Made by a program: the position numbers and the translations under genes. DNA of 54,685 bases from Tepidimonas alkaliphilus (GTDB lineage: Bacteria; Pseudomonadota; Gammaproteobacteria; Burkholderiales; Burkholderiaceae_C): the NCBI RefSeq assembly GCF_007556595.1, contig NZ_VJNB01000013.1:1-54685 (forward strand), in the 5' to 3' direction. Below, piece by piece: positions 1 through 54,685 of this stretch; the stretch's first letter is position 1; the number at the start of each line of letters is the position of its first letter. Under the pieces are notes generated by a model that was given only the letters and a program-made list of their open reading frames with translations, ran no database searches and was not told the origin of the DNA.

Positions 1-129
1 GCAGGGGGGGGCGGGGGGGGGTGAGACCGCTGGTTTCGGCGTCGGCGTGGTGGGCACAAGGGTATGCGCGCAGCCGGCCAGGCTGATCGCCGCGGTGGCC
101 AGCAGGGCCAGAAACCAAGATCGTGGCAT
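1..129 (-). CDS. N-terminal fragment of an outer-membrane lipoprotein (lytic transglycosylase candidate)
   Basis: Only the first 43 codons lie in the window; the gene runs off the left edge. The reading starts at the ATG whose complement is CAT at 127-129. It encodes a classic lipoprotein signal: MPRSW, a hydrophobic stretch, then the lipobox LAGC with the lipidated Cys at residue 20. A Pro/Thr/Ala-rich linker follows, coded partly by a long C-tract. In many Comamonadaceae the gene downstream of gloB on the same strand is an MltD-type membrane-bound lytic transglycosylase, and this start would fit that. No catalytic domain is visible, so the enzyme identity is inference from neighbourhood. 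The lipoprotein signal itself is clear. Confidence 0.6.
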   Translation of the reverse strand, partial: MPRSWFLALLATAAISLAGCAHTLVPTTPTPKPAVSPPPAPPC

Positions 130-175
130 GGAGAAAAATCAAACGAAACGGGTTAAGAACGCGATCTCCGCGCAG

Positions 176-982
176 CTAGCGCCAGCTGTCTTTCCAACGG
201 CGCAGCGCCGCGAAATGATCGACGTCGGTGAGCAAGGGGGCTAACCCCTGTTTTCGGAGCGCGGCGCGCACCGAGGGTTCCCGCGTGCGCAGGAACGGGT
301 TGACGGCGCGCTCGCGCGCCATGGTGGACGGCAGCGTCGGCTCGCCGCGCGCACGGCGCGCCTCGGCCTCGGCGCGCACGGCGGCAAGGTGCGGGTTGTC
401 CGGCTCCACCGCCGCGGCGAAGCGCAGGTTGGCCAGCGTGTACTCGTGCGCGCAGCAGACCTGCGTGTCGTGCGGTAGTGCCGCCAGCCGGTCGAGCGAG
501 GCCAGCATCTGCGCCGGCGTGCCCTCGAACAGGCGCCCGCAGCCGGCGGCGAACAGCGTGTCGCCGCAGAACAGCCAGCGCCGCGCGTCGTCCGCCGCCG
601 GCTCGTTGACGTAGGCCACGTGCCCGGCCGTGTGGCCCGGCACCGCCAGCACCCGCCAGCGCCGCCCGAGCAACTCCAGCGCGTCGCCGTCATCGACCGG
701 CTCGGTCTCGACCGGCAGCCGCTCGCGCCGCGGGCCGACCACGCGGCAGCCGCTGGCAGCCTGCAGCGCCGCCGCGCCGCCAGTGTGGTCGCCGTGGTGG
801 TGCGTGATCAGGATGCCTTCCAGCGCGAGCCCGCGTTCGGACAGCGCCTGTTGCACCACCGCAGCGTCGCCGGGATCGACGACCCACGCCCGCGCGCCGT
901 CGTGCAGCAGCCAGATGTAGTTGTCGGCCAGGGCCGGCAGCGGCTCGACCCGCAGCGCCGGCGCGCACGCTACCATCGTCAT
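176..982 (-). CDS. gloB: Hydroxyacylglutathione hydrolase (glyoxalase II)
   Basis: This is a 268-residue metallo-beta-lactamase-fold thioesterase. It hydrolyses S-D-lactoylglutathione to D-lactate and glutathione, the second step of methylglyoxal detoxification in the cytosol. The N-terminus reads ALADNYIWLL, typical of GloB. The binuclear metal motif THHHGDHTGG follows, then GHTAGHV, the FCGDTLF segment supplying the bridging Asp, and CAHEYT. The C-terminal glyoxalase II helical domain ends in FAALRRWKD. The length matches the family (about 250-265). The start could be the ATG at 980-982 or the one two codons later (974-976). The first choice abuts the divergent xerD start codon with no intergenic base. 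The gene lies just upstream of the lipoprotein fragment on the same strand. Confidence 0.93.
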   Translation of the reverse strand: MTMVACAPALRVEPLPALADNYIWLLHDGARAWVVDPGDAAVVQQALSERGLALEGILITHHHGDHTGGAAALQAASGCRVVGPRRERLPVETEPVDDGDALELLGRRWRVLAVPGHTAGHVAYVNEPAADDARRWLFCGDTLFAAGCGRLFEGTPAQMLASLDRLAALPHDTQVCCAHEYTLANLRFAAAVEPDNPHLAAVRAEAEARRARGEPTLPSTMARERAVNPFLRTREPSVRAALRKQGLAPLLTDVDHFAALRRWKDSWR

Positions 983-1891
983 ATGGCGATGATACCGGGC
1001 GACGAGGCGCTGGTGGACCGCTTTGCCGACGCGCTGTGGCTGGAGGAGGGGCTGGCGGAGCGCACGCTGGCGGCCTACCGCGGCGACCTGAAGGCGCTGG
1101 CGGGCTGGCTGGCGGCGCAGCGCGGGCGTGGCCTGCTGGCGGCGGAGGCGGCGGATTTGCACGCCTACCTGGCCGCGCGCCTGCCGGACAGCCGCGCCAC
1201 CAGCAGCAACCGGCGCCTGAGCGCCATGCGGCGCTTCTACCGCTGGGCGCTGCGCGAGCGGCTGATCGCGCGCGACCCCACGCTGCCGTTGCCGTCGGCG
1301 CGCACCCCGCTGCGCGTGCCCAAGACCCTGACCGAGGCGCAGGTGGAAGCGCTGCTGGCCGCGCCGGACGCCGGCACGGCACTCGGCCTGCGCGACCGCG
1401 CCATGCTGGAGCTGATGTACGCCAGCGGCCTGCGCGTCAGCGAGCTGGTGGGCCTGCGGCTGTTCGAGCTGAGCCTGCCGGATCAGGTGCTGCGCGTCAC
1501 CGGCAAGGGCGCCAAGGAGCGGCTGGTGCCGTTCGGCGACGTGGCGGCGGACTGGCTGCGCCGCTACCTGGCCGAGGCGCGCCCGGCGCTGCTGGCGGGC
1601 CGCGCCAGCGACGACCTGTTCGTCACCGAACGCAGCGGCGCGGCGATGACGCGCGTGATGTTCTGGAAGCTGGTCAAGCGCTACGCGGCGCAGGCCGGCA
1701 TCCGCGCGCCGCTGTCGCCGCACACGCTGCGGCATGCGTTTGCCACCCACCTGCTGAACCACGGCGCCGACCTGCGCGCGGTGCAGCTGCTGCTGGGCCA
1801 CGCCGACATCGGCACCACGACCATCTACACCCACGTGGCGCGCGAGCGGCTCAAGGCCCTGCACGCGCGCCACCACCCGCGCGGGGCGTGA
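983..1891 (+). CDS. xerD: Site-specific tyrosine recombinase XerD
   Basis: This 302-residue tyrosine recombinase acts with XerC at dif to resolve chromosome dimers at the septum. Residues 10-95 form the SAM-like core-binding domain (RTLAAYRGDL, SSNRRLSAMRRFYRWA). The catalytic domain contains every active-site residue: Arg151 in GLRVSEL, Lys175 in GKGAKER, His247 and Arg250 in HTLRHAFATH, His273 in LGHADI, and the nucleophile Tyr282 in TTIYTH. XerD rather than XerC is favoured by the ending HVARERLKALHARHHPRGA and by gene context. It is divergent from gloB with adjoining start codons. A second in-frame ATG at 989 is possible. Confidence 0.93.
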   Translation: MAMIPGDEALVDRFADALWLEEGLAERTLAAYRGDLKALAGWLAAQRGRGLLAAEAADLHAYLAARLPDSRATSSNRRLSAMRRFYRWALRERLIARDPTLPLPSARTPLRVPKTLTEAQVEALLAAPDAGTALGLRDRAMLELMYASGLRVSELVGLRLFELSLPDQVLRVTGKGAKERLVPFGDVAADWLRRYLAEARPALLAGRASDDLFVTERSGAAMTRVMFWKLVKRYAAQAGIRAPLSPHTLRHAFATHLLNHGADLRAVQLLLGHADIGTTTIYTHVARERLKALHARHHPRGA

Positions 1892-1945
1892 GGCGGCGCG
1901 GCCCCGCCGTGGCCCAACGTCGTTTGCGCCGCGGCCGGGCCGCCC

Positions 1946-4018
<2,073 letters not shown>

Positions 4019-4158
4019 GCGCCGATTGTAGGAGCTGGCTCGGGGCGCTTGGCGGAAATGCGCCGGGCGAGTGCGCCCGCCGTTTGGGCGTTACGGTCGG
4101 TTACAGACGTCACACCGCGGTGGCACCTGCAAGGCCCCAAGCGTGCTGCAATGCAGGC

Positions 4159-4560
4159 ATGAAAGCTCCAACCTCTTTGTTGAAGCGCGGGCTGGCTGCG
4201 CTAGGGTGCGTGATGGCCGCGGCCTCGGCCACGGCGGGCGACTTGGTCTGGTCGGTGGGCATCCACCAGCCGGGGGTGAGCGTTCAAGTCGGCAACGCGC
4301 GCCCGGTGGTGGTGACACCGCCCGTGGTGGTGACGCCGCCGGCGGTGGTGGTGCCGCCGGCGCCGGTGGTCTGGGGGGCGCCCCCGGTGGTGTGGGCGCC
4401 CGCAGCGCCGGTGGTGATTGTCAAAGAGCCGCGTCCGCGCAAGCCGCATCCGCATCACCGGCATCCCTATGCCTACGGTTGGGGGCCGGCAGGCTCCGCC
4501 GTCGTCTGGGGCGCCGCGCCGGGTTGGCACGGCCCGCGCGCTTGGCGTGACGACGACTAA
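4159..4560 (+). CDS. Small exported Val/Pro-rich protein of unknown function
   Basis: The gene encodes 133 residues. The N-terminus is a clear Sec signal (MKAPTSLLKRGLAALGC, then VMAAASATAG, with likely cleavage near residue 27). The mature protein is low complexity: repeats of VVVTPP/VVVPP/VVWGAPP, then a His/Pro/Arg-rich stretch around PHPHHRHPYAYGWGPAG, and a WRDDD end. Exported proteins of this look occur as hypothetical or DUF-type proteins in Comamonadaceae. The His-rich part could bind metal, but nothing proves it. It lies alone between divergent glnS and uppP. The start was chosen as the ATG that opens the signal peptide; the longer in-frame extension lacks a signal and is less likely. 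Confidence 0.72.
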   Translation: MKAPTSLLKRGLAALGCVMAAASATAGDLVWSVGIHQPGVSVQVGNARPVVVTPPVVVTPPAVVVPPAPVVWGAPPVVWAPAAPVVIVKEPRPRKPHPHHRHPYAYGWGPAGSAVVWGAAPGWHGPRAWRDDD

Positions 4561-4676
4561 GCGGTCAAGCAACCGCCCGCTGCCAGCGCGCAGCGCCGCG
4601 CAGGCCGCATCCGGTCGCCCGGAGTTGGCGCGTGCATGCCGGCTAAACTAAATCGGTGTCAAGCGACCTGCGCGTC

Positions 4677-5504
4677 ATGGATTTCCTTTTGCTGCTCAAA
4701 GCCGCCCTGATGGGGGTGGTGGAGGGCTTGACGGAATTTATTCCTGTTTCTTCGACGGGCCACCTGATCCTGGCGGCGGCGTTGCTAAACCTGCCAGATG
4801 AGCGCACCAAGGTGTTCGAGGTGGTGATCCAGACCGGCGCGATCTTGGCGGTCGTGGGGCTGTATTGGCAGCGGCTGCTGGCCACGCTGACCGGGTTGCC
4901 CACGCAGCGTCCGGCGCAGCGCTTCGCGGCCAACGTGCTGATTGGTTTTTTTCCGGCGGCGCTGGCGGGTTTTCTGTTCATCGGGCCGATCAAGGCGTAT
5001 CTCTTCAACGCCTGGGTGGTGGCGGCGGGCTTCGTCGCCGGCGGCGTGGTGATGCTGGCCGTGGAGGCGTGGCAGCGCCGCCGCTCGCCGCGGCTGGACG
5101 ACGTGGATGCGATCGGCTGGCGCGATGCGCTCGGCGTCGGGCTGATCCAGTGCCTGGCGCTGATCCCGGGGGTCAGCCGCTCCGGCGCCACCATCATCGG
5201 CGCGATGGCGCTGGGCTTCTCGCGCCGCGCCGCCACGGAGTTCAGCTTCTTTCTCGCGGTCCCGATGCTGTTCGGCGCCGCGGCCTACGATCTCTACAAG
5301 CACCGTGCGTTGCTGAGCGCCGCCGACGCGCCGTTCTTCGCGGTGGGGCTGGTGGTGTCGTTTGCCTCGGCATGGGTGTGCGTGAAGTGGCTGTTGCGCT
5401 ATGTATCCACTCACACCTTCGTGCCGTTCGCGTGGTACCGCATCGGCTTTGGCGCGTTGATCGCGCTCAGCGGCTGGCTAGGCTGGGTGGACTGGACGCC
5501 ATAA
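4677..5504 (+). CDS. uppP: Undecaprenyl-diphosphatase (bacitracin-resistance type)
   Basis: This 275-residue polytopic inner-membrane phosphatase converts undecaprenyl-PP to undecaprenyl-P. It recycles the lipid carrier for peptidoglycan and other surface polymers. Both signature motifs are present: [17 protein letters not shown] near the N-terminus, and [10 protein letters not shown] in the middle, which carries the catalytic Ser/Arg. The length equals the family norm. The start [13 protein letters not shown] at 4677 is preferred over an upstream GTG at 4656, because the protein conventionally begins directly at the first helix. The stop overlaps the 3' end of the convergent hydrolase gene by 38 bp. 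Confidence 0.95.
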
Positions 5505-6351
5505 AATTCCGCAGTGCGCGGTCGATCGCCTCGGCGGTGGCCTGCGGCAGCTCCATCGGGAACAGGTGCGTGCCGGGCAGGAACTGCAGCCGCGGCGACG
5601 GCGTGCGGCCGCACAGCTTGTGCGTCAGCGTCAGGCCCACGCGGCGCATCTCCTCCGACTCGGTGCCGCCGATGAAGGCCACCGGGCAGCGCAGCGGGTG
5701 ACGGCGCAGCAGCCGATCCAGGTGGTGCGGCAGGGTGTTGTAGATGGCGGTCTCGACGTCGCGGTCGAAGCTGAGCACCCGCTGCACGCTGCCATCCGGG
5801 CCGACCTCGTCGTGGGTGCCGTGGGCGACGTAGTCCTGCAGCACGCGCGGATCCCAGCGCGCGAACGCCCGCTTGTGGCGGAAGTGCTCCAGCGCCTCGG
5901 CGGCGCTGGCCCAGCGGTTGCGCCGCTTGCGGCTGATGCGCCCGGGCGAGACGGCGCCGATCAGCCGCGTGTGCTTGGCGGCGGCCAGCGCGCGCGCCTT
6001 CCAGCCGCCCAGCACCGGAGAGTCCAGCATTACCACGCCGCGCACCGGCGTGCCGCCCAGCTGCGGGTGCAGCGCCGCGGTCATCAGGCTGAGGAACCCG
6101 CCGAGCGAATGCCCGACGAGGAACAGCGGCTCGCCCTGGGGTTGCACCTGCTGCGTCACGAAGTCGGCCAGCTGGCGCACCAGGTGCGGCCAGTTGCTGG
6201 TGACCGGGTAGCGCGGGTCGTGGCCGAACTTCTCCAGCGCCTCGACGCGCCAGCCGCGCGCGCGCAGCGCCTCGAACAGCACGCGGTAGGTGCCGGACGG
6301 AAAGCTGTTGGCGTGCGAGAAGACGATGAGGGGCGTTGTGGCGGGAATCAT
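5467..6351 (-). CDS. Alpha/beta-fold hydrolase
   Basis: This 294-residue protein has the alpha/beta-hydrolase fold. The oxyanion strand reads [15 protein letters not shown]. The nucleophile elbow is GHSLGG, with the catalytic Ser in its centre. A late acid strand [12 protein letters not shown] follows, and the catalytic His is probably in [10 protein letters not shown] near the C-terminus. The closest broad type is the serine lipase/esterase group annotated as alpha/beta hydrolase in Burkholderiales; the substrate is unknown. An upstream in-frame ATG at 6405 would add 18 Pro/Arg-rich residues and is less likely. Just upstream is an 18-bp perfect palindrome (6418-6435) that may be an operator for this gene. 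The 3' end overlaps uppP convergently. Confidence 0.85.
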
Positions 6352-6417
6352 CGGTGGCAGGCAGCGCAGCCGTGGCTGGGGCAACGGGCGCCGTGTGGGT
6401 GGCATGGCCAACTCACC

Positions 6418-6435
6418 AGCGAACGATCGTTCGCT
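6418..6435. promoter_or_regulatory. 18-bp perfect palindrome, TetR-type operator candidate
   Basis: The sequence AGCGAACGATCGTTCGCT is a perfect palindrome. It lies between the recD stop and the start of the hydrolase gene on the minus strand, about 67 bp upstream of the hydrolase ATG. Palindromes of the form GAACGATCGTTC are typical of TetR/AcrR-family repressor sites. There is no T-run, so it is not a terminator. No TetR gene lies in the window, so any regulator would act in trans. Confidence 0.5.
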
Positions 6436-6446
6436 TATTCTGCCGC

Positions 6447-8375
6447 TTATGGTAGCGCCCGACGTAGCGCGTCGCGCAGGGCGCTGTCGCGTTCGGTGCG
6501 CCGCCGCAGCGCCGCGCGCAGCGTCGCCTCGCCGCCCGGCAGCACGAGCGTGAGCCGCTCGCGCGCGCGCGTCAGGCCGGTGTAGAGCAGCTCCCGCGTC
6601 AGGATGGGGCTGTCGGCCTCCGGCGGCAGCACCAGCACCACGTGGTGGAATTCGCTGCCCTGCGCCTTGTGCACCGTCAGCGCCCAGGCGCTCGCGGTGT
6701 CGGCGAGTTGCCCGGCGGCAACCCACTGCACGCCGCCCGGCCGCTGCGGCGACGGCAGCGCCAGGCGCCAGCGGCGCGTGCCATCGGCGTGCGGCCGCGC
6801 CAGCAGCAGGCCCAGGTCCCCGTTCATGACGCCCAGGCGCGGCTGGTTGCGCGTGACCAGCCACGGCTGGCCGCTGCAGCCATAGGGGCCGACGGGGGCG
6901 TGCGGGGCCAGGCGCGCGGCCTCCGCCTGCAGGCGCGCGTCCAGCCCCTCCACGCCCCACGGCCCGCGCCGCAGCGCCGCCAGCACCTGCAGCCGCGCCT
7001 GGCCCTGCAGCAGGCCGGCGGCCCAGGCGTCGGGGTCGCCGTCCGCCGGCGGCTGCGCCGCCGCCTGCAGCCATGGGGCCACCGCTGCGCGCCAAGTGTC
7101 CAGCCAGCCATCGGCGGCCTGCGCGCCGAGGTGGACGCCGACGCCCTCGCCGGGGTCGCGCAGCAGCGCCTGCACGGCGTCCTCGTCGCCGTCGCGCACG
7201 GCGGCGGCCCAGCGGCCGATGGCGCCGCCGGCGTCGAAGCGGTGGCTGCGGCGCAGCATCGCCACCGCCTGGTCCAGCGCGTCGCCGCCGGCGTCGATCC
7301 ATTCGGTCGGCGGGGCCTGCCCGGTGGTGGCGGTGAGCCACGCGCCCGTTTCGGGGCGCCAGCGGCCCTCGCGCGCGTGCGCGCACAGCTCTGCCAGCAC
7401 CGCGCCGGCCTGCACCGAGGCGAGCTGGTCACGGTCGCCGAGCAGGACCAGCCGCGCCTGCGGCGGCAGCGCGCGCAGCAGCGCGTGCAGCAGCTCCAGA
7501 TCGACCATCGACGCCTCATCGACCACCAGCGCGTCCAGCGGCAGCGGCTGGCGCTCGTCGTGGCGCGCGCCGCTGCCGTCGGGCCGCTGGCCCAGCAGCG
7601 CGTGCACGGTGACGGCGCGGCGTGGCAGGTGCGGCTGCAGCGTCGCCCACGGCAGCGGCAGCGCCCGGGTGGCGAGCTGTCGCCAGGCGTCGGCCAGCGC
7701 GGCGCTCAGGCGCGCGGCGGCCTTGCCGGTGGGGGCCGCCAGGCCCACGGCCAGCCGCACGCCGCCGCCTTGCAGCGCCAGCCCCTGCAGCAGCGCCAGC
7801 AGCCGCGCGACGGTGGTGGTCTTGCCGGTGCCGGGGCCGCCGGTGATGACCGCCAGCCGCTGCCGCAGCGCCAGCGCGCAGGCCAGCCGCTGCGCATCCG
7901 GCTCGGTGGGCGGCGGGCCGAACAGCGCCTCGATCCACGGCCGCACGGCGTCGGGGGCGGGCGCGTCGGCGGCGGTCAGCCGCTGCGCCAGCGCCTGCGC
8001 CACCTCACGCTCGCGGCGGAAGTGGCGGCCCAGGTAGAGCACGCCGCCGCTGGCCACGACCGGGGTCAGCGGCGCGCCCGCGCCGACCCAGCCGGGGCCG
8101 CTCAGCACCGCCGGCCCGTCGGCGTGCAGGCGCTGCAGCAGCCAGCGCGCGCAGGGGCCGCTGGCGTCGTCCGCACGGGCTTCGGCCCAGCGCCAGGCGA
8201 CGTGACCGTCGGCGGCGCGGCGCATCAGCAGCGCGGTGGCCAGCAGCGCCTCCAGGCTTGCCTGCGGGCACAGCGCGGCGGCCTGGCGTGCCAGCGTCGC
8301 CTCCGCCGGGCGCAGCTCGCCGGCCTGCAGGCCGCGCTGCAGCCAGGCTTCCAGATCGGGGTGGGGCGTGGTCAT
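6447..8375 (-). CDS. recD: Exodeoxyribonuclease V subunit alpha (RecD helicase)
   Basis: RecD is the fast 5'-3' SF1B helicase subunit of the RecBCD complex, which processes double-strand breaks and degrades linear DNA. The protein has 642 residues (E. coli RecD is 608). The N-terminal domain interacting with RecBC is followed by Walker A GGPGTGKTTT at 179-188. Then come DALVVDEASMVDLELL (Walker B/DEAS), LVLLGDRDQLASV, and the C-terminal helicase motif ALTVHKAQGSEF. It ends TERDSALRDALRRALP. Its ATG overlaps the recB stop as ATGA, indicating translational coupling. It is the last gene of the recC-recB-recD operon. Confidence 0.94.
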   Translation of the reverse strand: MTTPHPDLEAWLQRGLQAGELRPAEATLARQAAALCPQASLEALLATALLMRRAADGHVAWRWAEARADDASGPCARWLLQRLHADGPAVLSGPGWVGAGAPLTPVVASGGVLYLGRHFRREREVAQALAQRLTAADAPAPDAVRPWIEALFGPPPTEPDAQRLACALALRQRLAVITGGPGTGKTTTVARLLALLQGLALQGGGVRLAVGLAAPTGKAAARLSAALADAWRQLATRALPLPWATLQPHLPRRAVTVHALLGQRPDGSGARHDERQPLPLDALVVDEASMVDLELLHALLRALPPQARLVLLGDRDQLASVQAGAVLAELCAHAREGRWRPETGAWLTATTGQAPPTEWIDAGGDALDQAVAMLRRSHRFDAGGAIGRWAAAVRDGDEDAVQALLRDPGEGVGVHLGAQAADGWLDTWRAAVAPWLQAAAQPPADGDPDAWAAGLLQGQARLQVLAALRRGPWGVEGLDARLQAEAARLAPHAPVGPYGCSGQPWLVTRNQPRLGVMNGDLGLLLARPHADGTRRWRLALPSPQRPGGVQWVAAGQLADTASAWALTVHKAQGSEFHHVVLVLPPEADSPILTRELLYTGLTRARERLTLVLPGGEATLRAALRRRTERDSALRDALRRALP

Positions 8376-11300
8376 GCCGTCACCTCCGCGCCCGTGAACA
8401 GGGCCTCGAGCCGCCGCACCAGCGGCCACGGTTCGGCCAGATGCCAGACGCCGGCGCCGGGGGCGGCCACGCCGCGCCAGAACACGCACAGCGCCCCGCC
8501 CAGATGCCGCGCCGGCTCGTAGCGCCGCCCCAGCCGCTGCGCCAGCCAGCGGTGCAGCGCCAGCAGATAGAGCGCCGCCTGCGCGTCGTAGCGCTGGCGC
8601 AGCACCTCGGCCTGCACCGCCGCGGCGTGGTAGGCGGCGTCGTCGGGCCCGAGCGCGTTGGACTTGTGGTCCAACACCCAGTAGCGCCCGTCGTGTTCGA
8701 ACACCAGGTCCATGAAGCCTTTGAGCATCCCGTGCAGCGTGACGGCGGCGAGCGCCGGGCGCGGCTGGCCCGGCGCGACGCAGGCGAGCAGCAGGCGGTC
8801 GAGCGCGCGCGCCTCGGCGGCGGCGTCGATGCGCAGCCAGAACGGCACCTCCGGCTCGGCGTGCGTGAGGTCGCGCAGCCGCACGCCCGGGCTGCCGGGC
8901 AAGGTCAGCGCGGCGTCGCCGATCGCGTGCGCCCATTGGGCCAGATCCTCGGCGTCGGCCGGCAGGCGCTCCGCCGCCCAGCCGAGCCCCTGCAGCGTGC
9001 GCTGCGCCAGCGGCTGCAGGGCATCCGGGGCGCCCGCGGGCCAGCCGTGGCGGTGGCAGGCTTCCAGCAGCGCGTGCAACGCCACGCCGGGCTGCGCGCC
9101 GCGCGGCCAGCGGTGCCACGGTGCGGCGGTGGGGGCCTCACCGGGGCCGGCGATCTCAGGGCCGGTTCCGCCGGGATCGTCGTCGCCGACGTGCGCCTCG
9201 GTGGCGGCGTCGGCGCTGGCCGGGGCGTCGTGCGCAGCGCGCGCCAGCGCGCTGTAGCTGGCGATCCACCACGGCGGGCCCCCGCGCGGGCGCGCCACGT
9301 GCGCCCGGACGGCGGGGCGTGCAGGCGCCGCGGCGTGGGGGATGGCGCGGTCGGCTGGGGCCGCCTCGTCGTCGGGCAGCCGGGTGCAGGCGACCGTGCC
9401 GCCGCTGGCCTGCGCCAGCGCCTGCAGCCGCTCTGGCATCTGCTCGGCCAGCGTGGCGGCATCCGCCCCCTGCAGCCCGAGCAGGCGCGCCAGCGCGCTG
9501 GAGGCCAGGCCCGGCTCCAGCGCCACGCCGACCCAGGTCAGGTGCACCGCGCGTGTCAGCGCGACGTAGAGCTTGCGCGTGTCTTCCAGCAGGCGTTCGC
9601 GCTCGGCGCGCTCGAGCGCCCGCAGCCATGGCTCGCCTTCGTCGGGCAGCGTCACGTGCGCGCGGCCCGCGTCGTCGTGCCAGCGCAGCACGTCTGGAGG
9701 GTTGCGCTTGTCGGTCAGCGGGCGCGCGCGCCCGGCAAACGGCAGCAGCACGAGCGGAAACTGCAGCCCCTTGGCCTTGTGCACGGTGATGACGGGGATG
9801 GCCTGCGGCGTGCCGTCGAGGCGGCGCTCCACGCCGGTCAGCGTCGGGTCGTCGCCGGCGGAGGAGGGGGTGGCGCCTTCCTGCCGCGCCAGGCGCAGCA
9901 GCGCCAGCGTCGCTTCCACCCCGCCGCGGCCGCGCTGGCGCGCGGCCTGCTGCAGCCATTCGGCCATGTGCAGCAGATCCGCCAGCGCCCGCGCGCCGGG
10001 GCTCGGGTGGTCGGCGGGGCGAGCCAGCAGCCGCGCGGCGACGCCGAAGTCGTGCATCAGCGCGCGCACCGCGGCCAGCACGCCGTGGCGCTGCCACAGC
10101 GCGTGGTAGCGCGCAAAGCGCGAAAGCGTCGCGTCCCAGGCGTCCTCGTCGTGCAGCAGCGCGGCCAGTGCCGCCGCATCCAGCCCCAGGGCCGGCGTCA
10201 GCAGCGCGTGGGCGAGGGCGTCGCGGTCGTGCGGGTGGGCGCAGGCGTGCAGCCACGCCTGCAGGTCGTCGGCCTCGGGGCCGTCCCACACCGAGGTCTT
10301 CTCGGACCGGTAGGCGCTGGCGAGTCCATGCCGGCGCAGCGCGCGCGCGATCGCCTGCGCCTCCTGGCCGTCGTTGACGAGGATGGCCAGGTCCTGCGGC
10401 TGCAGCGGGCGCAGCCGCCCGTCGCGCTCGAAGCCGCAGCGCCCCGCCGCCGAGCCCTTGAGCCAACGCGCCACCGTGGCCGCGCAGGCGGCGGCGAGCC
10501 GCTCCCGCACGTCGTCGCGCGTGAGCTTCTCCGTCTCGGGCCGCCACAGCGCGAAGGTCAGCGCCGCGCCGCTTGCGTCATCGTCGTCGCGCCAGCGCTC
10601 GGGCTGGCCGTGCGGTTGCGCCGGCAGGAACGGCACCGGCTGCACGCCAGCGCGCGCAAAGCCGAACGCCCCGTCCGGCAGCGTGCGCTCGGCGTGGCTG
10701 AACAGGGCGTTGACCGCCTGCACCATCGCCGTGCTGCTGCGGTGGTTGACCGCCAGCGACCAGATGCGCCCGGCGCAGGCGGCGCGCGCCTGCAGGTAGC
10801 TGTGGATGTCGGCGTGGCGGAAGGCGTAGATGGCCTGCTTGGGGTCGCCGATCAGCAGCAGCGCGGTGCCGGGGGGGGGCTGCTCGGGCCGGTAGATGGC
10901 CTGCAGGATGCGCCACTGGCGCGGGTCGGTGTCCTGGAATTCATCGACCAGTGCCACCGGCTGCTGCTGGCGCAGGCGCTGGGCGAGCGCCGCACCCTGC
11001 GGGCCGGCGAGTGCCTCGTCCACGCGGCGCAGCATCTCGTCGAAGGTGAGCTGCTCGGCGGTGCGCAGCTGCGCGCGCATGCGCTGCGCCACCCACACCG
11101 CGGCGTGGCGCGTCAGCGCCCCGTGCGCGCCGGGCAGGGCGGCCAGGCGCGCCTCCAGTTCCGGCAGCTCGCGCAGCAGCGGCAGTGTCTCGACCTCGGA
11201 GGGGAGGGGGCCGCCCTTGGTGCGCAGGTGCTCGAGCGTGAACTTGGCGATCGCCTTCTCCGTCAGAGGGCATTTCGCATCGAGCGGGTCAGCGGCCCAG

Positions 11301-12148
11301 GTTCGGAGGTTGGCCAACCATGTCTTTACCCAGTGCGGCGTGCTGATGTGCTTCAGCAGGCCGTGTTGACCGAGCACCTTCTCGGCTTCGTCGATCCACG
11401 CCGGCCACGGGGCCTTCAGCGCCGCCAGCGCCTGCGCGCGCGTGGCCTCGGCCTGCTGCGCCACGTCGGGCAGGCTGCGCGTCGGCAGGCCCGGATCCTG
11501 CGCCGCCCACAGCTCGGCGTGCTCGAGCAGGTCCTTGATGGCCTGGTCCAGCTCGTCCGGCGAGTCCCAGACCTCCAGCACCGCCGCGGCGTCGGCCTCG
11601 TCCAGCGGCAGCACGTGCAGCCGCCACCAGTCGCGCACCGCCTCGCGGCGCAGCGCGGCGGTGTCCTGCAGGATGCGCGGCGCAAACGGCTCGCCGCTGA
11701 GCAGCGCCTGCTCGCGCAGGATGCGCTGGCACCAGCCGTGCAGGGTGCTGATCGGCGCCTCGTCCAGCGCGTCGGCGGCCTCGGTCAGGCGGCGCGCCAG
11801 CGCGGGCCATTGGGTTTGCGGGTAACGATCACGCAGCGCCAGCAGCCGCTGCACCGCCGCGTCGGCCGGGTCGAGCGCTTCGCCGCCAAAGACCGCGGCG
11901 GCCTGCAGCAGGCGCGCCTGGATGCGGCTGCGCAGTTCCTGCGTGGCGGCGTCGGTGAACGTGACGACCAGGATCTGCCGCGGTGACAGCGGCGGCAGCC
12001 CGGCCTCTTCCGGCGGCGCGCCCAGCACCAGCCGCACCGCCAGCAGCGCCATCGTCCAGGTCTTGCCGCTGCCGGCGCTGGCCTCGATCAGCTGGCTGCC
12101 CGCAAGCGGCAGGGTCAGCGGATCCAGTTGGGGCAGGTCGGCGCTCAT
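8372..12148 (-). CDS. recB: Exodeoxyribonuclease V subunit beta (RecB helicase-nuclease)
   Basis: RecB carries the 3'-5' SF1A helicase and the nuclease of RecBCD. The protein has 1258 residues. Walker A is EASAGSGKT at 22-30, followed by QILVVTFTDAATQELR (motif Ia), VALVDEFQDTDPRQW (motif II), LLLIGDPKQAIYAFRHAD (motif III) and VITVHKAKGLQFPLVLLP (motif V). The C-terminal nuclease domain shows FEHDGRYWVLDHKSNALG, matching the E. coli RecB DYKSN active site with Asp and Lys in place. It overlaps recC upstream and recD downstream by 4 nt each (ATGA). Confidence 0.96.
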   Translation of the reverse strand: MSADLPQLDPLTLPLAGSQLIEASAGSGKTWTMALLAVRLVLGAPPEEAGLPPLSPRQILVVTFTDAATQELRSRIQARLLQAAAVFGGEALDPADAAVQRLLALRDRYPQTQWPALARRLTEAADALDEAPISTLHGWCQRILREQALLSGEPFAPRILQDTAALRREAVRDWWRLHVLPLDEADAAAVLEVWDSPDELDQAIKDLLEHAELWAAQDPGLPTRSLPDVAQQAEATRAQALAALKAPWPAWIDEAEKVLGQHGLLKHISTPHWVKTWLANLRTWAADPLDAKCPLTEKAIAKFTLEHLRTKGGPLPSEVETLPLLRELPELEARLAALPGAHGALTRHAAVWVAQRMRAQLRTAEQLTFDEMLRRVDEALAGPQGAALAQRLRQQQPVALVDEFQDTDPRQWRILQAIYRPEQPPPGTALLLIGDPKQAIYAFRHADIHSYLQARAACAGRIWSLAVNHRSSTAMVQAVNALFSHAERTLPDGAFGFARAGVQPVPFLPAQPHGQPERWRDDDDASGAALTFALWRPETEKLTRDDVRERLAAACAATVARWLKGSAAGRCGFERDGRLRPLQPQDLAILVNDGQEAQAIARALRRHGLASAYRSEKTSVWDGPEADDLQAWLHACAHPHDRDALAHALLTPALGLDAAALAALLHDEDAWDATLSRFARYHALWQRHGVLAAVRALMHDFGVAARLLARPADHPSPGARALADLLHMAEWLQQAARQRGRGGVEATLALLRLARQEGATPSSAGDDPTLTGVERRLDGTPQAIPVITVHKAKGLQFPLVLLPFAGRARPLTDKRNPPDVLRWHDDAGRAHVTLPDEGEPWLRALERAERERLLEDTRKLYVALTRAVHLTWVGVALEPGLASSALARLLGLQGADAATLAEQMPERLQALAQASGGTVACTRLPDDEAAPADRAIPHAAAPARPAVRAHVARPRGGPPWWIASYSALARAAHDAPASADAATEAHVGDDDPGGTGPEIAGPGEAPTAAPWHRWPRGAQPGVALHALLEACHRHGWPAGAPDALQPLAQRTLQGLGWAAERLPADAEDLAQWAHAIGDAALTLPGSPGVRLRDLTHAEPEVPFWLRIDAAAEARALDRLLLACVAPGQPRPALAAVTLHGMLKGFMDLVFEHDGRYWVLDHKSNALGPDDAAYHAAAVQAEVLRQRYDAQAALYLLALHRWLAQRLGRRYEPARHLGGALCVFWRGVAAPGAGVWHLAEPWPLVRRLEALFTGAEVTA

Positions 12149-15100
12149 GCGGCGGTCTCCTCGGCGGATGCGTCACGGTCGCCGTGGCCGCTGGCCAGGT
12201 GGGCGTGCAGCGGCGCGAGCAGCGCCTGCGTCCAGTGGGCGAACGGCCCGTCCGTGTGCGCCTCGCGCGGGCCGGCCAGCGTCTCGAACGTCGGGTAATG
12301 GCGCCGCCACAGCGGCTCCTTGGCCTGGCCGTGGTCCTTTTCATAGGCCTTGCGGGCGGCCTCCCACGCCGCGGCGGGGTTGGCGTCCTTGCCGCGCAGC
12401 TTGCCCCAGTAGACCGCGGCGGCGTGGCGCGGCAGCGGCAGCGGGGCGGGGCCGTGCAGGCCGGCGTGCCATGCCTGCCCCAGGGTCGTCCAGACCGCGG
12501 TGGCGGTCTGCGGCGCCAGCGGCCGCATCCGCCCGACGCCCTGAGGGGTGGCGATCCAGCTCGTCACGGGCCCAAGCGCGACGTTGAGCGCGATGTGCTC
12601 GACCCAGGGGCGCAGCAGCCGGTGCAGCACGTAATGTCCGGAGTCGGCCTTCTTGCCTTCCACGAGGGCGCTGCCGAGCGTCACCAGCCGCGCCAGCGCG
12701 CCGTCGTCGCCGCGCCGCAGCGCCGGCAGCACGTCGCGGATCGCAAGCGTCGGGCCGTCCGGCAGCACGAGCGTCGTCTCCAGCCGCGCCCGCTCGGCCA
12801 CCGGGTGAGGGTGGCGCGCCGCCAGTTCCCGGGCGTGCTGCCAGACGCGGAGGATCGCCTCGTCCCAGTCGCGTGCGAGCCATGCTCCGACGGGCCCGGC
12901 GGGCCAGTCACCGGCCAGCTCGGCGCGGCGGCAGGCGCGCCGGGCGGCGGCCTGCGCGGCGGCTTCGTCGGCGCCGGCCAAGGCTGCGTCCACCACCGCG
13001 TTGACCCACGCCAGCCGCGTGCGCCACTGTTGCAGGCGGTCGGGTTCGAATGGTTCGGTGTCGTCGTCGGCCTCGTCGTCGTGTGGCAGCGCCAGCCCCA
13101 GGCGCTGGCGCGCGTAGGCGCGCGCCGGGTCCTGCAGCAGATCGGCCAGCGCCGTCACCGTCACCGGGATCGGCTCGTCCGGGCGCGGCAGGATGGTTGG
13201 CGCAGCGCGCGGGGTGGCGGGTTCCGGGGCGGCCCCGCCCGCGGCCAGCCACTCCCGCGCGTAGCTGAACGCGCCTGCAAGCGGCGGGGCGGCGCCGTCG
13301 GCCACCGGCGCCGGGCTGAAGTTGGCGGGGTCGAACGGGTGCAGCGGGTGCGCGCGCGTCAGCGCCGCGGCCACGTCGCCCGCCATCCCAGGCGCCAGCC
13401 GCCACTGGCGGTTCAGGTGGTGCCGCAGCTGGGCCACCGGCAGCGCCGGCTGGCGCTCGGTGTCGTCCACCGGGTGACGGCCCAGCCACGAGATGCCGAG
13501 GTGGTCGCGCGCCGACAGCACCGCCTCCAGCAGCAGGTAGAGGTCCTCGTGCCGGCGCAGGCGGTCGCCGGGGCGCGGCATCGCGGCCATCAGGTCGTGC
13601 GTGTCGCCCTGCGGCCGGCGCGGGAAGTTGCCGTCGTGCAGGCCGAGCAGGTAAATATGGCGAAACGGCACCGCGCGCATCGGCAGCAGCGTCGCAAACG
13701 TCACCCCGCCGCCGAGGAAGCGGGCGGGCGCGCCGCCGCCACCGGCCAGCGCGAGCCACGTGTCGGCCACCACGGCGGCGGGAATCAGCTCCGTGCCGGC
13801 CTCGGCGGCCTGCCGCGCCCAGCGATCTGCTGCGGCGCGCAGCCGCGCCACCGCCAGCGTCCCCTCCACGTCGTCCGCCGCCGGCTGCAGGAACTGCGCC
13901 AGCAGCGCATGCAGCCGGTCGGCCCAGCCGGTGGCGTCGGTCGGCTCGGCCAGGCGCGCGGTCCACGTCGCCACGGCGTCGATGAAGGACTGCAGCCGGT
14001 GCAGCCGCTCAGCCTGCAGCACCGCCACGCCGCGCGCCGGCAGCAGGCGGTCCTGCCACGGCTCGTCCTCGGCGCCGAGCACGGCGCCCAGCCACAGGCG
14101 CTGCAGCCCCTCGCGCCAAGTGTAGCGTTCGGCCAGCGCGGTGCCGCCCGTGGCCAGCCCCAGGCGCTGGCGGTGCGCGCCGTCCAGGCCCCAGCGGATC
14201 GCGGCCTCGCGCCGCCACGCGCGCAGCGTGTCGAGGTCGTCCGCCCCCAGGCCGAAGGCGCGCGCCACCGCCGGGATGTCGAGCCAGTCCAGCACCTCGC
14301 TGCCGCTCAGGCGCAGCGCCTCGGGGTGCAGCAGGGCGCGCAGCAGCTCGCGCAGGCGCGCGGCGGTGTCGTCCTCCACGTCGGCGATCTGGTAGGGTAT
14401 GCGGCGCGCATCGTCCGGCGGCAGGCTGCCCCACACCGCGTGCACCAGTGGCGCGTAGGCGGCGATGTCGGGCGCGAAGACGGCGATGTCGCGCGGCTGC
14501 AGCGTCGGGTCGCGCTGCAGCGCGGCCAGCACCTGGTCGTGCAGCACCTCCACCTCGCGCAGCAGGGTGTGGCAGACGTGCAGCCGCAGCGAGCCGTCGC
14601 GCGCCGGATCCAGCGGCGGCCATGTGCGTTCGCCGGGCGCGCGGCCGTGGCGCAGGTCGTCCTGCAACTGCGCCAGCAGGTGCGGCGGGGCGGCCTCATC
14701 GGCGGGCTCGTCGTCCCAGGCGTCGTCCAGCGTCACCGGGGGCAGACCGGCGGGCGGTTCCTCGGCGGCCAGCGCCTGCAGCCCGGCGATGAACTCGCGC
14801 CCCTGTCGGCTCCAGGCCGCCAGCAGCGGGTGGCCGGTGCGCGCGCCGTCGCGGTCGAACCAGTCGGTGCGCGCCGGGTTCAGCACATAGACGGCTACGT
14901 CGCGCCAGCGCGCCACTGCCTGCAGCGCCTGCAGCACGTCGGGTGTCAGGGCGCTGACGCCGAACACCGTCAGCCGCGGCGGCTCGCGCGCCGGCAGCGG
15001 GCAGGCGCGCGCGTCGGCCATGCGCTGCAGCCACGCGGCGTGGATGTCGCAGCGGCTGGGCCAGCGGTGGCCCTGGGCCTCGGCGTCGGCGCGCAGCAGC

Positions 15101-15645
15101 CGCCACAGCGCGGGCTGCCAGCGCTCGTCCTCCGGCAGCGGTTCCACGCGGCCCTCGGCATCGCGCAGGCGGTCGTGCCCGGCGGCCCAGTCGGCCAACC
15201 AGTCGGGCCGGTAGATCTGGTATTGGTCGAACAGGTCCGCCACGCGGCGCGCCAGCTGCGCGCGCCGTAGCGGGTCGCCGTCGCCCAGGTAGTGGATCAG
15301 CGGGGCGAAGACCGCCGCGTCCGCCGCCCGCGCCAGCGTCGGCAGCAGCCGCCACAGGCGCCAGCGCAGCGGGCCGCGGTCCAGCGGCGCCTCATCCGGC
15401 ACCGCCGCTTCGCCCAGCACGGCGCGGTAGGTCTGCCACAGCCACTGCGCCGGCAACAGGAACTCCAGCCCCGCGCAGACGCCGTCGCGCTGCGCCAGCG
15501 CCTGCTGCACCCACTGCGCCATGCCGTGGCTGGCCACCAGCCAGCGCTGCGGCTGCAGCGGCTGCGCCGCCTGCGCCTCGGCGGCCTCGGCCGCGGCGCG
15601 CTGCAGCAGCGTCTCGATGCGGTCGCTCTGGACGATGCGCAGCAT
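12145..15645 (-). CDS. recC: Exodeoxyribonuclease V subunit gamma (RecC)
   Basis: RecC is the Chi-recognition subunit of RecBCD and has inactive helicase and nuclease folds. The protein has 1166 residues (E. coli about 1122). It begins MLRIVQSDRIETLL, like other RecC proteins, and contains LEFLLPAQWLWQTYRAVLG, LTVFGVSALTPDVLQAL, HVCHTLLREVEVLHDQVLA and FRHIYLLGLHDGNFPRRP. A much longer open frame continues upstream to about 16077, but it runs through greB antisense and is not coding. No strong Shine-Dalgarno is visible before the chosen ATG. An alternative start about ten codons upstream is possible. It is the first gene of the operon, divergent from greB. Confidence 0.94.
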   Translation of the reverse strand: MLRIVQSDRIETLLQRAAAEAAEAQAAQPLQPQRWLVASHGMAQWVQQALAQRDGVCAGLEFLLPAQWLWQTYRAVLGEAAVPDEAPLDRGPLRWRLWRLLPTLARAADAAVFAPLIHYLGDGDPLRRAQLARRVADLFDQYQIYRPDWLADWAAGHDRLRDAEGRVEPLPEDERWQPALWRLLRADAEAQGHRWPSRCDIHAAWLQRMADARACPLPAREPPRLTVFGVSALTPDVLQALQAVARWRDVAVYVLNPARTDWFDRDGARTGHPLLAAWSRQGREFIAGLQALAAEEPPAGLPPVTLDDAWDDEPADEAAPPHLLAQLQDDLRHGRAPGERTWPPLDPARDGSLRLHVCHTLLREVEVLHDQVLAALQRDPTLQPRDIAVFAPDIAAYAPLVHAVWGSLPPDDARRIPYQIADVEDDTAARLRELLRALLHPEALRLSGSEVLDWLDIPAVARAFGLGADDLDTLRAWRREAAIRWGLDGAHRQRLGLATGGTALAERYTWREGLQRLWLGAVLGAEDEPWQDRLLPARGVAVLQAERLHRLQSFIDAVATWTARLAEPTDATGWADRLHALLAQFLQPAADDVEGTLAVARLRAAADRWARQAAEAGTELIPAAVVADTWLALAGGGGAPARFLGGGVTFATLLPMRAVPFRHIYLLGLHDGNFPRRPQGDTHDLMAAMPRPGDRLRRHEDLYLLLEAVLSARDHLGISWLGRHPVDDTERQPALPVAQLRHHLNRQWRLAPGMAGDVAAALTRAHPLHPFDPANFSPAPVADGAAPPLAGAFSYAREWLAAGGAAPEPATPRAAPTILPRPDEPIPVTVTALADLLQDPARAYARQRLGLALPHDDEADDDTEPFEPDRLQQWRTRLAWVNAVVDAALAGADEAAAQAAARRACRRAELAGDWPAGPVGAWLARDWDEAILRVWQHARELAARHPHPVAERARLETTLVLPDGPTLAIRDVLPALRRGDDGALARLVTLGSALVEGKKADSGHYVLHRLLRPWVEHIALNVALGPVTSWIATPQGVGRMRPLAPQTATAVWTTLGQAWHAGLHGPAPLPLPRHAAAVYWGKLRGKDANPAAAWEAARKAYEKDHGQAKEPLWRRHYPTFETLAGPREAHTDGPFAHWTQALLAPLHAHLASGHGDRDASAEETAA

Positions 15646-15756
15646 GCTGGTCTCAGGGGAGAAAAAGGCTGTCACGGCCGCTAATCGTAGAGGATGCCAC
15701 ACCAATCCGTGCGGCCGTGGCGTGGTCCAATTGCCCCCTGCGCTACCATCCGCCCC

Positions 15757-16323
15757 ATGAGCAAGGCTTTCGTGCGCGAGCAGGACCATGACGAGGACGA
15801 CGAGGCGCTGCCGGCGGGGCTGCGCGTTCCGGCGGGCGGCAAGAACTACATCACGCCGCAGGGCTACGCGCGGCTGCAGCAGGAGCTCAAATGGCTGCTG
15901 GACGAGGAGCGGCCGCGCGTGGTGGAGACGGTGGCGTGGGCGGCCAGCAACGGCGACCGCTCCGAAAACGGCGACTACCTCTACGGCAAGAAGCGGCTGC
16001 GCGAGATCGACCGCCGGATTCGCTTTCTGACCAAGCGGCTGCAAATCGCCGAGGTGGTGGATCCGAGCGTGCACCACGGCAAGGATCAGGTGTTCTTCGG
16101 CGCCACCGTCACCTACGCGCGTGAGGACGGCAGCGAGGAGACGGTGACGATCCTCGGCATCGACGAGGCTGATAGCGCGCAGGGACAGATCAGCTGGATT
16201 TCGCCGGTGGCGCAGGCGCTGCTGAAGGCGCGCGAGGGCGATGAAGTGCGGCTGCGCACGCCGGCGGGGGTGCAGACGCTGGAGGTGGTGCGGGTAACGT
16301 ACCCGGCCCCCGCCCGGGGCTGA
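15757..16323 (+). CDS. greB: Transcript cleavage/elongation factor GreB
   Basis: GreB inserts its coiled coil into the RNA polymerase secondary channel and stimulates cleavage of backtracked RNA. The protein has 188 residues. The N-terminal coiled coil begins at YITPQGYARLQQELKWLLDE. The acidic tip region is NGDRSENGDYLYGKKRLREID, nearly the GreB signature (usual SENADYQYNKKR). The C-terminal FKBP-like domain contains TILGIDEADSAQGQISWISPVAQALL. The extra acidic N-terminal tail (EQDHDEDDEALPAG) is longer than in enterobacterial GreB. It is divergent from recC, and its stop lies 15 bp from that of convergent spoT. Confidence 0.95.
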   Translation: MSKAFVREQDHDEDDEALPAGLRVPAGGKNYITPQGYARLQQELKWLLDEERPRVVETVAWAASNGDRSENGDYLYGKKRLREIDRRIRFLTKRLQIAEVVDPSVHHGKDQVFFGATVTYAREDGSEETVTILGIDEADSAQGQISWISPVAQALLKAREGDEVRLRTPAGVQTLEVVRVTYPAPARG

Positions 16324-16338
16324 ACACGGGGCAGGGCC

Positions 16339-18627
<2,289 letters not shown>

Positions 18628-18642
18628 CCCCCTAATGTAAAC

Positions 18643-18669
18643 AAAAAAGGCGCCGCGCGCCGGCGCCTT
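18643..18669 (-). terminator. Rho-independent terminator downstream of rpoZ
   Basis: On the minus strand the stem AAGGCGCC / GGCGCCTT (18662-18669 with 18647-18654) encloses a 7-nt loop and is followed by a T-run made by the A-tract at 18643-18648. It lies 25 bp beyond the rpoZ stop and 16 bp before the spoT start codon. It should therefore end the gmk-rpoZ transcript and limit read-through into spoT. Confidence 0.75.
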
Positions 18670-18693
18670 GGGCGATCGCCTTGTGCACTGCGA

Positions 18694-18897
18694 TCAGACT
18701 GGCACTTTTTTGAGCATTTCCAGCCCCACCAGCCCGGCGGCAATCTCACGCAGCGCCGTCACCGCAGGCTTGTTGCGGGTTTCGATCTTGGGCGCATGAC
18801 CCTGGCTGAGCATGCGCGCGCGATAGGTGGCCACCAGCACGAGCTGAAAGCGGTTGGGGATTTTTTCCAGGCAGTCTTCCACCGTGATGCGGGCCAT
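18694..18897 (-). CDS. rpoZ: RNA polymerase omega subunit
   Basis: This 67-residue protein begins [23 protein letters not shown], the standard omega N-terminus. It continues with [14 protein letters not shown] and the conserved [17 protein letters not shown]. Omega chaperones beta-prime folding and forms ppGpp binding site 1 of RNA polymerase. That fits the adjacency to spoT seen in many proteobacteria. It lies 26 bp downstream of gmk, probably in the same transcript, and is followed by the terminator at 18643-18669. Confidence 0.96.
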
Positions 18898-18923
18898 AGA
18901 ACCTCCGGTTTGCTGATACTGGC

Positions 18924-19559
18924 TTAGATGGCGGTGTCAGAAAGCCCCAGTGCAGCGAAGATCTGGGGATGAGCGCGGCGCTGAGCAGCAACGCGAAGCC
19001 GCTGCGCATGCGTGATGGCTTTCAAATCGAACAGCGCCCGCTCAAAAATATCGTTGATTATAACGAAGTCAAAATGATCGACGTGCGCCATCTCGCGCGC
19101 GGCGTTGTGCAGCCGCAGCTCGATGGTGTCGGCGCTGTCTTCGCCGCGGCGCTGCAGGCGCGCGCGCAGTTCGTCCCAGCTTGGCGGCAAGATAAAAATC
19201 AGCACCGCGGCAGGAAACTGGCGGCGAATTTGCAGTGCGCCTTGGTAGTCGATCTCCAGCACCACGTCTTCGCCGGCGGCCATGCGCGCTTCGATGCCCA
19301 GGCGCGAGGTGCCGTAGCGGTGGCCGTGCACCTGGGCCCATTCCAGAAAGGCTCCTTCGGCCACCATGCGGTCAAACTCGGCGTCACTGACGAAATAGTA
19401 TTCGCGCCCGTGCACTTCTTGGCCGCGCGGTGCGCGCGTGGTGTGCGAGATCGACAGCTTGAGCCGCGCATCCACTTCCAGCAGGGCCTTGACCAGGCTG
19501 GACTTGCCTGCCCCGCTGGGGGCGGCCACCACGAACAGGTTGCCTTGCTGCGGCTGCAT
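18924..19559 (-). CDS. gmk: Guanylate kinase
   Basis: This enzyme phosphorylates GMP and dGMP to the diphosphates and is essential for the guanine nucleotide pool. The protein has 211 residues. The P-loop is [10 protein letters not shown] near the N-terminus, followed by [13 protein letters not shown] and GREYYFVS (GMP-binding), [13 protein letters not shown], and the [13 protein letters not shown] region. The length matches the family. It follows yicC by 7 bp and precedes rpoZ, forming the common yicC-gmk-rpoZ arrangement. Confidence 0.96.
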
Positions 19560-19566
19560 CGGCGGC

Positions 19567-20478
19567 TTACTCCAGGTTTTGCACTTGTTCGCGGATCTGC
19601 TCGATCAGCACCTTCATGTCCACGCTCAGGCGCGTCAGCTCCAGGCTGGCGGATTTGGCGCCCAGGGTGTTGGCTTCGCGGTGCAGTTCCTGCGCCAAAA
19701 AGTCCAGCCGTTTGCCCACTTCGCCGCCTTGGCGCAGCAGCTGTTGCATCTCGTCCACATGCGCAGCCAGCCGGGTTAGCTCTTCGGCCACATCGATGCG
19801 CAGGGCAAATGCCGTGGCTTCGGCAAGCACGCGCTCTTGCAGCGCGGGGGTGTCGGCGGCGTGGGCCGCGCCGAGCGCTTCGTGCAGACGCTGCAGATAA
19901 CGCTGGCGCTGCTGCTCCACGGCCAGAGGCGCCAGCGGCTGGGCCTGCTGAATCCGCTCGCGCAATTGCGCCAGGCGCTCTTGCAGCATCGCGGTGAGTT
20001 TATGGCCTTCGCGCGCGCGGGCGCTCTGCAGCGCCTGCAGCGCTTGATCGGTGAGCGACAGCAGCGCCTCATGAGCCTGCGCGGGCACAGCGGCGTGGCG
20101 CTGCGTCCACTGCAACGCATCGGCCACCGACAGCGGCGCGGCTTGCGGCAGCCACGCGCGCACCTGATCCTGCAGCGCCAGCAGGCGTTGCAGCTCGTGG
20201 CTGCTGGGCAGGCGCAGACCTGCAGGGCCGCCCAGCTCCAACGCGACGCGCAATTCCACTTTGCCGCGCCGCAGGCAGCTGGCGACACGCTCGCGCAGGG
20301 CGGGTTCGGCGGCCCGCAACTCGTCGGGCAGGCGTAACGCCAAATCCAAAAAGCGCCCATTGACCGAGCGCACTTCAACCACCAGGCTGGGCGCTGAGGA
20401 TTCAGCCTCGGAATCAAGAGTTTGAGGAACGACGGGGCCACGCGCCGAGGCGTAGCCGGTCATGCTGTAAACTGGCAT
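19567..20478 (-). CDS. yicC: YicC-family endoribonuclease
   Basis: The protein has 303 residues. The N-terminus [14 protein letters not shown] and the segment [19 protein letters not shown] are the YicC signature. The C-terminal DUF1732 part ends [21 protein letters not shown] and [18 protein letters not shown]. Family members are endoribonucleases acting on some RNAs and small RNAs. There is a short insert with Ser/Glu after the N-terminal motif. The start at 20478 gives the conserved MxxSMTG beginning; a longer reading is not supported. It is divergent from the kinase gene and upstream of gmk. Confidence 0.92.
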
Positions 20479-20545
20479 CGATGGGTTGGTTGACGAGGGC
20501 TGCGCGCTGAAGCGGTGTGCCGCCACACCGGGCGCGGATGCGATT

Positions 20546-21553
20546 ATGACAAAGACCCAGCCGGCTCCCTTGCCGATGGACACCCAGGTGGGTCTGTATC
20601 GGATCGAGCAGCTGTTGGCCGTCGGCGGCTTCGGTCTGGTTTACCGCGCCCGCGATCCGCAGGGCCGCGCGGTGGCCATCAAGGAATACCTTCCCTCTAC
20701 CCTTTGCACCCGCGCGCCGGGTCAGTGTCAGCCGCAGGTTCGGCCCGAATGTCAAGCGCTGTACCGGTTGGGCTTGCGCAGCTTTTTCGAAGAGGGGCGG
20801 GCGCTGGCGCGCATCGCCCACCCCGCCGTGGTGGGGGTGCAAAACTTCGTGCACGCCCACGGCACCGTGTATTTGGTGATGGACTACCTGCAGGGCGCTT
20901 CGCTGCAAGACTACATTATCTGGGCGCGTCAGCGTCGCCAGCCCCACACTTTGCGCGAAGGGGCGATCCGCACGCTGCTGGATCAGCTGCTGCGCGGACT
21001 GCGCATCGTCCATCAGCACGGCTTGCTGCATCTGGACATCAAGCCGGCCAACATCCTGATCACCGACGACGACCGTGCCGTGCTGATCGATTTCGGCGCA
21101 GCGCGCCAGGTCCTGCAGCGTGAAGGCGCGTCTTGGGTCAAGCCGATGTTCACGCCGGGGTTTGCCGCTCCGGAAATGCAGCGGCGCGACGGCGCGGCGT
21201 GGCTGGGCCCGTGGACCGATTTGTATGCGGTGGGGGCGTGCCTGTATGCGGCGATGGTGGGCAGCCCGCCGCCCGAGGCGCCGCAGCGCCAGCAAGATGA
21301 CCGCGTGCCAGCCACGCTGCAAGCGTTGCGTTCGGTGTATTCTGAAGTGCTGCGCGAGGCCGCCCGCTGGTGCATGATGCTGGATCCGGCGCAGCGTCCG
21401 CCCTCAGTGTTTGCGTTGCAGCAGGCTTTGGCTTTCCGTGATGAGGCGCAGGATGCGTCGTCCGGTAAATGGGTGTCACGCTTGCTGGGTATGCTGCGCC
21501 GCCGTCGCTCTGGGGGTGGCGTCTCTGATCGCTTGTCGTCCCAATCGCCATGA
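20546..21553 (+). CDS. Hanks-type serine/threonine protein kinase
   Basis: This 335-residue soluble kinase has a complete catalytic core. The glycine loop is [12 protein letters not shown], the ATP lysine lies in VAIKEYLP, the catalytic loop is [10 protein letters not shown] and the metal loop is [11 protein letters not shown] replaces HRD, so it is a non-RD kinase, as in many bacterial homologues. APE appears as APEM in [11 protein letters not shown]. The short Arg-rich tail has no membrane segment. In related bacteria this kinase sits beside a PP2C phosphatase between yicC and rph, but here the phosphatase is missing and the kinase stop overlaps the rph start. Targets are unknown. Confidence 0.9.
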
Positions 21554-22323
21554 ATGAGCCCTCTGCTCTTCTTACGGGTGGCCCGCGCCGCCACGACGGC
21601 CGCGCCGCCGACGAGCTGCGCCCGGTGCGCATCACGCGCGGCTACACCGTGCACGCCGAAGGCTCAGTGCTGATCGAATTTGGCCGCACGCGCGTGCTGT
21701 GCACCGCCAGCGTCGAGGACAAGGTGCCGCCGCACAAGAAGGGCAGCGGCGAGGGCTGGGTGACGGCCGAATACGGCATGCTGCCGCGCGCCACGCACAC
21801 GCGCAGCGAGCGCGAGGCCGCGCGCGGCAAGCAAAGCGGCCGCACGCAGGAAATCCAGCGCCTGATCGGCCGCGCCTTGCGCGCGGTGTTTGACCTTGCG
21901 GCGCTGGGCGAGCGCACCATCACGCTGGACTGCGACGTGCTGCAGGCCGACGGCGGCACGCGCACCGCCGCCATCACCGGCGCCTGGGTGGCGGCGCACG
22001 ACGCCGTGCACCGGCTGCTGGCCGAGGGGCGGCTGCAGCGCAATCCGATCCTGCACCCGGTGGCGGCGGTGTCGGTCGGCATCGTCGGCGGCCGTCCGGT
22101 GCTGGACCTCGACTACGTGGAGGACTCGGCCTGCGCCACCGACATGAACGTCGTCATGAACGGCGCCGGCCACTTCGTCGAGGTGCAGGGCACGGCCGAG
22201 GGGGCGCCGTTCACGCGCGCCGAGCTGGACGCGCTGCTCGGTCTGGCGCAGCGCGGCATCCAGCAGCTGATCGCGCTGCAGCGCGCGGCGCTGGCCGGCA
22301 CCGAGGCGGGAGGCGGCGCATGA
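21550..22323 (+). CDS. rph: Ribonuclease PH
   Basis: This is a phosphorolytic 3'-5' exoribonuclease that trims tRNA precursors. The protein has 257 residues; most RNase PH proteins have about 238, and the extra residues are an N-terminal extension ([17 protein letters not shown]) created by a start overlapping the kinase stop. Conserved parts are [66 protein letters not shown] and [18 protein letters not shown]. It overlaps both neighbours by ATGA, so kinase-rph-rdgB-hemW looks like one translationally coupled operon. Confidence 0.95.
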
Positions 22324-22949
22324 GCCGCACCGAGCCGCCGCGCCGGCTGGTGCTGGCCTCCAACAACGCCGGCAAGCTGGCCGAGCTGCAGGCGCTGCTG
22401 GCGCCGCTGGAGGTGGAGCTGGTGACGCAGGGCAGCCTCGGCATCCCCGAGGCGCCGGAGCCGCACCGCACCTTCGTCGAGAACGCCCTGGCCAAGGCGC
22501 GCCACGCTGCCGCCGCCAGCGGCCTGCCGGCGCTGGCCGACGACGCCGGGCTGTGCGTGGCGGCCTTCGGCGGCGGCCCCGGGGTGGACACGGCGCACTA
22601 CTGCACGCAGTTCGGCTACCCGAAGAGCGATGCCCACAACGTGCGCGCGCTGCTGGAGCAGATGCGCGACGTGGAGGACCGCCGCGCCGCAATGGTCAGC
22701 ACGCTGGTGGCGCTGCGCGCCCCCGACGACCCCGAGCCGCTGATCGCCAGCGGGCGCGTGGAGGGGCTGATCGCGCGCGCGCCAGCCGGCGACGGCGGCT
22801 TCGGCTTCGACCCGGTGATGTTTTTGCCGGAGTTCGGCTGCACGTTCGCGCAGCTGCCCGCGGACGTGAAGAACGCGCACAGCCACCGTGGGCGCGCCGC
22901 ACGCGCGATGCTGGCGCTGATGCGGCAGCGCTGGTGGCCGGCCGCATGA
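22320..22949 (+). CDS. rdgB: XTP/dITP pyrophosphatase (RdgB/HAM1)
   Basis: This house-cleaning enzyme hydrolyses dITP, XTP and other non-canonical purine triphosphates to monophosphates, so they do not enter nucleic acid. The protein has 209 residues. Motifs are [57 protein letters not shown] and the final [12 protein letters not shown]. It overlaps rph upstream and hemW downstream by 4 nt each. Confidence 0.95.
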
Positions 22950-24184
22950 GCGCGGCGGGCACGCCGGCTGCGGGCGAGGTGGTGCTGCACTGGCAGCGGC
23001 CGGGGCAGGTGCGCCTGATGCGGCTGCCGCCGCTGGCGCTCTATGTGCACCTGCCGTGGTGCCTGAGGAAGTGCCCGTACTGCGACTTCAACTCGCACGC
23101 CTGGGGCGTGGCGCGCGGGCAGGAGGGGCCGCTGCCGCAGCGCGACTACATGCAGGCGCTGCTGGCGGATCTGGAGGCGAGCCTGCCGCTCGTGTGGGGC
23201 CGCCCGGTGGTCAGCGTCTTCTTCGGTGGCGGCACGCCCAGCCTCTTCGACCCGGAGGTGATCGGCGAGCTGATCAGCGCCGTGCGCGCGCGCCTGCCGC
23301 TGGTGCCCGATGCGGAGATCACGCTGGAGGCCAACCCCGGCACGTTCGAGCGGCAGCGCTTCGCGGCCTTCCGCGCCGCCGGCGTCACGCGCCTGAGCCT
23401 GGGCGTGCAGAGCTTCGACGACCGCATGCTCGCCGCGCTGGGCCGCGTGCATGACGCGGTGCAGGCCCAGGCGGCGGCCGAGGAGGCCGCGCGCCACTTC
23501 GACACCTTCAACCTCGACCTGATGTACGCGCTGCCCGGGCAGACGCTGCCGGACCTGGCGCGCGACCTGCAGCAGGCGCTGGCGCTCGAGCCGCCGCACC
23601 TGTCGGTGTACCACCTGACCATCGAGCCCAACACGGCGTTCGCGCACCAGCCGCCGCCGCTGCCCGACGATGACACCGCCGCTGCCATGCTGGACCTCAT
23701 CACCGAGCGCACCGAAGCCGCCGGTCTCCAGCGCTACGAAGTGTCGGCCTACGCGCGGCGCGGCCACCGCTGCGTGCACAACCTGAACTACTGGACGTTC
23801 GGCGACTACCTCGGCATCGGCGCCGGCGCGCACGGCAAGCTGAGCTTTGCGGACCGTATCGTGCGCCAGGTGCGCTGGCGCGAGCCGCGGCGCTACATGG
23901 AGCAGGCGCGTGCCGGCCAGCCCGTGGCGCAGGAGCACGAGGTGGCCGCGCGCGACCTGCCGTTCGAGTTCATGCTCAATGCCCTGCGGCTGCGCGAGGG
24001 CGTGGAGCTGGCGCTGTTTAGCGAACGCACCGGCTTGCCGATATCCACGGTATCGGCGCCGATCGAGGCGGCGCGCGCGCGCGGCTGGCTGGACATGCGC
24101 GACGGGCGCATCGCGCCCACCACGCGCGGCTACGATTGGCTGAGCGACCTGCAGGCTTTGTTTTTGCCCGATGACGCGGCGTAA
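22946..24184 (+). CDS. hemW: Radical SAM heme chaperone HemW
   Basis: HemW binds heme and a 4Fe-4S cluster and delivers heme to respiratory enzymes; it was formerly annotated as oxygen-independent coproporphyrinogen oxidase. The protein has 412 residues. The cluster motif CLRKCPYCDF has cysteines at 39, 43 and 46. This CxxxCxYC form lacks the extra features of HemN. FFGGGTPSLF, EANPGTF, RLSLGVQSFDD and NLDLMYALPGQ follow in order. The C-terminal HemN domain reads GIGAGAHGKL and PFEFMLNALRLREGV. An N-terminal extension of about 30 residues precedes the core. It is the last gene of the coupled operon. Confidence 0.9.
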   Translation: MSAAGTPAAGEVVLHWQRPGQVRLMRLPPLALYVHLPWCLRKCPYCDFNSHAWGVARGQEGPLPQRDYMQALLADLEASLPLVWGRPVVSVFFGGGTPSLFDPEVIGELISAVRARLPLVPDAEITLEANPGTFERQRFAAFRAAGVTRLSLGVQSFDDRMLAALGRVHDAVQAQAAAEEAARHFDTFNLDLMYALPGQTLPDLARDLQQALALEPPHLSVYHLTIEPNTAFAHQPPPLPDDDTAAAMLDLITERTEAAGLQRYEVSAYARRGHRCVHNLNYWTFGDYLGIGAGAHGKLSFADRIVRQVRWREPRRYMEQARAGQPVAQEHEVAARDLPFEFMLNALRLREGVELALFSERTGLPISTVSAPIEAARARGWLDMRDGRIAPTTRGYDWLSDLQALFLPDDAA

Positions 24185-24238
24185 GGGAACGGTCGCGTCG
24201 GGTCGGCAGAGCTAGGGCCCGCCAACGGATGGCGCAGT

Positions 24239-24925
24239 ATGCTGGCGATTTACGGACCTACGGGTTTGCTCTATCGCGGCGCTATTGAAGACTGGCGCCG
24301 CGTCTGGCCGGCCTTGGCCTCCTCGTCCGCGCAGGCGTTGTCGGTGCCCGTCAATGCCGCGGGGCGCGGCCCGCAGCGGGGCGATCGCCTGGCGCAGAGC
24401 AACTCGTCGTCGGCTCCGGCGCGCCCGCGAACGCTGGTCACCGCCTTGCACGCGTACGACGAGGCGCAACACCCTCCAACCGATCGCCATCCGCTGCAGC
24501 GCGTGCACGACGTCATGAGCCGAGCGGTCACCACCGTGAGCGACCGCCAGCCGGTGAGCGAGGCGTGGCAACGGTTGGCGCAGCACGGTTTCGGGCAGGC
24601 CCCGGTGCTGAACGCGGATGGCGCGTTGGTCGGGCTGCTGACGCGCGCGGAGCTGCTGCGCGCCGACCGACTGCCGCGTCCGGACGACCATCCGCTCGTG
24701 TGGCGCGCGTTCCTGGCGCAGCCGGTGGCGGCGGTGATGGTCTCGCCGGTGCCCGCGGTGGAGCCGCCGACGCTGCTGCGCCGGCTGGCGTTGTTGCTGC
24801 TGGAAACCGGCCTGCCGGGCGTGCCGGTGGTGCAAGCCGACGGGGCGCTCGCGGGTTTTGTGTCGCGTACCGACGTGCTGAAAGCCGTGGTGCACGATCC
24901 GCCGCTGGATCTGTGGGCTGGCTGA
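24239..24925 (+). CDS. Protein with tandem CBS domains
   Basis: This 228-residue protein has a variable N-terminal half (about 1-85) and two CBS domains in the C-terminal half. The first runs from VHDVMSRAVTTVSDRQPVSE to GLLTRAELL. The second runs from VAAVMVSPVPAVEPPT to AGFVSRTDVLKAVV. CBS pairs bind adenosyl nucleotides and act as energy or redox sensors, either free-standing or attached to enzymes. No partner domain is seen here and the target is unknown. It starts 54 bp after hemW and could share its transcript. Confidence 0.82.
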   Translation: MLAIYGPTGLLYRGAIEDWRRVWPALASSSAQALSVPVNAAGRGPQRGDRLAQSNSSSAPARPRTLVTALHAYDEAQHPPTDRHPLQRVHDVMSRAVTTVSDRQPVSEAWQRLAQHGFGQAPVLNADGALVGLLTRAELLRADRLPRPDDHPLVWRAFLAQPVAAVMVSPVPAVEPPTLLRRLALLLLETGLPGVPVVQADGALAGFVSRTDVLKAVVHDPPLDLWAG

Positions 24926-25002
24926 GCGACAATAAACGAATGGCCTGGCAAGGCTGCTCAACCCATTGAAAACGGCCCAGCCGTTCACTTCAGACGCAAG
25001 CT

Positions 25003-27495
25003 GTGAACACGACTGTTTCGCCCTCCATTGCGGATCTGGACGCTCTCACGGGCGGCGCGTTCGCCGCCCCCACCGCTGGCGAGCGCGCTGCTCGACTGCG
25101 CGCCTGGCTGGCCACGCAGCCGGCGGCGGAGCTGCTGCGTCACGTTTACCGCGAGTTGGCGCCACGCGACAAAGGCGCAGCCAAAATCATCAAAGAGCGG
25201 CTGGAGGAGCTCAAGCGCCAGCGCGCCCAAGAAGAAGCCGCCTCCGAGTGGGCGGCGCGCGCCCAGGCTTTGCTGGCGCAAACGCGGTTGCCGCTGGCCG
25301 ATGCGCTGGCTTGGGAGCGTGATGCCGCCAAAGCCGGCGCGCCGTTGTCGCGTGAGCCGTTGGCGTCGCTGCGGCAGCAGCTTGCCCAACGCCTTCGCGC
25401 GGCTGAAGAGCTGACCACCCGCGTGCAGGTCGAGCGCGAGGCGGCCAGCCTCTTGGTGCAGCGCATCGACCTGCTGTCCACCCGCGCCATTGCCGAAGCC
25501 GAAGCCGCGCACGAGGCGCTGGCGCGCGACGTGGCGCAGTGGCAGGCCCGCGCCGAGGCGTTGGCGCAGGATCCAGCGGCGGCGGATCTGGAGCCGCGCC
25601 ATGCCGGCCAACTGCAGACCGCGCGCCAGCAGGTCGCCGCGGTTTGGCAAGCGTTTGACTCGGCGCTGGCGCAAGCGCGCCGAGCCCGCGACGACGCACA
25701 GGCCGCGCTGCCCGGCGTGCCGTTGTGGGACGACGAAATTCGCGCCCTGCGGGGGGAGCCGGTTTCCAGCGCGGCGGCCCCGACAGCCAAAGCCGTGCAG
25801 GCGCTGGCGCAGGCCGAATTGCTGCCCACGCTGGAGGCGCTGGAGCGCGAGCTGGCCGAAGGCCACACCAAGGCCATGGTGCGCCTGGCTGGCGAGCTGC
25901 GTCACCGGGTCAAGCTGCATGGGCGCCATGCCGGTGCGGAATTGGAAGCGCGCGCACAGGCCGCGCTGGCCAAGGCCAAAGAGCTGGAGGATTGGGCGCG
26001 TTGGCGCGCCGACCAGTTGCGTGAGGAACTGCTCGCCAAGGCCGAGGCGCTGACGCAGGGCGAGGAGGCGCAGCGCCCCAAAGGCCGCGCGCTGCAAGAA
26101 GCCATTCGCCAACTGCGCGAGCAGTGGCGCGCCATCGACCAAGGCGGCGCGCCGCCCAACCAGGCGCTGTGGAAGCGTTTTGACGCCGCCTGCAACCGCG
26201 CGCACGAGGCGCTGCAGGCGTGGCGCGACGAGATCAAGGCGCAACACGAAGCGGCGCAACAGGCGCGTCAGGCGCTGATTGAGGAGCTGCGCGCCTGGAC
26301 GGCGGCGCATGCCGAGAACGAAGACTGGAAAGCGCAGCAGCGCGACCTGCACGCTTTCGCCGAGCGCTGGCGGCAAGCCGGGCCGGTCAGCGAAAAAGTC
26401 TTTGCGACCCTGCGCGAGTCGTGGAAGGAGGCCATGGCCGCCGCGTATGCCCGGCTGGAAGCGGCACAAGCCGACAGCGTGCGGCGCCGCCAGGCGCTGA
26501 TCGCCGAAGCGGAGGCGCTGGCGGCCGAGCCGCGCCTGCGCGCCGACGCGGTGCGCGCGCTGCAGCAGCGCTGGCAGCACGAGGCGCAACGCGTGCCGTT
26601 GGAGCGTCGCCAGGAGCAAAAGCTGTGGGAGGCGTTTCGCGCGCCGCTGGATGCGGCTTTTGCGCGGCGCCAGGCCGAGCGCGCCCAGCTGCAGGCTGCG
26701 CTGTCGGCGCACGATCAGGCGGTGTTGCAAGCCGCGCAAGCTTTGGAAGAGGCGTGCGCGCAGGACGATGCGGCGGCGATCCGCGCGGCGATGGACGCCT
26801 TGCGCCGTGCGGTGGAGCAGCCCCCGGCGCCTGAGGCCGCGCCGCAGCCGCCGGCTGCCGCCGCCGCTGAAAGTCCAACTCAACCGGCCTCCGCTGCTGC
26901 GCCGCGGCCTCTGGTGGCGCGCCGTGGCGATGACCGCCCTGGCGTGGCCCCGGCTGCCGCCGCTTCGGGGCGAAGCCGCCCCGCCGAGGCAGCTGGACGC
27001 CGCCCGCAGCCGCCCGAGCGCGCCCCGGCGCGCCCACGCTTGGGCGAAGCGGCGTTTCGCGCCCAGCGCCAGGCGTTGCAGGCCGCCGAGGCGCGCTTGC
27101 GAGAGCTGGCCGCGCGGGCTCACGGCGAGGCGTTGACCGCGCTGCTGCACGCTTGGGCGCAGCGGGACGCTCAGGCGTTGCCTGCTGCGGTTCAACTGGG
27201 GCGCGCAGCGGCGGCGCGCGCGGCTTGGGCGCAAGCGCTGGCCAACCCGCCTGCTGCCGACGCCGCCGCGCAGGATGAAGCGCTGCTGCGGCTGGAGATC
27301 GCCGCCGACCTGCCGACCCCGGCGGAGCACCTTGAGGCGCGGCGGCGCTTGCAGCTGCAGCTGCTGACGCGCCGTCACGAGCCCGGCCCCGCCGAGACCT
27401 GGACGCAGGATGTGGCGCGCGTGCTGGCCGGCGCGCACGACGAGGTGCGCGCGCGGCGGCTGCAGGCCGCGCTCAAGGTGTTGCTGCGTCGCTGA
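25003..27495 (+). CDS. DUF349-repeat coiled-coil protein
   Basis: This 830-residue protein is dominated by long helices rich in Ala, Glu, Arg and Gln. It carries repeated DUF349 units of the pattern LWxxFxxxxxxF, such as ALWKRFDAACNRAHEALQ, ERWRQAGPVSEKVFATLRES and KLWEAFRAPLDAAFARR. A Pro/Ala-rich linker at about 605-670 separates the C-terminal helical part. The start is a GTG at 25003; no nearer ATG gives a conserved beginning. Its function is unknown; proteins of this family are common single-copy genes in Burkholderiales. The 3' end overlaps mtfA convergently by 23 bp. Confidence 0.85.
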   Translation: MNTTVSPSIADLDALTGGAFAAPTAGERAARLRAWLATQPAAELLRHVYRELAPRDKGAAKIIKERLEELKRQRAQEEAASEWAARAQALLAQTRLPLADALAWERDAAKAGAPLSREPLASLRQQLAQRLRAAEELTTRVQVEREAASLLVQRIDLLSTRAIAEAEAAHEALARDVAQWQARAEALAQDPAAADLEPRHAGQLQTARQQVAAVWQAFDSALAQARRARDDAQAALPGVPLWDDEIRALRGEPVSSAAAPTAKAVQALAQAELLPTLEALERELAEGHTKAMVRLAGELRHRVKLHGRHAGAELEARAQAALAKAKELEDWARWRADQLREELLAKAEALTQGEEAQRPKGRALQEAIRQLREQWRAIDQGGAPPNQALWKRFDAACNRAHEALQAWRDEIKAQHEAAQQARQALIEELRAWTAAHAENEDWKAQQRDLHAFAERWRQAGPVSEKVFATLRESWKEAMAAAYARLEAAQADSVRRRQALIAEAEALAAEPRLRADAVRALQQRWQHEAQRVPLERRQEQKLWEAFRAPLDAAFARRQAERAQLQAALSAHDQAVLQAAQALEEACAQDDAAAIRAAMDALRRAVEQPPAPEAAPQPPAAAAAESPTQPASAAAPRPLVARRGDDRPGVAPAAAASGRSRPAEAAGRRPQPPERAPARPRLGEAAFRAQRQALQAAEARLRELAARAHGEALTALLHAWAQRDAQALPAAVQLGRAAAARAAWAQALANPPAADAAAQDEALLRLEIAADLPTPAEHLEARRRLQLQLLTRRHEPGPAETWTQDVARVLAGAHDEVRARRLQAALKVLLRR

Positions 27496-28369
27496 CGGAC
27501 GGCGGCGGCAACGCCGTGGCTGAGGAGGGCGCCTGCGGATGCGCAAACAGCGCATCCAACAGCGCCGTCCAGCGCGGGTGCTCTGTGGCCAGCCGCGCGC
27601 GGTCGAGGCAGTACGCCTCGCACGAGACGGCGAAAAACTCCGCCGGCGCCTGCGCGCCGTAGGCATCGAGCCACGGCGCCGGGCCGCCGAAGTGTTCGTG
27701 CATCACCACGCGGCGGCGGTGCGCCTCAAAGGCCGCCTGCAGCTCTTGCCGCCAAAGGGCCTGCGCCGCGCGCGCCTCCAGCCCCAACCAGCCGCGCGGC
27801 AGCAGCGGGCAGCCATCGGCCGGCTCGCCGAGCGGCTTGCCATGCAAATCGATCGCGTGCGCAAACTCGTGGATCACCAGGTTGTGGCCGATGCCCTCGC
27901 CGCCGGGGGCGCCGAGCACGCGCGGCCAGGCCAACACGATTGGCCCGCCCTGCATGGCCTCGCCGGCCAGCTCCTCGTCGTACTCGTGCACGATGCCGGT
28001 CTCGTCGGTGACGCGCCGCGGCGCGCGTACCTCGTGCGGATGCAAGACGATGCCGACGAAGCCGTCATACCACGCCAGTGCGGGCAGACCTCGGTAGCGC
28101 AACGGCAAGCACGCCTGCGCGGCCACCAACAACGCCTTGAAATCGTCCACCCTCAGGCCATGCGCGCCGCTGAAACGCTTGCGCGCCAAAAACGCAGCGG
28201 CCAGCGACCGCAGCTGCGCCAATTCGCCGGCGCCCAGCGCCTGCAGCGGCGGCAGCGCCGCCACCACGCGCTGCCACAGCGCCTCCGGGATGGCCGCGGC
28301 GTCGCCGCGTCGCAGACGCCAGCGCTGCCACCACGCAGTGGCCGTGCGGCGCAGCCAGCGACCGATCAT
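27473..28369 (-). CDS. mtfA: Zinc-dependent peptidase of the MtfA/M90 family
   Basis: This 298-residue protein carries the zinc-binding HEFAH motif at 167-171, within IGHNLVIHEFAHAIDLHGK, and a downstream EFFAVSCEAY that supplies the third ligand Glu. E. coli MtfA is a cytosolic peptidase that binds the Mlc repressor and so influences glucose uptake. Here the substrate is unknown. Residues 130-145 (DEELAGEAMQGGPIVLAW) fit the family. The last 20 residues are Pro/Ser/Ala-rich. It is upstream of lpxH on the opposite strand from the DUF349 gene. Confidence 0.85.
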   Translation of the reverse strand: MIGRWLRRTATAWWQRWRLRRGDAAAIPEALWQRVVAALPPLQALGAGELAQLRSLAAAFLARKRFSGAHGLRVDDFKALLVAAQACLPLRYRGLPALAWYDGFVGIVLHPHEVRAPRRVTDETGIVHEYDEELAGEAMQGGPIVLAWPRVLGAPGGEGIGHNLVIHEFAHAIDLHGKPLGEPADGCPLLPRGWLGLEARAAQALWRQELQAAFEAHRRRVVMHEHFGGPAPWLDAYGAQAPAEFFAVSCEAYCLDRARLATEHPRWTALLDALFAHPQAPSSATALPPPSVSDAATP

Positions 28370-28393
28370 GGCCCGTTGCCCTTCCCCGCGAGG

Positions 28394-29209
28394 TTAGGCG
28401 CCGACTGGCCCGGTGCGCCACGCCCCCTGTGGCAAGAGACTCAGCACCTGCAGCCGCGGCGGCTGCGCGTGCGCGTCCCAGTCGCTCAGCACCAGCCGCG
28501 GCGCGCCATCGGCCATGCAGTGGGCAGCGGGGCGGTGCGTATGGCCGTGGATCACGCCGTCGGCGTCGGCGGCGCGGCGCGCCTGTGCCGCCACCGCCTC
28601 ATCGACGTCGGCCCACGGCAGGCCGGCTTGCAAGCGCCTGGCCTGGTGCGCCTGGCTGCGCGCGCGCAACGCGCGCGCCTGCGCCAGCCGCTCCTGAAGC
28701 GGCAGGGCGAGAAAGGCGCGCTGCCATGCCGCCTCGCGCACCTCGGCGCGGAAGCGCTGGTAATCGGTGTCGTCAAGGCACCAGGCGTCACCATGCGACA
28801 GCAGCCAGCGCCAGCCGCTCCAGTCCAGCCGCGCAGGATCCGACAGCATGGTGGCGCCGCTGGCGGCGGCGAAGCGCGTGCCGAGCAGGAAGTCGCGGTT
28901 GCCGTGCAGCAGCGCCACCGGGCGCGTGCGCGCCACGGCGTGCAGCGCGGCGGCCACCTGCCGCGCCAGCGCCCCGTCGGCGCCGGGGTCGTCCAGCAGA
29001 TCATCGCCGACCCAGACCTCGAAGAGGTCGCCCAGGATCAGCAGGGCGTCGAACGGCGCCTGCGTGAGGTGGCGCAGAAACGCGCCGGCGGTGGCCGCAT
29101 CCGCTGCGTGCAAGTGCAGGTCGGCGACGACGTCCACGCGCCGCACATCCTTTGGCAGCGCCAGCACCGCCGGCGCCTCGGGGGCGGGGGATGGCGCCAC
29201 GGACGTCAC
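28394..29209 (-). CDS. lpxH: UDP-2,3-diacylglucosamine diphosphatase
   Basis: LpxH hydrolyses UDP-2,3-diacylglucosamine to lipid X, the fourth step of lipid A synthesis, on the inner face of the inner membrane. The protein has 271 residues. The calcineurin-type metallophosphatase motifs are complete: DLHLHA (30-35), [11 protein letters not shown] (60-70), GNRDFLLG (103-110), LSHGDAWC and HGHTHRP. The start is a GTG that overlaps the stop of the upstream isomerase gene as GTGA, so translation is coupled. An extra N-terminal stretch of about 20 residues, Pro/Ala-rich, precedes the first motif. Confidence 0.94.
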
Positions 29210-29856
29210 GGCTGCACGATCACCGCCTTGGTGATGACGACATCCTCCAGCGGCACGTCGTCGTGGAAGCCGCGCCGGCCAGTGCGCACCTGGCGGATCG
29301 CATCGACCACCTCAGTGCCCTTGACGACGCGGCCGAACACCGCGTAGCCCCAGCCCTGCAGCGTCGGCGCGGTGTGGTTGAGGAAATCGTTGTCGGCAAC
29401 GTTGATGAAGAACTGCGCGGTGGCCGAGTGCGGCGCCTGCGTGCGCGCCATGGCGATGGTGTAGCGCTCGTTCTTCAGGCCGTTGGCGGCCTCGTTTTCG
29501 ATCGGGGCGCGCGTGGGCTTGGGCTTCATGCCGGGCTCAAAGCCCCCACCCTGGATCATGAAGCCGTCGATGACGCGGTGGAAGATCGTGCCGTCGTAGT
29601 GGCCGTCGCGCACGTAGGCGAGGAAGTTCTCCACCGTCTTCGGCGCTTTGGCGGCATCGAGCTCCAGCGTGATGACGCCGCGGCCGGCGATGTGCAATTC
29701 GACTTGGGGGTTCAAGGTGCGGGCTCCAGGTAAGAGGCCGCGCGCCGCCACGGAGGACGATCGCGCTGGCGAGGAGCTGGTCTGCGCGCGCAGGCGAGGC
29801 GCGGCGCAGGCCAGCAGCGGGGCAAGCAAAAGGTGGCGACGCGAGAGGATCCACAT
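29206..29856 (-). CDS. Cyclophilin-type peptidyl-prolyl isomerase with an export signal
   Basis: This 216-residue protein accelerates Xaa-Pro isomerisation. Residues 1-25 ([20 protein letters not shown]...) form a signal peptide with a twin-arginine-like SRRHLL start. A Ser/Ala-rich linker runs to about residue 46. The catalytic domain follows: [55 protein letters not shown] and [13 protein letters not shown]. This domain is the short cytosolic PpiB type, whose normal N-terminus would begin at about NPQVEL. Relatives often have a separate exported copy and a cytosolic copy here. This gene may be their fusion, or the cytosolic form may start at a TTG just before that point. Confidence 0.85.
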
Positions 29857-29882
29857 CGGTCAACGTCGAGGCAGCATCAGCG

Positions 29883-30452
29883 TTAAGGCCGCGGCGCGGA
29901 TTGCAGCAGCTGGCGCAACGCGGCGGCGCGCTCGGGCAGGCCGGGCTGATCGGGCTGCAACGCCAGCGCGCGCTGCCAATGGCCCAGCGCCAATTGGGCA
30001 TACACGTCGCCCAGGTTGCGGTGCGCGGTGGCGTAATCCGGACGGGCGCGCAGCGCGGCTTCTAGCGCCGCGCGGGCCTCGCCCAGGCGGCCAGCCGCGG
30101 CGTGCAGCACGGCCAAGTTGTTGTAGGGTTCGGGCAGCTCGGGGTATTGGCGCGTGAGCTCTTCGTAAGTGGCTTGCGCGGCGGCGGCATCGCCAGCGCT
30201 GGCCTGGGCCACGCCCAGCAGCAGTTGCGCCTGAACATCCGCGGGATGGGCGCGCAGCCAGTCCTGCAAGACTTCGACGGCGGCAGCGGCTTGCCCGGCG
30301 GCCAACTGGCGTTGGGCCTGCGTTAGCGCCGCGGTCCCGTCTTGCGGCTGAGCCCAGGCCAGCCAAGGCGTCAGCCAAGCCAGCAGCGCGGCGCGCCGCC
30401 AAAGGCAGGCAGCGCGGCGCGGCGGGCGAGGGCAGCAGGACAGGACTGACAT
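29883..30452 (-). CDS. Exported TPR protein
   Basis: This 189-residue protein starts with an Arg-rich N-region and a hydrophobic segment ([14 protein letters not shown]) that looks like a Sec signal cleaved after AWA. Three tetratricopeptide-type repeats follow: [41 protein letters not shown] and [20 protein letters not shown] with [15 protein letters not shown] proteins act as scaffolds; the partner is unknown. The order cysS / TPR / isomerase / lpxH is common in Comamonadaceae. It is divergent from cysS. A TACAAT -10-like element lies upstream on this strand (complement at 30496-30501). Confidence 0.85.
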
Positions 30453-30495
30453 GGATCGTCATAGGGGCGTGCACAATACACACCCTCCACTTTCC

Positions 30496-30501
30496 ATTGT
30501 A
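30496..30501 (-). promoter_or_regulatory. -10-like TACAAT upstream of the TPR gene
   Basis: Read on the minus strand, the hexamer TACAAT lies 44 bp upstream of the TPR gene start codon, in the gap between it and divergent cysS. No convincing -35 hexamer is visible. It is offered as a possible promoter element only. Confidence 0.3.
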
Positions 30502-30540
30502 GAACGAGGCCGCGGCGCGCTCGCCGCGCGAAATGCGTTC

Positions 30541-31917
30541 ATGACTTTGCGTATCCATAACTCTTTGACGCGGCGCTTGGAGCCGCTGCAGCCCTTGCAG
30601 CCGGGCCACGTCCGCATGTATGTGTGCGGCATGACGGTGTATGACCTGTGCCACCTTGGTCACGCGCGCTCGATGGTGGCGTTCGACGTCGTGCAGCGCT
30701 GGCTCAAGGCCAGCGGCTTGCGCGTCACCTACGTGCGCAACATCACCGACATCGACGACAAGATCATCGCCCGCGCGCTGAAGAACGGCGAGACGATCCG
30801 CGCGCTGACCGACCGCATGATCGCCGCCATGCACGAGGACGCGGATGCGCTGGGCATCGAGCGGCCGACGTACGAGCCGCGCGCCACCGACTACGTGCCG
30901 CAGATGCTGGATCTGATCGCGCGGCTGGAGGCGCGCGGCCACGCCTATCGCAGCGCCGACGGCGACGTCAACTACGCGGTGCGCTCCTTCCCCGGCTACG
31001 GCAAGCTGTCCGGCAAGAGCCTGGAGGAGCTGCGCGCCGGCGAGCGCGTCGGCGTGGACGCCACCAAGCGCGACCCGCTGGACTTCGTGCTCTGGAAGGC
31101 CGCCAAGCCCGGCGAGCCGCCTGAGGCGCAGTGGGACAGCCCGTTTGGCCGCGGCCGGCCCGGCTGGCACATCGAGTGCTCGGCGATGAGCTGCGCGCTG
31201 CTGGGCGACAGCTTCGACATCCACGGCGGCGGCGCCGACCTGCAGTTTCCGCACCACGAGAACGAGATCGCGCAGAGCGAGGCCGCCACCGGCCAGCCGC
31301 TGGCGCGCATCTGGATGCACAACGGCTTCGTGCGCGTTGACGGCGAGAAGATGTCCAAGAGCCTGGGCAACTTCTTCACCATCCGCGAGGTGCTGGCGCG
31401 CTACGACGCCGAGACGGTGCGCTTCTTCATCGTGCGCGCGCACTACCGCAGCCCGCTGAACTACAGCGATCAGCATCTGGACGACGCGCGCGCGGCGCTC
31501 AAGCGCCTCTACACGGCGCTGGCGGCGGCGCCGCCGGCCGACGTCGGCGCGATCGACTGGGACGGCCCGTGGGCGGCGCGCTTCAAGGCGGCGATGGACG
31601 AGGACTTCGGCACGCCGGAGGCGGTGGCGGTGCTGTTCGAGCTGGCCGCCGAGGTCAACCGCACGCGCGATGCGCGCTTAAGCGGCCTGCTGCGCGCGCT
31701 GGGCGGGGTGCTCGGCCTGCTGCAGCAGGATCCGCAGGCCTTTCTGCGTGCTGGAGTCGGGCTGGACGAGGCCGCAATCGAGGCGCGCATCGCCGAGCGC
31801 GCGGCGGCCAAGGCGGCGCGCGACTGGGCCACCGCCGACCGCATCCGCGCCGAGCTGGCCGCCCAAGGCATCGTGCTGAAGGACGGCCCCGGCGGCACCA
31901 CCTGGGAGCGCGCATGA
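30541..31917 (+). CDS. cysS: Cysteinyl-tRNA synthetase
   Basis: This class Ia synthetase charges tRNA-Cys. The protein has 458 residues, the normal length. The HIGH equivalent is HLGH at 38-41, preceded by the zinc-ligand Cys in [34 protein letters not shown] and [12 protein letters not shown] supply the remaining zinc-site and active-site residues. The KMSKS loop is EKMSKSLGN. The C-terminal DALR-like anticodon region ends [17 protein letters not shown]. The start [15 protein letters not shown] at 30541 is the conserved one. Its stop overlaps the alkA-like start (ATGA). Confidence 0.96.
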
Positions 31918-32609
31918 GCGGCGTGCGCCGCAGCTTCGGCTGCCTGCCCCCGCCGGCGGCGGCACGCGCGGCCGACGGCGGCTTTGTGCCAGCATACTGG
32001 GATGACGCCTGCCGCCACCTGTGCGCGCGCGACCGGGTGCTGGCGCGCCTGATCCCGCAGTATGGCCAGGCGTGCCTGCAATCGCGCGGCGATCCGTTCA
32101 CCACGCTCGCCCGCAGCGTGGTGGGGCAGCAGATCTCGGTGAAAGCGGCGCAGGCGGTGTGGGAGCGCGTGCTGGCGGCGCTTGGAGCTGCCGACACCGT
32201 GGCGCCGCAGGCGCTGCTGGCCGCCGGCCCCGTGGCGCTGCGCCAGGCGGGCTTGAGCGCGCGCAAGGTCGAATACCTGCTCGATCTGGCGCGTCACTTC
32301 GACGACGGACGGGTTGACCCTGCCGCCTGGCACGCGATGGATGATGAGGCCATTATCCGCGAGCTGGTGGCCATCCGCGGCATCGGGCGCTGGACGGCGG
32401 AGATGTTCCTGATCTTCTACCTGCTGCGCCCGGACGTGCTGCCGCTGGACGACGTCGGGCTGCTGCGCGGCATCAGCCAGTGCTATTTTTCCGGCGAGCC
32501 GGTCAGCCGCAGCGAGGCGCGCGAGGTCGCCGCCGCCTGGGCGCCGTTTCGCAGCGTGGCGACTTGGTATATTTGGCGGTCGCTGGACCCGATCCCGGTG
32601 GCCTATTGA
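31914..32609 (+). CDS. DNA-3-methyladenine glycosylase II (AlkA/Mag-like)
   Basis: This 231-residue HhH-GPD DNA glycosylase removes alkylated bases, starting base-excision repair. It contains [20 protein letters not shown], typical of the Mag1/AlkA group. The helix-hairpin-helix is [15 protein letters not shown], and the catalytic Asp lies in [12 protein letters not shown]. There is no 4Fe-4S cluster motif, so it is not Nth or MutY. It lacks the N-terminal AlkA domain and resembles the shorter Mag1-type proteins. It starts by ATGA overlap with cysS and precedes accA by 84 bp. Confidence 0.88.
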
Positions 32610-32693
32610 ACCCTCCCCGGGGCGCCGCGGCGCCCCCTGTGAACTCGGCGGCCGCCCCGCGGCAGGGGCGGCTTGCGACGGAGCGCGACGACC

Positions 32694-33671
32694 GTGGCCA
32701 AACGCAACTTCCTGGACTTCGAACAGCCGATCGCCGAACTCGAGGCCAAGATCGAAGAGCTGCGCTACGTGCAGAACGAATCGGCGGTGGACATCTCGGA
32801 AGAAATCGAGCGGCTGAGCCAGAAGAGCCTGCAGCTGACCAAAGAGATTTACGCCAAGCTCACGCCTTGGCAGGTGACCAAGATCGCGCGCCACAGCGAC
32901 CGGCCCTACACGCTGGACTATGTGCGCGAGATCTTCACGCACTGGACCGAGCTGCACGGCGACCGCCACTTCGCCGACGACCCCAGCATCGTGGCAGGCC
33001 TGGCGCGCTTCAACGGTCAGCCGTGCGCGGTGGTGGGCCACCAGAAGGGCCGCGACACCAAGGAGCGCGCGCTGCGCAACTTCGGCATGACCAAGCCGGA
33101 GGGTTACCGCAAGGCGCTGCGCGTGATGAAGCTGGCCGAGAAGTTTCGCCTGCCGGTGTTCACGTTCGTGGACACCCCCGGCGCCTACCCCGGCATCGAC
33201 GCCGAGGAGCGCAACCAGTCCGAGGCCATCGGGCGCAACATCTTCGAGATGGCGCAGCTGGAGGTGCCGATCATCAGCACCATCATCGGCGAGGGCGGCT
33301 CCGGCGGCGCGCTGGCCATCGCTGTGGCCGACCAGGTGCTGATGTTGCAGTATGCGGTTTATTCGGTCATCAGCCCGGAAGGTTGCGCCTCCATTCTGTG
33401 GAAAACCGCCGACAAGGCGCCAGAAGCCGCCGAAGCCTTGGGCATCACCGCGCACCGGCTCAAGGCGCTTGGCCTCGTGGACAAAATTGTCAGCGAGCCG
33501 GTGGGCGGCGCGCATCGCGACCCCAAACAAATGGCGGCGATGCTCAAACGCGCGCTGGCTGAAGCTTTGCGCCAGGTCAGCGATCTGAGCGCTGCCGCCT
33601 TGCTCGAGCGCCGCCATGCCCGGCTGCGGGCCTTCGGACGCTTCACCGACACCAAGGCCGCCGGCGCCTGA
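32694..33671 (+). CDS. accA: Acetyl-CoA carboxylase carboxyltransferase subunit alpha
   Basis: AccA pairs with AccD to transfer CO2 from carboxybiotin to acetyl-CoA, the first committed step of fatty acid synthesis. The protein has 325 residues. The N-terminal helical start reads [18 protein letters not shown]. The crotonase-fold core shows [41 protein letters not shown] and the oxyanion-hole [19 protein letters not shown] start at 32694 is preceded by a GGAG Shine-Dalgarno about 10 bases upstream. Its 3' end overlaps tilS by 56 nt in another frame. Confidence 0.96.
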
Positions 33672-34704
33672 GGCCGCGCGCGCGGCGCTGGCCGCCTGGG
33701 CGCGCCGCCACGCCGACCTTGACCGCGCCGAGGCGCCGCTGCTGGTGGCCTTCAGCGGCGGGGCTGACTCCACCGCGCTGCTGCTGGCCGCCTCGGAGCG
33801 CTGGGGCGCGCGCGTGCGCGCGCTGCACGTGCACCATGGTCTGCAGCAGGCGGCGCAGGCGTTCGCGGCGCATGCGCAGCGCGTCGCGGCGCAGTGGGGG
33901 GTCTTGTTGGAGGTGCGGCGCGTCCAGGTGGGGTTGGCCCCGCGGCGCAGCCCGGAGGAGGCCGCGCGCCAGGCGCGCTACGCGGCGCTTGCGCAGGCTG
34001 CGCGGCGGCAGGGCGCCGCCGCGGTGCTGCTGGCGCACCATGCGCTGGACCAGATCGAGACGGTGCTGCTGGCGCTGACGCGCGGCGCCGGCCTGCCGGG
34101 GCTGGCGGCCATGCCCGAGCGAGCCGAGCGCGACGGCGTGACGTGGGCGCGCCCGTTGCTGGAGGCCGACGGGCGTGCGCTGCGCGCGCAACTGGCCGCC
34201 GCCGGCGTGCCATGGATCGATGACCCCACCAATGCCGATCCGCAGCGCACCCGCAACCGCCTGCGGCTGCAGGTGCTGCCGGCGCTGCTGGAGGCGTTTC
34301 CGCAGGCGCCGAAGACCTTTGCACGCAGTGCGCGCCATGCTGCCAGCGCGCAGGGGCTGCTGGAGGCGCTGGCGGCGCAGGATCTGGTGCGGCTGGGCGA
34401 GCCGCCGCGCCTAAACGCGCTGCGCGCGTTGCCGCCGCCGCGACGGCTCAACGCGCTGCGGCTGTGGCTGCGCCAGCGCTATGGCGCGCAGGCCAGCGAC
34501 GCCCAGTGGCAGGCGCTGGATGCGCAGATCGAGGCGGCGCGCACGCGCGGCCAGCGCATCGAGCTGCGCCTGGGGCCGGGGCGCGTGTGCCGGGCCGGCG
34601 ACGAGCTGATCTGGACGCCGCTGGTTAGCGCCGCCACCACCACAACAGCAGCGACAGCAACACCGACACCACCAGGCTCGTGCCCAGCGGGAAGTAAAAG
34701 CTAA
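33616..34704 (+). CDS. tilS: tRNA(Ile)-lysidine synthase
   Basis: TilS forms lysidine at C34 of the AUA-reading tRNA-Ile, making it read AUA instead of AUG. The PP-loop ATPase motif SGGADS is at 47-52, followed by [36 protein letters not shown] and WIDDPTNAD. The protein has 362 residues, but the last 25 or so (Thr/Ala/Pro-rich, from VSAATTTT) are only the antisense reading of the DUF2905 gene. The natural end probably lay near ELIWTPL, so the stop may have been lost. The only plausible start is the ATG inside the accA end. Confidence 0.9.
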
Positions 34705-34825
34705 AGCCCTCGCGCTCGATGGCGATGTCACCCGGCAGCCGACCCCACGGCAGGCGCGACAGCCACGGCCACAGCAGGCCCGCCAGCACCAGCGCGACCC
34801 CAAGCGTGATCAAGAAGCGTTGCAT
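34625..34825 (-). CDS. Small two-helix membrane protein, DUF2905
   Basis: This 66-residue protein has two membrane helices: ITLGVALVLAGLLWPWL and [20 protein letters not shown]. Between them is the conserved loop [21 protein letters not shown], the hallmark of DUF2905. It is an inner-membrane protein of unknown role. It lies convergent to tilS and its 3' 80 bp overlap the tilS tail. Confidence 0.88.
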   Translation of the reverse strand: MQRFLITLGVALVLAGLLWPWLSRLPWGRLPGDIAIEREGFSFYFPLGTSLVVSVLLSLLLWWWRR

Positions 34826-34832
34826 GGCCTTC

Positions 34833-34838
34833 TATAAT
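34833..34838 (+). promoter_or_regulatory. -10 consensus TATAAT upstream of lysC
   Basis: A perfect TATAAT sits 51 bp before the lysC start codon, between lysC and the divergent DUF2905 gene. A good -35 at 16-18 bp spacing is not obvious, so it may need an activator or an extended -10 contact. Confidence 0.5.
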
Positions 34839-34888
34839 CGCACGGTTTACCCGCTGCAGTGCGGGCCGCTATTTTTTTTGATGCTTCC

Positions 34889-36172
34889 ATGGCACTGATT
34901 GTTCATAAATACGGCGGCACCTCGATGGGCTCCACCGAGCGCATCCGCAACGTCGCCAAGCGCGTGGCCAAATGGGTGCGCGCCGGCCACCAGCTGGTGG
35001 TGGTGCCCAGCGCGATGAGCGGCGAGACCAACCGCCTGCTGGCGCTGGCCAAGGAGGTGGCGCCGGAGAAGCCCGCCACGGCCTATTACCGCGAGCTCGA
35101 CCAGCTGGCCGCCACCGGCGAGCAGGTCTCGGTGGGCCTGCTGGCCATCGCGCTGCAGGCCGAGGGGCTGGATGCGGTCTCGTACTGCGGCTGGCAGGTG
35201 CCGATCCGCACCAACAGCGCCTACACCAAGGCGCGCATCGAATCGATTGACGACGCGCGCATCCGCGCCGACCTGGCTGCCGGCAAAGTGGTCATCATCA
35301 CCGGCTTCCAGGGCGTGGACGCCGGCGGCAACGTGACGACGCTGGGCCGCGGCGGCTCCGACACCTCGGCGGTGGCGGTGGCCGCGGCGATCAAGGCCGA
35401 CGAGTGCCTGATCTACACCGACGTCGACGGCGTTTACACCACCGACCCGCGCGTCGTGCCGGAGGCGCGCCGCCTGAAGCGCATCAGCTTCGAAGAAATG
35501 CTGGAGATGGCCAGCATGGGCAGCAAGGTGCTGCAGATCCGCTCGGTGGAGTTCGCCGGCAAGTACCGCGTGCCGATCCGCGTGCTGTCCAGTTTCACGC
35601 CCTGGGACATCCCCATTGAGGAGGAAGCCCGCAGCGGCACCCTGATCACCTTCGAGGAAGACGCATCCATGGAACAAGCCGTCGTCTCCGGCATCGCCTT
35701 CAACCGTGACGAAGCCAAGGTCTCCGTGCTCGGCGTGCCCGACCGGCCCGGCATCGCCGCCCAGATCCTCGGCGCGGTGGCCGACGCCAACGTCGACGTC
35801 GACGTCATCATCCAGAACGTCGGCAAGGACGGCCGCACCGACTTCAGCTTCACCGTGCACCGCAACGACCTCAACCGCGCACTGGACGTGCTGCGCACGC
35901 AGGTGGTGCCCGCGCTGGGCGCCAGCGACGTGGTGGGGGATGCGCGCATCTGCAAGGTCAGCGTCGTCGGCATCGGCATGCGCAGCCACGTCGGCGTGGC
36001 CAGCCGCATGTTCCGGTGCCTCGCCGCCGAAGGCATCAACATCCAGATGATCTCGACCTCCGAGATCAAGATCTCGGTGGTCATCGACGAGAAGTATATG
36101 GAACTGGCCGTGCGCGCGCTGCACCGTGAGTTTGAGCTCGACCAGCCGGAAGATCAACTGCAGGGCGCTTAA
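34889..36172 (+). CDS. lysC: Aspartate kinase
   Basis: This enzyme phosphorylates aspartate, the first step to lysine, threonine, methionine and diaminopimelate. The protein has 427 residues. The amino-acid kinase domain begins VHKYGGTSMGSTERI and includes GGSDTSAVAVAAAIKADECLIYTDVDGVYTTDPR. Two ACT domains follow (VSVLGVPDRPGIAAQIL and KVSVVGIGMRSHVGVASRMF), which bind lysine and threonine for feedback control. The length and layout are those of the C. glutamicum/B. subtilis alpha/beta type, in which a second in-frame start makes the regulatory beta subunit. A matching ATG at 35669 has GAGGAAG 8 nt upstream. Confidence 0.95.
   Translation: MALIVHKYGGTSMGSTERIRNVAKRVAKWVRAGHQLVVVPSAMSGETNRLLALAKEVAPEKPATAYYRELDQLAATGEQVSVGLLAIALQAEGLDAVSYCGWQVPIRTNSAYTKARIESIDDARIRADLAAGKVVIITGFQGVDAGGNVTTLGRGGSDTSAVAVAAAIKADECLIYTDVDGVYTTDPRVVPEARRLKRISFEEMLEMASMGSKVLQIRSVEFAGKYRVPIRVLSSFTPWDIPIEEEARSGTLITFEEDASMEQAVVSGIAFNRDEAKVSVLGVPDRPGIAAQILGAVADANVDVDVIIQNVGKDGRTDFSFTVHRNDLNRALDVLRTQVVPALGASDVVGDARICKVSVVGIGMRSHVGVASRMFRCLAAEGINIQMISTSEIKISVVIDEKYMELAVRALHREFELDQPEDQLQGA
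35654..35671 (+). promoter_or_regulatory. Internal ribosome-binding site and start inside lysC
   Basis: GAGGAAG (35654-35660) is followed after 8 nt by an in-frame ATG (35669-35671) that begins MEQAVVSGIAFNRDEAK, directly before the ACT domains. Aspartate kinases of the alpha2beta2 kind make a small regulatory subunit from such a start, of about 167 residues here. The arrangement is seen in the sequence; its use is inferred. Confidence 0.5.
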
Positions 36173-36212
36173 AAAGCTCTTCGCACGGTGCCCAAGCCGG
36201 GCGATCTTAGGG

Positions 36213-36218
36213 TATGAT
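36213..36218 (+). promoter_or_regulatory. -10-like TATGAT upstream of tRNA-Ser
   Basis: TATGAT lies 18 bp upstream of the mature tRNA 5' end, within the 64-bp gap after lysC. The position fits a tRNA promoter; a clear -35 is not seen. Confidence 0.45.
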
Positions 36219-36236
36219 GCAGACCTGATTTTTCCC

Positions 36237-36330
36237 GGAGTGATGACCGAGAGGCCGAAGGTGCTCCCCTGCTAAGGGAGTATACGGGCTAAAACCCGTA
36301 TCGAGGGTTCGAATCCCTCTCACTCCGCCA
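36237..36330 (+). tRNA. tRNA-Ser (anticodon GCU)
   Basis: The 94-nt gene folds as a class II tRNA. The acceptor stem GGAGTGA pairs with TCACTCC, and G73 is the serine discriminator. The anticodon stem CTCCC/GGGAG encloses CTGCTAA with anticodon GCT. A long variable arm (ACGGG/CCCGT) is followed by the T-arm GAGGG/CCCTC with loop TTCGAAT. CCA is encoded (36328-36330). It reads AGC/AGU codons. Its 3' end marks the left border of the accessory region, a common integration target. Confidence 0.97.
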
Positions 36331-36370
36331 CGGATGTCTTGTAAGTTGTTGATTTGACTAGAGTTTTTCG

Positions 36371-36418
36371 GCAAACGCAAAAGTTGTTATCACCCCAGTT
36401 ATCACCCCGCGCGTTTGC
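36371..36418. repeat. Tandem GTTATCACCCC repeats inside an inverted repeat, next to tRNA-Ser
   Basis: Two copies of GTTATCACCCC (36386-36396 and 36398-36408) lie head to tail, one base apart. They are flanked by the inverted pair GCAAACGC (36371-36378) and GCGTTTGC (36411-36418). The block starts 41 bp beyond the tRNA CCA end, where arm-type integrase binding sites or an excisionase site would be expected. It is non-coding as far as can be seen. Confidence 0.55.
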
Positions 36419-36485
36419 TGGAAAGCTCTCCTGGCCCCCTCTGAAGCCCTGTCAGGCCATCTCGTTGGCTGGCCCCGAGGGCCCC

Positions 36486-37250
36486 TCATGCGTCGTTTCC
36501 TCGCTTCGTCTCCAGCCCGCTGAACTGCGGGCAGCGATGGGGCTGCAGCACGAACCGCTCGGCCAGCGGCAGGCGCTGCGCCACGCAATGCCAGCGGCTG
36601 GCCGTGCCGGCGCGCAGATGGGCGCAGGCAAGGCACAGGCGGGTGTTGCCCAGACGATCGCTCCAATGCGCCACATCAGCTGCGCAGTCGGCCTGCTGCG
36701 GGTCAAGCCCGAACTCGACCGCGCGCGCGTGCAAGGCGGCCATGCGCTCAATCTCGGCATCGCTGGCGGGTGTCCAGGCGCGGCGCTCGCGCTCAAACGG
36801 ATAGCGCGGCGGCTCGGGCGAAGCCTGCGGCTGGCGCGCGGGCTTGCTGGTCGCGGGACTGGGCTGGGCGGTGTAAGCCGCCCACAGCCGCGCACCTTGC
36901 GGACAGCGGCTGCCGTAGCCCCGGCCAGCGGATGAGCAAACGGAGCAAGCCCAGTGATGGCGTTGGTAGGCGGCATCGGCCTCGCGCCAGGCGTTGCCGC
37001 AAGGCGTTCCTGGATCGGCAGCCTGCCCGGCAGGGTCTGGCGCAACCGAAGGGCCCTCAGCATGGAGGGGATCGTCAGCCGCTTGCGCCCCCTGCCCCAG
37101 CAGCGCCAGCAGCTCGTCGCGGTGCTCGCGCAGCAGCGGCGTGAACTCCCGCACGGCCTCGGCGGGGCCAGCCACGCGCAAGCGGCCAGCCTCGGCGGCC
37201 AGCGTGATGCCGGCAGCCGCGCAGCGGGTCAGCAGTTCGCGCGGCGTCAT
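36486..37250 (-). CDS. Island protein with a TubC-like N-terminal domain
   Basis: This 254-residue protein of unknown function begins MTPRELLTRCAAAGITLA and EAGRLRVAGPAEAVREFTPL. That is the pattern of the TubC N-terminal docking-like domain, found in many mobile-element proteins. A central Pro/Ala/Gln-rich region follows. The C-terminal half has cysteine pairs (CSVCSSAGRGYGSRC; CLACAHLRAGTASRWHC) suggesting zinc binding. Its start overlaps the stop of the RepA-like gene (ATGA), so it belongs to the AlpA-primase-ATPase-TubC operon, of which it is the last gene. Confidence 0.72.
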   Translation of the reverse strand: MTPRELLTRCAAAGITLAAEAGRLRVAGPAEAVREFTPLLREHRDELLALLGQGAQAADDPLHAEGPSVAPDPAGQAADPGTPCGNAWREADAAYQRHHWACSVCSSAGRGYGSRCPQGARLWAAYTAQPSPATSKPARQPQASPEPPRYPFERERRAWTPASDAEIERMAALHARAVEFGLDPQQADCAADVAHWSDRLGNTRLCLACAHLRAGTASRWHCVAQRLPLAERFVLQPHRCPQFSGLETKRGNDA

Positions 37251-38590
37251 AGCTCGATCTCCAGCCAGTCGCTGCCGGTCTGCCGGGCGCTTTCGGCAGG
37301 CGCAGCGGGTAGCGGGCTTGCGTCGAGTGCGTGCGTTGAATCCCCCGTACCCCCTATAGCGCCATTCGACGCATTCGACGCGTCGATTGGCGCGTCGAAG
37401 GAAGGGGTTGCGTCGAATGCGGGATTCGACGAGTTCGACGAATTCGACGCAGCAGGCAACAACACCTCGCGCCGGTTACGCGATGGGGTGGTGATCACGC
37501 GCGTGACCACCTTGCCGCTTGCCAGCAGCCGATCCAGCGCGGCCTCCACCTCCGCGCGCTTGTGCAGCCCGTCCAGCAGTGCGTGCAGCACCTTGCCCGC
37601 CGGGTGCGCGCCCACTCGCGCAGCACGGATCGGCTGCCCGCGCGCCGCAGCCTGCCGGATCGCGTCCAGGACGTTGACGTCAGCGGGCACCGGTGCAGTG
37701 GGCAAGCGGGGCGCATCCGGCAGCGGCACCCCGTGATCGTTGACACGTAGCACCAGCGGCGGCGGCAGGCGTCCGAAGTTCAGCTTTTCCACGCCCAGCG
37801 TCAGCACATCGCCGTCGCGCGTCAGGCTCAGCCGCGCGCGGGCCGAGTTGTGCCAGGCGGTCGAGCCCGAGTAGCTCTCGCGCCCGGTCTTGCGCGCGTC
37901 CTTCGGCGTGTGCGCCAGCAACAGCACCGCGCCATCGCCCTTGACCAGCTCGCGGCGCAGCAGTTGCATGAAAGCCCGCACGTGGCGGCGCGCGTTCTCG
38001 TCTGCCGCAAAGGTGTCGCTAGCGTTGTCAACCACCACCAGCGCGCCGTCCGGGATGCGCTGGCGCAGCGCTGCCACGGCAGCCGCGGGCTCCAGGGTGG
38101 TGACCCCGTCGCGGCGCACCTCCTCAGCCAGCGCCCCGGCCTCGACGCAGTCCAGGATGCGCAGCCGCTGCGCCAGCAGCGCAGGGTCGAAGCCGTAGGC
38201 GTCGCAAATCGCACGTAGGCGGTGCAGCAGCACCTCGCGGCCATCCTCGAAGCTCGCGAACACGGCGGGACGCGGGCGCGGCACGCGCAGGTGCGCCAGA
38301 TCGCGGCCCAGCGCCACGTGGCACGCCAGCACCAGCGCCAGGAAGCTTTTGCCGCAGCCGCCATGCGCCCCCAGCAGCGTGACCTGCCCGCAAGGGATCG
38401 CCCCCTCGACCACGAACGGCGGCGCGGCCACGGGCTGCCGCGCGGCCAGCGGGTCAACCTCGACGATCACGGGCAGCCCTTCGACGGCTTCGCCTTCCAG
38501 CGGCGGCAACAGGGGCTGCAGGTCAACGAAGCGCTCGGCAAACAACCTCAGCACCGCGACCTCAGCAGCGGCAAGGTCAGGCGCACCCAT
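37247..38590 (-). CDS. RepA-like AAA ATPase (replicative helicase type)
   Basis: This 447-residue protein has a RecA-fold NTPase core of the AAA_25/RepA kind. Walker A is GAHGGCGKSF (74-83). VFASFEDGREVLLHRL and the Walker B GALVVVDNASDTF follow, then VLLLAHTPKDA and SGSTAWHNSARARLSL. Relatives are hexameric helicases such as RSF1010 RepA. The C-terminal part resembles a winged-helix region (KVLHALLDGLHKRAEVEAALDRLL) and ends in a low-complexity Asn/Ser/Asp/Ala tail. The ATG at 38590 is chosen because it overlaps the primase stop by 14 nt; a longer reading to 38734 runs inside the primase. Confidence 0.82.
   Translation of the reverse strand: MGAPDLAAAEVAVLRLFAERFVDLQPLLPPLEGEAVEGLPVIVEVDPLAARQPVAAPPFVVEGAIPCGQVTLLGAHGGCGKSFLALVLACHVALGRDLAHLRVPRPRPAVFASFEDGREVLLHRLRAICDAYGFDPALLAQRLRILDCVEAGALAEEVRRDGVTTLEPAAAVAALRQRIPDGALVVVDNASDTFAADENARRHVRAFMQLLRRELVKGDGAVLLLAHTPKDARKTGRESYSGSTAWHNSARARLSLTRDGDVLTLGVEKLNFGRLPPPLVLRVNDHGVPLPDAPRLPTAPVPADVNVLDAIRQAAARGQPIRAARVGAHPAGKVLHALLDGLHKRAEVEAALDRLLASGKVVTRVITTPSRNRREVLLPAASNSSNSSNPAFDATPSFDAPIDASNASNGAIGGTGDSTHALDASPLPAAPAESARQTGSDWLEIEL
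37364..37449. repeat. Cluster of TTCGACG repeats in the ATPase tail
   Basis: Within 86 bp there are five TTCGACG copies in one orientation and two as CGTCGAA, mostly 9-10 bp apart. They code for the NSSNSSN and FDA/SNASN part of the RepA-like tail. They may be simple coding repeats or iteron-like protein-binding sites overlapping the gene. Confidence 0.6.
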
Positions 38591-39431
38591 GGCTTGCCCC
38601 CTTGCGCGCCACATCGGCCACGTCGCCCGCATCGGCGCTTGGCAGCACCACGCGCACATGCACCCCAGCCGCGCGCCAGCGCGCCGCGCAGCGCGCCGCA
38701 GCCTGCAGCCCCGCGCCGTCGGGGTCCGCCGCAATCGTCAGGCGCTTGACGCCAGGCAGCGGTGCCAGCGCAGCCAGATTGCCCGCATCGATCGCCGCCC
38801 AGGCTGGCACAGCAGCCCAAGCCGCAGCCAAGGCGGTCTCGATGCCTTCGGCCAGCGTCAGCGCTTCGGGCGCAGGCTCAGGCCACAGCCGGATCACTCC
38901 GCCTTTTTTGGCGTGTCCGCCCAGCAGCAGGCGCGGCGGGTCGGCTTCAGAGGCCTTCGTGCCATCGGCGCGCACCCAGGTTCGATGCAACGTCAACGGC
39001 TCGCCGCTGCTCAGGTCGGTCACCAGCGCCACGATCGCTGCGCCGCGGTAGCCGGTCACGGGATGGGGCAGGCTGGGGTGGAAGCGCAGGTGACCATCGG
39101 GCGGCGGCAGACGGCAGCCGCGCGCGCTCAGGTAGGCTTCGCCGATGGTTCCGCGCAGCGGCTGGCAGGCGTCCCACAGCGCGCGCCCGTGCTCGCTCAG
39201 GCGTTCGTGACGCACGGGCATCGGCGGCGCAGCAGGCGGCGCAGCGCTGCGGCGCGGGATCGCCCCAGCCCAGCCGCAGCGGTGGCACCTCCAGACCGCG
39301 CGGTCGGGCAGCGCCTCAACCGACAAGGCGGTATCGCGGCGCTTTTGGCTGCCACAGTGCGGGCAGCCGAGGCGGTGGCGGCCCAGCGGCAGGCTCAAAA
39401 GCGCTTCAGCTCTGGCATTCCGGGTCAGCAT
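38577..39431 (-). CDS. Zinc-ribbon Toprim primase-like protein
   Basis: This 284-residue protein probably primes replication of the mobile element. The N-terminal zinc ribbon reads CPHCGSQKRRD and WRCHRCGWAG. The middle has SARGCRLPPPDGHLRFHP and TLHRTWVRADGTKAS, typical of phage/plasmid Toprim primases. The Toprim motif Glu lies in LTLAEGIETALAAA, and the Asp pair in LTIAADPDGAGLQAAARCA. A strong GGGAGGG Shine-Dalgarno precedes the ATG at 39431. It is coupled to the downstream ATPase by a 14-nt overlap and lies 21 bp after the AlpA-like gene. Confidence 0.85.
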   Translation of the reverse strand: MLTRNARAEALLSLPLGRHRLGCPHCGSQKRRDTALSVEALPDRAVWRCHRCGWAGAIPRRSAAPPAAPPMPVRHERLSEHGRALWDACQPLRGTIGEAYLSARGCRLPPPDGHLRFHPSLPHPVTGYRGAAIVALVTDLSSGEPLTLHRTWVRADGTKASEADPPRLLLGGHAKKGGVIRLWPEPAPEALTLAEGIETALAAAWAAVPAWAAIDAGNLAALAPLPGVKRLTIAADPDGAGLQAAARCAARWRAAGVHVRVVLPSADAGDVADVARKGASHGCA

Positions 39432-39452
39432 GATCGTGCCCTCCCGGGGGTG

Positions 39453-39719
39453 TCAGCGCGGCAGCCGATCGAGCCACGCCTGCAGGTCGCTTGCGCGCCA
39501 GCGCACGGCGCGCGCGCCCACGCGCAGCGGGCGCGGGGCCTGGCCCGTGCGCACCAGCTCATACCAGGTCGAGCGCGACAGCCGCACCAGCGCCAGCACG
39601 TCGCGCACCGACAGCAGCCGCTCGCCGCTGCACGGCGCTGCGGCATGGGCCACGGGATGGACCTGCGCCGCAGCGCAGGCTTCAAAGCGGGGCTCGCCCC
39701 CATGACGTCGGACGTTCAT
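39453..39719 (-). CDS. AlpA-family helix-turn-helix regulator
   Basis: This 88-residue protein has a C-terminal MerR-like HTH of the AlpA/excisionase type: LLSVRDVLALVRLSRSTWYELV, RTGQAPRPLRVGARAVRWRA and DLQAWLDRLPR. AlpA proteins regulate or promote excision of islands and phages such as CP4-57. The first 30 residues (His/Ala-rich) are not part of the domain, and a shorter start is possible. However, AGGAG lies 8 bases before this ATG. It is the first gene of the replication operon, directly downstream of the 44-bp repeats. Confidence 0.85.
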   Translation of the reverse strand: MNVRRHGGEPRFEACAAAQVHPVAHAAAPCSGERLLSVRDVLALVRLSRSTWYELVRTGQAPRPLRVGARAVRWRASDLQAWLDRLPR

Positions 39720-39781
39720 CGAAAACTCCTCTCAGCGTTCCGGTTGCGAACACGGCGGGCCCAACAGCCCGCCAGCCAACA

Positions 39782-39889
39782 GAGAACCGCTCGCTGCAGC
39801 GCCTGCCAGCGGTCTCTCGCCGATGGAGAAACGCTCGCTGCAGCGCTTGCCAGCAGCCTCACGCCGATGGAGAAACGCTCGCTGCGGAC
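39782..39889. repeat. 44-bp tandem direct repeats (about 2.4 copies)
   Basis: Units begin GAGAA(C/A)CGCTCGCTGCAGCG at 39782, 39826 and 39870, exactly 44 bp apart. The second is about 80-90 percent like the first and the third is cut short. Because 44 is not a multiple of three, they are not protein repeats. They sit 60-170 bp upstream of the AlpA-like gene and could be iterons or operators. Confidence 0.8.
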
Positions 39890-40102
39890 GCCAGCGCAGG
39901 CACCGACGGGCTCATCAGCCGGGGCTCAGGCGGCACGCGCTTCAAGGAGCAGATGGGGCGATGACGCCCTTGCAGGCCAAAGGGGGCGCTTGCCGCGCGA
40001 ACGCCAAGGCAAGGCAGGGCGCACGACGGCGCGGCAGCGCGCCTTCGGCACCCCATCGATAGCTGCACACTATCCTGTAGAACACAGCGATCGATGTGAT
40101 CT

Positions 40103-40663
40103 TGGCGACACTTGGCGACGGTTGCGGCGACAGGGCAGCGGCCACAGAAGCAAAACTCTCGCTTTGACAGACACTTGGGAGCGAACACCAAGTCAAGGCG
40201 TCGCCAGTCGCCAATGAGGCTGGCGACAGTCATTTCTATCGCAAAAACAATCACTTGGGCTTGCTCAGAGGGGGCTTTTGAGGCGCTGTCGCCAATCTGG
40301 ACTTCGACCGTCGCACCGCCGGCGATGGCACCGCTTGCCCCTCTTGCCGCATGGCTGCGCGCCTCTTTCCAAGCGTCCACGTCGGCAGCCAGCGGTTCAG
40401 TGTCGCCTGCGGTCTTGCCAGCAGGCGGCAGGGCGTGACCAGGCGCCGCGACACTCCAAACCGTGCACATTGGCGACACCCCCGTAAAAGACGGGGTTGG
40501 TCGCTTGCAACACGTTGTTTTATATACGGGTTTGGGGTGTCGCCAACCCACCCCGGCGCTGGGCGACAGGCATCCCGAGGGACTTCGCCAAGATGTTGTT
40601 TTTTCGGGTGTTATGGGTTTTGCCGTGCTGGCAACAAGGGCGGGCTGTCGCCATGTGTCGCCA
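40103..40663. repeat. Iteron-like cluster of TGTCGCCA / TGGCGACA
   Basis: Seven exact copies of the 8-mer occur in both orientations: TGGCGACA at 40103, 40221 and 40471, and TGTCGCCA at 40287, 40538, 40646 and 40656. One-mismatch copies lie at about 40113, 40125, 40199, 40206, 40401, 40561 and 40742. A random 8-mer is expected far less than once in 560 bp. The copies are not at a fixed spacing, so this is a binding-site field rather than a tandem repeat. Confidence 0.78.
40470..40546. repeat. 13-bp perfect inverted repeat around a T/A-rich core
   Basis: The arms TTGGCGACACCCC (40470-40482) and GGGGTGTCGCCAA (40534-40546) include two of the 8-mer sites. The 51-bp centre contains a small hairpin (CCCGTAAAAGACGGG) and TTGTTTTATATACGGG, one of the few T/A-rich stretches in this part. 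This is the sort of layout where an origin melts. Confidence 0.75.
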
Positions 40664-41117
40664 CGATGGTATTGATCGTGCTGCACCTTGCGATCGTGCT
40701 TTCCCATCGCATGAGCAGCGCGGTTGGGATGACGACAGTCCTGGCGACGCTGACGGCGACGCCGGTGACGGCAGAGGTGGCGACCGCGGCCAGGCGACCC
40801 GAGAGAGCGCGTCGGATACCGTATTCAGCGCATTCGGCGCAGCGACACGCCAGCCTTGCCCCTTGCCCGCCACGCGCGCTCAGCGCGCCCCTCATGCCAT
40901 GAGGGAGTCCATGCAGGGTAAGTGGGGGCGCCCCGGTAACCGCACGGGGGGCTTCGAACAGGGGCGGTCGGCAAGCTGTGCTAGGGCACCAGCAGTATCG
41001 ACCTGAGCCGCCTTGCCCGATGCGCAAGCGTGGTCGCGGGGGCGCCGTGGGAGCATCGCGCCTCGATGCTGGCCGTGCCACTGCCATCGGGGACCTGGGG
41101 TCACGCCGCTCCAAAAC

Positions 41118-41144
41118 CAGAAGGGGCAGCATGAGCCCCTTCTG
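41118..41144 (-). terminator. Strong hairpin terminator downstream of the ParA/StbB-like gene
   Basis: CAGAAGGGGC (41118-41127) pairs perfectly with GCCCCTTCTG (41135-41144) over a 7-nt loop. Read on the minus strand, the stem is followed by GTTTTGG. It lies about 120 bp beyond the ATPase stop and would end the stability operon. Confidence 0.6.
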
Positions 41145-41262
41145 TCGCTGTTCAGAGCGCTGCGGCTGCTGCAGGCTGTGGCGGCTTGCCGCGCATCGGA
41201 TCGTTCCCCAGCCCTTCAAGCGCACGGCTGGCCCGCTGCAGCCATCCCGACAGCCGCGCGCG

Positions 41263-41910
41263 CTAAATGAACGTCTCCAGCGCCTGCGGGTGGCCTTTCG
41301 TGCACAGCAGGCTCAGCGGCACGTCGGGTTTTTCCATGACTGCCGAATAGGTGTAGCTTGCCAATTTCGGAAAAATCGCAACCTCCGGACAAATGGTTTT
41401 CAGTCGCTCCACCAAGTTACTGTTGCCGTCGTCCAGGAATTCCTGTGCCAGCAGCATGGTTTTTTCTGCATACGACGCAAGCCCGTTTTTAAATGATTCG
41501 GCGACGGTTGCCATGCCGCTGGGGTTTGATGATGCGGAATAGATGACGCGCAGATCGGCCCCTAGGCCAGATACAGCCTCGCCGAGCGTCTCAACATCAC
41601 GATCGATGGTACCGGTCGCGGTCGCCGGCAGGTTCACCACCGCGACATCGATGCATTCCATGTTGTGCTCGAGATATTCCAGCATCTTGCTGACCGCGTC
41701 CTCATAATGCGTCTGGTCAGCCAGGTTGAATTGAGCTGCTTTTACAACATGCCGGTGATATCGGTTATACACATCATCGATCTTCACGTCGCCTTCAATA
41801 AGCATGACCCGTTTGCGGGCGCCAAAACTCAGCGCGTCCACCAGTACGCTGGCGACCGTGGACTTGCCCACGCCGCCTTTTTCACCGTGGGAGAAGATGA
41901 TTGCTTTCAT
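41263..41910 (-). CDS. ParA/MinD-superfamily ATPase, StbB/TraL-like
   Basis: This 215-residue P-loop ATPase has the deviant Walker A EKGGVGKSTVASVLVDAL (KGGVGKST at 11-18). A Walker A-prime Asp lies in MLIEGDVKIDDVYN, and CIDVAVVNLPATATG is in the Walker B position. The short form without an N-terminal HTH fits type Ib ParA, R388 StbB or RP4 TraL. It ends with PDVPLSLLCTKGHPQALETFI. A strong AGGAG precedes the ATG by 6 nt. Base composition is clearly less GC-rich than the core genes, supporting foreign origin. It is the last gene of an operon whose first gene encodes a DNA-binding protein next to a repeat array, so a role in plasmid/element positioning or transfer is likely. Confidence 0.85.
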   Translation of the reverse strand: MKAIIFSHGEKGGVGKSTVASVLVDALSFGARKRVMLIEGDVKIDDVYNRYHRHVVKAAQFNLADQTHYEDAVSKMLEYLEHNMECIDVAVVNLPATATGTIDRDVETLGEAVSGLGADLRVIYSASSNPSGMATVAESFKNGLASYAEKTMLLAQEFLDDGNSNLVERLKTICPEVAIFPKLASYTYSAVMEKPDVPLSLLCTKGHPQALETFI

Positions 41911-42002
41911 GTCAACTCCTAATCAGATAAGTTGGGTTGCAGATGCATGGATTGAAATCAGAGATTTGTTTTATCGATCGCTGTATTCGCTCGATCCTCC
42001 TT

Positions 42003-42278
42003 TCATAAGTTCTTTTCGCGTATCAGCGTCATGATTTGGCTCGCAGCCGTCCCGGAAAACCCCCTGCTTTCCATCGTTGCCTTCGGATTGATCCGGTGAA
42101 CCAGGGTCAGAATAAATTCGCCGTATGGGCGGCGTGCGCGAGCAAAGTCAGCAACAATCGGCCCCCACCGCCCAACATCGGTTCGCATCTGTATCAATGC
42201 CATGTCCATTGACTCATAAATCGGGAAAATCCGATCGAAGCAATACTGCGCAAATTCCCGGGCCGCCAGCTTCAGCAT
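42003..42278 (-). CDS. Small protein of unknown function, in frame after the StbA-like stop
   Basis: This 91-residue reading begins MLKLAAREFAQYCFDRIFPIYESMD and ends SQIMTLIREKNL. No family is recognised. It is in the same frame as the upstream StbA-like gene, separated only by one TAG (42297-42299) and six codons. It could therefore be the C-terminal part of a longer protein cut by a stop, or a separate gene. Its ATG has a poorly placed AGAGG (one base away), which favours the first idea or translational coupling. The next gene is the ParA/StbB-like ATPase. Confidence 0.55.
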   Translation of the reverse strand: MLKLAAREFAQYCFDRIFPIYESMDMALIQMRTDVGRWGPIVADFARARRPYGEFILTLVHRINPKATMESRGFSGTAASQIMTLIREKNL

Positions 42279-42296
42279 GCCTCTGTTTTCGAGGTC

Positions 42297-42827
42297 CTAA
42301 GCCAGCGCCAGCGCCTCTTCCGCACTCATCACCGGATACTTCAACATATCGCTGTCTGCCTCGAGCGCATGCAGTATGTCCTCGATTTTCCGCGCCACCG
42401 TTCGTGGCGTCTGCGGGGTCTTGTTCAATAGAGAACCTGCTGCTGCAGCCGCCTTTTCCTGCGCGTGCAATTGCCGGACGCGCGCCACTGCCGATTCGCC
42501 AGACTGGACGGGTGCGGGCGCTGGATCGGACGGCGGCGGCGCCATGGGCGCAACCGACACGGGCTGCGAAATGGGCATTGGAACAGGGGTCGCTGCAGCC
42601 AAATCCGGACGCTTGGCAAGCAGTCGTTTGTATCGGTAGCGGATGTTTTTTATGGCGCCGATTGACAGACTGGGCTCGCCTAACATTTCGCGAGCAAGCT
42701 CAACAATATCTCCCCAGCGCCAGCCGTTTTGCAGGGCCTGTTCCAGCACTGGCAGCGCTTCTTTGAGTTTTTCTCGGCGGGCTTGTCTGGAGCCCGGTCG
42801 CACGGTGGCATACAGATCACGCTTCAT
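42297..42827 (-). CDS. StbA/TraK-like DNA-binding protein
   Basis: This 176-residue protein has a basic N-terminus (MKRDLYATVRPGSRQARREKL) and a helical segment EQALQNGWRWGDIVELAREML ... IGAIKNIRYRYKRLL. It resembles the HTH of plasmid proteins that bind repeats near the transfer origin (R388 StbA, RP4 TraK). A Pro/Ala linker and a helical C-terminal part follow. The ATG at 42827 is preceded by AAAGGAG at ideal spacing; a longer reading to 42896 starts inside the repeats and is rejected. It is the first gene of an operon with a ParA/StbB-like ATPase, and it lies next to the phased repeat array. Family assignment is inference from pattern and context. Confidence 0.62.
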   Translation of the reverse strand: MKRDLYATVRPGSRQARREKLKEALPVLEQALQNGWRWGDIVELAREMLGEPSLSIGAIKNIRYRYKRLLAKRPDLAAATPVPMPISQPVSVAPMAPPPSDPAPAPVQSGESAVARVRQLHAQEKAAAAAGSLLNKTPQTPRTVARKIEDILHALEADSDMLKYPVMSAEEALALA

Positions 42828-42885
42828 AAGCTCTCCTTTGGCGCGGTTTGCGGCCGCTACCGTATAGAGAATGGGCCGCTGCAAA

Positions 42886-43229
42886 GCGTGATTCAAGCGT
42901 GATTCAAGCGTGATTCAAGCGTGATTCAAGCGTGATTCACCTGTGACGGCGCGTGATTCTTGTGAGACTTGAGCGTGACCGAAGTGTGATTCTGGTGTGA
43001 TCGGAGCGTGATTCAAGCGTGACGATGTGTGACGGCGCGTGACCCAAGCGTGATCCATCCGTGACGGCGCGTGACGGTGTGTGATTCAAGCGTGATTCAC
43101 CCGTGACGGCGCGTGATTCTTGTGAGACTTGAGCGTGACTGAAGCGTGATTCTGGTGTGATCGGAGCGTGATTCAAGCGTGACGATGTGTGACGGCGCGT
43201 GACCCGAGCGTGATCCATCCGTGACGGTT
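42886..43229. repeat. Helically phased 10/11-bp repeat array, centromere/stbDR candidate
   Basis: About 32 units of 10-11 bp follow without gaps. The prototype is GCGTGATTCAA, perfect in the first four units from 42886. Later units vary in the second half but keep GTGA. Read on the other strand the unit is TTGAATCAC plus a 2-bp spacer. That is close to the R388 stbDR TTGCATCAT, which also has an 11-bp period. The array ends 58 bp upstream of the StbA-like start. A 148-bp block (42920-43067) is duplicated at 43080-43227. Confidence 0.88.
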
Positions 43230-43417
43230 TTGAGTGCAAGGTAGGCTACCCCCCGCCCGCCGCGGCCGCGCCGGCTCGGGTGCGCAGCGATGCCTCCGCC
43301 TGCCGCGTCGGCAGTCAGGGCTTGCGCCCCGACACCCCGCTTGCCCCACAGTGGCAGCTGCGGATGCCTCGACGCCCCTGTTGCGAAGACGCCGCAGTGC
43401 CGCCCGTACCCCCTGCA

Positions 43418-44454
43418 TGAGCTCAGACACCTTTGGCACTCCTTCGACGAAGGAGCAAGGCCATGCAGGTTCATCGCATCGGATACGGCATCCGGGGCTT
43501 TGACCGGGTAGCGCACTTGGGGCATCTTTGGGAGATGACCCCCACAAGGATGCCCAACAAAGGCTGCGTATCCTGCATTTCTGGGATCGGCACGGGCTGG
43601 CGGCCACCATCGATGCCTTTGGCGTGTCCGAGCGCACGCTGTATCGCTGGTGCCAAAGGCTGCACCAGGCCGGCGGCAACCCCGCAGCGCTAGCGGCCAA
43701 GTCCTGCCGGCCCCATCAGGTGCGCCAGAGCCACCATGATCCGCGCCTGGTGCACAGAATCCGCCATCTGCGCAGGCTCTACCCCAATCTCGGCTTGGGC
43801 CTTGCCTGCACGCGTTGCTTGAGCCCTGGTGCCGCCAGCATGGCCTGCAGCTGCCGTCGGTCTCCACCATCGGGCGCATCATCGCCTCAGCCGCCCCAAG
43901 CCCGTGCGCCGCCAGCGCAAACCGCGCAAGCCCCGCGGGGCGCGCCCCGCGCCGCTGCAGTGCCTGGCGGTGGACACCGTCGAGCGCGTGCACGATGGCC
44001 TGCGCCGCTCTATCCTGACTTGCATCGATCCAGCCAGCGCCTTCGGCCTGGCCGTGGCCTTGCCCAGCAAGGCCGCCTGCCACACCGAGGCGGCCATGGC
44101 CGCCATCCTGTCGCTGCTGCCCGCCAAACCCAAGGTGGTGCTGTCAGACAACGGCTCCGAGTTCGAAGCCGGCTTTGCCAAGCTGCTCAAGCAGCATGGC
44201 ATCCAGCGCTGCTACACCTACCCCAACTCCCCCAAGATGAAGGCGCACGTCGAGCGCTTCAACCGCACCGTGCAGGAGTCCTTCGTCGACGACCACGAGG
44301 ACCTGCTCTTGACGGATTTGGCCCTCTTCAACCAGAAACTGGCCAACTGGCTCGTCTTCTACAACGCCCAGCGTCCACACCATCGCCTCGGACACAAACC
44401 CCCACTATCATGCCTGCTCCAACACCACCCCGAGTGCCAAAGGTGGTGGACTCA
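43418..44454 (+). mobile_element. Insertion sequence (about 1.04 kb, IS481/IS3-like, decayed)
   Basis: A 14-bp perfect inverted repeat, CACCTTTGGCACTC at 43428-43441 and GAGTGCCAAAGGTG at 44432-44445, frames a DDE transposase pseudogene. The similarity extends outward to TGAG at each end, giving approximate borders 43418 and 44454. No target duplication is visible. It sits between the repeat array and the TonB/CobN module. Confidence 0.75.
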
Positions 44455-44467
44455 TACAAATTATTGA
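43463..44467 (+). pseudogene. Frameshifted DDE transposase (rve integrase core)
   Basis: The protein can be followed only by changing frame three times. MQVHRIGYGIRGFDRVAHLG is frame 1. HKDAQQRLRILHFWDRHG with the HTH AFGVSERTLYRWCQRLHQ is frame 2, the shift near 43530 looking like a lost base. LLEPWCRQHGLQLPSVSTIG is frame 3. Then the catalytic core runs from PVRRQRKPRKPRGARP to the end. The DDE residues are intact (LAVDTVERV, LSDNGSEFEAG, HVERFNRTVQE), followed by NAQRPHHRLGHKPPL. The last shift, near 43890, probably includes a deletion. It is not expected to be active. Confidence 0.8.
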
Positions 44468-44476
44468 CTCCGCCCC
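44460..44476. repeat. 17-bp direct repeat, left copy, flanking the TonB/CobN module
   Basis: ATTATTGACTCCGCCCC here matches ATTATTGACTCTGCCCC at 53633-53649 with one mismatch. Each copy begins within 0-6 bp of an IS edge. The pair brackets the whole module. Confidence 0.65.
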
Positions 44477-44492
44477 TTCCCTTGGCTACAGT
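44464..44492 (+). promoter_or_regulatory. Sigma-70-like promoter for the DUF2946/TonB/CobN operon
   Basis: TTGACT (44464-44469) and TACAGT (44487-44492) are separated by exactly 17 bp and lie just upstream of the start codon at 44501. The -35 falls inside the 17-bp direct repeat next to the IS end. No Fur box or cobalamin riboswitch is seen in the short leader. Confidence 0.5.
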
Positions 44493-44500
44493 TAAGGATC

Positions 44501-44851
44501 ATGCAAAGTCTGCGCAACACCCGCCGACTCGCCCGCCTAGTGCTGGTGTGGTTTGCGCTGACGCTGGGCGCAGCGGTGGTCTCGCCGCTGGTCAAGCCCG
44601 AGGGATTGCATTTGGTGTGCTCGGGCTCCGCGGTCAAGCTGGTGGCAGGCAGCAGCGATGATGACGACGTCCCGATCCCTTCGAAGCTAGATTGCCCTCT
44701 GTGCGGCGGCGGTGCGGTGCCGCTGCTGGCGGTGCCGGATCTGCCTCGGGTCGCGGCGGATACCGCCCGGCCGCAGCATCTGGCGTCCCACGGCCGTACG
44801 GCGTATTGCCGGCCGGTGCTGCCGGCGCGCGGGCCGCCCATCCTCTCCTGA
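44501..44851 (+). CDS. Small exported/membrane CPLC protein (DUF2946-like)
   Basis: This 116-residue protein has an N-terminal hydrophobic segment (RLARLVLVWFALTLGAAVVSPLV) that is a signal or anchor. A mature part with one Cys in HLVCSG, an acidic run DDDD, and the CPLCGGG motif follow. Short proteins with a hydrophobic start and a CPLC pair next to TonB-dependent receptors are typical of DUF2946. A metal-handling or thiol role at the cell envelope is plausible but unproven. The start lies just after a good promoter. It is followed 76 bp later by the receptor gene. Confidence 0.7.
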   Translation: MQSLRNTRRLARLVLVWFALTLGAAVVSPLVKPEGLHLVCSGSAVKLVAGSSDDDDVPIPSKLDCPLCGGGAVPLLAVPDLPRVAADTARPQHLASHGRTAYCRPVLPARGPPILS

Positions 44852-44933
44852 AACCCATCTTTTTCTCCATAGCCGTTCGCCAAGCCCTCTAGCGGCTTGC
44901 GGACGGTGTTGGCCTGTCCTTCAGGAGATGTCC

Positions 44934-47159
44934 GTGCGCCTCTATTGCCCATTGCGTCCGCTGGCTGCCGCCGTGCTGGCCGCTTTTCCGCTGGCTGGCT
45001 GGAGTCAGCCGGACCTTGCCCCTTCACTTCCAGCCAACCAGCCAACGGCCGAACAGGCGCTGGATGAGATCCGCGTCATCGCCGACCCGGTTGCCGACGA
45101 TGTGCCGTCGTTCCACCAGCAGCGCGAGCGCTTTTTGCGCCGGCCCGGCGCCGAAACTGTGGTGGACACCCGCCACTGGCAAGACAAGCGTTTGTCCAAC
45201 TTCGAGGATGCCTTCGCGCTGACACCGGGTATCCACGCCTTCGCCCGCACCGATTCCACCGGGGGGTTGTACTCCATTCGTGGCAGCGACATCGCCACCG
45301 AGGGGCCGCGCAACGGCCGTGGCATCCGCGCCTACCAGGATGGCGTGCCGCTGGGCCGCACGGAGGCGGGCATCACCAATGCCCTGATGGACATGCTGGC
45401 GGCCGACTACGTGGAGGTCTACCGCGGCCCCAACAGCCTGCGCTTTGGCGCGCTGGCCACGGGCGGCGCGCTCAACTTTGTCTCCCGCACCGGCCGCAGC
45501 TTCGAGGGTCACGGCCTGCGCGCGACGGTCGGCTCCTATGGTTATCGTCAGGTGCAATACGAGTATGGCTTCGGTGCCGAGCGTGACGATGTCTATGTTT
45601 CAGTCAGCAGCAGCCGCAGCGACGGCTACCGCCGGCACGACGTGTCCGAGTACTTCCGCGTCACCGGCAACTGGGGCCGCGACCTGGGCGGCGGCTTGAA
45701 CAACCGGCTGTACCTGCACCTGGGTCGCACCCGCGACGAGACGTCCAGCACCCTGCCGTTGGCCACCTACTGGCGCGACCCGCGCAACCCGGGCCAGTAC
45801 GCGGTGGAATTCGATCTGGATGCGAACTTTGAATACGCGCGGCTGGCCAACCGCCTCGTGCAGCGGCTGGACAACCGCCGCCGCATCGAGGCCGATGCTT
45901 ACCTGATTTGGATTCGCTTCGACCATCTGCCGTCGCCGTTCACTGGCATCGTGGACCGCACCTGGCGGGAGCATGGGCTGGGTGTGCGCTACAGCGGCCT
46001 GCACGACTTGGGTGGTCTTGAGGCGGAGCTGGTCGGCGGCCTGCGCTACAACGGCTCGCACGGCGACTTTTTCAACTGGCAGCACCGCAACAACGGCCAG
46101 GACAAAGGACCCAAGACCATGGAGGCGGATTTCCGCAGTCGGCTCATTGAGGCCCACGGCGAGCTGGCGCTGCGGCTGCGGTCCGATTTGCGTGCCTTCT
46201 TTGGCCTGCAGCTGGCCCGGGGCCAGCGCGACTATGCCGAAAAGCCCGTCCCACCGGTGCCGGCTTGCGGCCCGGTCGTCGGCACGCCACCGCCGTTTTG
46301 CCAGGCCCTGGGCAATCAGCGCCCGCAGCCTGGCAGCGCGGCCAGCCCGGCCAGTCGGAGCACCGACTTCGACACCGTCAACCCCAAGCTGGGCATCAAC
46401 TGGGAGTTCAGCCCGCGCTGGTTCGCCTTCGGCTCCATCGCCCGCAGCTTCGAGGCGCCGACCGACTCGGACGTGGCCAACGCCGCTGGCGTCGGGCGCA
46501 GGGTGGACCCTCAGCGAGCCTGGACCATCGAGGGCGGCGTGCGTGGCGGGGATGAGGTGCTGTCGGCCGACGTGACGCTCTACCACATGCGCATCCGCGG
46601 CGAGATCCTCTCGGAATGCCGGCCGGGTATTCCCAACTGTGCGCAGAACGTCGCCTTCAATGCGGATCGGACCATTCACAACGGCATCGAGGCCGGCTTC
46701 GGTGCGCGACTTGCCCGAGGGCTGTTGGCCGACGGCGACAGCCTGCGCATCGACGGGGTGTGGAACTGGACCGACATGCGCTTCGATGGCGACCGCCGCT
46801 ACGGCAACAACCGGCTGCCGGTGATCCCGCGCCACACGCTGCATGTGGAGCTGACGCACCGGCTACCCACTGGCTGGCACTGGGGTCTCAACGCCCATCA
46901 TGTGGGTAGCCGCACCGCCACTTATGATGGTTCCGGCGGCGCCGCGTTCGTGGTGCCGGGCTACACGCTGTGGGGCCTGCGGCTGGGCTACGCGCCCAAG
47001 GGGGCGAACTGGCGCGTGGCGCTGGATGCGAAGAACCTGGCCGACAAGGCCTATGTCGCGCAGTTCACACCGGTACCGACGGCCGGCACCCGCAGCAGCC
47101 CGGACATCAGGCCTGGCGTGGGCCGAGCGCTGTACCTGAGCTTGAGCGCCAGCTTCTGA
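44934..47159 (+). CDS. TonB-dependent outer-membrane receptor (HmuR-like context)
   Basis: The receptor has about 741 residues. A signal peptide (LAAAVLAAFPLAGWSQ) is followed by LDEIRVIADP, a likely TonB box, then the plug domain (NFEDAFALTPGIHAFARTD, YSIRGSDIA, YVEVYRGPNSLRFGALATGGALNFVSRTG). The 22-strand barrel runs to the last residue Phe (SLSASF), as usual. AGGAG abuts the ATG at 44928, which leaves no spacing; the GTG at 44934 is 6 nt away and is the better start. TonB receptors import bound metal complexes such as heme, cobalamin or siderophores. The substrate is not readable here, but the downstream chelatase points to a metal tetrapyrrole. A Cys-containing external loop (CGPVVGTPPPFCQ) is notable. 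Confidence 0.92.
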   Translation: MRLYCPLRPLAAAVLAAFPLAGWSQPDLAPSLPANQPTAEQALDEIRVIADPVADDVPSFHQQRERFLRRPGAETVVDTRHWQDKRLSNFEDAFALTPGIHAFARTDSTGGLYSIRGSDIATEGPRNGRGIRAYQDGVPLGRTEAGITNALMDMLAADYVEVYRGPNSLRFGALATGGALNFVSRTGRSFEGHGLRATVGSYGYRQVQYEYGFGAERDDVYVSVSSSRSDGYRRHDVSEYFRVTGNWGRDLGGGLNNRLYLHLGRTRDETSSTLPLATYWRDPRNPGQYAVEFDLDANFEYARLANRLVQRLDNRRRIEADAYLIWIRFDHLPSPFTGIVDRTWREHGLGVRYSGLHDLGGLEAELVGGLRYNGSHGDFFNWQHRNNGQDKGPKTMEADFRSRLIEAHGELALRLRSDLRAFFGLQLARGQRDYAEKPVPPVPACGPVVGTPPPFCQALGNQRPQPGSAASPASRSTDFDTVNPKLGINWEFSPRWFAFGSIARSFEAPTDSDVANAAGVGRRVDPQRAWTIEGGVRGGDEVLSADVTLYHMRIRGEILSECRPGIPNCAQNVAFNADRTIHNGIEAGFGARLARGLLADGDSLRIDGVWNWTDMRFDGDRRYGNNRLPVIPRHTLHVELTHRLPTGWHWGLNAHHVGSRTATYDGSGGAAFVVPGYTLWGLRLGYAPKGANWRVALDAKNLADKAYVAQFTPVPTAGTRSSPDIRPGVGRALYLSLSASF

Positions 47160-47176
47160 CCGCCAAGGGGGGCATC

Positions 47177-50100
47177 ATGTCGCCTCACCGTCACCCTTCG
47201 CGGCGCGCCGGTCAGGCCAGCCTACTCGGCTGCGGGCTGCTGTCGGCCTTGCTGGCGCTGCTGGCTGTACTGGTGATGTTGCTGGTACCGGCCGCTGGCG
47301 TGGCTGCGACGTCGCCAGCGGTCGGCAAGGTGGCCATCCTGTCCACCAGCTTTGTGCTGGAGCGCAAGTTCACGCTGATGGAACAGGCCGCGCGCGGCCA
47401 GGGCGTCGAGCTCGACTGGGTGCAGGTGGACCGGGCCGAAGCCGCCCGCATCGCCCGCGCGCTGGACGGGGCGCGGCTGGTGATCCTGGATGCACCGCGG
47501 CAGGAAGACCAGGCGCAGGTCGAGCGCGCTGCCGGCGAAGCGCTGCGCCGCACCGGCATCCGCGGCGTGTCCATCAACGTGATGAGCCCGCCAGTACGGC
47601 TGCGGCCGCTGGGCCTGGCACGCGAGCAGGCCCAGCGCATTTACGACTACTACACGCTGGGCATGCCGGTCAACCGCGAACGGCTGTTCGCCTACCTGGC
47701 CGATCTGATGCGCGGTGGCGATGGCGCGGCCGTGCCGGCGCCGCAGACCCTGCCGGACGGCGGCATCTACCACCCGGCGCACCGGGAGCTGGTGCATGAG
47801 GACCTGCCGGGCTATCTGGCTTGGTGGTCGCAGGCGCGGGGACAGGACTGGCGTGGCCGACCGGTGATCGGTATCGAGATGTCCTCCTCGTACATTTCGG
47901 ATGCGCAGACCCGGCTGATCGATACGCTGATCGAGGACATCGAGCGCCGCGGCGGCGTGCCGCTGGCCTTCTACCGCAACCTGCGCGGTACTGCCCCGTC
48001 CGGCAGCAGCGGCTCACCCGCTTCCGGCGGATCGGCTGCTTCTTCCGACGGCCCACAGGCGGGGGGTGGGGCTGCGGCCACGAGCGGGTCGGCTTGGCCG
48101 CGTGGCGGCGGCGATGCCACCTCCCGTGATGGGGCCTCTTTCGCCGCGCCCACATCGGGCCCGTGGGCCATGGGGGCTTCCGATCGCGCCCCTGGTGGCG
48201 CAACGCCTGACGGCACTGGCATGCCGCTGGCGCAGATACTGCGCGACCCTCTGGCCACCGAATCCTTCCCCAATCCGCGCGAACGCGCCGCACCGCCGCC
48301 GGAGCCGCTGATCACGCTGCAGGGACGCACCCTGCCCAACGTGCTGCTGGTCTACACCTTCCTCGGGATGGACCCGGACGGCCGACGCGCCTGGCTGCAG
48401 TCGCTGGACATTCCGGCCGTCAACTTGCTGGTCTATCGCACCGGCTCCATCGCCGACTACCGTCGCGACCTCGCGGGCGTGCCGACCTTCTTCGTGCCCT
48501 TCAACCTGACCACGGCGGAATACATCGGCTTGATCGACCCGGTGGTGGTCGGCGCCAACGAGGGCGGCGAGATCGTGCCCATACCTGAGCAGGTGGACCT
48601 GCTGCTGGGCAAGGCCTTCAACCTGGTGCGGCTTCAGACCACCCCCAATGCCGAAAAGCGGCTGGCGCTGTTCTTCTGGAACCACCCGCCGGGGCAGAAC
48701 AACCAGGGGGCTTCCAACCTGAACGTGCCGCGCTCCATCGAACGGCTGACGGCCCGGCTGCGCGAGGCAGGCTACCGGGTCGAGCCGGCGCAGGAGTCGG
48801 CCATCATCGCCGCCGTGCGGCAGATGCAGGAGCCGGCCTACCGGCGCGGCACGCTGGCGCGGCTGATGCAGACGCCGCACTGGGACTTCCTGCCGCTCGC
48901 GCGGTACCGCGCCTACTTCGACGGTCTGCCGGCCGATGTGCGCCAGCGCATCACGGACTTCTGGGGCGCGCCGGAGAAAAGTCCCTGGTTCACCCGGGTG
49001 GGCGGTCAGCCGGGCTTCGTCGTGCCGCGGCTGCAGCTGGGGCAGCTGGTGGTCCTGCCGCAACCGTGGCGGGGCGAAACCGCCTGGGGTGCCCATGACG
49101 AAAAGAAAAGCTTTCACGACACCAAGATGCCGCTGTCGCACCACTACATCGCGGTTTACCTGTGGGCGCGCGAGCAGTTCGGCGCGCATGCCATCGTGCA
49201 CCTCGGCACCCACGGCACCCAGGAATGGACGCCGGGCAAGGAGCGCGGGCTGTGGGCTTGGGACGACCCCAACCTGTTGGTGCGCAACACCCCGGTGGTC
49301 TACCCCTACATCGTCGACAACATCGGCGAGGCGTTGCATGTCAAGCGTCGTGGCCGTGGTGTCATCGTCAGCCACCAGACCCCGCCGTTCACCCCTGCCG
49401 GGCTGTCCGAGGATTTCGTGCGGTTGGCAGATCTGGTGCGCGAATACGAGGCCGCCGACGAGGGGCTGGTGCGCGAGGGCAGCCGCAAGCTCATCATCGA
49501 GCAGGCGGTGCGCATGAATGTGCACCGGGATCTGAAATGGAAGCTGGCCGAGGTCGAGCGCGATTTCGACCGCCATCTGCGCGAATTGCAGGACTGGCTG
49601 GAATCGCTGGGTGAGGCGCAGCAGCCGCTGGGCCTGCACACCCTGGGCGAGACCGCGCCGCGCGAGCACCTGGTCGTCAACGTGATGCAGATGCTGGGCG
49701 AGCCGCTGTACCGCGCCACCGGTGTGACCAACCCGCGCAAGGCTTTCGCGGTGGACTTCCGGCAGCTGCGGCAGCTGGCGCCGTACCGCTTCGTCGACGA
49801 ATGGGTGTTCTCCGGCCGGCCGCTGGCCGAGCTGGCCGACCCGACCCTGCGCGCGCTGGCCGAACGTGGCCGGCGTTTCGCCGCCGACCTGCGCGCGGAG
49901 CAGGAAACCGAGGCCGTGCTGCGCGCGCTGGCGGCCCGCTGGGTGATGCCGTCCTACGGCGGTGACCCTATCCGTAACCCTGACGCGCTACCTACCGGGC
50001 GTAATGTGTACGGCTTTGATCCGTCGCGGGTGCCTACTCGCTCGGCCTACGAGGCTGGGAAGAAGGCGTTGGATGCGCTAATCACAGAATATAGGGTCAA

Positions 50101-51568
50101 GACTGGTCAGCCACCAACCAAGCTGGCTTTCACGATGTGGAGCACTGAGACATTGCGCCACTTGGGCATCCTGGAGGCGCAGGCACTTTATGCCTTGGGG
50201 GTACGCCCACGCTGGGACGCCGGCGGACGCGTAATCGGTATGGAGGTTATACCGATTACGGAACTGGGCCGCCCACGCATCGACGTCGTGATCTCAATGA
50301 CCGGCCTTTGGCGTGACCAGTTTCCTAATGTGATGGAGCGTTTAAACGAAGCCATCGCACTGGTGGAAGCGCTACCGGAGGAGGCTGTGGTCAACCCTGT
50401 GCGGGCCAACACCGCACGCGTCGAGCAGGCCCTGCGCGCCCGCGGCATCCCTGCGGCCGAGGCGAGGGAGTTTGCGCTCACGCGACTGTTCGGCAACGAA
50501 TCGGGCGACTACGGCACCGGCTTGCCTGAGGCCACGCTGGCTTCGGACCAGTGGAACGAGGGCGACGGCCGGCTGGAAAACCTATACCTGGCCCGCATGT
50601 CCTGGGGCTACGGGCCCAACCAGGCGAACTGGAGCCGCAAGCTGCGCGACGCCGCCGGTCAAGAGGTCAACGTCTATGCCGAGCATCTGCGCGGTACCAG
50701 CGCCGCGGTGTTTTCGCGCTCATCCAACCTGCGTGGGCTGCTGGACACCGACCATCCGTTCGAATACCTGGGCGGCATCTCGCTGGCGGTGCGGCATCTG
50801 GACGGCAAGAGCCCCCAGCTGTTCATCAGCAACCTGCGGGACCCCAACCGCGCGCGGCTGCAGGGTGCCGACAACTTCCTGGCCATGGAACTGCGCAGCG
50901 TCTACCACCATCCGAACTGGGTCCGGGAGATGCAGGCAGAGGGCTACAGCGGCGCTCAGCAGCTGCTCAACATCGTCAACAACTTTTGGGGTTGGCAGGT
51001 CATGGACCGCAGCGTCGTGCGCAACGACCAGTGGCAGGACTTCAAAGCCATCTATGTCGATGACCGATACAAGCTCGGCTTGCGGGCTTGGTTCGAGAAG
51101 CATCACCCAGCGGCTCTGGCCCAGATCACCGAACGTATGCTCGAGGCTATCCGCAAGGGTTACTGGCAGGCCGACGAGGCGACTCAGCGTGACCTCGCCC
51201 GAACTTGGCTCGACATCGCGCGCCGGCACGACGTGCAGACGCTCAACGAAACCTTCAAGGCCTATGTGGCCGAGCTGACCGGCGGCGGTTTCGGGCTGGG
51301 TGCGGCGCTGGCCCGGCCGGCCGAAGCCCGCCCCGCGGCGGCCGCGCAGCCGGCGCGGGCCGACGATGTACCGCCACCGGCGCCGCAGCCCCCCGTTGTG
51401 CGCGGTCAGCAGCTGGTGGAGCAGCCGCGCAGCCCCGAGGCCGTGCAGCGCTTGATCTGGACTTACGCGCTGCTAATGCTGGCGGTGCTGGCCGCTGGGG
51501 CCGTCTGGCAGGCTTGGCTGGCCCGACACACCCGGCAGCGCCGCCCCGCCATGACGACGCAGCCGTAA
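47177..51568 (+). CDS. Membrane-anchored CobN/BchH-type metal chelatase (HmuS-like)
   Basis: This is a 1463-residue member of the CobN/magnesium-chelatase H family, which inserts or removes metals in tetrapyrroles. An N-terminal hydrophobic signal lies at about 14-43. The conserved core includes YTFLGMDPDGRRAWLQ, LFFWNHPPGQNNQGASNL, and HLGTHGTQEWTPGKERGLW with His679 and Glu683 in the metal/porphyrin-site motif. The C-terminus has one membrane helix (about 1425-1448) and a basic tail. This topology places the catalytic part outside the cytosol, unlike B12-pathway CobN. No CobS/CobT are nearby. Residues 272-350 are a Gly/Ser/Pro/Ala insertion. The gene order matches hmuS of Bacteroidetes, implicated in taking iron from heme; cobalt or another metal remains possible. 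Confidence 0.9.
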   Translation: MSPHRHPSRRAGQASLLGCGLLSALLALLAVLVMLLVPAAGVAATSPAVGKVAILSTSFVLERKFTLMEQAARGQGVELDWVQVDRAEAARIARALDGARLVILDAPRQEDQAQVERAAGEALRRTGIRGVSINVMSPPVRLRPLGLAREQAQRIYDYYTLGMPVNRERLFAYLADLMRGGDGAAVPAPQTLPDGGIYHPAHRELVHEDLPGYLAWWSQARGQDWRGRPVIGIEMSSSYISDAQTRLIDTLIEDIERRGGVPLAFYRNLRGTAPSGSSGSPASGGSAASSDGPQAGGGAAATSGSAWPRGGGDATSRDGASFAAPTSGPWAMGASDRAPGGATPDGTGMPLAQILRDPLATESFPNPRERAAPPPEPLITLQGRTLPNVLLVYTFLGMDPDGRRAWLQSLDIPAVNLLVYRTGSIADYRRDLAGVPTFFVPFNLTTAEYIGLIDPVVVGANEGGEIVPIPEQVDLLLGKAFNLVRLQTTPNAEKRLALFFWNHPPGQNNQGASNLNVPRSIERLTARLREAGYRVEPAQESAIIAAVRQMQEPAYRRGTLARLMQTPHWDFLPLARYRAYFDGLPADVRQRITDFWGAPEKSPWFTRVGGQPGFVVPRLQLGQLVVLPQPWRGETAWGAHDEKKSFHDTKMPLSHHYIAVYLWAREQFGAHAIVHLGTHGTQEWTPGKERGLWAWDDPNLLVRNTPVVYPYIVDNIGEALHVKRRGRGVIVSHQTPPFTPAGLSEDFVRLADLVREYEAADEGLVREGSRKLIIEQAVRMNVHRDLKWKLAEVERDFDRHLRELQDWLESLGEAQQPLGLHTLGETAPREHLVVNVMQMLGEPLYRATGVTNPRKAFAVDFRQLRQLAPYRFVDEWVFSGRPLAELADPTLRALAERGRRFAADLRAEQETEAVLRALAARWVMPSYGGDPIRNPDALPTGRNVYGFDPSRVPTRSAYEAGKKALDALITEYRVKTGQPPTKLAFTMWSTETLRHLGILEAQALYALGVRPRWDAGGRVIGMEVIPITELGRPRIDVVISMTGLWRDQFPNVMERLNEAIALVEALPEEAVVNPVRANTARVEQALRARGIPAAEAREFALTRLFGNESGDYGTGLPEATLASDQWNEGDGRLENLYLARMSWGYGPNQANWSRKLRDAAGQEVNVYAEHLRGTSAAVFSRSSNLRGLLDTDHPFEYLGGISLAVRHLDGKSPQLFISNLRDPNRARLQGADNFLAMELRSVYHHPNWVREMQAEGYSGAQQLLNIVNNFWGWQVMDRSVVRNDQWQDFKAIYVDDRYKLGLRAWFEKHHPAALAQITERMLEAIRKGYWQADEATQRDLARTWLDIARRHDVQTLNETFKAYVAELTGGGFGLGAALARPAEARPAAAAQPARADDVPPPAPQPPVVRGQQLVEQPRSPEAVQRLIWTYALLMLAVLAAGAVWQAWLARHTRQRRPAMTTQP

Positions 51569-51602
51569 TCTTCCCTGTACCTCCAACCGGAGCGCCTTCG
51601 GC

Positions 51603-52142
51603 ATGAACGCCATCGAAACCCTGCTGTACGAGATCTCCAAGTTCTTTCTGACCCCGGTGCTGCTGCTACTGGTGGCCATGTTCGCCTACGCACTGTTCGC
51701 GCTGGGTCAGCTGCTGGTGGAGGCGGCACTGCGCACCCGGCGGCCGCACGGCTCGGCGCCGCTGCATGGCTGGCGGGCGCGCCATCCGCAGGCCGGCGTG
51801 GACGCGCTGGAGCTGCATGTGCTGCGCCAGCTCGAATGGCAGCGTATCACCAGCCGCGTAGCACCCATGCTGGGGCTGGTGGCCACGATGATCCCGATGG
51901 GGCCGGCGCTGGTGGCCGTGGCCCAGGGCAACACCCAAGGCATGGCACAGAACCTGGTAGTGGCCTTCTCCGCGGTGATCATCGCGCTGCTGGCTGCGGC
52001 CATGACCTTCGTGGTGCAGAACCTGCGCCGGCGTTGGTTACTGGAGGAGCTCAACGCCATCTTGGCCGCCAGCGCGTCCGACCACGACCCGCTGGCGGCA
52101 CGCGCCGCGCAGCACACCGGGGCCGGGGTGTCCCATGGCTGA
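51603..52142 (+). CDS. MotA/TolQ/ExbB-family proton channel protein (HmuU-like)
   Basis: This 179-residue inner-membrane protein has three helices (about 15-38, 85-107 and 116-140). The last two carry the family pattern TSRVAPMLGLVATMIPMGPAL and NLVVAFSAVIIALLAAAMTFVVQ. It is shorter than ExbB and TolQ (about 230-240). The protein likely forms a pentameric stator using the proton gradient with the next gene product. It starts 34 bp after the chelatase, with GGAG 11 nt upstream of the ATG. Its end overlaps the DUF2149 gene by 8 bp, so the two are coupled. Confidence 0.88.
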   Translation: MNAIETLLYEISKFFLTPVLLLLVAMFAYALFALGQLLVEAALRTRRPHGSAPLHGWRARHPQAGVDALELHVLRQLEWQRITSRVAPMLGLVATMIPMGPALVAVAQGNTQGMAQNLVVAFSAVIIALLAAAMTFVVQNLRRRWLLEELNAILAASASDHDPLAARAAQHTGAGVSHG

Positions 52143-52464
52143 GCCTCGCCGCATGGGCATCGACATCTTGGCCGATGCCGAGGACGACGACCCCATCCTG
52201 TCGGTGGTCAACATTGTCGACGTGTTCCTTGTGGTCATCGCGGTGCTGCTGATTGCCATTGCCGAAAACCCCATCAACCCCTTCGTCACGCACAACGCCG
52301 TAGTCATCAAGAACCCGGGCGAAGCCAACATGGAGCTGGTGGTGAAGAAAGGCAACGAACTGCGCCAGTACAAAGCCAGCGGCCAGATCGGCGAAGGTGA
52401 AGGCGCCAAAGCCGGCACTGCCTACCGGCTCAAGGACGGCACTTTGATCTACGTTCCCGAATGA
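52135..52464 (+). CDS. DUF2149 protein, ExbD-like partner (HmuV-like)
   Basis: This 109-residue protein has a short acidic N-terminus (DILADAEDDDP), one membrane helix at about 21-43 and a C-terminal periplasmic domain (VTHNAVVIKNPGEANMELVV ... GTAYRLKDGTLIYVPE). The helix starts NIVDVFLVV, with Asp29 where ExbD and TolR have their single proton-carrying Asp (FIDVMLVLL in E. coli ExbD). Topology, size and position directly after an ExbB-like gene support an ExbD role. DUF2149 is usually found beside CobN-like genes. It is the last gene of the module; an IS30 element begins 30 bp beyond its stop. Confidence 0.88.
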   Translation: MAEPRRMGIDILADAEDDDPILSVVNIVDVFLVVIAVLLIAIAENPINPFVTHNAVVIKNPGEANMELVVKKGNELRQYKASGQIGEGEGAKAGTAYRLKDGTLIYVPE

Positions 52465-52494
52465 ATCCAATGAGTCGCCGGCGGTGTCAAGCAC

Positions 52495-53632
52495 CAAGTG
52501 CAACAGTGGAATCACTGAAGGGAGTGGCTGGCTTGGGTGAGCTTTTCCAGCATGGCCTGATCGACGGCGATCGGGGGGTAGAAGCCGTGGATGGCGCGGG
52601 GTCGATTGTTGAGCCTGTCGGCGATCGCATCGAGTTCCTCCTGGCTGCAGACCGACAGGTCCGTGCCCTTGGGCAGGACCTGGCGCAGCAGGCCGTTGAT
52701 GTTCGGATGAAACCGCAAGCGGTTTTCGCAACTGCCCCGCTGCCACGGACTGCGCGGGTCGCAGAAGTCGACGCGGATGCCGGTGGCCTCGGTCAGCTCG
52801 GGATGACGCGCCATTTCCTTGCCGCGGTCGTAGGTCAGGGTCTTGCGCATCGGCTTGGGCATCTTGCGCGGCTTGGCCGTGAAGTCCTCCAGGGCCGAGG
52901 CCGCTGTGGCGTCCTTGAGCTTGGGGCTGCACACCAGACGCGAGCTACGCTCGACCAACACCCCAACGGCCGAGCGGTTGGCCGCCCCCTTGAGCAGGTC
53001 GCCTTCCCAGTGCCCGGGGAACGCCCGCTCGTTGGCTTCGGGCGGACGCAGGTGGATGCTGACCGCCTCGGGCAGCTGGCCCCTTCGGTCTTGGCCACGC
53101 GAGCACGGCATGCGCTTGCTTTGCGCACGCCTCAGGCTGGCGATGATTTCCTTGCGCAGCTCACCGCGCGGCATCGCATCGATGCCGTTGTCGATGGTCT
53201 CGTGCGAGACGCGGCGATCCAGATCGTCGGGCCCCATGCGCCTCAAGTGTGCCGGCCATCTGCCCTGGCGACCAGCCCTCCAGCAGGAAGTGATGCACCA
53301 CGCCGAAGAGCACGCCGTCTTCGGAGAGCTTACGGCTGCGTCGGCGCTTCAGGCGCATCGCGCATGCACGCGCGCCGGCCGCGCGCGCGTCATAAGTGCT
53401 GCTGCCCGCCGGCACGAAGGCCAAGCGCTGCGGCCAGTCCAGCGCGCGCCGGATCTCGCGCGTCACCGTCGAAGGCAAGCGCTGCAGCGTGCGGGCCATG
53501 CTGCGTGCCGAGCAGCCCTGCTGCAGCAGGATCATGATGGTGGCGCGCGCTGTAGCGCTCAGGTGCTGGTAGTGGGTTCCCATAAAGCGGCGGCAGGGTC
53601 AGGTGCAAGGCAGATCAGGGGTGTTGCACTTG
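52495..53632 (-). mobile_element. IS30-family insertion sequence (about 1.14 kb), inactive
   Basis: Perfect 11-bp inverted ends CAAGTGCAACA (52495-52505) and TGTTGCACTTG (53622-53632) enclose one IS30-type transposase pseudogene on the minus strand. The size fits the family. No target duplication is evident. It separates the ExbD-like gene from an IS5-type fragment. Confidence 0.8.
52512..53583 (-). pseudogene. IS30-family transposase with a frameshift and an insertion
   Basis: The N-terminal part (53583 to about 53246) begins MGTHYQHLSATARATIMILL. It has HTH motifs ARTLQRLPSTVTREIRR and GWSPGQMAGTL, then goes out of frame. The rest (53246-52512) resumes at RMGPDDLDRRVSHETI and holds PGHWEGDLLKG, LTYDRGKEMARHPELTE and FCDPRSPWQRGSCEN. 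The shift fits one extra G near 53246. Directly after the catalytic Glu in CEN there are seven extra residues compared with the usual CENTNGLLRQ, coded by a 21-nt insert that forms a 7-bp hairpin (52710-52725). The enzyme is expected to be dead. Confidence 0.82.
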
Positions 53633-53649
53633 ATTATTGACTCTGCCCC
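53633..53649. repeat. 17-bp direct repeat, right copy
   Basis: ATTATTGACTCTGCCCC matches the copy at 44460-44476 with one difference. It directly follows the IS30 right end and precedes the IS5-type fragment. Confidence 0.65.
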
Positions 53650-53652
53650 CCC

Positions 53653-54339
53653 AGCAAGGCGGCGCGTCTGGTGGCGCAGACCGCCCAGCGCAAGACTGCC
53701 GAGGGCACGCCCAAGCTCTACGCCTGGCACGCGCCGGAAGTGGAGTGCATCAACAAGGGCAAGGCCCGATGCCCTTACGAGTTCGGCGTCAAGGTCGGCA
53801 TCGCCAGCACCTTGAAGCACGGCCTCATCGTCGGCGCGCGGGCCTTCCATGGCAACCCGTACGACGGGCACACGCTGCAGGCGCAGCTGGAACAAGCCAC
53901 GATCCTGATGCAGGACACGGGCGTCAAGCCCAGCACGGCCTATGCCGACTTGGGCTACTGCGGCGTGCAGGCCGACGTGCCTGATGTGCGCCTGGTGCAC
54001 CGCGGCAAGATCAAGCGCCTCACCCGGCAGGAACGCAAGCTGCTCAAACGCCGCCAAGCCATCGAGCCGCTCATCGGGCATCTCAAGGCGGATCACCGCA
54101 TGGACCGCTGTCATCTCAAGGGCGAGCAGGGCGACCGGCTGCACGCGGTGCTGTGTGCGGCAGGCTACAACATCCGCTGGCTGCTGCGCATGATCGCGAA
54201 GAAGGGCGTGCCCTTCTTGAAGCAAGCTTTTTTGCGCCTCGTCGCGGCCGTGCGGCTGCTTGCCCGCTGGCTTGCTTGGCAGCACCAAACCGTGACCGGC
54301 GGCGTCCATGCGGCCTGGCTGCGGCTGCGGGGGGCCTGA
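53653..54339 (+). pseudogene. 5'-truncated IS5-type transposase fragment
   Basis: The reading gives the C-terminal half of a DDE transposase: KLYAWHAPEVECINKGKAR, CPYEFGVKVGIAS, AYADLGYCGVQADVPD and LKRRQAIEPLIGHLKADHR, with the catalytic Glu in EPLIGHLK. The final part is Leu/Arg-rich. A GTG at 53671 is the first start-like codon, but the frame is open upstream to the direct repeat. The first half of the protein is missing, so this is a remnant, probably cut by the rearrangement that brought the repeat and the IS30 element. Confidence 0.82.
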
Positions 54340-54444
54340 GAATGAATATTTCAGGGACGACTAACGGATGTGGCGCACGCCAAGTGCCATCCTCGTTTCA
54401 GGCTGCATGGGCGATCGGCTGCATCGTGAGGTGCTCCCCGCTCT

Positions 54445-54685
54445 CTACCACTTGCGCGGCTTGAAGCCCTTGGGCGTGGTCAGCTCAAACATCTCATCAC
54501 GGATGCGCGCGGTGTAGAGACCTGCCGCTTGGGCTTCTTCTTCCACCCCGGCGTCCCAGTCGATGCCGGCCAGAATCCCGATGCGCGCTTTTCCTTTGAG
54601 TTCCGGCAGGAACTCAAACAGCGTCTGCAGCTGCTCGATCAGCTGGCCGATCGCCTCGCGCTTGACGCGGCTTTTGACCTCCACC
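54445..54685 (-). CDS. C-terminal fragment of a PD-(D/E)XK-like protein
   Basis: The gene runs off the right edge; at least 79 residues are visible. They begin VEVKSRVKREAIGQLIEQLQ, where E-V-K matches the E-x-K half of a PD-(D/E)XK nuclease site. They continue FLPELKGKARIGILAGIDW and AQAAGLYTARIRDEMFELTT. This is the usual end of DUF3782/PDDEXK-like proteins of unknown function that are common in mobile regions. The GTG near the edge is not a real start, because the conserved strand continues upstream. Confidence 0.6.
   Translation of the reverse strand, partial: VEVKSRVKREAIGQLIEQLQTLFEFLPELKGKARIGILAGIDWDAGVEEEAQAAGLYTARIRDEMFELTTPKGFKPRKW

Follow-up and report, generated by a model that had tools for sequence, protein, structure and literature searches.

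A CruR-like gene heads an operon for a TonB-dependent receptor and an anchored CobN-type protein in Tepidimonas alkaliphilus: a possible route for periplasmic de-chelation of copper

Tepidimonas alkaliphilus carries a run of five genes that brings together a putative copper-responsive regulator, a TonB-dependent receptor, a CobN-type chelatase and an ExbB-like protein with a DUF2149 partner, which raises the question of which metal such an operon would handle and what would drive a chelatase predicted to lie outside the cytoplasm. The stretch of DNA analysed here (the window) comprises 54,685 nucleotides of contig NZ_VJNB01000013.1. As an earlier sequence-only reading had described, the genes lie on one strand at 44501-52464 in the order DUF2946/TonB-dependent receptor/CobN-like/MotA-TolQ-ExbB/DUF2149; all five reading frames are intact in the ORF listing, and the start codons read from the sequence are ATG 44928 for the receptor and ATG 47177 for the CobN-type protein. 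The features are as follows.

43829..44467, + strand: IS481-type transposase frame, left border of the module (NF033577, 112.2 bits, below its cut-off)
44464..44492, + strand: promoter-like site TTGACT-17-TACAGT just 5' of gene 1 (consensus match only)
44501..44851, + strand: gene 1, CruR-like putative copper-responsive upstream regulator of the DUF2946 type, 116 aa (motifs and profile score)
44852..44927, + strand: gap of 76 bases between gene 1 and the receptor gene (from the coordinates)
44928..47159, + strand: TonB-dependent receptor, 743 aa (Pfam PF07715, PF00593)
47177..51568, + strand: predicted exported, C-terminally anchored CobN-type protein, 1463 aa (PF02514, 940.5 bits; terminal segments)
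49211..49213, + strand: codon of His679, equivalent of HmuS His538 (alignment)
50753..50764, + strand: codons of His1193 and Glu1196, equivalents of HmuS His1209 and Glu1212 (alignment)
51603..52142, + strand: MotA/TolQ/ExbB-family protein, 179 aa (PF01618, 26.2 bits, cut-off 22.9)
52135..52464, + strand: DUF2149 protein, 109 aa, one membrane helix (PF09919, 95.9 bits)
52512..53246, - strand: IS30-family transposase, right border of the module (NF033563, 215.1 bits)

For comparison, 61 related loci were gathered in one scan with short window peptides, which makes them fairly close relatives and not a random sample; 41 of them reach at least 4.5 kb 5' of CobN. Additional TonB/ExbB/ExbD and DUF2946 genes were counted with profiles built from the same loci and iterated, and Pfam applied to 112 of the 178 listed neighbouring frames found ExbD in 11, TonB_C in 14 and DUF2946 in 10. 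The CobN tree has 61 rows, drawn from 50 of the 61 loci (frames >1150 aa) and 11 other proteins; because it was built quickly and its branches are long, only the window's own clade was relied on. In this clade Burkholderiales rows surround the window protein, in agreement with the betaproteobacterial origin proposed earlier.

Gene 1 had been recorded before as a CPLC protein, which it is, and its resemblance to CruR had been missed. CruR proteins are recognized by a CXXC motif, an R(A/G)PP motif near the C-terminus, the spacing between the two and an export signal; gene 1 has CPLC at residues 65-68, RGPP at residues 110-113 followed by three residues, a hydrophobic start, and a slightly short spacing of 41 residues vs 42-49 in its relatives. 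Against Pfam PF11162 (DUF2946) it scores 18.3 bits, under the gathering cut-off of 23.7, and the search of the whole genome with this family matched two other genes and not gene 1, while a profile made from related DUF2946 genes gives 44.8 bits (E 7.7e-16). DUF2946/CruR-type genes precede CobN in 15/61 related loci, at 5 kb or less in 13 of these, and in 12 of the 15 clade neighbours of the window. In the nearest relative (L017) genes for MbnP and a MauG-type protein, a copper-linked MbnP-MbnH set, stand directly after DUF2149, and elsewhere in the T. alkaliphilus genome a DUF2946 gene heads SCO1-PCuAC. These contexts, the CruR-like first gene and the function of CruR in Bordetella pertussis, where control acts in the gap between cruR and the receptor gene (PMC9426467), point to copper, and they make it a likelier metal than heme iron. 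The copper reading is weakened by the score of gene 1 under the DUF2946 cut-off, the short spacing, a CobW-type GTPase occupying the place of CruR in the sister row L059, the distance of the receptor from CrtA, and the lack of MbnPH, which a profile search did not find in the genome or the window, this profile being silent in every control too. A remnant of MbnPH was likewise not detected in the window.

The receptor matches the Pfam plug and barrel families with 48.5 and 129.9 bits, respectively. Its solved relatives are distant, with YncD/PqqU at 62.8 and 62.6 bits ahead of CrtA (9rvq) at 46.8 bits, so that CrtA is no more than a distant match. CrtA receptors form a sequence cluster with a conserved His358.

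The chelatase bears hydrophobic segments at both ends (Kyte-Doolittle 2.92 at the N-terminus and 2.03 at the C-terminus, the latter followed by basic residues), as had been claimed from the sequence, vs only 0.39 and 0.16 in the same regions of the other CobN of the genome; across loci, hydropathy was counted in those other than the 3'-cut ones and L030, L043 and L057. Among solved relatives HmuS ranks first both in alignment (9d26, 443.4 bits, vs 332.1 bits for CobN 9uk9) and among the matches of the predicted structure; the domain arrangement of this model is unreliable (pLDDT 72.7 for the CobN body; rmsd ~20 Å and TM 0.40 to HmuS), so only the first rank of HmuS was used. With HmuS residues numbered as in B. 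theta, His679 lies in HLGTHG (HxGTHG with His538 in HmuS), a pattern kept throughout the superfamily and therefore weak as a test of HmuS membership. At the HmuS motif LSLDHxxEFMGG the window has LDTDHPFEYLGG, in which His1193 and Glu1196 are kept and the rest differs. Among 67 CobN frames found, 56 could be scored, the other 11 being fragments or broken frames without the motif; the H..E pair is present in 53 of the 56 and D..Q in three (L049, L055 and L063).

The likeness to HmuS underlies a lead from the earlier reading, which left the substrate open: the locus would be the proteobacterial counterpart of HmuRSUV, with heme taken up through the receptor and its iron freed by the CobN-like protein. 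This seems to us unlikely, even though no solved relative comes closer than HmuS and His538, His1209 and Glu1212 are kept, and even though HmuY accompanies this core in Bacteroidota records and in L049. The Site-1 heme ligands Met79 and His254 are replaced by Pro and Leu in the window protein, in a region where the N-terminal alignment is weak, and Gln1198 and Trp1202 by Ser and Arg, Ser1199 being kept; the Met-rich insert is absent, no stretch of 60 residues having more than 3 Met, vs 18 for the Prevotella HmuS and 7 for that of B. finegoldii. Regulatory boxes were sought with consensus patterns in upstream DNA of 400 bases or less, 61 stretches in all, two of them from the window and the others from 59 loci. 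A 19-base Fur pattern was found three times vs 0.7 expected, always in L049 and L055, and a looser 15-base one 20 times vs 11.2 expected, L063 included. These HmuY or Fur-box loci are the very ones that carry D..Q and not H..E, whereas the window operon has a CruR-like first gene, no HmuY, and no Fur-, Zur- or NikR-like box in the window stretches.

Unlikely, too, is a zinc, cobalt or nickel version, in which the receptor would import the chelate of that metal. In a znuA mutant the comparable Pseudomonas aeruginosa genes PA1922-PA1925 go up 45- to 147-fold (PMC4542158), NikR lies near the Azospirillum copy of the core, Hyp genes surround the Runella copy and cobalamin genes the Trichlorobacter copy, and L059 has its CobW-type GTPase. 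Since the core is found elsewhere in Zur, NikR, Hyp, cobalamin and HmuY contexts, the metal can switch, which also counts against copper. At the window, the CruR-like first gene speaks against these metals. Among the 61 stretches no Zur-like box was found with up to three mismatches (1.55 expected), and five NikR-like sites vs 6.45 expected are not above chance. Control by a cobalamin riboswitch was rejected, with none in the window and none 5' of the operon in the 13 scanned of the 61 loci. One such riboswitch lies at L030:18747-18973, on the opposite strand and downstream of the operon.

The surroundings of the module allow for another explanation, namely that it is decayed or was stranded by insertion sequences, owes its expression to an IS-derived promoter that happens to lie in front of it and has lost its part in metal uptake. 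IS481-, IS30- and IS5-type sequences flank it on both sides, inverted repeat arms lie at the IS30 side (52480-52505 and 53622-53647), and an IS-end-like repeat adjoins the promoter-like site, the promoter-consensus search having given two matches vs 0.1 expected; the divergent CruR, the missing MbnPH and the patchy distribution of the module fit as well. With five open frames and the catalytic residues kept, we regard such decay as improbable. That the protein serves B12 synthesis as another cobaltochelatase subunit, as the NCBIfam label CobN would have it (NF004644, 1654.8 bits, cut-off 1248), is hardly credible given its export segment and anchor, and since the canonical CobN sits in a cob cluster on another contig of the genome, no AAA/VWA partner occurs in the window and no B12 gene is among the window translations looked through, all of which bears out the earlier arguments against a classical cobaltochelatase.

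The operon probably imports a metal complex and then removes the metal in the periplasm. That it serves copper starvation, through uptake and periplasmic de-chelation of chelated copper, is our preferred explanation, which we hold to be close to an even call. At low copper the nascent CruR-like peptide would stall and the operon would be read through; copper at the CXXC of gene 1 would relieve the stall and switch the operon off. Chelated copper, with perhaps a tetrapyrrole as the ligand, would reach the periplasm through the receptor, and there the anchored CobN-type protein may grip the complex between His679 and His1193 and take the metal out, the CobN/ChlH reaction thus running in reverse, as in HmuS. 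De-chelation is suggested by the first rank of HmuS among solved relatives, by the two retained active-site histidines and by the export segment and anchor. With a putative copper sensor at its head, a CobN-type operon offers a specific metal for testing.

The ExbB-DUF2149 pair could form a proton-driven motor next to the anchor, there to load, strain or clear the chelatase as a substitute for the AAA+ motor that serves CobN and ChlH in the cytosol. Both genes accompany CobN in 55/61 related loci; among the six without the full pair, five end 59 bases or less from CobN, and L015 truly departs from the rule, over a length of 3.4 kb, so that the co-occurrence is more than chance. Asp29 of DUF2149 (codon 52219-52221), in the membrane helix, is invariant in 43/43 rows, with Glu in Runella. 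The likeness of DUF2149 to ExbD is not secure (weak profile match, probability 29.7), and its predicted structure, a poor model with pLDDT 64.7, gave no fold match at E 0.001. A dedicated proton channel powering the module had been proposed; a candidate for this channel is present, and it may act on the anchored chelatase rather than on TonB and the receptor, as suggested by the separate TonB-ExbB-ExbD sets in 25/61 loci (22 of which also have the ExbB-DUF2149 pair, three ending before it) and by the DUF2149 loci that have ExbB without CobN (2/13). For the chemistry of HmuS a motor is dispensable, as the purified protein forms PPIX without HmuU/HmuV (PMC12583661). No statement of a proton-driven ExbB-type motor powering a chelatase was found in the literature, and operons with two distinct ExbB-type motors offer a way to test such a use. 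More speculatively, a class of de-chelatases driven by the proton motive force is possible, if less likely than not, in which ExbB and DUF2149 replace the AAA+ motor on an anchored chelatase in the ATP-free periplasm, receptor and regulator set the metal (Cu, Fe, Zn, Ni or Co) and the window operon would be the copper version with a nascent-peptide copper switch.

The module type is already in print, as P. aeruginosa PA1922-PA1925 and as hmuRSTUV. CobNST cobaltochelatase and ChlHID magnesium chelatase work with AAA+ partners; they share with the window protein the large-subunit fold and the GTHG motif, and differ in that the latter is predicted to be exported and anchored and is encoded beside a putative proton-channel pair. 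The B. pertussis copper operon cruR-crtA(bfrG)-bp2921 likewise starts with a DUF2946/CruR-type gene followed by a TonB receptor, CrtA being only a distant relative of the window receptor, and has a PepSY_TM protein where the window operon has CobN-ExbB-DUF2149. P. aeruginosa PA1922-PA1925, judged by its published description as far as consulted, shares a TonB receptor, a CobN-like protein, a proton-channel-family protein (called "ExbD" in its papers) and DUF2149; it is reported there as Zur-regulated, its role is called undetermined, and the same parts of those papers do not mention CruR. The closest likeness in the chelatase itself is to the Bacteroidota hmuYRSTUV operon and HmuS (PDB 9D26, 9P4S), whose paper assigned no function to most of the CobN-like sequences that fall outside its anchored clusters: the receptor, the exported CobN-like protein, the ExbB-like protein and DUF2149 occur in one operon in both, and the terminal membrane segments are common to the two chelatases, whereas the window operon lacks HmuY and HmuT and begins with a CruR-like gene.

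The five genes described in the sequence-only reading are real and stand in the order proposed there, with Pfam matches to DUF2946 (weak), TonB receptor, CobN-Mg_chel, MotA_ExbB and DUF2149, and the module is known in outline. An IS481-type frame adjoins it on the left; the right border consists of an IS30 frame and a partial frame of IS5 type. The following features of the window are referred to below, with gene starts taken from the sequence:

36237-41910, tRNA-Ser gene, then Toprim/DUF7146 primase-like, AAA_25 and ParA-like genes on the minus strand
44460-44476 and 53633-53649, 17-base stretch flanking the module, ATTATTGACTC(C/T)GCCCC, the two copies differing at a single base
44928, start of the receptor gene
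47177, start of the CobN-type gene
47990-48209, Ser/Gly/Ala-rich insertion (CobN residues 272-345)

The first of these is arranged as in an integrated element, and the module sits just past it. A 14-base core of the flanking stretch is present four times without change in the genome; it resembles an IS end, from which a promoter-like site would take its -35-like box. Among 61 related loci found by similarity to the window peptides (nearly all Pseudomonadota, one Campylobacterota bin; L-numbers below denote these and other loci compared), 55 carry both the ExbB-like and DUF2149 genes with CobN; five of the other six stop 59 bases or less from CobN, and the sixth, L015, extends for 3.4 kb and is a genuine exception. 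Counting the source genome, DUF2149 was detected in 13 of 60 sampled genomes of its own family and in 4/150 of the phylum, and was not found in the sole genome sampled from the same genus; this patchy spread is in line with the expectation for mobile genes. Nitrosomonas europaea ATCC 25978 bears two module copies, L004 and L030, the latter with its CobN frame split into three pieces.

The sequence-only reading had the module's own channel powering the system; three observations now favour the chelatase as client of this motor. An additional complete TonB, ExbB and ExbD set occurs in 25 of the 61 loci, the ExbB-DUF2149 pair being seen in 22 of them while three contigs stop before it, and a Trichlorobacter plasmid carries both sets. 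The 13 DUF2149 loci of the family all have an adjoining ExbB, 10 have CobN nearby and one lies at a contig edge; in the remaining two (L091:8827-10513 and L092:8576-10466) single-sequence queries found no CobN, ExbD or TonB match within ~8 kb of the pair. Matches to DUF2149 and to a second module family were obtained in Methanosarcina acetivorans, an archaeon without an outer membrane. For methanogens, the available text of PMC9425974 also lists a link between DUF2149 and TolQ. DUF2149 resembles ExbD in having an Asp in a single membrane helix (invariant in 43/43 relatives), with a weak profile match to ExbD (probability 29.7). The HmuS authors, in the portion available, see the receptor as the partner of the ExbB-like protein and DUF2149. 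Purified HmuS converts heme to PPIX without HmuU or HmuV (PMC12583661), which counts against a motor acting on the chelatase. This idea is not wholly new, since the accessible part of the P. gingivalis HmuS paper remarks that HmuT, HmuU and HmuV may affect activity; the claim that the pair drives the chelatase was not found in the literature searched, as far as the texts were available.

Next to the L091 pair lies an exported Sel1-repeat protein with a hydrophobic C-terminal segment (Pfam, hydropathy), a possible second client of the motor, and the L092 neighbourhood is similar by eye. Genes for a histidine kinase and a response regulator, recognised by eye, are also near both pairs. Two Methylococcaceae loci (L018:4644-9794 and L044:981-5987) contain, 5' of CobN, a 2-hydroxyglutaryl-CoA dehydratase-type protein together with an activator-like ATPase, an iron-sulfur membrane protein, and DsbD-like and DUF4198-like proteins (some named by eye), which may provide electron supply.

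Gene 1 had been described simply as a CPLC protein; the motif is present, and a likeness to DUF2946 and CruR is to be added. According to the part of PMC9426467 available, Bordetella pertussis CruR is a DUF2946 upstream ORF that uses its CXXC to sense copper and has its stalling point at a C-terminal RAPP, and its homologues head operons with TonB receptor, PepSY_TM, PCuAC, Sco and MbnPH genes. The gene 1 product has CPLC and, 41 residues further on, an RGPP three residues from its end; it scored 44.8 bits against a profile built from related DUF2946 genes, and RGPP is shared by several of these. Its score below the Pfam DUF2946 cut-off and its absence from a genome-wide search with that model, which matched two other genes, count against a CruR type. 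One of those two stands ahead of SCO1 and PCuAC. DUF2946 genes are located 5' of CobN in 15/61 loci (13 within 5 kb; only at 7-9 kb in L040 and L046), the spaced motif pair missing in two (L048, L050), and downstream in three more. A tree of CobN sequences places the window in a 16-row clade with 13 DUF2946-labelled rows, the window and 12 of its 15 neighbours; among unlabelled rows, contig L016 begins within CobN and L019 within the receptor, and sister row L059 has a CobW-type GTPase in the DUF2946 position. In L017, the relative of highest identity (81%), DUF2149 is followed by MbnP and a MauG-type diheme protein. Judged by record title, methanotrophs and Nitrosomonas, organisms with a high copper demand, contribute 12 of the 61 loci. 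The CruR-like gene 1, the upstream DUF2946 genes, the L017 neighbours, the DUF2946 gene ahead of SCO1 and PCuAC and this methanotroph/Nitrosomonas share are reasons to prefer copper as the putative metal. A link between a CruR-type copper regulator and a CobN-type chelatase was not found in the literature searched, and PMC9426467 and PMC12914433 use neither "cobn" nor "chelatase" in their main text.

The core recurs in several other metal settings. In Pseudomonas aeruginosa it is Zur-regulated: a znuA mutant shows PA1922-PA1925 raised 45- to 147-fold (PMC4542158) and Zur binds the PA1922 promoter (PMC8531726), both from the text available. A Runella plasmid copy (L083:4656-18914) has receptor, ExbB, DUF2149 and CobN between hypABF and hypCDE, which suggests a role in nickel supply for hydrogenase. 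NikR is near an Azospirillum copy, a Trichlorobacter copy lies with cobalamin genes, and HmuY accompanies the core in Prevotella, Bacteroides and Aureibacter, and in L049 along with a Fur-like box. The window receptor is by far nearest to that of L033 (688 bits, next best 83), where CobN is followed by a protein combining CpeT and lipocalin. CpeT/CpcT proteins handle linear tetrapyrroles, and this neighbourhood agrees with a tetrapyrrole-like ligand, being no proof of one.

The CobN-type protein has an export segment at its N-terminus and a hydrophobic anchor at its C-terminus by hydropathy; in relatives with complete ends, the C-terminal segment exceeds the threshold of 1.6 in 41/54 and scores 1.04-1.57 in the other 13. 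The other CobN of the genome has neither segment and lies among cobalamin genes (named by eye from translations). Relatives of its AAA and VWA partners were absent from the window, and the sole match in the 61 loci was one AAA ~8 kb off in L017. The Ser/Gly/Ala-rich insertion is missing from the HmuS and canonical CobN rows and varies in length among relatives.

The nearest solved structure is HmuS (9d26, 443.4 bits) vs 332.1 for CobN (9uk9), and HmuS also ranked first for the predicted body model, whose domain arrangement is unreliable. According to the available part of PMC12583661, HmuS conserves Met79, His254, a Met-rich insert, His1209/Glu1212, Gln1198, Ser1199 and Trp1202, and its His538 is shown to be essential. 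Met79, His254, Gln1198, Trp1202 and the insert are missing from the window protein, which is thus not HmuS proper by the published definition. The H..E pair is kept in 53 of 56 scored relatives and replaced by D..Q in L049, L055 and L063. With His538, Ser1199, His1209 and Glu1212 shared between both proteins, the active site of the window protein may work like that of HmuS.
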